Source of the DNA: a candidate division WOR-3 bacterium
Lineage (GTDB): Bacteria; Hydrothermota; Tepidihabitantia; SM23-42
Length of the DNA stretch: 39,393 bases
Reading direction: 5' to 3'
NCBI GenBank assembly: GCA_011052815.1
Contig: DRIG01000086.1
Location: forward strand, 1-39,393
Positions 1-39,393 of the stretch are shown here, in pieces (the first letter of the stretch is position 1; each line of letters starts with the position of its first letter). Under the pieces are notes generated by a model. The model was not told the origin of the DNA, did no database searches, and saw nothing but the letters and a program-made list of their open reading frames with translations. The position numbers and the translations under genes are program-made.

Positions 1-249
1 AGAAATAACAACAGATAACGCATTTCCATATCTATCTGCAAAGATACCTGTGGGAAATTCAGTTAATAAAATCGTAGCGCCTGATACACCACTTAAATAG
101 CCGATCTGCTCTAAGTTTAATCCGCGCGAGAGATAGAAAATAGTATTAATAGAAAGAGAAAGGGCAACGGCGAAATTGCCTGCACATCTAAATAGAAAAT
201 AGAATCTTTCATATTTGCTTCGGCTTTTGTCAAAGAGATACTGAACCAT
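1..249 (-). CDS. MFS transporter, N-terminal part (cut by window edge)
   Basis: Translation from the ATG at 249 runs open for 83 codons to the window edge. Residues 1-17 are polar, then two hydrophobic segments appear, separated by a short loop (SRGLNLEQIGYLSG), followed by TEFPTGIFADRYGN. That last stretch matches the loop 2-3 signature of the major facilitator superfamily (G-x-x-x-D-R-x-G). The arrangement resembles the complete MFS protein at 17630-18811, which has EIPTGAYADLVGRK at the same place. It is probably a drug- or peptide-efflux type permease of the inner membrane. It follows the gene debris at 259-514, so whether it belongs to RiPP operon 1 is unclear. The C-terminal part is outside the window, so integrity cannot be judged. 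Confidence 0.8.
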   Translation of the reverse strand, partial: MVQYLFDKSRSKYERFYFLFRCAGNFAVALSLSINTIFYLSRGLNLEQIGYLSGVSGATILLTEFPTGIFADRYGNALSVVIS

Positions 250-258
250 AATATCTGT

Positions 259-336
259 CTAACAACCTTTGCATAAACCTTCTATCTCGCAGTTCTTGCA
301 GGATTCAATATTATATGTTAAATTTTCTTTGATCAT
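259..336 (-). pseudogene. 25-codon Cys-rich ORF, probable tail of a lost SPASM protein
   Basis: The ATG at 336 opens a 25-residue frame ending ESCKNCEIEGLCKGC. The frame stays open upstream only to 354. Cys spacing is CX2CX5CX2C, one residue short of the CX2CX5CX3C ending of SPASM domains in radical SAM peptide-modifying enzymes. I therefore read it as a deletion remnant of such an enzyme. An AGAGGTGG stretch lies about 11 nt before the ATG, so an alternative is a small Cys-rich peptide made next to an exporter. The evidence does not decide between these. Confidence 0.3.
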
Positions 337-514
337 TGTTGTATTGACCACCTCTTAGATCCATCCACATAACATAAATAGAACCCTGTTTATATCTCAC
401 ACGCGTTGAGGGTCTGCAGACTCCCTGATCATCATTTACCTGAACGCCGGGTCGAAAGGTCTGGGCACAGACAAATGTCAGGGTCAAACAAACAACAATC
501 AACAATCTTCTCAT
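311..514 (-). pseudogene. N-terminal fragment of a secreted protein, fused in frame to the methyltransferase
   Basis: Starting at the internal ATG at 514 the reading frame changes character completely. It encodes a good signal peptide (MRRLLIVVCLTLTFVCAQ) followed by about 38 residues ending in IYVMWMDLRGG and a short tail. This is how a secreted beta-propeller-like protein would begin, similar in style to the protein at 25417-26841. The frame stops after 67 codons, so only the start of that protein is present. It is read through from the methyltransferase without a stop, which makes a chimeric frame. I infer that a deletion or recombination joined two unrelated genes here. Confidence 0.5.
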
Positions 515-1051
515 CTTGAAGTTTTTAAAATAACTAGTAATTTCTTGGGGTTCGAAGTAGTGATAATAAGATTTAGTATTCGCTAACAAAAATGTATTCT
601 TCTCGATCATCTTGGAGTTTTTCCTTACTATCTCATAACTGGGGTCGCTCGTAGAGAAGGCTGATACATATACAAAACCACCTTTCTTTACACCGTTTTT
701 AATTTCCGTAATTATTGCTTTGATCTCACTTCTCTTAAAAAAATTGAGCACCCATGCACAAATAATAAGTATGTATCTCTCTTTAGAGATATGAATCTCC
801 CTCAAGTCACACATTGTTGCTTTCACTTTAAGTTTCAATTTTTCTGCTTGCCTATCGCATTTTGAAACAGCAGTCTTAGAGACATCAATGCCCTCAACCG
901 TGAAACCTAGTTTGGCCAGATAGAAAGCGTTGCGGCCTTCACCAATGCCCAGGTCTAATACTTTGCCTTTCGGAATAATATCCGCATATTGTTCCAGTGG
1001 AAGATCTGGTCTAAGTCCCCATGCTGCGCTCTTTTTTTTTGTAAATATCAT
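311..1051 (-). CDS. Class I SAM-dependent methyltransferase, C-terminally truncated chimera
   Basis: Residues 1-179 form a TehB/UbiE-like class I methyltransferase. Motif I is VLDLGIGEGRNAFYLA (31-46), the acidic end of beta-2 is VEGIDVS (52-58), a CDLRE stretch gives the third strand (81-85), and the YYHYFEPQEI segment near 172 is typical of small-molecule methyltransferases just before their last strands. The final strands are missing: from residue 180 the frame continues into the signal peptide of another protein. The gene starts 51 nt after the ABC transporter stop, so it is the likely last gene of RiPP operon 1. Without the C-terminal strands it may be inactive. The substrate is unknown. 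Confidence 0.7.
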   Translation of the reverse strand: MIFTKKKSAAWGLRPDLPLEQYADIIPKGKVLDLGIGEGRNAFYLAKLGFTVEGIDVSKTAVSKCDRQAEKLKLKVKATMCDLREIHISKERYILIICAWVLNFFKRSEIKAIITEIKNGVKKGGFVYVSAFSTSDPSYEIVRKNSKMIEKNTFLLANTKSYYHYFEPQEITSYFKNFKMRRLLIVVCLTLTFVCAQTFRPGVQVNDDQGVCRPSTRVRYKQGSIYVMWMDLRGGQYNNDQRKFNI

Positions 1052-1102
1052 TCCAAAATAATTTGGTTTTCATATTTGAGGATACATCTTATTAGAAAAA
1101 TG

Positions 1103-2848
1103 TCAAGCAAAATCAAAAAATTGCGATTTAATCAATTGTTTTTTGCAAAGTTTTCGATACGGAATGCAATTTCTATAAAGTTCTCTGTGCTTTCCTTTTG
1201 CTATAATCCGGCCATTACTCAAAACAAATATCTTATCTGCGTTTCTGATAGTTGAAAACCGATGTGCAATTATAAAAGTTGTGCGGTTCTTTAATAAATT
1301 TTTTAATGCCTTTTGAATCAAATTTTCTGATTCTGAATCAAGCTGAGATGTCGCTTCATCTAAAATTAAAATTTTGGGGTCCTTCACTATCGCTCTTGCA
1401 ATCGCTATCCGCTGACGCTCGCCCCCAGAAAGATTGACACCCCGCTCACCAACTTTGGTATCATAACCCTCAGGCAAATCTTTTATAAATACATCCGCAT
1501 AGGCAAGTTTTGCCGCCTCTTCAATCTCACCATTTTTCGCCTCTGGATTACCAAATCTGATGTTCTCTCTTATCGTATCAGAAAACAAAAATGTCTCTTG
1601 AGAACATATCCCGATTTGCTTTCTTAATGATTTAAGATTTACCTCACTTATATCAACCCCATCAATCAAAATCCTGCCTTTGGTTGACTCAAAGAATTTT
1701 AGAATCAAAGAAACCAATGTAGTCTTACCAACACCGCTTCTTCCCACAATCGCCACTACCTCCCCGGGTCTTGCTCTAAAAGAAATATCTTTTAGAACCT
1801 CTTCAGCACCATTATAAGAAAAAGAAACTTTCTCAAACACAACTTCACCCTGTCTTATCTCTATATTCTTTTTTCCTTCTTTCTCGGGAGTTAAAGCTAA
1901 AATCTCAAAAATTCTTTGTACTGCAGCAAGCGAGCGCTGAACTCTCAAATTTAGATTATACAAATTTCTTGTGGGTCCAAATAGATAACCGATGAAAGAA
2001 TTAAAAGCAATCAAACTACCAATAGTCAAATTCCCACGCATTATTTCAGCGCAACCATACCAGATAAGGACAATTGGTCCAGCCGAAGAAATTATAACCG
2101 AAGAGATTGAAGCAATCGTGGCGGTAATATCAAGTCTGACTTCTTTTCTAATTGCCTCTTTTATTCTACTTAACATTTTTATCGTCACCCTTTTTTCGCC
2201 TGTAAATGCCTTAATCACAGAAATTCCAGATAATAGTTCCTGTAAATCTTTACTCACTAAGGCATAACGTTCTCTTACATCGTAACTCATATTTCTAATT
2301 CGTCTGTTGAAAATCGTTAAAGATAATAGATAAAAAGGAAGAATTAAAAAACAAATAGCAGCCAGCTTTGGATGAATATAGATTGTGCAGGCAAAACCAG
2401 CAATAAAGGTGAGAATATTCTGAGCGGCAGAGACCAGAGTATCTGCAAGTAAACCTTGAACCGCATTCACATCATCGCTCAAACGGGACATCAAATAACC
2501 GGTCTCTTTTTTATGAAAAAAAGTGAGGGAAAGTTTCTGGATATGCTCAAAGAGTTTTAGTCTTATATCAAATAGAACCCGTCCGCGGAATGTGGTTAAT
2601 AAAAAACTTTCTAAAAATATCGAGGCCGAGCGAATAAATAGAATACCAGTAATCACAAAACCGATAATATTGAGCAATTGAAAATTTTTGAGAATGATAA
2701 CTTTATCAATCAAATAACGCGTTAAAAATGGCATTGGTAATTGCAAACCAACTGAGAGAAGCATAAAGCAAAATGCAAACAAACCCTTGCGCCAATAGGG
2801 TTTGAGAAATTTAAGGAATCTCATAATTGCTTTGTTATAGTCTAACAT
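1103..2848 (-). CDS. ABC exporter, fused permease and ATPase (MsbA/lipid-peptide exporter type)
   Basis: 581 residues, the usual size of a half-transporter. An ABC_membrane region with about six hydrophobic segments spans residues 20-290. The ATPase follows: Walker A GRSGVGKTT (369-377), Q-loop SQETFLF (416-422), signature LSGGERQR (473-480), Walker B ILILDEAT, D-loop SQLD and H-loop AHRFST. All catalytic residues are present. No N-terminal C39 peptidase domain is present, so leader removal would need another protease; the gluzincin at 5118-6614 is the candidate. It lies 61 nt after the DUF5916 gene in RiPP operon 1, which suggests export of the mature peptide across the inner membrane. MsbA-like lipid export is the alternative. 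An in-frame ATG at codon 9 is a possible start. Confidence 0.93.
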   Translation of the reverse strand: MLDYNKAIMRFLKFLKPYWRKGLFAFCFMLLSVGLQLPMPFLTRYLIDKVIILKNFQLLNIIGFVITGILFIRSASIFLESFLLTTFRGRVLFDIRLKLFEHIQKLSLTFFHKKETGYLMSRLSDDVNAVQGLLADTLVSAAQNILTFIAGFACTIYIHPKLAAICFLILPFYLLSLTIFNRRIRNMSYDVRERYALVSKDLQELLSGISVIKAFTGEKRVTIKMLSRIKEAIRKEVRLDITATIASISSVIISSAGPIVLIWYGCAEIMRGNLTIGSLIAFNSFIGYLFGPTRNLYNLNLRVQRSLAAVQRIFEILALTPEKEGKKNIEIRQGEVVFEKVSFSYNGAEEVLKDISFRARPGEVVAIVGRSGVGKTTLVSLILKFFESTKGRILIDGVDISEVNLKSLRKQIGICSQETFLFSDTIRENIRFGNPEAKNGEIEEAAKLAYADVFIKDLPEGYDTKVGERGVNLSGGERQRIAIARAIVKDPKILILDEATSQLDSESENLIQKALKNLLKNRTTFIIAHRFSTIRNADKIFVLSNGRIIAKGKHRELYRNCIPYRKLCKKQLIKSQFFDFA

Positions 2849-2909
2849 TTTATTGATGAAAATTGAGATATCATGTATCTAAAATTTTTATTCTAAACAT
2901 ACAATGGCA

Positions 2910-5006
2910 TTAAAAATAGAAAAGATACTTCACTTTGAACATACCTATTTGACTTTGCAATTTTAACATCTTGTTCTCTTCGTCTCTCTTACGATGGTCA
3001 TTCAAGGCAATATATAGCCAGCTTTTGGGTTTGAAATTGTAGGAAAAGAGAAAACCAAATCGATTGGTTAGGTAATCGGTTTTACCGAAATTTGTTCCCG
3101 GTGTAGTAAAGACAAACTCATTGAAGATAGCAAATTTGGCATCTTTCGAAATCCGAAATTCCATACGGGGTGTAACCACCGGTGTGATGGCAATAATTAC
3201 TTTCTTATCATCCCATTCAACCCAAGTATTGCTTTCTGCTATCAGCGAAAACCGGGAAAAAAGATAGTATGCACACCAGAGATATCCTGAACCTTGATAG
3301 CCCAACCAGTTGCGTAAATAATTATAACCGTAATTATACCAGAGGCCTACACTTACATCATAAGTCTTTGAGTTTGTTCCCCATAGCCACAAATCAATAT
3401 CCTTTGTATTATAATTAACCACTGTTTCATAAACTGAGCCGTATTTTGTTTTTATGTCTAATGTCCAATTATTACGAAAATAGCCGTTGAATTCAACATT
3501 CAATATTTTAGACCAATCCATCACCACGGGCTCTTTTCTATATTGAATTCCTAATCCACAATATAAATTTTGAATAAACCCTGAAGCAAATTCTCGGTAT
3601 GGGCCAGTCGTAATTGAAATAGATTTACGTCCAATCCAGGGGACATAACCAATTTCCCTTACATCAAAGGAATCACCGATTATTTGAAAACCCATTTTAG
3701 TTAAAAAATTGCCTATATAACCATTGAAGCCACCAGTGAATGCAAGACCTACTTTTCCCTGATAATCACTTATCGCTGATTGAAAAAGCAATTGGCTTGA
3801 CCTAAATCGGCAAGCAAAATCAGTGCCCAATGCATAATTGTATTGAGTTTCATTTATGTGCATCCCGCTTAAAAGCAAACCCAGAGCAGAATTTTCAAAA
3901 ATTGTCCGTTTAATCCGCACCACACTAAACCATTTTTCTGACTCAGTTTCAAGCGAATCAGTAAGAACGCCTAAAAAACCAGTATTCCAGCGTGCTGTTT
4001 TACTCGTGAATTTTAATCCCCCGATAATTGGCACCGGTCTATCATTCAACGATTTTCCGACCAATCGGGAATAGAATATTTCAAGGGGTTGATAGAAACC
4101 AGCGCCATCATCGAAATTTGCCATTTTGAAAATATCACTTCCTTCAACAAAGAATGGGCGATTTTCTCTTAAATAGATAGGATATTGGGATAAATTTAAG
4201 GTATAAGGGTCAGATTCAATCTGGGCAAAGTCTGGATGTATGGTTATATTTATTGCTGATTGTGATGTTAAGTCCCATTTTAGATTAAGACTAAATTGGG
4301 GTAGAAATTCTTTATCCACCCCGTAATAATTTTCATACCTGAAAATGCCTTCTGGATAAAATTCTAAATAATGACCCGAAGATTTAGGATTTATTCCTTG
4401 GAGAATACCGAATTTGGAAACTCGTAAGCCCTCTCTTTGAGAAGGCACGACCCAAAAGTCGGTTTCTTGATTGATAGGAATAAATCTTCTAAAATTTGCA
4501 CCCCACTCTGAAACTCTTTTGTCATAGCGGATTGATTTAAAAGGAATTTTGATTTCTACCTCATAGCGATCAGCGTAGCATCTTACTGCTGAATACCAAA
4601 CTCCATCCCAAGAAAAATCAAACTGCCTGCCATCGTCAAGAATAATACCATCTTCTTTTATACCACTCGCAGTTATTCTGAAAAAATAGGCTGTTGTTTT
4701 GTTATTAAAAGTATCAAGGTATAAACAAAGCCAATCCTCACCGCCCATCAGATGTGCTTCTGGCTTGCGATTTTTGGTGTAACAACGGAATGCTGTATAA
4801 AAATTATCCTTGTCATACATTAAATAAACGACTGTTTTTTCTGATGTTTCTTTATTCTCATAAGGGAGATATTGGGCAAAATTATGGATAGAATCTGCCG
4901 TTAGCCATATTGCTTCAATAACCCCATCAATTATCGGTGGAGTTATTACATATCGCACCTTAGGCGATTTGTTTACCAATATTAAGGTCAATAACAGAAA
5001 ATACAT
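2910..5006 (-). CDS. DUF5916 / CBM9-like outer-membrane protein, copy 1
   Basis: 698 residues. A short hydrophobic N-terminus (MYFLLLTLILV) serves as signal peptide. Residues 20-200 resemble the carbohydrate-binding-family-9-like sandwich found at the start of DUF5916 proteins (IIDGVIEAIW, then EVEIKIPFKSIRY). The rest is strand-rich with alternating aromatic residues and ends in a C-terminal Phe (VKYLFYF), as outer-membrane beta-barrels do. RENRPFFVEGSDIF is a conserved family stretch and is present. It is a clear paralogue of the protein at 11514-13637; for example, both contain YNFKPKSWLYIALND near the end. Both copies stand at the downstream part of a RiPP operon. I infer an outer-membrane role in release, uptake or immunity; the biochemical function of the family is not established. 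Confidence 0.85.
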   Translation of the reverse strand: MYFLLLTLILVNKSPKVRYVITPPIIDGVIEAIWLTADSIHNFAQYLPYENKETSEKTVVYLMYDKDNFYTAFRCYTKNRKPEAHLMGGEDWLCLYLDTFNNKTTAYFFRITASGIKEDGIILDDGRQFDFSWDGVWYSAVRCYADRYEVEIKIPFKSIRYDKRVSEWGANFRRFIPINQETDFWVVPSQREGLRVSKFGILQGINPKSSGHYLEFYPEGIFRYENYYGVDKEFLPQFSLNLKWDLTSQSAINITIHPDFAQIESDPYTLNLSQYPIYLRENRPFFVEGSDIFKMANFDDGAGFYQPLEIFYSRLVGKSLNDRPVPIIGGLKFTSKTARWNTGFLGVLTDSLETESEKWFSVVRIKRTIFENSALGLLLSGMHINETQYNYALGTDFACRFRSSQLLFQSAISDYQGKVGLAFTGGFNGYIGNFLTKMGFQIIGDSFDVREIGYVPWIGRKSISITTGPYREFASGFIQNLYCGLGIQYRKEPVVMDWSKILNVEFNGYFRNNWTLDIKTKYGSVYETVVNYNTKDIDLWLWGTNSKTYDVSVGLWYNYGYNYLRNWLGYQGSGYLWCAYYLFSRFSLIAESNTWVEWDDKKVIIAITPVVTPRMEFRISKDAKFAIFNEFVFTTPGTNFGKTDYLTNRFGFLFSYNFKPKSWLYIALNDHRKRDEENKMLKLQSQIGMFKVKYLFYF

Positions 5007-5117
5007 AAAAACTATTTGTCCACTTTCCTCAATTTCTTCACTAACTTATTTTTCCAGATGCAATAATAACCACAAATGACTACCACGGTTTAGACTTCCG
5101 ATTGTTGACTTGTTGTA

Positions 5118-6614
5118 TCATGTATTTGATGACTCTTGTATCTTGGAGAAACTTTCATAAGAAGAACTCAGAATTATCCGCTTTAAATATCTACTACTCC
5201 ATATACCCTTAACTTTTTGTATCCACGGAACCTCACCAGAAGTTGAAAAGAAATGACTCTGTAGCCATTTTCCTGTCCTTTGACTTAAAAAGGGTATCCC
5301 CATTTTCTGTAATTTTCTTTCAATTTTTGCTTTTAAATCCTCTGCCAAAATATAATTGTATAGATAAATTGGATGGCTACAGAAAATAATATCCGCTAGC
5401 CAGGTACTGTGCGAACTTTTATCAATTCCCAAATATTTACGAGCTATTGTATTATACATATTTTCCGCTCTTTCTGGTCCAAATTGATATAGATTGATTT
5501 CAAAAATGGCATCAACAGCTTGACGTCTTAACCATACTCTTCTTTTTTGCGCAAAATATCGATATATAGTTCTCAAAATCTGTTCCTTAATATTAGAACT
5601 ATGGAGACTACACAAAATGTCTTTGTCCAGTACCAAATAACCAATAAATTCTGCTGTCCCCTCTTTAATAAATGATGGCTCACTAATGATATCTATATAA
5701 GATACGCTTTTTTTTACCAGAACATTCTGAAGTGCATGGGCTATTTCATGGGCAAGGATGATATAGGTGTTTAAGTCGGGTGCTCTTTGCGGATTTAATA
5801 AAATGATAGATTTTCTGTCGAAAATGAAATTAAAACAGAGTCCTCCATAGGGAATCTTATGATATTTAATCTCTATTGGCATCTTTTGCAACCGCCAGCC
5901 CAATTTTTGAAAAAAAAGATTTAGAAAACTACTCGGTTCTAAATCAACTGTAATATTTGCTGTTAAATTGTTTGAAAAAGAAAACAAATATTCTATGTCC
6001 CAAGGTGCGATATCCGGGAGGTTAATTTTGCGGCGCATTTCATTCAGATTTCTAAAATATTCATTATTAGTTCTACCAAGTAGTTGCAAACACAAGTTTA
6101 CGACTCCCTTTTTCTGTAATTTATTCAAGTTTAATATGAGTTCAGCATAATCACCAAAACCCCAGCGCTGAGCTTCTTTGTTTCGTCTCTTAACCAACTC
6201 GGTAAAAGGGCCTGACAAGAGTTTAACTAACGGCAAAATTGAGCTCCAAACTTCTTTCCGTGCTTTCCGTGAAGATGACTTTTCTAAAATTTCTTGCCGC
6301 TCAGCATAACCTATTGTTTGCTTTGACCAATATTGTAATACATTCTCTTCCATTTCTTTTCTTAACTTCATGACAGAATCACTGTTTTCAATTTGACTTA
6401 TTATTGCCTCACGCAACCAATAATGGAATTTTTCTTCTTTTATTTCTACTTGAGATCTGTCTTTCAAATAGTATAATACTTCTAATAATATTTTTGCCCT
6501 CATTCTTTCCAAGAATTCACCTTTGTAGGTCCCAATCATAATCTTTTGAAAATGGTACTCAGCTAATCGCTTGTCTATTTCTGCTAAATTTCTTTCGAAA
6601 TCAATTAACTTCAA
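5118..6614 (-). CDS. Zinc metallopeptidase of the M3/M2-like gluzincin type
   Basis: 498 residues, no signal peptide, so cytoplasmic. The zinc motif is HEIAHAL at 289-295, with a downstream EPSFIKEGTAEF stretch whose Glu318 (or Glu322) would be the third ligand. The C-terminal HPIYLYNYILAEDLKAKI and the closing WLQSHFF...GEVPW block resemble the same region of thimet oligopeptidase/angiotensin-converting-enzyme-like peptidases. These enzymes cut short, unfolded peptides, which fits removal of the leader from the 47-residue precursor 1 (inference). The start is TTG at 6614. It overlaps the TGA of the upstream radical SAM gene (TTGA), so translation is coupled. No other peptidase is seen in operon 1. 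Confidence 0.8.
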   Translation of the reverse strand: MKLIDFERNLAEIDKRLAEYHFQKIMIGTYKGEFLERMRAKILLEVLYYLKDRSQVEIKEEKFHYWLREAIISQIENSDSVMKLRKEMEENVLQYWSKQTIGYAERQEILEKSSSRKARKEVWSSILPLVKLLSGPFTELVKRRNKEAQRWGFGDYAELILNLNKLQKKGVVNLCLQLLGRTNNEYFRNLNEMRRKINLPDIAPWDIEYLFSFSNNLTANITVDLEPSSFLNLFFQKLGWRLQKMPIEIKYHKIPYGGLCFNFIFDRKSIILLNPQRAPDLNTYIILAHEIAHALQNVLVKKSVSYIDIISEPSFIKEGTAEFIGYLVLDKDILCSLHSSNIKEQILRTIYRYFAQKRRVWLRRQAVDAIFEINLYQFGPERAENMYNTIARKYLGIDKSSHSTWLADIIFCSHPIYLYNYILAEDLKAKIERKLQKMGIPFLSQRTGKWLQSHFFSTSGEVPWIQKVKGIWSSRYLKRIILSSSYESFSKIQESSNT

Positions 6615-8812
6615 ATTTTCGCTCCGTTTATTTGTTTGATAAAAATTAGTCCCTTAGTATATAATAAGTTAAGAAATTTGTATACAAGTTTTTTTGCGAT
6701 TGTTTTTGAAGTATTCATTTCTTTGGCAAACTTATCTATTAAGTTATCCACATTAATCCAGCTACCTAAGTCGGTCAATATAGTATTTAATTCCCCAGCT
6801 AAACGAATGAGTTTTTCTGTTTTAGGATCAAAAATGTAAATTTTGTACCATTTAGTAAAATCTTCTGTTTTATTTGGGGAAGTCGGGCGAACAACCATTG
6901 ACATATCGGGTAATCCGTTTCTTTTAATCTCTCTTTCAGGATAAGTAAAAGTATGAAAAATTAATCCTTCTTTCCACTTACAAAACGAGAATTTTGCAAT
7001 ATTGATTTGTTTTTTTGTTCCTGTATCTATGTTTGTTTGAAAATTTCCTTTTATTGTAGTTAATGCCATTAACATATAAATAGAAGCCCCGTGAAATGTT
7101 GGCATTCGATAATAATACCGATAATGATTAAAACTTTTAAAACTATCCTCTAATTGACTTGCAAAATCAGCAAGTAATTGTGTCGTAATATCTCTGCGAT
7201 GTTTTATTTCTATACCTGGAAATAGAATGATATCCGCTTTATTTTTCATAAAATACTGTTGAACTTCTTCTGCCAGTCCGAATTTTGAGGGATCTTTCCA
7301 GATTGGAGAATTTAAAGCTAGCACAAATTCAGTTATGAAAAAAGATGTAATATTTCTCTTTTGTTGTTTTAAAAAATTTAATGTCTGCATAAAATCATAC
7401 GTCGTTTCAGTGGGGAAGTTGTTTATCACATAAATATGTACAAAAATTCCTAATTCTTTGCATCGCCGTAATATATTTCTTGCAGCGTTCAAATCAATAC
7501 CTTTACACATTAATTTAAGTATCCTGGGTGAGGCCGACTCAAGCCCAAACTGGATTTGGTATAATCCACTGCTCTTAAGTTTTTTTAAAATATTTCTAGA
7601 TAAACTTTTCTCAAATCTAAACATTCCTGTCCATAAAAAACCCTGATCAGTGATTTTGTTAGCAAGTAAGTCTGCCCATCTTGGTGAGATGCAGGAAGAT
7701 ATAAGATGGAATAGATTAGTATCATATTTTTGTGCAAGATAACTCATATCTGCAGCTATTTTTGATGGTGATTTTTCGCGATAAGGGCCAAAATAATTGT
7801 TGTTATACGAACAAAAGGTGCATTTGTTCCAATAACAACCAATCGCTACTGGTAACCCAATCACTAATCGAGGCGAAAGGTATAATTTAAGAGGCAGCCC
7901 ATCATAGTCTGGAGGTGGTAAAAAATTAGGGTCTTCATAATAGAATGGCTTATTGCATACATAACTCTTATTTTTTTTCCAAAAGAGATTGCGGCAGTTG
8001 TACCATGACTTACATCCTGAGAGGGAATCACATAAATCATCCAAAGCCTGTTCGCCCTCATAAAAAATAATACCGTCAATGTAATTCAACAAAGACTTGA
8101 GTTTAAAGCACTCTTTGGCAAAGAGAGACAAAAATGGTCCGCCGAACACAATAAAGATGTTTTTATTTCGCTCACGGATAAATTCACTTAATAAAAGGGC
8201 GAATGTAAGCTGCACAATACTGACTATGGATATACCTATTATTTGTGGATTGGTGGCTATTATCTGTTCAACTCTTGCCCTTAGGAAAGATGTAATTTCG
8301 CCGGGGAATCGTTTATATACGTTAATCACTTGCCCTAGAGTTTCTACAGCCGGATTAAACAGATAGTAATCTTTTCCCACATAACTAGGGTAAAGGAATG
8401 CAACGGTTATAATATTAAATCCACGGTTAATACACCGCCAGGCCCAATCAACTTTTATTATATATTCTTTAAGTTTATTTCTATCAGGGAGGACCCGCAA
8501 TATCCCCTTTGCATCTTCAATATCTTTTGCTACATATTTTCCACATACTATTATCTCTTCCATTTTTGCAAGAAGCCTTGCGGTGGTGAGATCTAAAAAT
8601 TTTGCACTGCTTAATTCCTTGTAACGACTGTGAATATGCTCAACTGCTTTTTCCAAAAATTCTGTTGTTAATAAATAGTTGAATAGCTCTATATTAAGAT
8701 CATATTGAAACACTTTATGACCTTTCTTTCGCAAGAAAGCTGTAAGACAAGGTAAACTTGGATAGGGAGATTCTATGTCCCAATGCGGTGGGAAAATCAA
8801 TGAGATCTTCAT
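6611..8812 (-). CDS. B12-binding radical SAM protein, RiPP-maturase type, with C-terminal winged-helix-like domain
   Basis: 733 residues. The N-terminal half (1-290) has the Rossmann-like cobalamin-binding layout of class B radical SAM methyltransferases (IFIVFGGPFLSLF near 220). The cluster motif is unusual: GCYWNKCTFCSYN with cysteines at 326, 331 and 334 (CX4CX2C), followed by PYREKSP. Known RiPP-maturation radical SAM C-methyltransferases carry a similar widened motif (CWW...CTFCG...YRxKS), so I assign it to that broad group. Residues about 670-733 form a small helical domain with the look of a PqqD-like or winged-helix recognition domain. It starts 1 nt after the previous stop. Predicted role: C-methylation or another radical modification of precursor 1 (inference). 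Confidence 0.85.
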   Translation of the reverse strand: MKISLIFPPHWDIESPYPSLPCLTAFLRKKGHKVFQYDLNIELFNYLLTTEFLEKAVEHIHSRYKELSSAKFLDLTTARLLAKMEEIIVCGKYVAKDIEDAKGILRVLPDRNKLKEYIIKVDWAWRCINRGFNIITVAFLYPSYVGKDYYLFNPAVETLGQVINVYKRFPGEITSFLRARVEQIIATNPQIIGISIVSIVQLTFALLLSEFIRERNKNIFIVFGGPFLSLFAKECFKLKSLLNYIDGIIFYEGEQALDDLCDSLSGCKSWYNCRNLFWKKNKSYVCNKPFYYEDPNFLPPPDYDGLPLKLYLSPRLVIGLPVAIGCYWNKCTFCSYNNNYFGPYREKSPSKIAADMSYLAQKYDTNLFHLISSCISPRWADLLANKITDQGFLWTGMFRFEKSLSRNILKKLKSSGLYQIQFGLESASPRILKLMCKGIDLNAARNILRRCKELGIFVHIYVINNFPTETTYDFMQTLNFLKQQKRNITSFFITEFVLALNSPIWKDPSKFGLAEEVQQYFMKNKADIILFPGIEIKHRRDITTQLLADFASQLEDSFKSFNHYRYYYRMPTFHGASIYMLMALTTIKGNFQTNIDTGTKKQINIAKFSFCKWKEGLIFHTFTYPEREIKRNGLPDMSMVVRPTSPNKTEDFTKWYKIYIFDPKTEKLIRLAGELNTILTDLGSWINVDNLIDKFAKEMNTSKTIAKKLVYKFLNLLYTKGLIFIKQINGAKI

Positions 8813-8813
8813 T

Positions 8814-10178
8814 TTAACCAGGCCACCACCTCATAAATTTCTGCATGATTTCATTTTTAATTCTTAGATCCTTATGTTCGTATGTATAAAAAGAAGAGAA
8901 TAATTGCGGATATTGTAAAATTAAGTCAACCAATTGATAATTATATTTACCTATGGGTTTTATTGAAACATTAGGATTTGTTTCCATTATTGTGCGATCA
9001 GTGCACAATTTTTTGCCGAATTTTTTGTACAAAGGAGAACCACGACAAGATGATAATAAGGCAATTCTTTCTTGACACCCGAGAAGCCGGAAAAAAATAG
9101 TCAAGAAGAGAGTTTTATAAAACTGATTGATATTTTCAAAGGGAAAACCCCAGATAAATGATACCGTCGGGTTAAGTTGTGCCTCTAATGTATCATAAAC
9201 TACCGCAACAGATTGTTCTACTGTAACATTTGATTTGATTTGTGATAAAACAGAATTATCCCCGCTTTCAATCCCATAAAATATTCCTTCGCATCCATAT
9301 TCTTTCATCTTTTTCAATAAAGGAAGACTTATTGCATCAACTCGAGCCAAACAATTCCAGGTCAGTTTAATATTTCTTTTACCTAATTCATTACAGATTG
9401 AATGCACGCGATTTCTGTCCAAGACAAAATTATCGTCATCGAAGCTTATTTTTTCAATATGATGTTCTCTGTATAGATATTCTAGTATTTCACCGACCTT
9501 TGTCACAGAATAGCGGTAAACATTTTGACCCCAAATATTCCCAACTTCACAAAAAGCACATCTAAAGGGACAACCTCTTGTGGTCATAAAGGAAAAACTA
9601 TTGTATCTATGTAAATCAACTTTTGAAAAAGCAGGCAAAGGGAGGGTGTTTAAATCTTTTATCCGGGGACGCGGAGGATTGGAAATAATTTCACCTGTTC
9701 GTGCCCGGTAGACTATACCCTTAATATTACTAAAGTCACGGCTTTTACCTTCAACTATTTGTTTTACTAATTCAACTATCGTTTCTTCTCCTTCCCCTCG
9801 CACAACTACATCAATAAAACTGAAAGTCTTCAAGAGCTCTTCAGCCACCGGAGTAGGACCGGGACCACCTAGAATTATTGTTATATGAGGATATATTTTT
9901 TTAACCCCATCAGCTGCTAAACACGCGAAAGGCAACATATCATTTAAACAACTAATTCCAAGCCATTGAAGGTTAGGTTCCACCAGGGCAACGATATTCG
10001 CCGGATCAAAAGGGTTTCTTTTAGCATAAAACTGATAATCATAAAATTTTGTAAATAATCTATTTTTTTCAAGAACAGCAAGTAAGGATAAACATCCCAT
10101 AGGTAGTGGATGCAGTGGTCTGCTTGTTTTACGATTAGGAATAAATAGGTTAATCAATGTTCCAGTGTTATGTTTCAT
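8814..10178 (-). CDS. B12-binding domain radical SAM protein
   Basis: 454 residues. The N-terminal cobalamin-binding region (about 1-150) contains PLPMGCLSLLAVL and ILGGPGPTP, typical of the B12-dependent radical SAM superfamily. The cluster motif RGCPFRCAFC places cysteines at 203, 207 and 210 (CX3CX2C). Further class marks are SFDDDNFVLD and CEGIFYGIESG. There is no SPASM-type Cys-rich tail. It lies 18 nt after the TPR gene and directly before the second B12 radical SAM gene, inside RiPP operon 1. Likely a methyltransferase or other modifying enzyme acting on precursor 1; the exact reaction cannot be read from sequence. Confidence 0.9.
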   Translation of the reverse strand: MKHNTGTLINLFIPNRKTSRPLHPLPMGCLSLLAVLEKNRLFTKFYDYQFYAKRNPFDPANIVALVEPNLQWLGISCLNDMLPFACLAADGVKKIYPHITIILGGPGPTPVAEELLKTFSFIDVVVRGEGEETIVELVKQIVEGKSRDFSNIKGIVYRARTGEIISNPPRPRIKDLNTLPLPAFSKVDLHRYNSFSFMTTRGCPFRCAFCEVGNIWGQNVYRYSVTKVGEILEYLYREHHIEKISFDDDNFVLDRNRVHSICNELGKRNIKLTWNCLARVDAISLPLLKKMKEYGCEGIFYGIESGDNSVLSQIKSNVTVEQSVAVVYDTLEAQLNPTVSFIWGFPFENINQFYKTLFLTIFFRLLGCQERIALLSSCRGSPLYKKFGKKLCTDRTIMETNPNVSIKPIGKYNYQLVDLILQYPQLFSSFYTYEHKDLRIKNEIMQKFMRWWPG

Positions 10179-10196
10179 ATAATACTTACGGTTTAT

Positions 10197-10901
10197 TCAT
10201 ACTTTTTTATTCATCTTCAATCTCTTTAATTTGTTACATAATCGCAAATTTTGCTTTATCGTGTTTTCTTCCGGCGTGATTTTCTGAGCCTCTAATAACC
10301 ATTTTTCACCTTCCGTAATTCTTCCAATTTTTAAATAAGCGACAGCTATATTATTCATAACTTTTACATCTTCCGGCCTCCGTTTAACTACTTCCTTGAA
10401 GTATTCTATCGCCCTTTCCCAATCACTCAAGGCTAACGCCGCACGGCCTAGTTCCTGATATATGAAAGCTATTTGCTCAGAAGGTTCGGCTTCTCCACAA
10501 CAATACTTTTTTAATAGCCTTTTATAATAAATTAAAGCCTTGTGCCATTCGTGCTGATCACTTAATATTCTTCCCTTTTGAAACTCAGCAGCAAAGAATG
10601 ACGGGTCTAAACTTATGACTTCATTAAACTCCTGCATAGCTTTAACATATTTTCCTATTTTGCGATGTATAACACCAAGAAAATAATAAATCATAGGAGA
10701 ATGTAGTTTTTTTCTGAGGGCTTTGATAAACTTATCCCTAGCTAAATATAAATTTTCCTCAATAATAAGATTTAAAATGCCACACGTGCCCTCAAACACT
10801 GATTGATATTTCAGTCGTTTTTTATCTAACAGTTTATTTTCAACCAGCAAATTTCTTAGTTCTTCATTAGTCTTAATAAAACGCGAGTATTTTGTTGCCA
10901 T
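10197..10901 (-). CDS. Tetratricopeptide repeat protein
   Basis: 234 residues, no signal peptide. About four TPR units lie between residues 65 and 220; recognisable cores include YYFLGVIHRKIGKYVKAMQEF, AFIYQELGRAALALSDWERA and MNNIAVAYLKIGRITEGEKW. The N-terminal 50 residues do not resemble a known domain to me. It is the first gene after the precursor 1 gene and its stem-loop, and it ends 18 nt before the radical SAM gene. A peptide-binding scaffold that presents the precursor or holds the enzymes together is a reasonable guess. No recognisable RiPP recognition element is seen in it. Confidence 0.85.
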   Translation of the reverse strand: MATKYSRFIKTNEELRNLLVENKLLDKKRLKYQSVFEGTCGILNLIIEENLYLARDKFIKALRKKLHSPMIYYFLGVIHRKIGKYVKAMQEFNEVISLDPSFFAAEFQKGRILSDQHEWHKALIYYKRLLKKYCCGEAEPSEQIAFIYQELGRAALALSDWERAIEYFKEVVKRRPEDVKVMNNIAVAYLKIGRITEGEKWLLEAQKITPEENTIKQNLRLCNKLKRLKMNKKV

Positions 10902-10929
10902 AGAATATTTTTCCCTGAGAATTGTTTAA

Positions 10930-10977
10930 AACAAGCGGGTTCTGCCTCTGAAATTATGTGGCAAAAACCCGCTTGTT
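10930..10977 (-). terminator. Stem-loop between precursor 1 and the TPR gene (partial terminator)
   Basis: Two perfect 12-nt arms (AACAAGCGGGTT at 10930-10941 and AACCCGCTTGTT at 10966-10977) enclose a loop that itself holds a TGCC/GGCA stem. On the minus strand the hairpin is followed by only a short T-run (TTGTTTTAAAC). It is therefore likely a leaky terminator or mRNA-stabilising hairpin that raises the ratio of precursor to enzyme transcripts. It sits 3 nt after the precursor stop. Confidence 0.75.
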
Positions 10978-10980
10978 AAT

Positions 10981-11124
10981 CTAACCAACCCTTCTGCAAG
11001 GGTTATGCTCATTGTTGCCGATGTTATCGGCTATTTCGTCTTCCAAATCTTCGACAACAAGCAAAGAGAGCAGTTTTTGTAGTTCCTTAGAAGGGTCTTT
11101 TTTAGTTTTAGTATTATCTTTCAT
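10981..11124 (-). CDS. RiPP precursor peptide 1 (47 residues)
   Basis: A 47-codon frame from ATG at 11124 to TAG at 10981, preceded by a G-rich ribosome site (GGGGGT, 3 nt before the ATG). It is charged at the start (MKDNTKTKKD). An amphipathic, Leu/acid-rich leader-like helix follows (KELQKLLSLLVVEDLEDE, 13-30). It ends in a short polar tail with one Cys (GNNEHNPCRRVG, 36-47). The layout leader-helix, small-residue switch, short core is that of RiPP precursors. It has the same length and the same gene position as precursor 2 at 20187-20330: first gene after a sigma-54 promoter, then a stem-loop, then radical SAM genes. Both share a KEL start of the helix. The cleavage site is not certain; Gly36 is a guess. 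A non-substrate leader ORF is the alternative. Confidence 0.75.
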   Translation of the reverse strand: MKDNTKTKKDPSKELQKLLSLLVVEDLEDEIADNIGNNEHNPCRRVG

Positions 11125-11331
11125 ATTACCCCCAAATGCTTAATGAGTTCCTTTTGTTTCTTAAGTAATCCATAGCAACCCGGCCCCCGAGTAGTACGAC
11201 CTTTTTGAAGGACCCTTCTCGCTATGGGTTGGAAACTCCGCACCGAGAGGATGCGGCCAACCCACAAGGGGTCAGGACCGGAACCACACGCACCCGAATT
11301 TAATACCACCAAATATCACGACCCCTTTGCC
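11125..11331 (-). promoter_or_regulatory. Highly structured 5' leader of RiPP operon 1
   Basis: About 205 nt of GC-rich leader lie between the predicted start of transcription and precursor 1, in otherwise AT-rich DNA. An 8-bp helix AAGGGGTC/GACCCCTT (11320-11327 with 11266-11273) closes a 46-nt domain at the 5' end. A second hairpin pairs 11226-11232 with 11257-11263 (GGGTTGG/CCAACCC) and contains the nested stem CCGCA/TGCGG (11238-11242 with 11252-11256). A third helix pairs CCATAGC/GCTATGG (11170-11176 with 11221-11227) and competes with the second for two bases. I recognise no known riboswitch, T-box, SRP, tmRNA or RNase P signature. A 63-codon minus-strand frame across it (11121-11312) has no family features and is probably not a gene. 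Confidence 0.6.
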
Positions 11332-11341
11332 TAACTATACT

Positions 11342-11357
11342 TGCAATTTTTGTGCCA
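11342..11357 (-). promoter_or_regulatory. Sigma-54 promoter of RiPP operon 1
   Basis: On the minus strand the sequence is TGGCACAAAAATTGCA: an exact TGGCAC-N5-TTGCA element with GG and GC ten bases apart, the -24/-12 consensus for RpoN. Predicted transcription start is about 11331. The identical 16 bases recur at 20495-20510 before operon 2. Confidence 0.9.
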
Positions 11358-11397
11358 GAATTTTGTCCTGAAATTTCAAGACTTTTTTCTGGGTTTG

Positions 11398-11438
11398 TGA
11401 CATTTTTGTCAGTGGTTTTGACATAAAATGTCAAAACC
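11398..11438. promoter_or_regulatory. Tandem palindromic activator sites upstream of operon 1
   Basis: TGACA-N4-TGTCA (11398-11411) is followed by a perfect 25-nt inverted repeat with arms GGTTTTGACA and TGTCAAAACC around TAAAA (11414-11438). They lie about 67-107 bp upstream of the predicted start, where sigma-54 activators usually bind. The GAF-PAS activator at 22382-24157 is the candidate binder (inference). Confidence 0.75.
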
Positions 11439-11513
11439 CCAAAAATCAGCCGATTTTGAACAAAGATTTTTAAAATCTCCCGAAATCACAGGGATTATTT
11501 CAATCTGCTGCTC

Positions 11514-13637
11514 TTAGAAGTACACCAGATATTTCACCTTAACCGCACCTACCTGATTCTGTAATCTAAGACTGCCATTCTGAGCTGTGCGATAGTCATT
11601 TAAGGCAATGTAGAGCCAGGACTTGGGTTTGAAGTTGTAAGTAAAGAGAAAGCCAAACCGATTGGTCAAAAATTCTGTCTTGCCAAAATCTGTGCCTGGT
11701 GTGGTCAAGACAAACTCATTGAAGATTCCAAAACTCATCCTGGGTGTAATCGTAAGATCTATCATCGGTGTTGCCATGGGCCAGACGGCAATGATAGTAT
11801 TGGTCGTATCCCACTCAACCCAGAAGTTTGAATTCACTTCTAATGAAACCCGGGGTATAATTTGATAAACAAAGCCACACCAGCTTAAAACCTGATAACC
11901 TAAAAAGTTATTTTTGTAGTTATAGGCATATTCTAAATTACCACCCAACCAGAGATGAAGACGTAAAGTGCTGCGCCAGAATGAAAGACTCGCTGCCCGT
12001 TTAACGTAATTAAAACCCTCTTCATAATAAGGGCCCAGTTTTATCTCCGAACTGATTCCCCAATTCTGACGAAAACTTGAAGTAATCGTAAACAGAGCGA
12101 GTTTTGACCAATTCTCTGCATCACCTGCTTCCTGGTTTAAAATAAAACCCGCCCCATACCACAAACTTCTCAAGGCACCTTCTTTATATAGTTTTAAAGG
12201 ACCAGTGAATAATTGGAGCTTTTTACGACCCGCCCAGGGCACATACCCAATATCCTGCACGTCAAAAGAATCCTGAACCACCTCACAACTGGCCATAGTT
12301 CTGAATCCTCTGACAACTCCGCGGAAGCCGGTAGAAGTCGCCCACCCCATTTTACCACTTTGATCACTGACTGCCCCCTGCATAATTAGTTGATTAGCAC
12401 CAACACGATATACACCATCCAGTCCCAGGGCATAGTTATAATTCTGAAAATCGGCTCTGACCCCGCTGAAAAGCATACCCAAATGAGAATTGTCCAAAAC
12501 CTTCATCATTATTCTGGTTACACCAAAAAACCGCTTCGGTTCAACCACGGGATTGTCATTAACAATATAATGAAGTGAATCCGTATAAGCACAAAGCAGA
12601 CCATAATTGAATTTTTTGATTCGCCCGGTTAACTTAAGACCACCAATAATCGGCACTGGTTGGTCATCAGCCAATGACTTCCCTATTCTCCGTGAATAAA
12701 AAATATTTAAAGGCGAATAGAACTGGCCATTTTTACCAAAATCTGACAACCGAAAAATCTCTTTACCTTCAATGAAAAACGGGCGACGTTCACTTAAATA
12801 AGTTTCGTATCTTGATAAGTTTAAAGTAAACGGATCAGATTCAATTTGTGCAAAATCCGGGTATAATGTGCTGGTAAGAGTGGTCTGCGGGGTAATATCC
12901 CATTTTAAATTCAAACTGGCACGAGGCGTGAACTCACTTGCCTCTCCTGATTTTTTATCATAACGCACAAAACCTTCTGGGAAAAGTTCAAAATAATATC
13001 CCTTTACCTGAGGCAATATGCCTTTTAAAAGACCGTATTTTGATACCAGATTACCTTCGGCTTGTGAAAACTCAACCCAGTAATTCCACTCCTGCCGAGC
13101 AGCAATATAACGCTGAAAATTTATTCCCCATCCAGGTACATTCTCTTTGTAGCGAATCGAACAAAAAGGAATCTTGATTTCTACTTCATAACGGTCATCA
13201 TAAGCCTTTACTGCACAATACCACACACCATCCCAGGAATCATCCACACTTCTGCCGTCATCAAGCACCAAACCGTCCCAGTAACAACCGCTCGCTGAGA
13301 CGCCAAAATAATAAGCCGTGGTTCTGCTGTAAAAAGGGTCAAGAAATAACATCACCTGATCCTCATGGCAGCCTAACTCTCTGGTCAAACGGTAATTCTT
13401 TGTCCAGCAGCGAAATGCGACATAGAGATTATCTCTATCCTGCAGAAGATAAACCTTTGTTTCATCACCAGGATCAGTTCCTTCATACGGCATATATTGA
13501 ACAAAGCCATAAGCCGAATCCGCTTTCTGCCAGGTCTTTTCAATATACCCATCAATTACTGGAGAGGTATCCGTAAAACGGACTGAGATATACTTTTGAT
13601 TAATGTTCCAGAAAATAAGTAATATTAAAAAGCTCAT
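11514..13637 (-). CDS. DUF5916 / CBM9-like outer-membrane protein, copy 2
   Basis: 707 residues with an N-terminal hydrophobic signal (MSFLILLIFWNI). An N-terminal CBM9-like sandwich (about 18-205; VIDGYIEKTW and EVEIKIPFCSIRY) is followed by a strand-rich barrel region that ends in VKYLVYF. It is collinear with the 2910-5006 protein throughout, including the RRPFFIEGKEIF block and the last 60 residues. It sits 122 nt after YcaO as the last gene of RiPP operon 2, and its end lies only about 20 nt before the promoter module of operon 1. Presence in both operons argues for a role specific to these peptides, such as passage across or reception at the outer membrane. This is inference; the family has no proven activity. 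No clear terminator follows, so read-through into operon 1 is possible. Confidence 0.85.
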   Translation of the reverse strand: MSFLILLIFWNINQKYISVRFTDTSPVIDGYIEKTWQKADSAYGFVQYMPYEGTDPGDETKVYLLQDRDNLYVAFRCWTKNYRLTRELGCHEDQVMLFLDPFYSRTTAYYFGVSASGCYWDGLVLDDGRSVDDSWDGVWYCAVKAYDDRYEVEIKIPFCSIRYKENVPGWGINFQRYIAARQEWNYWVEFSQAEGNLVSKYGLLKGILPQVKGYYFELFPEGFVRYDKKSGEASEFTPRASLNLKWDITPQTTLTSTLYPDFAQIESDPFTLNLSRYETYLSERRPFFIEGKEIFRLSDFGKNGQFYSPLNIFYSRRIGKSLADDQPVPIIGGLKLTGRIKKFNYGLLCAYTDSLHYIVNDNPVVEPKRFFGVTRIMMKVLDNSHLGMLFSGVRADFQNYNYALGLDGVYRVGANQLIMQGAVSDQSGKMGWATSTGFRGVVRGFRTMASCEVVQDSFDVQDIGYVPWAGRKKLQLFTGPLKLYKEGALRSLWYGAGFILNQEAGDAENWSKLALFTITSSFRQNWGISSEIKLGPYYEEGFNYVKRAASLSFWRSTLRLHLWLGGNLEYAYNYKNNFLGYQVLSWCGFVYQIIPRVSLEVNSNFWVEWDTTNTIIAVWPMATPMIDLTITPRMSFGIFNEFVLTTPGTDFGKTEFLTNRFGFLFTYNFKPKSWLYIALNDYRTAQNGSLRLQNQVGAVKVKYLVYF

Positions 13638-13759
13638 TTTATCTTCCGTTTGTATTGAAACATATTAACAAATCTTTCTTGCTCAACAGTTTCTTATATC
13701 TTTTATTATAATGACAAAAAAAATATTTTAATTGGGATAAATTAATAAAAATCATATTA

Positions 13760-15577
13760 TTAATTATTTTGTTCCAATAGCCGGTGAACTTCTTCTTGAT
13801 TGATCCCTGCTCTTACCATCACATTTTTTAATTCCATATGTAATATTCTGAATCTTTCATACGAACATTCATTTTTAAAACAACAACGACTGCATGTTGG
13901 ACAAACTGCATTATTCCAGTTAATAAATATTTGCTTAGGTTTTTTAAACTCACCAAAAATCTTTTCGACTATTAGAGAACCATAAATTTTTGTTAAAACT
14001 TCTTTGTTCATCATAATGTTATCTTTTCGTTTTAATATAACAAAATAGTTCTTCAGACATCGTAAGTAAGAATTTATCTGGAAATCGTAATTTTTTTTAC
14101 ATAAAAGATTATCAATTACGTTAATTGCTTTGGTTAGCTCACCAAGTTTCCAGTATGCATAGATTAGAAAAGATGGCAAATTAATTTTCCCCAAAAATGA
14201 TTTTGAAGATAAAGGAAGCCCCGTTAACGATAACAGATTACTATCGTAACCTAACCTAAGTAGATTTTCAATATACGAAACCGTAATTCTCAATCTTTTA
14301 TTAGAAACGCGATCTATAGATCTTAACACCGAGGCTACCGAAACTTCTTCTTCAACTACCCTCAGTTTAGTATAGCTGAAATATCTAATTTCCGATATAC
14401 CGGGTATTATTATTTGAAATGTTGGGAATTTTAAATAACTATTATTTCTAATCAATAATTTCCAGTTCATTTTTTTAATGAAATCAATTAGATAATTTAA
14501 ACAATCACGATTGTTACGGAAACTTCGAACATAATTTTGCCTATTATATTGAAAGGTATAACAATCACTGAAGAAAACATTCGGCAAAACCGTCATACTC
14601 CGGAGGTCATAATACTCAAGGGACTTTTTTGATATTTCAATGCTTTCCTCAATATCGAATGGCCTAGCATGATGTAATTTCCACTTTAAATTTAATTGTA
14701 ACAACTCTGTAAGAGCCCTGTTCAACGCCATTCGTAAATCAGGATGAGCACCAAAGGAGATTAAATATTTATTAGACACTTGATCAAACAGCAGAATTGC
14801 AATAACAGGAAGATTAATGTTTAAAGAGCAATCTCTAACTTCAACAAAGTAATTTTTATTTTGTCTAATTTTTTTTAAAATCAAATATTCATTAGTAAAG
14901 TATTTTTGAAGCAATAACTCTGGGATTCGCGGGGGATTAATTTCATTCTGAATAATCTTTATTTTAGCAAATCTTTCAAATATCTCTGATATTCCTTGAA
15001 CGATAGCTTCTTCAAATGTATTTCCGGCACACATTCCATTACTACCATAAAACAATGGAGTAAAAACAGATGGAAGATAAACAATTGAGTCAGAAAAAAC
15101 ATCATAGTATGGTATACAAAGAAGATCTGTTTTATAAAAAGATTGGAATTTCAATAATTTACGTAAATAGGGAATCACCTTATTTTTATTTAAGTGGGGG
15201 AATTTATTGATTATTTCTGGTGGCATTTCTTTTATAAAAGTGGGTATATCTATGAATTTTTCATCAGGAGTGACAAAAAAATTACAGTGCTTTGCTAACT
15301 TTTTGTCAAAGCTATAAAATAAATCGAGAGGATATAAAATTTGATTTTGTAGTCGTTCCATTAGCTCACCATAAGCGCTAGCAAGTGCTTCTTTGTATGT
15401 AACACCTTTGCCGTATACACCCCAATTGGTTTTTTCATCTATAGTTAAATGTAAAGAACAAGTATCAGCACATGAAAAATACCATTTTTTTTCAATAGGA
15501 AAAAGACCCAGCGGTTTCAAAATTGTCCTTATATTAGTAACTGTTATTTCTGGCCTTTCATCCTTATAACCAAACAT
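13760..15577 (-). CDS. ycaO: YcaO-domain protein (ATP-dependent azoline/amide-backbone modifying enzyme)
   Basis: 605 residues. YcaO ATP-binding elements are present: GKGVTYKEALASAYGELMER (57-75), then GSNGMCAGNTFEEAI (178-192) with ISEIFERF (196-203). Length and layout resemble the E. coli YcaO type with an extra C-terminal region. A Cys-rich patch, CPTCSRCCFKNEC near residue 560-572, suggests a bound metal. YcaO enzymes phosphorylate the peptide backbone amide and make azolines, amidines or thioamides. No separate E1-like/Ocin-ThiF partner or TfuA is in the operon. The precursor 2 core has two Cys, one Ser and two Thr, so heterocyclisation is plausible (inference). The codon use is strongly AT-rich like its neighbours. 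Confidence 0.92.
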   Translation of the reverse strand: MFGYKDERPEITVTNIRTILKPLGLFPIEKKWYFSCADTCSLHLTIDEKTNWGVYGKGVTYKEALASAYGELMERLQNQILYPLDLFYSFDKKLAKHCNFFVTPDEKFIDIPTFIKEMPPEIINKFPHLNKNKVIPYLRKLLKFQSFYKTDLLCIPYYDVFSDSIVYLPSVFTPLFYGSNGMCAGNTFEEAIVQGISEIFERFAKIKIIQNEINPPRIPELLLQKYFTNEYLILKKIRQNKNYFVEVRDCSLNINLPVIAILLFDQVSNKYLISFGAHPDLRMALNRALTELLQLNLKWKLHHARPFDIEESIEISKKSLEYYDLRSMTVLPNVFFSDCYTFQYNRQNYVRSFRNNRDCLNYLIDFIKKMNWKLLIRNNSYLKFPTFQIIIPGISEIRYFSYTKLRVVEEEVSVASVLRSIDRVSNKRLRITVSYIENLLRLGYDSNLLSLTGLPLSSKSFLGKINLPSFLIYAYWKLGELTKAINVIDNLLCKKNYDFQINSYLRCLKNYFVILKRKDNIMMNKEVLTKIYGSLIVEKIFGEFKKPKQIFINWNNAVCPTCSRCCFKNECSYERFRILHMELKNVMVRAGINQEEVHRLLEQNN

Positions 15578-15657
15578 ATTGATTTTTTTTCAATAAATAA
15601 GATTTAAATTTCGACATATAAATAACATTATATGACGAATAAATACAAACAGTTTTA

Positions 15658-15885
15658 TTAAAGGAATAACTTATGTTCTTTTTCATTATCCAATAATCTA
15701 AACCCATCTATCTTTACTTCTTCTCCTTTATATGTAAATTTACATACTTTAAGAAGTGCTAGTATTGTTCCTCTTATTATATCACCGAGATTGCCAGTTG
15801 AATTTATGCAATTTTCGTCAGCTGGTAGCTCAAATCGATAGATATAATCACCCACTTCGTCTGTATTCTTGTAATTAATATTCAT
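15658..15885 (-). CDS. Small conserved-looking protein, domain shared with the upstream radical SAM protein
   Basis: 75 residues, no signal peptide. I do not recognise the family. The C-terminal half (DIIRGTILALLKVCKFTYKG, then VKIDGFRL) matches in pattern residues 68-103 of the protein encoded just upstream, where a hydrophobic helix is followed by RIIITGFRL. The small gene may thus be a free-standing version of that N-terminal domain, for instance a partner or substrate-recognition subunit. It starts 2 nt after the stop of the 580-residue radical SAM gene (TAG-AA-ATG) and ends about 80 nt before the YcaO start. Both facts tie it to operon 2. Confidence 0.65.
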   Translation of the reverse strand: MNINYKNTDEVGDYIYRFELPADENCINSTGNLGDIIRGTILALLKVCKFTYKGEEVKIDGFRLLDNEKEHKLFL

Positions 15886-15887
15886 TT

Positions 15888-17630
15888 CTAAAACTCAATT
15901 CGCGTACAGGGCAATAGGAAAACTCTATACCCAGTTTTTCGCTCAATTTCAGTATATGGTACACCACTAAAATCTCGCCCCCAACCAGCCACAAAAGTTC
16001 GAGGTATTACCACTGCTTCAGGCTTAAATTCTTCAACAAAAGAAGTATTAAGTAGTCGACAAAAATCTTCAACCATCATTAAATCTCCAAGAATAATGTT
16101 TCCACCCCAAAAATAATTTTTTGTCGTAATAAATTTAACATCACAATTGTTAAAGAAGATCTCTAGGTTAATAAACTCTCTTAACTTGTTTAACTGCTTC
16201 TTCATAAGGGGCGATACAAAAACAACAATACGGGAGAATTCTTTAGACAGAATCAATTGTTTAAGTTTCCTTAAAGCAGGGATATAAATTGAATTACACA
16301 TAAGCACTCCCCAAAAAGAGCCTAGGGTAGTCGAATAACCCTTTGGTTTGTACGGATATGCATATTTCTTATCTCCAAATTCTCGTAAAGAAAAAAATTT
16401 TTTTTCACTACCCCTTCTTACAAACAAGTTGCACACTTTCTTACCGTTTTTTTGTATTTTCATCATTTCTCTAATGAATCCATTGCGTGAAAAAATTTTC
16501 TTATCATTAATAGCCAATATAACATCACCACTTTTTAAACCGATATTGTAAGCTGGAGAATTTTTGATAATACCATCAATCACTGGTGAAATTGAAGAAA
16601 TCCAGTAGGAATTAATATCTAAAATTATCGGCATATCATAGTTGTTTCTAATTTTGCAAAAAAACGTTCTAATTTTACACCAGTGTGTCTTCATGTATGA
16701 TAGGCTATAAGAAGTTGGTTTGTTATATTTATTAAATCCAGGGAGAAATAAAACAACATAGAGTGCTTCCATTTTTTGGAGAAAATCTAAACTTTTTCGA
16801 ACATCATTGAAACTAATTTCCGGCCACATAAGAATGCTTCCTATATAACTTATTTCATAAGCACGAACAAGAGAAATTCCTTTAACTACATTTTCGTGAC
16901 ATCCCCCTCCCATAATTTGCTTTCGAAGATTTACACAGGTGGAATTCAGTGAAATATTTAGATGGATGGGCTTTAAAGATTCTAATCTTTTAATAATTTT
17001 TTTAGTTAAAAAAGTTCCGTTCGTTGTTATTTGAATTGGAGATACTGGATCTTTTTTCCGAGCCTTCTCCAGGATTCGAATAGCATATTTGTTCAGAAAA
17101 AATTCACCGGTACTCACATAATAGTCGAATAATCCTTTTTTTTCCAATGCATTGTAATATTTTATCCTTGTATTTGCTTCATCAAGACTCATCATATAAT
17201 TATGGTCATCTAGCGGACTATTTTTACGATAACAATAAATACATGAACAATTACATTTTGAAGAAAGAACACGCAAACCTTCAAAGAGCGATGTCGTTTT
17301 TCTTGTCCAGAATTTTAACTTCAGTCTAAAACCTGTTATAATTATCCTCTTTTTATTTTTATCAAGAAAATAAAATTTTTGTAATATTATTAACAAAATT
17401 TCTTTTATCATTATTATAACCGGTTCGGTAAATCTTATATAGTGATATGGAGTATAATTTAGCCCTGTATGTTCTGTTACGATGGCTGACTTGAAATTAT
17501 TTTTGGAAGCGAGATATTTTATGTCATATATATTAATTTTTTTACCATTTTCATCTTCAAATTCTATAACTTTACTGAATGTTTGGAAAATTGTTGCAAT
17601 ATATTCCCTAACAACTACAGTCGGTTCCAT
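15888..17630 (-). CDS. Radical SAM protein with PDZ and DUF512-like C-terminal domains
   Basis: 580 residues. Residues 1-110 are an unassigned domain resembling the small protein at 15658-15885. The radical SAM motif is KCNCSCIYCYR with cluster cysteines 126, 130 and 133. The rest of the barrel includes YYVSTGEF and ITTNGTF. A PDZ-like domain follows (about 345-410; PAYNIGLKSGDVILAINDKK). The last 140 residues have features of DUF512 (NYFWGGNIILGDLM, then VVIPRTF and GRDFSGVPYTEI). PDZ/radical SAM/DUF512 proteins are known but usually carry the PDZ domain first; here it lies between the other two. Probably modifies precursor 2. Its start overlaps the MFS stop (TAATG). Function unproven. Confidence 0.82.
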   Translation of the reverse strand: MEPTVVVREYIATIFQTFSKVIEFEDENGKKINIYDIKYLASKNNFKSAIVTEHTGLNYTPYHYIRFTEPVIIMIKEILLIILQKFYFLDKNKKRIIITGFRLKLKFWTRKTTSLFEGLRVLSSKCNCSCIYCYRKNSPLDDHNYMMSLDEANTRIKYYNALEKKGLFDYYVSTGEFFLNKYAIRILEKARKKDPVSPIQITTNGTFLTKKIIKRLESLKPIHLNISLNSTCVNLRKQIMGGGCHENVVKGISLVRAYEISYIGSILMWPEISFNDVRKSLDFLQKMEALYVVLFLPGFNKYNKPTSYSLSYMKTHWCKIRTFFCKIRNNYDMPIILDINSYWISSISPVIDGIIKNSPAYNIGLKSGDVILAINDKKIFSRNGFIREMMKIQKNGKKVCNLFVRRGSEKKFFSLREFGDKKYAYPYKPKGYSTTLGSFWGVLMCNSIYIPALRKLKQLILSKEFSRIVVFVSPLMKKQLNKLREFINLEIFFNNCDVKFITTKNYFWGGNIILGDLMMVEDFCRLLNTSFVEEFKPEAVVIPRTFVAGWGRDFSGVPYTEIERKTGYRVFLLPCTRIEF

Positions 17631-18811
17631 TAATGCTCCTTTTTTATATGAAAGATATAAAAATAAATGATAGGAACAATTAAAATAAATAAAAATGATA
17701 TTCCTAACACAGGACGGAATCCTATTTTATCACTCAAGCCAAAAACGATGGAGCAAAGTATCGTCGAAAACCCAATCATTAAGCTGTTTACAGAAAGAGC
17801 TGTGGCTCTTATATCGTCTGATAAATATTTGTTTATTAAGGATTGAAATAAAGGACGTTGCATTGCATAAAAGAACATATAGAAAATAAAAACAACAATA
17901 TATGCCACTTTATACATAGCAGATAAATTTACCATTATTACAACCATTAGACTAACAATTACGGATTCAACTACTAGACTTTTAGCTTCATTTTTAAAAA
18001 TACTATTTAAATTACCGGCATATTTTGCGCCAAGTATTGCACCGATTGTCGTTAAACAAGTAATAATTCCAAAATATGTTTTGTCAACACCTAATCTGTA
18101 ATTGAAAAACGGCTGCCAAACGAGTGATATTACTCCAGAGGATGCAAAGAAAAAGAATAGGGCAAAATTGAGCAGGAGTAATACTTTTCTGGAATACATA
18201 ACTTCCATACCTTTTTTTATTGTTTTAAGATATTTCCTATAGGCGTCCACTACCGACAACTTTTTTCTTCTTCTCTTATCAACTCCAACCATCAGTATAA
18301 ACATACCGAGAGTTATTGTCCCCATCCCCATAAAAAGCCAGAGTTCCTTGAGAAATTTATTAGCAACAAGAATACTGCTGAGAATAAATCCAGTTAATGA
18401 ACCGATATAACTTATCGACTCAATTTTACTCCAATAGTGAACGACGTTTTCCTCTCCATTAGAAATAGATTCAGCATACCATGCTTCCAGTGCTCCAGAG
18501 CAGAATGTCGCCATGATCCCTTTAAGCAGAAAAACTAAAAAAAATTGATATTTATGAATCACAAAGTACATCAGGAGAGATAAAAAACCACCTCCAAGAA
18601 AGGATACTGCAACAGATTTTTTGCGTCCTACCAGATCTGCGTAAGCACCGGTTGGTATTTCAAAGATCAAAACACCTAGGTAATGTATAACAAACATCAA
18701 TCCTATGTCTTGTGAATCCAAACCACTTTCATAGAAGTATAAGATTAGATAGGGACCGATTATTCCATTGATAAATGACGAAAAAAAATAAATATAATTA
18801 AAAATTCTCAT
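17630..18811 (-). CDS. MFS transporter (efflux type)
   Basis: 393 residues with about 12 hydrophobic segments, a normal length for the superfamily. The loop 2-3 signature is EIPTGAYADLVGRKKSV at about 51-67. It is flanked by radical SAM genes with 1-nt overlap downstream and 1-nt gap upstream. Within operon 2 it takes the place that the ABC exporter has in operon 1, so export or self-protection for the modified peptide is the likely role. Substrate is not visible from sequence. Confidence 0.9.
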   Translation of the reverse strand: MRIFNYIYFFSSFINGIIGPYLILYFYESGLDSQDIGLMFVIHYLGVLIFEIPTGAYADLVGRKKSVAVSFLGGGFLSLLMYFVIHKYQFFLVFLLKGIMATFCSGALEAWYAESISNGEENVVHYWSKIESISYIGSLTGFILSSILVANKFLKELWLFMGMGTITLGMFILMVGVDKRRRKKLSVVDAYRKYLKTIKKGMEVMYSRKVLLLLNFALFFFFASSGVISLVWQPFFNYRLGVDKTYFGIITCLTTIGAILGAKYAGNLNSIFKNEAKSLVVESVIVSLMVVIMVNLSAMYKVAYIVVFIFYMFFYAMQRPLFQSLINKYLSDDIRATALSVNSLMIGFSTILCSIVFGLSDKIGFRPVLGISFLFILIVPIIYFYIFHIKKEH

Positions 18812-18812
18812 T

Positions 18813-20132
18813 CTATGTATTGAGGTGAAAACATTTATATGGGTTACTTAAAAATTTTTTATGACTAAGGTAATTGTAAGCTATACATCGTGGAGATGGA
18901 CAATAAAGGAAATCAGCACATTTTGAACAAATATAATTATTTGATTTAAATAAATATTGCACATAACTTCGTATAGTTTTTGATTTCGTATTGTTCCAAA
19001 TTTTTTTGATCGGTTGTTCTTTTACATTCCCCAGAATTATTTCACGCGTAGTATTTACTCCAAAAATATTACATGGAACAACATCGCCACTGGGAAGAAT
19101 TGTTAAACTCAGAGAAACTGCACAAGAGTTTACTTTACTTTGTGTGTAAGCCGAATCACCTTCAATTATTACATCAGGATATTTTGTTCGTAGTTCTAGT
19201 ATTTTTTTATTTACATATTCAATTTCTCTGTAAGTAGGAATATATTCTTTTAATTTTTTCGCTCGCCCCCATTTTTTAAGCCGGTGGAATGCAATTTTCT
19301 TAATTCCTATTTTTCGTAGTAAGTTAACAATATTTTCTATATAAAGATAATTTTGTTTTCCATAAGTTATCTTAACCACTATTTGGTCAGCCCGACCTGA
19401 ATTCACAAGCATTCTTAATGCTTTGGTAATTTTAAAAAAGGTACCATAGCCGCGTAAATCATCGTTCATTGAAGCATTCGAGCCTTCTATAGAAATATTA
19501 AAGGATTTTATATTAAATCTTTCCAGACGTTTAATAAATTTTATTTGGTTTAATAAAATTCCATTTGTCGAAAGTCCAATTTCTATTTTTCGGCGAGAGA
19601 ATTCTTCTAAGAGTACGAAAAAATCTTTATGCAAAGTTGGTTCACCTCCACTGAATGCGACAAAAAAAATTTTTTCTTTTTCCATTTGAGCAGCAATATT
19701 TAATATCTCTTCAGTTAACATTTCATTACCCTCGCCTGGGATAGTTCCATACAAACAATGGTTGCACTTAAGGTTGCACTTATATGTAAGAAGAATTTCT
19801 AAACTTATAGGTACCCTCAATGATAATGATCGTTCAAAATAATTACAACTACTTTTATCTGGTTTATTATTATAAGATAACCAGTGTTTTTGAACCACGT
19901 GAAGCAATTCATTTATTTTTTTCTCCATGATGCCCACTGGAACATTATATCTATTAGCCAGAACCATCGGAATTCTATCGTACGATCTGTCTTTTTGCAT
20001 TTCTTTAAGAATATAATAAAGTAAAAGAGTCCTGTAAACAATGATATATGAATAATTACGTTTGTCAACTATTAACGTACTATTATTTTCTCTTCGGAAA
20101 TTTATAAATTTTATGAAAGAAAATTGCTTCAT
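18813..20132 (-). CDS. Radical SAM/SPASM peptide-modifying enzyme with N-terminal PqqD-like region
   Basis: 439 residues. Residues 1-100 have the size and helix pattern of a PqqD-like recognition domain. The radical SAM motif is YKCNLKCNHC (cysteines 119, 123, 126), followed by AFSGGEP (about 159-165). A SPASM-type tail binds extra iron-sulfur clusters: NSCAVS, DVVPCNIFG and CSKCADFLYCPSPRC. This architecture is that of sactipeptide/thioether, ranthipeptide and PQQ-type maturases, which bind the leader through the N-terminal domain. It is the first enzyme gene after precursor 2 and its stem-loop. With two Cys in the precursor core, thioether crosslinking or another C-H activation is plausible (inference). 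Confidence 0.92.
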   Translation of the reverse strand: MKQFSFIKFINFRRENNSTLIVDKRNYSYIIVYRTLLLYYILKEMQKDRSYDRIPMVLANRYNVPVGIMEKKINELLHVVQKHWLSYNNKPDKSSCNYFERSLSLRVPISLEILLTYKCNLKCNHCLYGTIPGEGNEMLTEEILNIAAQMEKEKIFFVAFSGGEPTLHKDFFVLLEEFSRRKIEIGLSTNGILLNQIKFIKRLERFNIKSFNISIEGSNASMNDDLRGYGTFFKITKALRMLVNSGRADQIVVKITYGKQNYLYIENIVNLLRKIGIKKIAFHRLKKWGRAKKLKEYIPTYREIEYVNKKILELRTKYPDVIIEGDSAYTQSKVNSCAVSLSLTILPSGDVVPCNIFGVNTTREIILGNVKEQPIKKIWNNTKSKTIRSYVQYLFKSNNYICSKCADFLYCPSPRCIAYNYLSHKKFLSNPYKCFHLNT

Positions 20133-20154
20133 AATTTAGTTAATAAATTATGTA

Positions 20155-20179
20155 AGAGGGGAAGATAACCTTCCCCTCT
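20155..20179 (-). terminator. Stem-loop between precursor 2 and the radical SAM gene
   Basis: Perfect 10-bp arms AGAGGGGAAG (20155-20164) and CTTCCCCTCT (20170-20179) with a 5-nt loop, 7 nt after the precursor 2 stop. The T-run behind it is poor (TACATAATTT), so it is more likely a leaky attenuator or 3'-stabilising hairpin. It occupies the same place as the stem-loop at 10930-10977. Confidence 0.7.
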
Positions 20180-20186
20180 GTCAAAA

Positions 20187-20330
20187 TCAGCGTTGATGGT
20201 AAGGAGCACTACATTGTGTGCAAGCTCCGGTGCCTCCGAATTGAATAAATCCCTCATCATTCAGTTCAGAGAGCAGTTCTGCGAGAATTAACTCTTTCTC
20301 CGTAGAATTTTCTTTCACTGTTTTTTGCAT
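20187..20330 (-). CDS. RiPP precursor peptide 2 (47 residues, Cys/Gly-containing core)
   Basis: A 47-codon frame from ATG at 20330 to TGA at 20187 with a strong ribosome site (GGAGGT, 4 nt before the ATG). Residues 12-25 form a Leu/Glu leader-like helix (KELILAELLSELND). Then come GFIQF and a Gly-Gly switch, and the tail GGTGACTQCSAPYHQR (32-47) with two Cys, one Ser, two Thr and Tyr-His. The double Gly before a Cys-rich tail is the classic leader/core boundary of exported peptides. Enzymes in the same operon (YcaO, SPASM radical SAM, PDZ radical SAM) act on such residues. The length equals precursor 1 and both helices begin with KEL. Confidence 0.85.
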   Translation of the reverse strand: MQKTVKENSTEKELILAELLSELNDEGFIQFGGTGACTQCSAPYHQR

Positions 20331-20484
20331 TTTTACCTCCTTGTTTGTATTTTTAATATATGTCCACTTGTGCCCCTAACAATAAAAACTCACTGATTTT
20401 TTAACAGATTAGTTAAAACATTACTTAAGTGAGCACATAAGTCAGGGCCAAACTCTTCTAGATCTCTTTTTCATTAGAGATCAT
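20331..20484 (-). promoter_or_regulatory. 5' leader of RiPP operon 2 with 5'-terminal hairpin
   Basis: About 150 nt between the predicted sigma-54 start (about 20484) and the precursor 2 ATG. Its first bases form a perfect hairpin, GATCTCT/AGAGATC at 20461-20482, which would protect the 5' end. The remainder is AT-rich with no other strong structure. It bears no likeness to the GC-rich leader of operon 1. Confidence 0.55.
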
Positions 20485-20494
20485 ATACTTAACT

Positions 20495-20510
20495 TGCAAT
20501 TTTTGTGCCA
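20495..20510 (-). promoter_or_regulatory. Sigma-54 promoter of RiPP operon 2
   Basis: Minus strand TGGCACAAAAATTGCA, an exact -24/-12 element identical to that of operon 1. Predicted start near 20484. Confidence 0.9.
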
Positions 20511-20549
20511 GAATTTTATCCTGAAATTTCAAGACTTTTTTCTGGGTTT

Positions 20550-20669
20550 GTGACATTTTTGTCACAGATTTTTTGAAAAAAATAGGGCAAAATCACGCAG
20601 TGCTTTATTTTACAGTACTTTGCCGTTGTGACATTTTTGTCAGTGGTTTTGACATAAAATGTCAAAACC
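20550..20669. promoter_or_regulatory. Three palindromic activator sites upstream of operon 2
   Basis: GTGACATTTTTGTCAC (20550-20565), TGACA-N4-TGTCA again at 20629-20642, and the 25-nt inverted repeat with arms GGTTTTGACA/TGTCAAAACC at 20645-20669. The first site lies exactly as far from the -24 element as in operon 1 (41 bp). The extra site comes with a 78-nt segment absent from operon 1. Confidence 0.75.
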
Positions 20670-20764
20670 CCAAAAATCAGCCGATTTTGAACAACTATTT
20701 TTAAAATCTCCCGAAATCACAGGGGAATTCAACAACCCTCCCTGCATTTTTCTCTCCATCTTCA

Positions 20765-20798
20765 TTTTCACATTTAGTCAATTGACAAAATGTGAAAA
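20765..20798. promoter_or_regulatory. Near-copy of the ArsR operator palindrome
   Basis: A 34-bp inverted repeat with one mismatched pair, centred on GTCAATTGAC with outer TTTCACATTT / AAATGTGAAA arms. It matches the perfect operator at 25090-25129. No -10 box accompanies it. It lies about 255 bp upstream of the -24 box of operon 2. Confidence 0.6.
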
Positions 20799-20829
20799 AT
20801 GATAAAAGACAAATAGATGATTTACTGAG

Positions 20830-20926
20830 TTATCGAATTAAAACTATTTTTCTAACCTGTATTTGCTAATTTGCAAAAATATACACCATCTGGTAGTACA
20901 TTACCCGATTTATCTGTGCCATGCCT
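20830..20926 (-). pseudogene. Decayed C-terminal sorting-domain fragment
   Basis: The minus strand reads HGTDKSGNVLPDGVYFCKLA, the ending of a FlgD-like/type 9-style sorting domain (compare DGTTDSGKEVPPGTYFCVLK at the end of the 25417-26841 protein). The expected Trp before the DGT-like stretch is Arg, a TAG stop interrupts at 20852-20854, and an extra A shifts the last codons, which would otherwise read K-I-V-L-I-R-stop. Only this tail remains; it abuts the stop of the ATPase gene, so the body of the gene was lost or displaced. Confidence 0.65.
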
Positions 20927-22200
20927 CAGTCTTTACTTCCAACTTTAGCTCCAGATTCAAAAAGACGATTTTCCAGTATTCTGAAAAACGGGATAAATAG
21001 AATTTCTGTCCGGTTAATATATATCGTTGTATCAAGCGTAAGATTTACCACCAGTGCTTTCCCCGGTTTATATTTATCCACAAAGCTTCTCAACGCCCTG
21101 GGAATTTTTGGTATTGTTAATTTTTTATATTTAACCTCAACCGGAATAAGGCCTTTTCCCGAATCAATCACAAAATCAACTTCTGCTTTATCCTTTGTGC
21201 GCCAAAAACAGATTTTTGACGAACTCATTTTGATCTTCTCTTTCAAAGCATTGAAAACAAAATTCTGAAAGACAAAACCCATATCTTTCAGGCCACCGAA
21301 ATCTCCGGATGCAAAATTCCTCAAACCGAGGTCATAGAAGTAAAAGATCGGTGATTTCGTAATTTCTTTTCGAATATTTTTAAAATAAGGAGATATTCTC
21401 TGAATGATAAAAGTCTTTTCCAGATACCAAAGATAGTCTTTTACGGTCTTAACAGATATGCCCAGTGTCGACGACAATTCCGAAAGATTCACCAGACTCC
21501 CAATCTGAGCCGCCATTACCTTCGCCAGATTACTGAACGCTTCAGTCTTCTGGATCTTCAATAGATAATAGATATCTCGTTCAATATAACTTTGATAGAT
21601 TTCGTTCATTACTTTCCGCTTCTCTATCAGTTCTTTCTCGAGAACAATCCGCGGGTATCCACCAAAATTTAAATATTCTTCAAGAAGGTCATAAACCCGA
21701 CTGCTTTCTACCGAGAAAAAATCCGCAAGTCTGTTTTCATACTTATATTCAGTTCTAAAATTCGTAAACTCTTCAAAAGACAGAGTTGAGAGTTCAAAAA
21801 GCCTCTTCCTCCCTACGAGTGATTCGTGAATCTTTTCTTTCAACTCCACACTCCCCGAACCCGAAGTGATGAATTTATGCGGCAAGTTCATGTCGTAAAT
21901 TCCCTTCAAGAACAGTCCGGCATTCTCTTTCCGTTGAATTTCATCAATAAAGATAAATCCCTTCTGTTCGCCTATCTCCAATTCGATCTTCTTTACCAAC
22001 CTTGACTGGGAACTGAAAAATTCTTTATCCTCTTCAATATCCAGGTTCAAAAAAAGAGTCTTTTCTCCTTTCTTTTCCAGGTAATCTTTAAGCAAAAGCA
22101 TCAGGGTAGTCTTTCCTGCCTGCCTCGGCCCCACGATAAAACTGATTTCCTTCCTGGAAAGGTGGGCTTTAAGTTCTTTAAACAACTTTCTTTTAATCAT
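20926..22200 (-). CDS. AAA ATPase with DUF4143 domain
   Basis: 424 residues. The N-terminal P-loop ATPase has Walker A GPRQAGKTTL (24-33) and Walker B GFIFIDEIQR (80-89), with ITSGSGS as sensor region. The C-terminal third (about 195-400) is the DUF4143 nuclease-like fold: a helical part with ERDIYYLLKIQ and a closing FWRTKDKAEVDFVID...IPVEVKY motif with PD-(D/E)XK-like residues. This is a very common accessory gene family of unclear role, often linked to mobile or toxin-antitoxin-like islands. It has its own promoter just upstream (22207-22234) and starts 6 nt after the -10 box. Its 3' end runs into the sorting-domain fragment. Confidence 0.88.
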   Translation of the reverse strand: MIKRKLFKELKAHLSRKEISFIVGPRQAGKTTLMLLLKDYLEKKGEKTLFLNLDIEEDKEFFSSQSRLVKKIELEIGEQKGFIFIDEIQRKENAGLFLKGIYDMNLPHKFITSGSGSVELKEKIHESLVGRKRLFELSTLSFEEFTNFRTEYKYENRLADFFSVESSRVYDLLEEYLNFGGYPRIVLEKELIEKRKVMNEIYQSYIERDIYYLLKIQKTEAFSNLAKVMAAQIGSLVNLSELSSTLGISVKTVKDYLWYLEKTFIIQRISPYFKNIRKEITKSPIFYFYDLGLRNFASGDFGGLKDMGFVFQNFVFNALKEKIKMSSSKICFWRTKDKAEVDFVIDSGKGLIPVEVKYKKLTIPKIPRALRSFVDKYKPGKALVVNLTLDTTIYINRTEILFIPFFRILENRLFESGAKVGSKD

Positions 22201-22206
22201 ATTACC

Positions 22207-22234
22207 ATTTTAGTCCGATTTTTAAGAAAGTCAA
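22207..22234 (-). promoter_or_regulatory. Sigma-70 promoter of the ATPase gene, leaderless geometry
   Basis: Minus strand TTGACT, 16-bp spacer, TAAAAT. The -10 box ends 6 nt before the ATG, so transcription should begin at or next to the start codon. The remaining intergenic DNA to 22381 shows nothing else that I can support. Confidence 0.65.
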
Positions 22235-22381
22235 GTACCGAATTTCTCGGGTTAATGGCCTCTGAACCAATCACCTTTGTTCATGATCAAACCTTGAGTC
22301 AAAAACAACTCTGGTTTCCATAAGTTATTTTAATTGATCAGCGCTATCAGAATTCACAAAAGTCCTTGGTTCATCCATCAC

Positions 22382-24157
22382 TCAGTTCTTCTCCGCTTCT
22401 TTGATGCAGCGGTAGACCTGTCGGATGCTGAGATCCAGAAGTCGACTGACTTTTTTCACGTCCCGGCTGTGGGCGAGAAACGTTTCATAGACCAGATTCG
22501 CCCGATAACGCCGCACCTTTTCTTTCAGGGAAACCGGCTGGCCGGTCTTCAATCCGATGTCGTCCGCATCAATGTACTCTTTCCGACAGGTTAAAAACGC
22601 CTGTCTTATGATCCCTTCCAATTCCCGGACATTCCCCGGATAGTCGTATTCCATAAGCAAAGAGACCGCTTCTTCGGTCAGACCGGCGATGAATCCGTGA
22701 TGGTTGTCCTTTAACTTCAAAAGAATGTGCTCAATCAAATTAGGGATCTCCGCCTTTCTCTCCCGAAGCGGCGGGATATTAATCACCGGTGTGTTTATAC
22801 GGTAATACAGGTCTTCCCGAAACTTTCCTTCTCTGACCATCTTTTCCAGATTGCGGTTGGTGGCGAAGATGAATCGTACGTCGATCTTTTTCTCTTTATT
22901 CCCACCCAGCGGAGAGACCTTTTTCGTCTCAAGTACACGCAGGAGTTTACCCTGAACATCAAACGGTAAATCGCCGATCTCGTCGAGAAAGAGTGTACCG
23001 CAGGATGCGTATTCAATCCGTCCAACTCGATCATACCGGGCGTCAGTGAACGCCCCTTTAGAGTACCCGAACAGTTCTGCTTCAAAAAGGGTATCAGGAA
23101 TCGCAGCGCAGTTCACCACCACGAAACGTGCTGCAGCACGGTGGCTGGCATTATGGAGCGCCGACGCAATCAGTTCCTTGCCGGTACCGCTTTCTCCAAC
23201 AATCAAAATGTTAATGTCCTGCATTGCAAGATGTCGGATCTTTTGCTTTATTTCATTCAACCCGATGATGTCTTCAGTGGTGTACGGAGCAAAGACCGCT
23301 TTGATTTTTTTGTCTTTTTCTAATTTCTCTTTGAGCGGCTCGAATAGAAATAAAAATTTATTGCTGTACTGTTTACGGGTGACCATAAACGACGATTTCG
23401 TACGTCGGGAATAAACGATCTCATTGGAAATTCTGTTTGAAGAAAAAAGGTCGATGTTGAAATCCCCCCGAATATTTTCACCTCTGCCAATCTCCAGGAT
23501 CTGGCGAGCCCTGAAATTGACGTACCAGACCCGGCCGTTCTGTTCGGTCAGAACAATACCGTTATTGAGCAGATCACACACGGAAATAATGAAATTGCCC
23601 TGAGTTATCTCGGTGTATTCCCGGCTGATGAGATGCGCCAGTGTCTTGACGAGGGCGAATGTATGAGGATGGCTTTTACGGTTGGGATGAATAATAACGA
23701 TGATCCCCAACAGAAGACCGCTGTCAATTACCGGCGCAGCAAAGCAGGAACCGTTCCTGAGGAATTTCGTAAAATATTCAGTACCGGAGACATAGAACGG
23801 TTTTCGTGTTTTCAAACAGAGAGATGCTGCGTTTGTACCCGCGTCTTCCTCGCACAGGAACGCGCCCTCAACAAGTCCGTACTTTTTTCTACTGGCTAAG
23901 ACCTTACGGGGACCGACGATCTTCAATATGCAGCATTCAGAATCAAGGAGAGCGGTCAAAGAACCACACTCTTTAAAGGTTTCTGCCATAAGCATCATAT
24001 AAGGAAGCGCGGCGTCAAGCAGGAATTTATGCCTCTTCTGTCTCCTGTGCAACTCTGTTTTGTCGACCCTTCTACGTAATCTCTTTACGTCGGGATTCAA
24101 CCCCATTTCCCGACAGCGTTTGATTGACTCTTTGATTATACTCTTTCTCTTATTCAT
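22382..24157 (-). CDS. Sigma-54-dependent transcriptional activator (GAF-PAS-AAA+-Fis)
   Basis: 591 residues. The N-terminal part resembles AcoR/DhaR-type activators (IKESIKRCREMGLNP, then a GAF-like domain about 45-185). A PAS-like segment follows (about 190-275; IVLTEQNGRVWYVNFRARQI). The AAA+ core has Walker A GESGTGKE (321-328), the sigma-54 contact loop GAFTDA (368-373; Asp where most have Gly), Walker B GTLFLDEIG and ATNRNLE. A Fis-type helix-turn-helix ends the protein (VSRLLDLSIRQVYRCIKEAE). There is no receiver domain, so it probably senses a ligand. It is the only sigma-54 activator in the window and lies 1.9 kb upstream of operon 2. It is the prime candidate to bind the TGACA/TGTCA sites and switch on both RiPP operons (inference). 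Confidence 0.95.
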   Translation of the reverse strand: MNKRKSIIKESIKRCREMGLNPDVKRLRRRVDKTELHRRQKRHKFLLDAALPYMMLMAETFKECGSLTALLDSECCILKIVGPRKVLASRKKYGLVEGAFLCEEDAGTNAASLCLKTRKPFYVSGTEYFTKFLRNGSCFAAPVIDSGLLLGIIVIIHPNRKSHPHTFALVKTLAHLISREYTEITQGNFIISVCDLLNNGIVLTEQNGRVWYVNFRARQILEIGRGENIRGDFNIDLFSSNRISNEIVYSRRTKSSFMVTRKQYSNKFLFLFEPLKEKLEKDKKIKAVFAPYTTEDIIGLNEIKQKIRHLAMQDINILIVGESGTGKELIASALHNASHRAAARFVVVNCAAIPDTLFEAELFGYSKGAFTDARYDRVGRIEYASCGTLFLDEIGDLPFDVQGKLLRVLETKKVSPLGGNKEKKIDVRFIFATNRNLEKMVREGKFREDLYYRINTPVINIPPLRERKAEIPNLIEHILLKLKDNHHGFIAGLTEEAVSLLMEYDYPGNVRELEGIIRQAFLTCRKEYIDADDIGLKTGQPVSLKEKVRRYRANLVYETFLAHSRDVKKVSRLLDLSIRQVYRCIKEAEKN

Positions 24158-24201
24158 CTCTTCCCTTTTTATCTATCTTTAAACTTTACCGACTAAACAA
24201 A

Positions 24202-24248
24202 AAGGTACAAACCGACCCGTTCTTCAGAACCAGATCAGCTCGTACCTT
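24202..24248 (-). terminator. Attenuator-like terminator in the activator gene's leader
   Basis: On the minus strand AAGGTAC ... GTACCTT encloses a nested GTTC-TGAA-GAAC stem and is followed directly by TTTTTGTTT. It lies between the activator promoter (24260-24287) and its ATG, so it would end the transcript before the gene unless it is prevented from folding. Confidence 0.6.
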
Positions 24249-24259
24249 CTCTCAGTTTG

Positions 24260-24287
24260 ATTATACAAAAATTCAGAACAAAGTCAA
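24260..24287 (-). promoter_or_regulatory. Sigma-70 promoter of the sigma-54 activator gene
   Basis: Minus strand TTGACT, 16-bp spacer, TATAAT. The predicted leader is about 95 nt and contains the hairpin at 24202-24248. Confidence 0.75.
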
Positions 24288-24352
24288 TTATCAGTGTGAT
24301 ACTTAAGTGTAACAGGAAAGATATTCGCAACAAATCCGTCTTTTTATTCAAT

Positions 24353-24402
24353 AAAAAAACAGCCCCGACAGAGCTGTTCTTTCATAACCTGAGTCGGGAC
24401 TG
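24353..24402 (-). terminator. Intrinsic terminator of the RAM-domain gene
   Basis: On the minus strand CAGTCCCGAC pairs with GTCGGGGCTG (one A-G position replaced by a wobble pair) and is followed by TTTTTTTATTG. It starts 8 nt after the stop codon of the 24411-24653 gene. Confidence 0.88.
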
Positions 24403-24410
24403 TTGTAATT

Positions 24411-24653
24411 CTACTCGCTCACATCAAGCGCAAAACAGGTAACCGTGCGCTGGATGCCCTCCACTCCTCTGATGTCGTTGATGATAATGGACTTAAGTTC
24501 ATTTAGATCCTTGCCTTCGGCATAGCAGATCACATCATGAAGTCCGGTTACGACATGGGCGTGTTTTACACCGTTTATTCTGTTCAGGGCGTCAACAACA
24601 TCACCCTCTTTCCCTGTTGCAGTATTGATTAATAAATAAGCAGCAACTGACAT
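24411..24653 (-). CDS. Stand-alone Lrp/AsnC-type RAM-domain protein
   Basis: 80 residues: AAYLLINTATGKEGDVVDAL, then NGVKHAHVVTGLHDVICYAE and a final strand VTCFALDVSE. This is the beta-alpha-beta-beta-alpha-beta RAM (AsnC_trans_reg) domain without the DNA-binding part, which is normal for the small stand-alone family. Such proteins bind amino acids and form rings, or partner full-length Lrp proteins. The gene has a strong ribosome site (GGAGGAAGCAATG), its own promoter and its own terminator, so it is a single-gene unit. Confidence 0.9.
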   Translation of the reverse strand: MSVAAYLLINTATGKEGDVVDALNRINGVKHAHVVTGLHDVICYAEGKDLNELKSIIINDIRGVEGIQRTVTCFALDVSE

Positions 24654-24682
24654 TGCTTCCTCCTTTTTTATTGTTCCCGGTA

Positions 24683-24710
24683 ATTATACCAAATATCAAA
24701 GCGAGGTCAA
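24683..24710 (-). promoter_or_regulatory. Sigma-70 promoter of the RAM-domain gene
   Basis: Minus strand TTGACC, 16-bp spacer, TATAAT, with a leader of about 23 nt that carries the ribosome site. Confidence 0.75.
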
Positions 24711-24767
24711 GATAAAAATTGTGTGTATTCTGTTTTGGTCAGCGTTCAGGCATGGCAGTGATTCGGA

Positions 24768-25076
24768 CTATTCCATCTTTTCAATCATCTTTACCAGATC
24801 TTCAAGCCTTGCCATAATCTCTTTAATAAGATCGATCTTCAACCAGTAATGACGTACCCGCCACTTTATATCATAGCGCACCAGGTCAAGATCACGCAGA
24901 ACACGAAGAACGTGGGAGATCGTCGGAACGCTGATGCCGAGAATGTGAGCGAGCTGCTCCGGAGTTTTTTTCCCTTTTTTAAGGATGTGGAGAGTCTCGT
25001 ACGCCGTGGGATTTGCCAGGGCACGGCAGATGCGCGACGCCCGGTAACGGACCTCTGGTATCTTTTTCTTAGCCAT
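24768..25076 (-). CDS. ArsR-family winged-helix repressor
   Basis: 102 residues. A winged helix-turn-helix spans about 15-85: RICRALANPTAYETLHILKK, then KTPEQLAHILGISVPTISHVLRVLRDLDLV and YDIKWRVRHYWL as wing. There is no Cys pair of the metal-sensing ArsR type, so the inducer is not a thiol-bound metal at the usual site. A perfect 40-bp palindrome covers its promoter, which argues for autorepression. The same palindrome, slightly decayed, lies upstream of RiPP operon 2. The divergent plus-strand promoter at 25140-25168 lies directly beside the operator. Confidence 0.92.
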   Translation of the reverse strand: MAKKKIPEVRYRASRICRALANPTAYETLHILKKGKKTPEQLAHILGISVPTISHVLRVLRDLDLVRYDIKWRVRHYWLKIDLIKEIMARLEDLVKMIEKME

Positions 25077-25081
25077 ATACC

Positions 25082-25109
25082 ATTATATCTCATTTTCACA
25101 TTTTGTCAA
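25082..25109 (-). promoter_or_regulatory. Sigma-70 promoter of the ArsR gene, leaderless geometry
   Basis: Minus strand TTGACA, 16-bp spacer, TATAAT, ending 5 nt before the ATG at 25076. No ribosome site fits between, so the mRNA probably starts at the AUG. Confidence 0.75.
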
Positions 25110-25129
25110 TTGACAAAATGTGAAAATGA
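25090..25129. promoter_or_regulatory. 40-bp perfect palindromic operator
   Basis: Perfect inverted repeat centred between 25109 and 25110 on GTCAATTGAC, with outer TCATTTTCACATTTT arms. It covers the -35 box of the ArsR promoter and ends 10 bp before the -35 box of the divergent plus-strand promoter. Confidence 0.88.
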
Positions 25130-25139
25130 TAATCATCCC

Positions 25140-25168
25140 TTGACGAGGCACTTGATTTCTTTTATAAT
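25140..25168 (+). promoter_or_regulatory. Sigma-70 promoter for the secreted-protein gene
   Basis: TTGACG, 17-bp spacer, TATAAT. The leader to the ATG at 25417 would be about 240 nt. It holds the AT-rich repeats at 25178-25235 and a weak 31-codon frame (25306-25401, no convincing ribosome site). Confidence 0.75.
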
Positions 25169-25177
25169 TAAGTACAT

Positions 25178-25235
25178 AATAGCTATATGATAAATAGCTA
25201 TATAATAGTTAATAGTCATATGATAGTTATATAGT
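25178..25235. repeat. Four short AT-rich direct repeats in the leader
   Basis: Units AATAGCTATATGAT (25178), AATAGCTATATAAT (25193), AATAGTCATATGAT (25211) and GATAGTTATATAGT (25222). They lie just after the predicted transcription start. Possibly protein-binding sites or simple-sequence drift. Confidence 0.5.
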
Positions 25236-25416
25236 CGTGAGGAATAAGTGTGTCACAACGAAAGAAAGTAGAGGACAAAAGTTGAAAGGTGATGCATAAA
25301 AATCAATGATGAGAGAAAGAGGGGAGAAGACGACAAAGGTCCAATACTACGGGAATGAGCAGTACGAATTGAATCCGCAACAGGGCAGGAAAAACGGATA
25401 AAAGAGGAGGTGTATC

Positions 25417-26841
25417 ATGCGTATAAATAACCGTGTGCCTTATATGGCTGTAATTTTATTTGCAATGCTTCTGAATACAGTCAGAGCCCAATATTTCTAT
25501 ACATTTGTCGCAACCACGGAATCGTTCGACGCCACGCTGTTCAACAACAGTCATAAGATAGCCGTCAGAAAAGAGATAAACGGTGAAGATACGGTTTCAG
25601 TGGTCTTTCACAGTGCAGACAGTGTAAAGTTCATCTACTCAACAAACAGAGGAACCACGTGGCAGGGGTTGACGACCCTCGGGCCCGGTATTTTCCCGGC
25701 GATTGACGTGGATTGCTTCGGGTTCCGCCATATCGTCTGGCAGCAGTTGGATACAATATCCGGAACTTATAACATCTATTATGATTGTCTTGAGGATTAT
25801 GCTCCGCCGGTCAATATCAGCTGCTCTGCGGAAAATTCAATCACTCCGGACGTCGTGGTTGATTCATCCCTTACAGCACACATTGTCTGGACCGAACAAG
25901 AGGGGAATTATAATAAGATACTCTACCGAAACTGCAAAGCCGGTTCTCTAGGAACGATCTTTCAGGTCAGTCCGGACTGGACCAATACCACGCACACCCT
26001 GCCTTCGATCGGTATTTTTGCTCCTGACAACCAAGTCTATGTGGTGTGGGACGGAATCGACTACGGCAGTTATTCTCCTTATTTGATTCTTTATAGATAC
26101 ATGGCAGATACTGTATGGTCGTCAGTCGACTGGATCTGGGGCCATTACAAACCGACCCAGCATTCTTCAATTGATTACGACCACGGCGAAGATTCATTAT
26201 CCGGTTGTTATGATTATGAAGATGAATACAATAACAATTATGAAGTTCACTTTTTCATGGGTAATGGCGGAGGGTATTCAACGCCCGGCGATTCCAAATT
26301 TCCGGTTGTTTCCACAGTAACGACAGCATGGTCGTATCTCTTCTGGCAGGAAGATTCTGCTGGTGTTGTTGACATCTATTATAATACTTATTATTTTAAC
26401 AGCGGCTGGAGCAGTGGAACAATCCGCACTCTGTTCAACATTAATGAACCTGTCCGCGCACCCAGTTGCTGTGGTGCATCCATGATCTGGACACAGGGCA
26501 GCAGTCCGCCTTACAGTATCTACTTTGCTGACTTCAGTTATCCGGTAAATACTGAAGAAGTAAGGAAAAGAAACACTCAGCAGGGAGTTCTGGAGATCAC
26601 GCCCAATCCCTTTACAAACAAAACAGTGATTTCTTATAGAGGCGAAGTATCCAGCATCAAGATCTTTAACACTGCAGCAAGGTTGGTTAAAGAATTTAAC
26701 AGCTCAAGCTTACCTTTGTTAAAGAAGATTGTGTGGGACGGCACCACTGATTCTGGAAAAGAAGTTCCCCCTGGTACTTATTTCTGTGTTTTAAAGAACA
26801 GCAGAAAGCGGATTGTGAAGAAAGTCGTCAGATTAAGATAA
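25417..26841 (+). CDS. Secreted beta-propeller-like protein with C-terminal sorting domain
   Basis: 474 residues. The signal peptide is about 1-24 (cleavage after TVRA). The body shows repeats of the sialidase/BNR-like style with Trp and Asp, e.g. FIYSTNRGTTWQGL, HIVWQQLD, HIVWTEQEGNYNKI and VYVVWDGIDYG at intervals of about 45-50 residues, which suggests a beta-propeller. The last 80 residues (ITPNPFTNKTVISY ... WDGTTDSGKEVPPGTYFCVLKN ... VVRLR) are a FlgD-like/type 9-style sorting domain. Ribosome site GAGGAGG lies before the ATG. The gene ends 2 nt from the convergent OsmC stop. Its surface role is unknown. Confidence 0.88.
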   Translation: MRINNRVPYMAVILFAMLLNTVRAQYFYTFVATTESFDATLFNNSHKIAVRKEINGEDTVSVVFHSADSVKFIYSTNRGTTWQGLTTLGPGIFPAIDVDCFGFRHIVWQQLDTISGTYNIYYDCLEDYAPPVNISCSAENSITPDVVVDSSLTAHIVWTEQEGNYNKILYRNCKAGSLGTIFQVSPDWTNTTHTLPSIGIFAPDNQVYVVWDGIDYGSYSPYLILYRYMADTVWSSVDWIWGHYKPTQHSSIDYDHGEDSLSGCYDYEDEYNNNYEVHFFMGNGGGYSTPGDSKFPVVSTVTTAWSYLFWQEDSAGVVDIYYNTYYFNSGWSSGTIRTLFNINEPVRAPSCCGASMIWTQGSSPPYSIYFADFSYPVNTEEVRKRNTQQGVLEITPNPFTNKTVISYRGEVSSIKIFNTAARLVKEFNSSSLPLLKKIVWDGTTDSGKEVPPGTYFCVLKNSRKRIVKKVVRLR

Positions 26842-26843
26842 GA

Positions 26844-27239
26844 TTAAATTATAAATTCAAACTCCGGGGCATTGTGCAGGGTTGCAAAGACACCGCAGTA
26901 TTTATCCTTAGAGAGTTCAAACGACCGTAAAAGGTCTTCCCGGCGATAATCACCCTTGCATTCGAATTTCAATTTTATCTTTTCGTATCTCTTTGGATGT
27001 TTTTCTGCACGTCGGCCTTCAATAGTAACCTCAAAACTTTTTATTTTACCGCCTTTTTTCTGAAGGATCGCAACAATATCCATTGCCATACAACCTGCCT
27101 GGGCGACCAGAAGCAGATCCATGGGCCGAAATCCCTGGTCATAACCACCGATCTTTACTGCGGTATCGACAATCAGCTTGTGTCCGTAGTCGTCCTCAGC
27201 CGTGAACTGAAGACCTTTATTCCAGTGTAACCTTATCAC
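26844..27239 (-). CDS. OsmC/Ohr-family protein
   Basis: 131 residues, complete. The family layout is visible: LRLHW-like first strand, GFRPMDLLLVAQAGCMAMDIVAIL with the peroxidatic-position Cys (about residue 50), then VTIEGRRAEKHPKRYEKIKLKFEC, and a second Cys in KYCGVFATL (about 114). The two cysteines are those used by OsmC proteins to reduce organic hydroperoxides. The start is GTG at 27239, chosen because AAGGA lies 6 nt before it. It follows two thioredoxin-fold genes on the same strand, a sensible thiol-redox grouping. Confidence 0.9.
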   Translation of the reverse strand: MIRLHWNKGLQFTAEDDYGHKLIVDTAVKIGGYDQGFRPMDLLLVAQAGCMAMDIVAILQKKGGKIKSFEVTIEGRRAEKHPKRYEKIKLKFECKGDYRREDLLRSFELSKDKYCGVFATLHNAPEFEFII

Positions 27240-27264
27240 AGAACTTCCTTTTAAAGAAATGCCT

Positions 27265-27762
27265 TTATTCTTTTAATAAAGAATCAATAAAGGCGTCAAA
27301 CTGGGCTTCAAGCTGCGGCGAAAACCCGACCTGAGTCTTTCTTATCTTCCCTTTTTTATCCAAGATGAATATGTTGGGAATCGCCCTTACTCCGTAATCC
27401 GCCGCCACGTTTTTGTTGTCGATCAAAATAGGGTAAGGAATCTGGTGCTCGTCCCGATAACCGAGCAAAGTGCTCTTGTCTTCCCGGCTGATGCCCAGTA
27501 CGACAAAACCCTGATCATTATATTTATTGTACAGCTTGATAAATACGGGAATGCTGCTTCGACAGGGCAGACACCAGGTCGCCCAGAAATCAATAAGCAC
27601 GACCTTTCCCTGCAGTGACGAAAGGGTGATCTCTTCGTTGTCAATACTGGTTAAAGTGAAGTCCTTGGCTGAGGACGTATTTGATTTCGCCTTGTCCGCT
27701 GAAGGACAGGCGAGAAATAACAGAGCAACGATCAACAGACTCAACCATTTTATTCTCTTCAT
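27265..27762 (-). CDS. TlpA/ResA-like thioredoxin-fold lipoprotein
   Basis: 165 residues. The signal peptide ends in a lipobox (LLFLAC, Cys19), so it is membrane-anchored on the outside of the inner membrane. The thioredoxin fold has FWATWCLPC with the redox pair and the cis-Pro loop AIPNIFILD. The DFTLTSIDNEEITLSSLQGK start is typical of TlpA/ResA proteins, which keep thiols of cytochrome c or other exported proteins reduced. Ribosome site GGAGGAAAAG precedes the ATG. It lies 14 nt after the thioredoxin gene. Confidence 0.92.
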   Translation of the reverse strand: MKRIKWLSLLIVALLFLACPSADKAKSNTSSAKDFTLTSIDNEEITLSSLQGKVVLIDFWATWCLPCRSSIPVFIKLYNKYNDQGFVVLGISREDKSTLLGYRDEHQIPYPILIDNKNVAADYGVRAIPNIFILDKKGKIRKTQVGFSPQLEAQFDAFIDSLLKE

Positions 27763-27776
27763 CTTTTCCTCCAGTG

Positions 27777-28103
27777 TTATTGCCCCTCTATGTAAGGCTT
27801 TAATTTCTTTAAAATCTGGGCCTTTGGAACCGCACCGATGATTCGGTCAACTTCTTTTCCCTGTTTAAAGATGATGAGCGTCGGAATATTCTGTATCCCG
27901 AATTCATTCGCCGTCTTTATTTCATTATCGACATTTACCTTTCCCACTTTCAGTTTACCGTCATACTCTTTTGCGATTTCTTCTAAAATAGGGGCGACCA
28001 TGGAGCACGGAGCACACCATATTGCCCAAAAATCAACAATATAAGGGAGTTCTGATTTTTCTACTTCCTGATGGAAGTCGCTGTCAGTTAATTCCCTGAC
28101 CAT
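27777..28103 (-). CDS. trxA: Thioredoxin
   Basis: 108 residues from the ATG at 28103. I prefer this start to one five codons upstream because GGAGG lies 4-5 nt before it. Active site WAIWCAPC (the usual WAEWCGPC with Gly replaced by Ala) and cis-Pro motif NIPTLIIFK are present, and the length is normal. Cytoplasmic general disulfide reductase; neighbours are TlpA-like and OsmC genes. Confidence 0.95.
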   Translation of the reverse strand: MVRELTDSDFHQEVEKSELPYIVDFWAIWCAPCSMVAPILEEIAKEYDGKLKVGKVNVDNEIKTANEFGIQNIPTLIIFKQGKEVDRIIGAVPKAQILKKLKPYIEGQ

Positions 28104-28197
28104 AATAACCTCCTTCAATTGATTTATCCTGCATTTTGTTTACTGTCCAAGTTAAACCGAATTTCGACCTCAAAAAACTTTCTCTGAAAAAGCCCAA

Positions 28198-28213
28198 TGT
28201 TTCACGTGAAACA
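28198..28213. other. parS centromere-like site (ParB binding)
   Basis: TGTTTCACGTGAAACA, an exact match to the palindromic consensus bound by chromosomal ParB/Spo0J. The palindrome extends to 20 bp (28196-28215). It lies in the gap after the outer-membrane gene. parS sites cluster near oriC, so this region is probably origin-proximal. No parA or parB gene is in the window. Confidence 0.92.
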
Positions 28214-28216
28214 TTC

Positions 28217-28891
28217 CTAAAAACTCTGTTCATAACCAAGCCTTATCATCCTGTTCAACTGAAAGTTCCCACGGCTGTTTCCCAGCAGGTCGCGCAAAGC
28301 AAATTCAAAGAAGAGCTCTTCATAAAAGATGAACTTCAGAGAGATGTTCAAATAACCCATATTATGATCCCTGGGATCTCCGAAATTAGGGCTGTAATCC
28401 ACAATAAAAGCCGAACCAGTACCGAACTGCAGTGAAGAGCCGAAGAACAGATCAAACTGATTTTCGCCTTCTAACGAGTAATTCAAGCCAAAACTCGGGA
28501 CAAAACTCAATCCCGGATAAGAAAACGTCTTTCCGACCTGGGCGTATAGCCACTTGGCACGGATATCGTATCTAGTGCCGTCATATTCTCCGTATCCCTG
28601 ATTATCAAAACCGAAAATCAGCTTCGGCACGGTAATTCCCTCTTCCACTGCCACGATCTTCGCCTGCACACCCGGCAATTCATAAAATTCCGGGTTTCCT
28701 GCACCAATGAGATTAGAAGCGCCGTAACTTATTCCGAATCCAAAGCGGTCCCAGACTCCGATATTGAAAAACCCGATTATCTCTCCGACCGGCCCAAAAC
28801 GAAGCTGAATATCAAAAGAGGCATGTTCTGGGGTGCTCAAATACGGCTGGTCAACATAGTATAGATTAAATAATAAAAAGACAAAAAGCAT
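28217..28891 (-). CDS. Outer-membrane beta-barrel protein of unknown function
   Basis: 224 residues. A short hydrophobic N-terminus (MLFVFLLFNLYYV) gives a signal peptide. The rest alternates polar and aromatic residues in strands of outer-membrane type, with many Gly turns, and ends in the C-terminal Phe of GYEQSF. I do not recognise a specific family; it resembles YjbH-like or generic porin-fold proteins of FCB bacteria. Ribosome site GGAGG is 9 nt before the ATG. It lies 31 nt after dnaE, so it may be co-transcribed with it. Confidence 0.72.
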   Translation of the reverse strand: MLFVFLLFNLYYVDQPYLSTPEHASFDIQLRFGPVGEIIGFFNIGVWDRFGFGISYGASNLIGAGNPEFYELPGVQAKIVAVEEGITVPKLIFGFDNQGYGEYDGTRYDIRAKWLYAQVGKTFSYPGLSFVPSFGLNYSLEGENQFDLFFGSSLQFGTGSAFIVDYSPNFGDPRDHNMGYLNISLKFIFYEELFFEFALRDLLGNSRGNFQLNRMIRLGYEQSF

Positions 28892-28922
28892 TTTTAAAAC
28901 CTCCTTTTTATGGTGAGATTGC

Positions 28923-31900
28923 TCATATTCGGCCGTATATCTTCAGAGAAACCTCACCTACAATCTCTTTAATCTGAGCCAGAACATGGGGTGCAGGGCT
29001 TATCTTTATCGACTTGGAACGGAAATTGCGCGATTCTTCTTTGCCGTTTATTTTGAACCACACCTCACACTCACCACGGTTTGCTTCCAGGAGCTCACGC
29101 AGGTGCTTCAGATTTTCCTGAGGCAGTGTGTCGGTGTTAAAGTTGATGAATATCTTTTTATAATAATTACGTGCGTCTTTAAATAAGACGACGTGTTCGG
29201 CACGGATCGACTTTCGGTCTTCATCACCGGAAATCTTCCCCTTTATTATGAGCGGCGTGTCGATCTTTAAAAGGGGTGCATACTTTTCAAAATTGTCAGA
29301 AAAGATGAAGACGTCGATTGAACCTTCAAAATCCTCAAGATTGATTATGGCGTAATTCCTGCCCTTTTTGTCCTTTTTCACCTTTTTTGCATTGAGCAAA
29401 CCGCCGATTGTAATGTAATCACCGTCCTTTACACTGTTAAGACTGCTTATGGGAACGAGACCCAGCGCGGAAAATTCCTCTTTATAATTCTCTAGGGGGT
29501 GTTTTGAAAAATAGAAGCCGAACGCCTCTTTTTGAAAGAAGATCGTGTCTTCGTCCTTTTCACTGTCGTTCTTATTGTTATCGTTATCTTCAGGGTCCAC
29601 AGCAAAGAGGCTCTGCTGGGTACCGATCTCTTTTTTGCCGCGCTGGAATGTCTTGAGGAGTTTTTTGATGTCAGGTTCAAAACACTGGAATGCGCCGGCT
29701 TTGATCAATGATTCAAGGGACTTGCGGTTAATTCCCTTGGTTCTTGTCTGGAAATCAAAAAAAGACGTAAACGGACCGCGTTGTCGTTCTTTAAGCACTG
29801 CGAGCACTATCGGTTTACCCAGGTTTTTCAGGGCGCCGAGTCCGTATCTGATGTTCTTACCCTCTTTTTTAAATCCGTAATCACTCTTATTGATGTCCGG
29901 CGGTAAAACGTCAATCCCGAGCCTTCGTGATTCCCTGATTAAAATCCACAATCTTTTGGTATCGTTAATCTCACTGTTCAGGGATGAAATCATAAACTCC
30001 TGGGGAAAATGGCACTTCAGATAAGCGGTCTGATTTGCCAGAGCAGCGTATGCCGCGGCGTGCGACTTATTAAAACCATAACCCGCAAAAGGTGCCACTC
30101 GATTAAATATCGTCTCGGCGACCTCGGCAGAAAGACCATTCTGTTTTGCTCCCTGGATAAATTTCTCCCGGTTTTCATCCATTAACTCGGGAATCTTTTT
30201 ACCCATGGCGCGGCGCAGATTATCAGCTTCAGCCATGGTAAAACCGGCAATGCGCGAGGCAATCTGCATCACCTGCTCCTGGTAAACAATCATACCATAA
30301 GTTTCTTTTAAAATGGGTTCTAACAACGGATGCATATATTTAATCTTTTCCGGATGTTCTTTATTCTCAATCAGTTTCTGGATATTACCCATAGGTCCGG
30401 GCCGATACAACGCAATCACGGCGATCAACTCTTCAAAGTTTTCCGGTTTAAAGCTCCTGAGGATCTCCTGCATTCCCTGACTCTCAAGTTGAAATACTCC
30501 CACTGTCTCTCCGCGTTTTAGCATTTCATAAGTCTGTTTGTCGTAGATCGGAATATCACCGACCTGTCTGCCGATGAGCTTCAGGGTGTCATCGATCACA
30601 GTCAATGTCCTCAACCCCAGAATATCCATCTTAAGGATGCCGATGTCTTCAAGGGAGTTCTTAGCATACTGCGTGGAGATTTCTTTTTTATCAGGACTTT
30701 TGTACAGCGGGACGTATTCAACCAATTCTTTGGGGGTGATGACCACGCCCGCTGCATGGGTCGCAGGATGACGGGCAAGCCCTTCTAATTTCCGGGCGAT
30801 GTTGAATAATTCTTTATACTCCTCTTTTGTTTCAACCAGAAGTTTTAACTCTTTTACCTCATTCAACGCTTCATCAATCGTCTTGTGGAAAGGAATCAAC
30901 TTGGCAAGCCGGTCGATTTCATTATAGGCGATCCCCATCACCCTTCCAACGTCCCGCACCACTGCCCTTGCCTGCATTGTTCCAAAGGTAATCACCTGGG
31001 TGACGTTCTTTTCTCCGTATCTCTGTCTGATGAAATCAATCACCTCGTCCCTTCTGGTGTCACCGAAATCAGCATCAACGTCAGGAAGACTAAGTCTGCC
31101 CGGATTTAAGAATCGCTCAAAGATAAGGTTATACTTTAAGGGATCGACATTGGTGATGCCCAGGGCATAGAGTGCCAGACTGCCCACAGCCGAGCCCCTT
31201 CCCGGGCCCACTGGAATTCCCCGTTTACGGGCGAAATCGATAATTTCCCGAACAATAAGAAAGTAACCGGACAAGCCCATTTTATTGATGATATTAAGTT
31301 CGTAATTCAGACGCTCTTCAATTCCCGGTGTGATGCGGTCGAACCTGTGGCGCACTCCTTCAAAGGTCAAGTACTTCAGATACTCAAAGTCAGTTTCAAA
31401 ATTGGCTGGCCTGGGAAAACTGGGCAGCTTCACCTCTTTACCCGTAGTGTCGATCAATAGATTACACCTTTCAGCAATCAACTGGGTGTTTGTAATCGCT
31501 TCTGGCAGGTCTTCAAACAACTTCTTCATCTCCTCCGGCGGCCTGAAATAGGCCTGACGGGTTTCAAAACGCAGACGCTCCCGGTCAGACAGGGTCTTCT
31601 TTGTTCCGATACACAAAAGCACATCGTGCGCCTTATAATCATCCGGAGCAAAGTAATGGCAATCGTTCGTCGCAACCAGCGGTGCATCAAATTCTTTGGC
31701 GAGCTCGATTAAACTATTGTGAATATTCTTCTCCCTCTTCAATCCCAGACGCATGATTTCTATATAAAAATTGTTTCTGCCGAGGATGTCCTGATATTCC
31801 TGGAGTGCCTGGCGTGCTCCTTCAAGATCACCGGCGCCGAGCTTATAAGGAATCTCACCTTTAAGACACCCTGACAGACCAATGAGTCCTTTATGGTGTT

Positions 31901-32282
31901 TCATCAAAAGTTCTTTGTCGATACGGGGCTTGTAATAAAACCCTTCCAAGTAGGCGGCAGAAGAGAGCTTTATCAAATTTCTGTACCCGGTCTCATCTTC
32001 ACAGAGCAGGGTAAGGTGAAACGACGACTCAGGGATCCGCAGGTTTCTTGACTGATCAAACCGCGACCTCGGAGCGATATAGGTTTCAATGCCGATGATC
32101 GGTTTTATACCCCGTTTGTGGGCGCTCTTATAGAACTTAATCGCACCGAACATATTTCCGTGGTCAGTGATCGCCAGTGCCGACATCTTGTATTTCGCCG
32201 CCAGCTCGGTAAGCCGGTCGATCTTCATCGCTCCGTCAAGAAGTGAATACTCGGTGTGATTGTGAAGATGAACAAAAGACAT
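28923..32282 (-). CDS. dnaE: DNA polymerase III alpha subunit
   Basis: 1119 residues, near the usual 1100-1160. The N-terminal PHP domain has HLHNHTEYSLLDG (6-18) and ITDHGNM. The C-family polymerase core carries GPGRGSAVGSL and the catalytic aspartates in PDVDADFGD. FGTMQARAVVRDVGRV, ALYRPGPMG and the fingers region are intact. The tail has an OB fold (GGLLNAKKVKKDKKGRNYAIINLEDFEG) and a C-terminal domain. This is the replicative polymerase. It is followed by a small outer-membrane gene and preceded by a palindrome-bearing gap. Nothing odd in its reading frame. Confidence 0.98.
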   Translation of the reverse strand: MSFVHLHNHTEYSLLDGAMKIDRLTELAAKYKMSALAITDHGNMFGAIKFYKSAHKRGIKPIIGIETYIAPRSRFDQSRNLRIPESSFHLTLLCEDETGYRNLIKLSSAAYLEGFYYKPRIDKELLMKHHKGLIGLSGCLKGEIPYKLGAGDLEGARQALQEYQDILGRNNFYIEIMRLGLKREKNIHNSLIELAKEFDAPLVATNDCHYFAPDDYKAHDVLLCIGTKKTLSDRERLRFETRQAYFRPPEEMKKLFEDLPEAITNTQLIAERCNLLIDTTGKEVKLPSFPRPANFETDFEYLKYLTFEGVRHRFDRITPGIEERLNYELNIINKMGLSGYFLIVREIIDFARKRGIPVGPGRGSAVGSLALYALGITNVDPLKYNLIFERFLNPGRLSLPDVDADFGDTRRDEVIDFIRQRYGEKNVTQVITFGTMQARAVVRDVGRVMGIAYNEIDRLAKLIPFHKTIDEALNEVKELKLLVETKEEYKELFNIARKLEGLARHPATHAAGVVITPKELVEYVPLYKSPDKKEISTQYAKNSLEDIGILKMDILGLRTLTVIDDTLKLIGRQVGDIPIYDKQTYEMLKRGETVGVFQLESQGMQEILRSFKPENFEELIAVIALYRPGPMGNIQKLIENKEHPEKIKYMHPLLEPILKETYGMIVYQEQVMQIASRIAGFTMAEADNLRRAMGKKIPELMDENREKFIQGAKQNGLSAEVAETIFNRVAPFAGYGFNKSHAAAYAALANQTAYLKCHFPQEFMISSLNSEINDTKRLWILIRESRRLGIDVLPPDINKSDYGFKKEGKNIRYGLGALKNLGKPIVLAVLKERQRGPFTSFFDFQTRTKGINRKSLESLIKAGAFQCFEPDIKKLLKTFQRGKKEIGTQQSLFAVDPEDNDNNKNDSEKDEDTIFFQKEAFGFYFSKHPLENYKEEFSALGLVPISSLNSVKDGDYITIGGLLNAKKVKKDKKGRNYAIINLEDFEGSIDVFIFSDNFEKYAPLLKIDTPLIIKGKISGDEDRKSIRAEHVVLFKDARNYYKKIFINFNTDTLPQENLKHLRELLEANRGECEVWFKINGKEESRNFRSKSIKISPAPHVLAQIKEIVGEVSLKIYGRI

Positions 32283-32354
32283 AACTAAAATTTACACACC
32301 CGCCTGCCCGGCTGCAGAAGGACACATCTTATATAGTGTGTCACTTCTACGAAT

Positions 32355-32372
32355 AACACTATATATAGTGTT
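32355..32372. promoter_or_regulatory. 18-bp palindrome upstream of dnaE
   Basis: Perfect inverted repeat AACACTATATATAGTGTT, with an extra half-site TATAGTGT at 32332-32339. It sits 70-90 bp before the dnaE ATG. Could be an operator or a weak hairpin; no T-run makes it a terminator. Confidence 0.4.
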
Positions 32373-32399
32373 CGGGACCGGACAACCCGCCTTTTCTTC

Positions 32400-32690
32400 T
32401 TAAATTGTTTCATCGAACTTGGCTTTATCAAGGGGCAAGTGCAGGGGATTGGCGCAATATATCTCCTTGCAGCGCGGACATAAGACAAAATCAAATTCTT
32501 TATAGACCTCTTCCTCGATCAATTCCTCGGGATATGATTTTATCTTTTCGAATTCCTTGTCCAGATCAATCTTCTTGCCGTTCAAATTTATAACCCCGTC
32601 AAAGTCGGCGAAGACCTTGATCGTCAGTCTGTAGAACAGGTCGCCGGGATTTATCAATTTGCTGCACTTACTGCATCTCTGTGTTGACAT
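32400..32690 (-). CDS. Small zinc-ribbon-like protein
   Basis: 96 residues. Two CxxC knuckles: CSKCSKL near the N-terminus (residues 6-9) and CPRCKEIYC at about 73-79. They frame a charged middle part (KKIDLDKEFEKIKSYPEELIEEE). This suggests a structural zinc site. I do not recognise the family. It lies 18 nt after mglA and probably belongs to the mglB-mglA transcription unit. Function unknown. Confidence 0.75.
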   Translation of the reverse strand: MSTQRCSKCSKLINPGDLFYRLTIKVFADFDGVINLNGKKIDLDKEFEKIKSYPEELIEEEVYKEFDFVLCPRCKEIYCANPLHLPLDKAKFDETI

Positions 32691-32708
32691 GTAAAGGTAC
32701 TTTATAAA

Positions 32709-33290
32709 TTATGACAGTGCTTTAAGCACATGTCTACAAACTTCTTTTAACGTTTCAAAAACTCCGATTCCTTGAGTCGCAACAGCTTCAAAATATGGAT
32801 ATTTATTTTCGGGATTTAAAACCTTCTGTAATTCTTCGACCGAAGTTATATTGGGTAAATCCCTTTTGTTGTACTGAATGACAAATGGAATCCTGTCCAG
32901 GGATAGATTATAGGTCCTCAGGTTGTCCTGCATATTCTCGAGCGACTCTATATTTTCATCAAAACGTTCGATCTGTGAATCCGCGACAAAGATAATACCG
33001 TCAACACCTTTCAGAATAAGTTTACGTGACGCATTGTAAAAAACCTGGCCTGGGACCGTGTAGAGGTGAAACCGTGTTTTAAATCCGCGGATAGTGCCGA
33101 GATCGACCGGCAAAAAATCAAAGAAGAGCGTTCGATCAAGCTCTGTCGCCAGACTGATAAGCTTTCCTTTGATCGAAGGATTTAATTTGGTGTAAATATA
33201 CTTTATATTCGTGGTCTTGCCGCCCAGCCCCGGTCCATAATAGACGATCTTGGCGTTTATTTCCCGTGATGCGTAGTTTATCAGAGCCAT
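32709..33290 (-). CDS. mglA: MglA-type small Ras-like GTPase
   Basis: 193 residues. P-loop GPGLGGKTTN (19-28) is the MglA form. The FHLYTVPGQVFYNASRKLIL stretch holds the switch II region, and NKRDLP is the base-specificity motif. MglA GTPases mark the leading pole and control motility or polarity in bacteria. The gene for a roadblock partner (33350-33844) lies 59 nt upstream, the standard MglB-MglA arrangement. Complete and normal in length. Confidence 0.93.
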   Translation of the reverse strand: MALINYASREINAKIVYYGPGLGGKTTNIKYIYTKLNPSIKGKLISLATELDRTLFFDFLPVDLGTIRGFKTRFHLYTVPGQVFYNASRKLILKGVDGIIFVADSQIERFDENIESLENMQDNLRTYNLSLDRIPFVIQYNKRDLPNITSVEELQKVLNPENKYPYFEAVATQGIGVFETLKEVCRHVLKALS

Positions 33291-33349
33291 ATCTATCCGT
33301 TACCTGATATATCCTGCCTTTGCTGACATCGCTTCGTGCTCATCCGCCC

Positions 33350-33844
33350 TTAGAATCCAAAGAGTTTATCCAGCTCTTCTTCAGCCGCTTTGGTGAAATC
33401 CGCATCGATTTCTTTGGATGGACCGGTCTCTTTCTCTAATTTATCGAATATCTCAGAGAAAATCTTTTCGAGCTCCGCCGCAGTGTTCTTCGCCTTCACC
33501 CTCACCAGGCCGAGGGTTGTACGTTGATCAAAAATTACCGCCAGGATTACGCGGTCGGCGATAAGACAGACGTAGAGGTTCTCTTTTTCCCCCTGGTGAA
33601 AGAGTGTTGAAAATTCCTTTTCCCCGATCAGCGACGCGAGTTGGCTTGTAGCCGCAAAGTCAGCAGCAGAAAGGGTTGCAAAAGATGATGTGTCGAGACT
33701 AGTGGTGTCACCGGCTGAGGTGATCAGCTGACCTGCTTTATCAATCAATAGAATGGTGCGGGCATTTGTGCCCTGCAGAAGCTGATTCAGGGTGTCGTTA
33801 ATCGCCCAGAAATCTTCTTCAAAAATATTAATACCCTCACGCAT
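33350..33844 (-). CDS. mglB: Roadblock/LC7-domain protein, MglB-like
   Basis: 164 residues. Residues 5-125 form a roadblock/LC7 fold (NDTLNQLLQGTNARTILLIDKAGQLITSAG, later NLYVCLIADRVILAVIFD and TLGLVRVKA). The remaining 40 residues are a charged helical tail ending in LDKLFGF. MglB proteins activate the GTPase activity of MglA, encoded next. A promoter 6 nt from the ATG predicts a leaderless mRNA. Confidence 0.9.
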   Translation of the reverse strand: MREGINIFEEDFWAINDTLNQLLQGTNARTILLIDKAGQLITSAGDTTSLDTSSFATLSAADFAATSQLASLIGEKEFSTLFHQGEKENLYVCLIADRVILAVIFDQRTTLGLVRVKAKNTAAELEKIFSEIFDKLEKETGPSKEIDADFTKAAEEELDKLFGF

Positions 33845-33850
33845 TGTGTT

Positions 33851-33878
33851 ATTATAAATATTATTTACGAAAAGTCAA
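33851..33878 (-). promoter_or_regulatory. Sigma-70 promoter of mglB, leaderless geometry
   Basis: Minus strand TTGACT, 16-bp spacer, TATAAT, then AACACA and the ATG. The start of transcription should fall at the A of the ATG. Confidence 0.75.
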
Positions 33879-34052
33879 GCCACTTTTTAATGCCCGCCGG
33901 AAAAAGCTTGAATCCGAATTTGGGGAGCTTTTTAAAGAGAAAACCCGGCTCAGTTTTATCGTCTGTTATGCCCCTGACGTTTTTTTGCGGCGTAATTTCA
34001 AAACAAATTCAGTCCAGTTTTATCTTTAAACTAACCGCAGCGCATTGTTCTG

Positions 34053-34080
34053 TTGACATAATCTTAAATCTGATTATACT
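34053..34080 (+). promoter_or_regulatory. Sigma-70 promoter of the polysaccharide locus
   Basis: TTGACA, 16-bp spacer, TATACT. The -10 box ends 11 nt before the ATG at 34092, so the leader is at most a few bases. The DNA between the divergent promoters (33879-34052) holds nothing that I can support. Confidence 0.7.
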
Positions 34081-34091
34081 TCCATTTATCC

Positions 34092-35318
34092 ATGGATGGA
34101 AAAAATGATACTTTTATTGAGTATTTTAAAGTTGTAATCAACCAACGAAAGTCTGTCTTAAGAAACACGATTATTATAACAATCATTGCAATCATCGTCA
34201 GTTTTCTATTAACTCCGCAATTCACCGCCACAGCAACAATATTGCCTCCAGGCACAGAACAGACGACATCCCTGGATCTAACTGTCGGAGGTCTATCGAC
34301 CGGGAACGCAGGTATTCCCGCCTTAAGTTCGATTCTTCCCGGTTTGGCAACTCCTTCAGATCTCTATACGGCGATAATGAAAAGCGGTAAAGTAAGAAGT
34401 AGAATAATAAAACAGTTCAATTTAAAACAGAAATTTAAAACCAGAACCATGTACGATACCCACAAAAAATTAACCGATATCACGCAGATAAAGATAAGCC
34501 CTGAAGGCATAATCTCGATAAGTGTAACATACAGAGATAAGTATCTTGCAACAAAAATAGCAAATGCTTATATAGAAGAACTCGATAAATTCAACAAAGA
34601 AATATCAATAACCTCGGCTAAAAAATACCGCCTGTTCATTGAAAAAAGACTTAAAGAAGCTGAAGATTCTCTGGCCAGGGCAGAGGAAACACTGAAAAAT
34701 TTTCAGAAGAAAAATCGAACCGTCGCCCTTGATACTGAGATTAAAAAAGTAATCGAAACTATTGCGTCTTTGAAAAGCAGAGTTATTTTAAAAGAGGTGC
34801 AGAAAAAAGCGGTAAGTGGGATCGATAATCCATATATTCAAAGTATCGAACGAGAATTAAGAGAAATGAGAAAACAACTTGCGAAAATTGAATTCGGCAG
34901 CAAGACGAAGAAGAGAGATGAGTTCGGCGCAGGCTTTTCGATCCCGCTCTCTGAACTTCCTGAGGTTTCTTTAGAATATGCGAGATTACTGAGAGACGTT
35001 AAGGTTCAAGAAGCGGTGTACGAACTACTGGCCCAGCAATACGAACAGGCAAGGATAATGGAAGTGAAAGATACGCCCACAGTTCAGATTCTGGATAAAG
35101 CCCGGATTCCTGAAAAGAAATCATCTCCGAATCGACGATTAATCGCACTGCTGGCTCTTTACTGCGCTGTTACTTTCAGTGTAATGTATGCAATCACATT
35201 TCACCGTTATTCTAAAAGCGACAGCAAGAACGCTCTAAAGAGATTTATAAATGAAATCCACCGTGATTTCAAACACACCCGTACAATAATCCACTCTTTT
35301 ATGAAAAGGTCCGCATAA
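34092..35318 (+). CDS. Polysaccharide chain-length determinant (Wzz/PCP family)
   Basis: 408 residues. Transmembrane segment 1 (about 24-42) and a second near 353-372 flank a large periplasmic part with the family's N-terminal beta region (FTATATILPPG) and a long coiled coil (about 175-230; KRLKEAEDSLARAEETLKNF). The Pro-rich stretch before the second membrane segment (ILDKARIPEKKSSPNRR) is the classic PCP signature. No kinase domain is attached. It controls polymer length with the polymerase encoded next, whose ATG overlaps this stop (TAATG). Confidence 0.92.
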   Translation: MDGKNDTFIEYFKVVINQRKSVLRNTIIITIIAIIVSFLLTPQFTATATILPPGTEQTTSLDLTVGGLSTGNAGIPALSSILPGLATPSDLYTAIMKSGKVRSRIIKQFNLKQKFKTRTMYDTHKKLTDITQIKISPEGIISISVTYRDKYLATKIANAYIEELDKFNKEISITSAKKYRLFIEKRLKEAEDSLARAEETLKNFQKKNRTVALDTEIKKVIETIASLKSRVILKEVQKKAVSGIDNPYIQSIERELREMRKQLAKIEFGSKTKKRDEFGAGFSIPLSELPEVSLEYARLLRDVKVQEAVYELLAQQYEQARIMEVKDTPTVQILDKARIPEKKSSPNRRLIALLALYCAVTFSVMYAITFHRYSKSDSKNALKRFINEIHRDFKHTRTIIHSFMKRSA

Positions 35319-36709
35319 TGTTAAAGACGCAAACATCATCCTCTTTCGAAATAAAACCCACGCTCTTTTTCACGATTGTTGCTTTGCAAATAGGCTTCGG
35401 CCTGCTGTTTTATCATTTCTTCAAACCCGTCCTGATTGCACTCTTTATACTCTCTTTCTTTATTTTAATTCTATACAACATTGAGTTATCTTTCTTGTTG
35501 ATCCTGGCGATAATCTTTCTCGTCCCGGGTCACGGGCATGAAATTCCTCCGCTCAACCTCGGAATCGAACTTAAATTCATATGGTCGGCGCTGTTGGTCG
35601 TCATCATATTTCTATTAATTGAAATAATAACCAAACAGAGAAGATACCAACCGACGCACCTGAAAATACCCATGTTGTTCTTCTGCAGTTATCTCGTTGT
35701 TACCACCCTGATGGGTATCCTGAGGGGATGTGAAACTGAACTTATCAGAAGGGATTTTCTGACCCTCTCTTTGTTTTCTTTATATTTCTTTATCCCTTCA
35801 TTGATGCAGGGGAAAAAAACATTCAGATATTTCATGAACATCCTCATTTTTATCACGGCCATTGTCGCCTTACAATACCTTATCATCTTTATTCTCAACT
35901 TAACCGGAGGAACCTTTATCAGAATCAAACCGAATCAGGGATTGGTCTTTATATTCACAATACCTTTAATATTCAGCTATCTTCTTATAATGAAGGTTTC
36001 ATTAATAAAAAGATTACTTCTCATAACGACGCTTATCTTGGCCTTGAGCGGCATCGCCATAACACTCACCCGGGGATTATGGATAGCGCTCACTATTGGA
36101 ATTATAATCGTCCTCTTCCTCTTTCATAAAGAGGTCAACTGGCGGCGTGTATCCATAGTCGGAACAGTCATCATCGCAGGATTTATCATCACCATGTTAA
36201 TCGTGGTCAAAATAATCGGTATTGATTTATGGACGTTTATCACCGCCCGTGCATCAACATTACTCACACTCAGCCAAATCCTTTCCATTAAACAACGGGT
36301 TCTGGCGAACCAGCTCGTTCTTGAACAATTCAAACATATGCCGATTTTCGGAAGTGGTCTTGGAAGTCAAATTTCATATAGTTTTATGGGTGGTATATTC
36401 AAGGTGCGGTGGATCGATAACTCTTACCTTATGCTCTTGTGGAAATTGGGCGTCGTAGGAACACTGCCTTTTTTTATCTTGATCGCATTTGCACTCATCC
36501 AAGCAGTCAGGGCATTCAAAAGCAGCTCAACAGGGATAATGAAAGCTTTTTCCGGCACAATGATATCTTTCCTCATTTCCTGGATAATCCTCGGTATTGC
36601 AAGTCCGTTGATGATTAAATATTTATTGAACGTTATATGGATCACCTTGATCGCCGTTATTATCAACCGAAATAATATTGCGTATGAATATAGCGATAAT
36701 CACGCCTGA
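35318..36709 (+). CDS. O-antigen polymerase/ligase-like membrane protein (Wzy/WaaL)
   Basis: 463 residues with about 11-12 hydrophobic segments. A large loop around residues 310-360 contains RASTLLTLSQ, IFGSGLGSQ and DNSYLMLLWKLGVVG, the pattern of Wzy_C (O-antigen ligase/polymerase) proteins. Conserved Arg residues (LTRGLW near 253) are present. It polymerises or transfers lipid-linked glycan at the outer face of the inner membrane. Together with the chain-length regulator and flippase it makes a Wzx/Wzy-type pathway. Confidence 0.88.
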   Translation: MLKTQTSSSFEIKPTLFFTIVALQIGFGLLFYHFFKPVLIALFILSFFILILYNIELSFLLILAIIFLVPGHGHEIPPLNLGIELKFIWSALLVVIIFLLIEIITKQRRYQPTHLKIPMLFFCSYLVVTTLMGILRGCETELIRRDFLTLSLFSLYFFIPSLMQGKKTFRYFMNILIFITAIVALQYLIIFILNLTGGTFIRIKPNQGLVFIFTIPLIFSYLLIMKVSLIKRLLLITTLILALSGIAITLTRGLWIALTIGIIIVLFLFHKEVNWRRVSIVGTVIIAGFIITMLIVVKIIGIDLWTFITARASTLLTLSQILSIKQRVLANQLVLEQFKHMPIFGSGLGSQISYSFMGGIFKVRWIDNSYLMLLWKLGVVGTLPFFILIAFALIQAVRAFKSSSTGIMKAFSGTMISFLISWIILGIASPLMIKYLLNVIWITLIAVIINRNNIAYEYSDNHA

Positions 36710-37796
36710 TTTTTCAAGCAATTGCCTCGGCCGAAGTTACTTGCTTGCACAATTACTCCAGAGGTATCATAGAGTAAGCATCATCGGCCCGATCTTTAAG
36801 AATGAAGTATGGTTCCCTCTGGCAAAGGTCAGGGATGTCCCTTTTCTACCGATCCAGACACCTCTGAATCTTACACAATTCATTCTTAGAATAAACCGCA
36901 TAATAAAAAAAATAAAAGGAGAGGTGATTTATATAACCAAACCTTTAATAACCAGCTATGGCCCGGCATTGATCGCCAAAAAGAAATTCAAACTGCCGTT
37001 GATATTGGACATCGACGATTGGGAAATGGCTCCTTTTAAAGAAAAAAATATTCTACAAAAATATCTACAGGCACTTTATCACATTAATAATCCCTTTTCT
37101 TTCTTTCCGTGTGCCGTTATGGACAAATACATCGCGCGGGCGGATTTAATAACAGTATCATCAAACAGTTTAAAGAAAATGTACGGGGGGTTAGTAGTGC
37201 CCCATTTGAGAAAAATCATTCCGCCAAAACCAGGAATGAAAAGTTCAAAAAAAACCGTTCTGTTTCTTGGAACTCCAAGGCCGCATAAGGGATTAAAAGA
37301 ACTAATTGAGGCGTTCAAACTGATCCCCTATAATAACGTCGTTCTGCAAATCGTCGGATTTAATAAAAAAAGCGCCTACTGCCAAGAACTCAAGGCGTCA
37401 GCAAAAAGAGATAAAAGAATTCAGTTCCAGGATCAAGTTCGTTTCGATAAGATACCGGAATATATGGCAGGTGCTGATATCGTGGTCATTCCTCAAAAAT
37501 ACACTTCCTGCGGACAAACTCAGCTGCCGGCAAAACTCTTCGACGCGATGGCGTCGGGTCGGGCGATAATTGCAACCCGCGTCTCAGATATACCTGAAAT
37601 AATCGGCGACGCCGGAGTTATTGTCGAACCCAACAATACCGCTGAACTTAAAAATGCGATGATTTCCCTGCTTGATTCACCTGAAAGAATCCGTGAATTG
37701 GGCGAAAAAGCGAAAGAGAGATATCGGAAATTCTACAGTTTTGATAAGATGAGTCAAAAACTAAATGATTATATCCTGTCAAACTTAAATGTCTGA
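36684..37796 (+). CDS. Glycosyltransferase family 4-like
   Basis: 370 residues from ATG 36684. A TTG two codons upstream is possible but has no better ribosome site, and both overlap the polymerase gene. GT-B fold: N-terminal NIAIITPDFSSN, link region TVLFLGTPRPHKGLKELIEAF, and the nucleotide-sugar site KLFDAMASGRAIIATRVSDIPEII. The second Glu of the usual EX7E motif is visible in this last stretch as part of the acceptor-donor site. Cytoplasmic assembly of the repeat unit is likely. Confidence 0.92.
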   Translation: MNIAIITPDFSSNCLGRSYLLAQLLQRYHRVSIIGPIFKNEVWFPLAKVRDVPFLPIQTPLNLTQFILRINRIIKKIKGEVIYITKPLITSYGPALIAKKKFKLPLILDIDDWEMAPFKEKNILQKYLQALYHINNPFSFFPCAVMDKYIARADLITVSSNSLKKMYGGLVVPHLRKIIPPKPGMKSSKKTVLFLGTPRPHKGLKELIEAFKLIPYNNVVLQIVGFNKKSAYCQELKASAKRDKRIQFQDQVRFDKIPEYMAGADIVVIPQKYTSCGQTQLPAKLFDAMASGRAIIATRVSDIPEIIGDAGVIVEPNNTAELKNAMISLLDSPERIRELGEKAKERYRKFYSFDKMSQKLNDYILSNLNV

Positions 37797-39087
37797 ATAT
37801 TTCAAAAAAACATTCTCGGTTTTGTCAACCCAGGTTTTGATTCTACCTCTGACCGTACTTGCGGGTATTATCATTGCCCGATTTCTTGGACCGGCCGGGA
37901 AGGGGTCTCTGACGCTGATTGTACTTATTGCTACAACGATGAAACTTTTGGGGGGAATGGGAATGGAATTCGCCAATGTCTATTATGCAAGTAAAGAAAG
38001 GAAATCCTTACCTAACATAATAAGCAATAATATTGTGGTTTGGTTGTTTTCCACCACGGTTTTGATCTGTATTTTTATTCTCGCTCGACCGTTTCTGTGC
38101 ACTTCCATACTGAAGAACATTCATCCTCAGATCATTAATTTTGCGATTATAGTCTTCCCTTTTATTCTCGGCTACGGTTTTGTTCAAACTCTTTTTCAGG
38201 GATTGGAGAAATTCAAGGAATACAATATATTGAGAATCAGCGAACCGGTTACGAAATTGACTCTGGTGGTGTTGTTGATTATAGTATTTAAGCTGAATAT
38301 AAAAGGCGGCTTCATTGCAATCCTTCTCTCATATGTTGTCCCCGTGATATTGTCAATAGTGTTAATAAAAAATTATGTAAAATATCCGCTTTCAATCAAC
38401 AAAAAACACCTGGTGAAAAGCATTAAATACGGACTAAAAGGACAGGTCGGTATCTTTTTCCAGTTTTTCAATTATCGCTTGGACATGTTTCTGGTCAGCT
38501 ATTATCTCGACATCAGGGAAGTCGGACTATATGCCCTCAGCGTCGTGATAGCTGAATTTCTATGGTATATACCGAATTCCATATCAGTAACACTGTTCCC
38601 GAAGGTGTCAGCTAAAGATACACGGTCCGCAAACGAGTTCACTCGAAAAGTCAGTCGAACTTCAATCACAATAATGTTGATGGCGGGTTCGGTAATCTGT
38701 CTCGTCGCCCCTTTTTTAATAAGAATTTTTTACGGTGAACGGTTTATCGAATCCGTGATACCCCTTCGTATTCTTATACCCGGAGTTATTGCATTCGGCA
38801 TGGTCAAAATTCTTACAGGACATTTACACGGCCGAGGAAAACCCCAGTATGGAAGTATCGTAACGGTCTGTTCGTTGTTATTAACCATTCTCTTTGATTT
38901 ACTGCTGATTCCAAGATTGGGTATCACCGGAGCTGCATTGGCGACAACCTTTGCTTATCTCTTTTCATTCGTTCTTACGCTGGTCTTTTTTGTTAATGTA
39001 ACCGGACTTTCCTTAAAAGAAATATTGATTCCAGACTTCGGCAGCGTTTATCTCGTCCTCCGGCGAATATTCAGAATGAAGAAGTAG
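37789..39087 (+). CDS. Polysaccharide flippase (Wzx/MATE-like)
   Basis: 432 residues with about 12-14 membrane segments. N-terminal FSVLSTQVLILPLTVLAGIIIARFLGPAGKG is the family opening (split by residues 10-40), and YRLDMFLVSYYLDIREVGLYALSVVIAE and GAALATTFAY are typical inner segments. It overlaps the glycosyltransferase by 8 nt. It moves the lipid-linked repeat unit across the inner membrane. Complete. Confidence 0.92.
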   Translation: MSEYFKKTFSVLSTQVLILPLTVLAGIIIARFLGPAGKGSLTLIVLIATTMKLLGGMGMEFANVYYASKERKSLPNIISNNIVVWLFSTTVLICIFILARPFLCTSILKNIHPQIINFAIIVFPFILGYGFVQTLFQGLEKFKEYNILRISEPVTKLTLVVLLIIVFKLNIKGGFIAILLSYVVPVILSIVLIKNYVKYPLSINKKHLVKSIKYGLKGQVGIFFQFFNYRLDMFLVSYYLDIREVGLYALSVVIAEFLWYIPNSISVTLFPKVSAKDTRSANEFTRKVSRTSITIMLMAGSVICLVAPFLIRIFYGERFIESVIPLRILIPGVIAFGMVKILTGHLHGRGKPQYGSIVTVCSLLLTILFDLLLIPRLGITGAALATTFAYLFSFVLTLVFFVNVTGLSLKEILIPDFGSVYLVLRRIFRMKK

Positions 39088-39088
39088 T

Positions 39089-39393
39089 ATGCGTAAAATA
39101 CTTTATTACAACACGTTCAGCACTATCGGCGGTGGTGAAATATCTTTACTCTCGCTTATCAAAGGGCTCAAGGAGCAGTTCGAAATTATCGTCGCCTGCC
39201 CACCGGGTGATTTTCCAGAAGTGTTGAATAATGTCGGAATAAAAGTCATTACAGTAAAAACCGATATGCTGAAACCGATAAGAATGAGATGGCATAATCG
39301 GTATTGGGGATTGAATTTATTTACCTGTTTATATGACGTCTTCCTTTTTATGAAAAATCTTTTCCGATTGAATAAAGTCATAAAATCAACTAA
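39089..39393 (+). CDS. Glycosyltransferase, N-terminal part (cut by window edge)
   Basis: Begins with ATG at 39089, 1 nt after the flippase stop (TAG-T-ATG). The first residues, ILYYNTFSTIGGGEISLLSL, are the N-terminal glycine loop of GT-B family 4 enzymes, and VACPPGDFPEVL follows. The frame stays open for 101 codons to the window edge. It is part of the same polysaccharide operon. Confidence 0.85.
   Translation, partial: MRKILYYNTFSTIGGGEISLLSLIKGLKEQFEIIVACPPGDFPEVLNNVGIKVITVKTDMLKPIRMRWHNRYWGLNLFTCLYDVFLFMKNLFRLNKVIKST

Follow-up and report, generated by a model that had tools for sequence, protein, structure and literature searches.

A shared sigma-54 promoter module before unlike RiPP-type operons suggests a dedicated regulon in one family of candidate division WOR-3 bacteria

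Two operons encoding unlike sets of putative peptide-modifying enzymes are preceded by almost the same block of DNA, which raises the question of what this block does and how it came to stand before both. The window, meaning the whole stretch of DNA analyzed here (39,393 bases), is the entire contig C86 of a candidate division WOR-3 (Ca. Stahlbacteria) genome of 2.39 Mb, assembled in 111 contigs and 97.6% complete. RiPP clusters often stay silent in culture, and most are controlled individually.

The two copies of the block, at 11334-11493 and 20485-20724, represent a sigma-54 module with an exact -24/-12 element. The original prediction had claimed that a 155-nt block recurs with about three changes, and that both copies carry an exact TGGCAC-N5-TTGCA promoter as well as TGACA/TGTCA sites. 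Both claims held: once 78 nt were removed from copy 2, alignment of the 160-nt stretches 11334-11493 and 20487-20724 showed five mismatches, three inside the 155-nt core and two at its promoter-side edge, while TGGCAC-AAAAA-TTGCA is exact in both modules (11342-11357 and 20495-20510, minus strand), and all the TGACA-N4/5-TGTCA sites of the 39.4-kb window (11398, 11419, 20551, 20629 and 20650) lie inside the two blocks. Read from upstream on the minus strand, the module comprises site A (TGACA-N5-TGTCA), site B, a spacer, site C (B and C being TGACAAAAATGTCA each), a GAAATTTC dyad and TGGCACAAAAATTGCA, with the sites at about -54, -132 and -153 and the dyad 20 nt upstream. Activator-site offsets (-54, -132, -154 and -76) are counted from the -24 box, and the transcription starts, near 11331 and 20484, are inferred from sequence alone.

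20485..20724, minus strand: sigma-54 module 2, long form, 240 nt, before operon 2; 94-95% identical to two C55 copies by alignment
20495..20510, minus strand: -24/-12 element TGGCACAAAAATTGCA of operon 2, exact consensus; predicted start near 20484
20523..20530, minus strand: GAAATTTC dyad centred in CTTGAAATTTCAGG; at -20/-21 in 10/10 complete module copies
20551..20564, minus strand: proposed activator site C of module 2, TGACAAAAATGTCA at -54
20629..20642, minus strand: proposed activator site B of module 2, TGACAAAAATGTCA at -132
20650..20664, minus strand: proposed activator site A of module 2, TGACATTTTATGTCA at -154
11334..11493, minus strand: sigma-54 module 1, short form, before operon 1; a 78-nt deletion fused sites B and C
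11342..11357, minus strand: -24/-12 element of operon 1, exact consensus; predicted start near 11331
11398..11411, minus strand: proposed activator site (fused B/C) of module 1, TGACAAAAATGTCA at -54
11419..11433, minus strand: proposed activator site A of module 1, TGACATTTTATGTCA at -76

The 78 nt had been read as an extra segment in copy 2, and this part of the prediction failed. Apart from the five mismatches, module 1 is the long copy without 78 nt, which were cut out between the direct repeats (TGACAAAAATGTCACAA) that form sites B and C, and because every relative compared carries the long form, the short copy 1 is derived and the 78 nt are ancestral.

As predicted, each module in the window precedes a 47-codon ORF followed by radical SAM genes, with the qualification that a TPR gene intervenes in operon 1, and the operons do differ outside the block, their gene contents being unlike. 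Operon 2 has what we required of a RiPP operon, namely a short precursor ORF beside a peptide-modifying enzyme and an exporter; its genes run in the order below from precursor to YcaO, and the DUF5916-type gene is listed last.

20187..20330, minus strand: operon 2 candidate precursor, 47 aa, with a GGAGG ribosome site and a Gly/Cys-rich end; no family match
18813..20132, minus strand: radical SAM/SPASM maturase (PF04055, PF13186)
17630..18811, minus strand: MFS exporter (PF07690)
15888..17630, minus strand: radical SAM protein with PDZ domain (PF04055, PDZ)
15658..15885, minus strand: 75-aa protein of unknown family, no NCBIfam or Pfam match
13760..15577, minus strand: YcaO protein (PF02624, 1e-47); nearest NCBIfam model the S12 accessory YcaO, with a score under its cut-off
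11514..13637, minus strand: DUF5916-type protein, 3' end within a copied tract, last 76 aa identical to a C55 fragment; 49-61% to other copies

For operon 1, the assignment is tentative and rests on a precursor ORF and two B12 radical SAM proteins near RiPP models, all under cut-off. Its genes are listed in order from precursor to ABC exporter, followed by the MFS gene start at the contig end.

10981..11124, minus strand: operon 1 candidate precursor, 47 aa, an ORF with a plausible ribosome site; no recognisable family in the family-model search
10197..10901, minus strand: TPR protein
8814..10178, minus strand: B12-binding radical SAM protein (PF04055, PF02310); nearest NCBIfam model ApyD, under cut-off
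6611..8812, minus strand: B12-binding radical SAM protein (PF04055, PF02310); nearest NCBIfam model the RiPP C-methyltransferase TIGR03975, under cut-off
5118..6614, minus strand: M3-type peptidase (PF01432)
2910..5006, minus strand: DUF5916-type protein (PF19313)
1103..2848, minus strand: ABC exporter (PF00664, PF00005)
1..271, minus strand: MFS gene start at the contig end, repeated on C55 (100% over 271 nt)

The original prediction counted two copies of the module, and this number has to be corrected to four close copies (about 94% identity or more) and one diverged copy in the genome. The close copies are divided between the window and contig C55 (37103-37342 and 45214-45453, both 94-95% identical to 20485-20724), and each precedes a different RiPP-type operon. 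On C55, operon 3 encodes a small peptide (MIIKENN...NQRTQRCPN), a radical SAM/SPASM protein whose nearest models are the CefB and geopeptide maturases, and ABC genes, while operon 4 encodes an M50-type protein, a precursor ending CCCCCNCNCNSEAN, a ThiF-like leader-binding protein, a SagD-type YcaO and SagB, and qualifies as a TOMM cluster on the basis of that precursor and of matches to TIGR03604, TIGR03605 and TIGR03882 above cut-off. That any of these operons yields a modified peptide is inferred, as no peptide data are available. An exact overlap of 21 nt, within the repeated MFS gene, links the beginning of C86 to the end of C55; the four operons may thus form one tandem array, which we consider probable, albeit unproven. 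The diverged copy, an orphan on C64 with no RiPP operon on its strand, is the exception to the RiPP-type targets.

Neither the promoter nor the site pattern is due to chance. The genome contains 13 occurrences of TGGCAC-N5-TTGCW versus none of the reversed control pattern, and eight of the nine positions of TGACA-N4-TGTCA in 2.39 Mb fall in modules, the control pattern giving none. A single sigma-54 (rpoN) gene is present, on C4 (PF04552, 2e-49). Separately, the genome has other sigma-54 promoters, which lie before genes including a pilin-like one and one for a putative outer-membrane protein, and whose upstream motifs are different (GTGCGACAAAATGTCGCAC on C39 and C57, for instance).

Across the phylum, 5 of 147 genomes proved to carry the combined module pattern; they belong to three genera of one family, and the control gave no hits. 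RiPP-type operons with unrelated precursors stand behind the modules of these relatives, and overall 9 of the 10 complete copies precede operons of this type. They include a cluster on contig C101 of genome G011, with a precursor ending ARACCCCNCNCNCCCIS, a leader-binding protein, a SagD-type YcaO and SagB; operons in G011 (C30), G015 and G017 in which the peptides are 27-28 aa long (MIKKISERSAHNSLGIAGLVVCCNGIAQ, for example) and are accompanied by a radical SAM protein and an MFS exporter; and a G002 operon in which a short peptide containing Cys is encoded together with a radical SAM/SPASM protein, an M16 peptidase and ABC genes. Identity of the module between genera is only about 74%, and copies there are single or few. 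All ten complete copies have site C at -54/-55 and the dyad at -20/-21, and in the long copies site A lies at -152 to -156 and site B at -131 to -135, with a shift of about 7 nt in G002. A near-fixed-spacing scan of 84,980 genomes returned 31 loci, five of them from WOR-3; the 26 others, mostly inside ORFs or preceding unrelated genes, have the look of chance matches, and spread of the module to other phyla was rejected.

Within this genome, module identity is about 94-99%, and the operons behind the modules are unlike. The copies before operons 1 and 3 are 99.4% identical over 350 nt, a tract that takes in the final 76 codons of the DUF5916 gene upstream, versus only 49-61% identity for the whole DUF5916 proteins; for the copies before operons 3 and 4 the figure is 94% over 509 nt. 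For the operon 1 copy, identity extends beyond the block on its upstream side, into the 3' end of the gene that precedes it; in general, module identity ends close to the predicted transcription start. C55 also carries a chimeric MFS-DUF5916 fragment. Because tracts of high identity lie within diverged DUF5916 genes and end near the start, gene conversion or recent segmental copying is the explanation we favor, and to this extent the predicted copying of a promoter cassette is supported. Its age needs correction, as the module is in all likelihood an older, family-level element whose copies were homogenised here, and not solely the product of a recent duplication.

The best candidate for the activator of the module lies immediately upstream of the array, with only a DUF4143 ATPase gene between.

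22382..24157, minus strand: sigma-54 activator, proposed regulator, with GAF, AAA+ with GAFTDA, and Fis-type HTH (PF00158 6e-66, PF01590)
24411..24653, minus strand: small AsnC-type ligand-domain protein, conserved neighbour of the activator (PF01037)

The AAA+ domain carries the GESGTGKE, GTLFLDEIGD and GAFTDA motifs by which we recognised a sigma-54 activator, and the GAFTDA loop variant is given as compatible with activation (PMC4641369). The C-terminal HTH is Fis-type by sequence, and its recognition region differs somewhat between genera. GAF-bearing orthologues were found in 4 of 23 family genomes, only G000, G001, G011 and G017. In G001, the gene after the activator is followed, about 160 nt further on, by a module that the contig end truncates, and in G002 a GAF-less orthologue is on the module's own contig. 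The AsnC-type protein adjoins the orthologue in G001, G011, G017 and G002 too. All five genomes with the activator fall among the six of 23 with the module (p ~2e-4, shared ancestry uncorrected). Two observations speak against the assignment: no orthologue was detected in G015 (88% complete), where the module is present, and G009 has a near relative of the activator but no module. The G009 relative was rejected as an orthologue, since it lacks the AsnC-type neighbour and the module and has another motif upstream, near its own promoter. Based on location and co-occurrence, and without binding data, it is likely that the product of 22382-24157 regulates the module. Sigma-54 control, as originally predicted, is thus supported by the comparison: one rpoN gene, an activator beside the array, and a spacing kept in relatives.

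Our results are best accommodated by a sigma-54/activator regulon dedicated to several RiPP classes in one WOR-3 family, a likely reading that was inferred from sequence alone and has no transcription, binding or peptide data behind it. According to this model, the activator would bind the TGACA-N4/5-TGTCA sites at about -54, -132 and -153, and its AAA+ domain would contact sigma-54 polymerase and lead to opening of the -24/-12 promoter. One signal, perhaps sensed by the GAF domain or by the neighbouring AsnC-type protein, would activate several unrelated RiPP operons at once. Segmental copying or gene conversion reaching into the upstream gene and ending near the start would keep the modules near-identical, and because copying stops near the transcription start, unlike biosynthetic cassettes could sit behind one promoter. 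As near-identical modules front at least four clusters, and the likely activator gene adjoins them, one signal probably triggers several peptides. The sites, the copies, their spacing, the gene content and the co-occurrence are shown; binding, signal, co-expression and peptide products are inferred only, and the predicted co-expression of two peptides likewise remains an inference without expression data.

Sigma-54 control of natural-product loci is not without precedent. In Myxococcus xanthus, Nla28 and sigma-54 control polyketide and non-ribosomal peptide loci (PMC7910581), and that system resembles ours in having sigma-54 promoters with tandem activator sites, and several natural-product loci under one activator. 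Nla28-dependent promoters, however, are mostly inside genes and use an 8-bp half site, CT(C/G)CG(C/G)AG (PMC7910581), whereas the WOR-3 module fronts RiPP-type operons, its promoter lies before the precursor or first gene, and its sites are TGACA-N4/5-TGTCA. The putative activator shares its GAF domain, AAA+ sigma-54 interaction domain and C-terminal HTH with enhancer-binding proteins of the NifA/NorR kind; unlike these, it falls well under both model cut-offs, has GAFTDA instead of GAFTGA, and has an orthologue without GAF in G002. Operon 4 on C55 and the G011 C101 cluster resemble TOMM (SagB/SagC-SagD) clusters in their SagB, ThiF-like leader-binding protein, SagD-type YcaO and Cys/Asn-rich precursor, but they differ in that the sigma-54 module before them also fronts radical SAM clusters. 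Similarly, a short precursor, a radical SAM/SPASM protein and an exporter are also found in CefB, geopeptide and related operons, from which the WOR-3 operons would differ by their control through a common sigma-54 module; as scores are under the family cut-offs, their products cannot be predicted by family. No paper on a sigma-54-controlled RiPP cluster or a RiPP-devoted regulon was found in the open-access literature searched, subscription papers being outside its scope. A RiPP-devoted regulon rests on sequence comparison only. In this phylum, which is known almost exclusively through metagenomes, several unrelated RiPP classes appear to obey a single activator and a single module; were this true, the activator could serve to induce several cryptic clusters at once, and the module would offer a sequence handle for precursor genes without a recognisable family.

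Other explanations were considered. The module could be real and be controlled by another of the genome's eight strong AAA+ sigma-54 activators, 22382-24157 serving other genes. The number of activators, the G015 module without a detected orthologue, and the close relative in G009 without a module would favor this; it is nonetheless unlikely given the position of 22382-24157 beside the array, the truncated module near the G001 orthologue, the G002 orthologue on the module's contig, the co-occurrence over 23 genomes, and the fact that three other activators lie about 1 kb or less from consensus promoters of their own. Alternatively, the block might mainly be fixed homology for the exchange of RiPP cassettes, with shared control as a by-product and not a selected function. 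In its favor are the four unlike operons set between near-identical modules and flanks of DUF5916/MFS genes, the tracts of copying that enter the upstream gene, and the chimeric fragment on C55. We nevertheless find it improbable, because recombination alone would not require the spacing of sites, dyad and promoter that is kept across genera at about 74% identity, where copies are single or few; moreover, no exchange event between genomes was observed. A bolder version of the regulon reading, in which a RiPP-devoted sigma-54 regulon also uses the module and the DUF5916/MFS flanks as homology for swapping whole cassettes, remains a possibility, and would imply that new peptide classes arrive pre-wired to one activator. 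A transposable or MITE-like repeat carrying a promoter by chance, as several near-identical non-coding copies, internal palindromes and the orphan on C64 might suggest, is very unlikely and was rejected. The contexts and the spacing of the module argue strongly against it, and discrete ends and unrelated insertion contexts are lacking: copies end not at element ends but inside the coding sequence of a gene and close to the transcription start, the contexts found in related genomes are RiPP-type operons in three genera, and there are no copies elsewhere in the genome.

Two minor observations concern the surroundings of the modules. An RNA element in the GC-rich leader of operon 1 was considered and dropped, because the Rfam search of the window gave nothing above threshold and the leader folds barely better than shuffles (z -1.4). 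An ArsR-type gene has a 40-nt palindrome (25090-25129) 14 nt upstream of it, and a similar one occupies the same place before the ArsR-type orthologue in G002. Five such sites exist in the genome, and a near-copy (20762-20798) lies 37 nt upstream of module 2, where a repressor could conceivably act on operon 2 as a second input.

Sigma-54 promoters of the genome whose activator sites differ have in common a dyad, GAAATTTC/GTAATTTC, which precedes the -24 box by approximately 10 nt. The dyad pattern, CYNGWAATTTCRRG, was found on contigs C39, C55, C57, C64, and C86 (the window), and a genome pattern count placed 9 of its 11 distinct sites at sigma-54 promoter regions. Similarity was also seen in two leaders located behind different sigma-54 promoters:

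11145-11290 (-), leader in the window
C39:24505-24588 (-), leader behind another sigma-54 promoter

Both contain the 13-nt stretch CGGTCCTGACCCC and, further along, GGGGGCCGG; the predicted folding of these leaders was not clearly above that of shuffled sequences.

A diverged yet complete module is present at C64:20158-20333, with no RiPP operon on the module's strand; its neighbourhood is a restriction system. Based on a whole-genome count, the only TGACA-N4-TGTCA site outside the modules is C15:1508-1521.

A palindrome of a type found at five sites in the genome occurs at these positions of the window:

25090-25129, 40-nt palindrome at an ArsR-type gene
20762-20798, near-copy just upstream of module 2, the promoter module of operon 2

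The 40-nt palindrome resembles an autoregulated operator, and a repressor that acts on operon 2 would be possible. In the family relative G002, a similar palindrome precedes the orthologous ArsR-type gene.

Within the array of module copies, one reading frame is chimeric:

C55:45474-45992 (18475-18993 in L023, a stretch of C55), MFS fragment joined to a DUF5916 3' end

We infer, from sequence alone, that this chimera is the trace of a deletion or recombination within the array.
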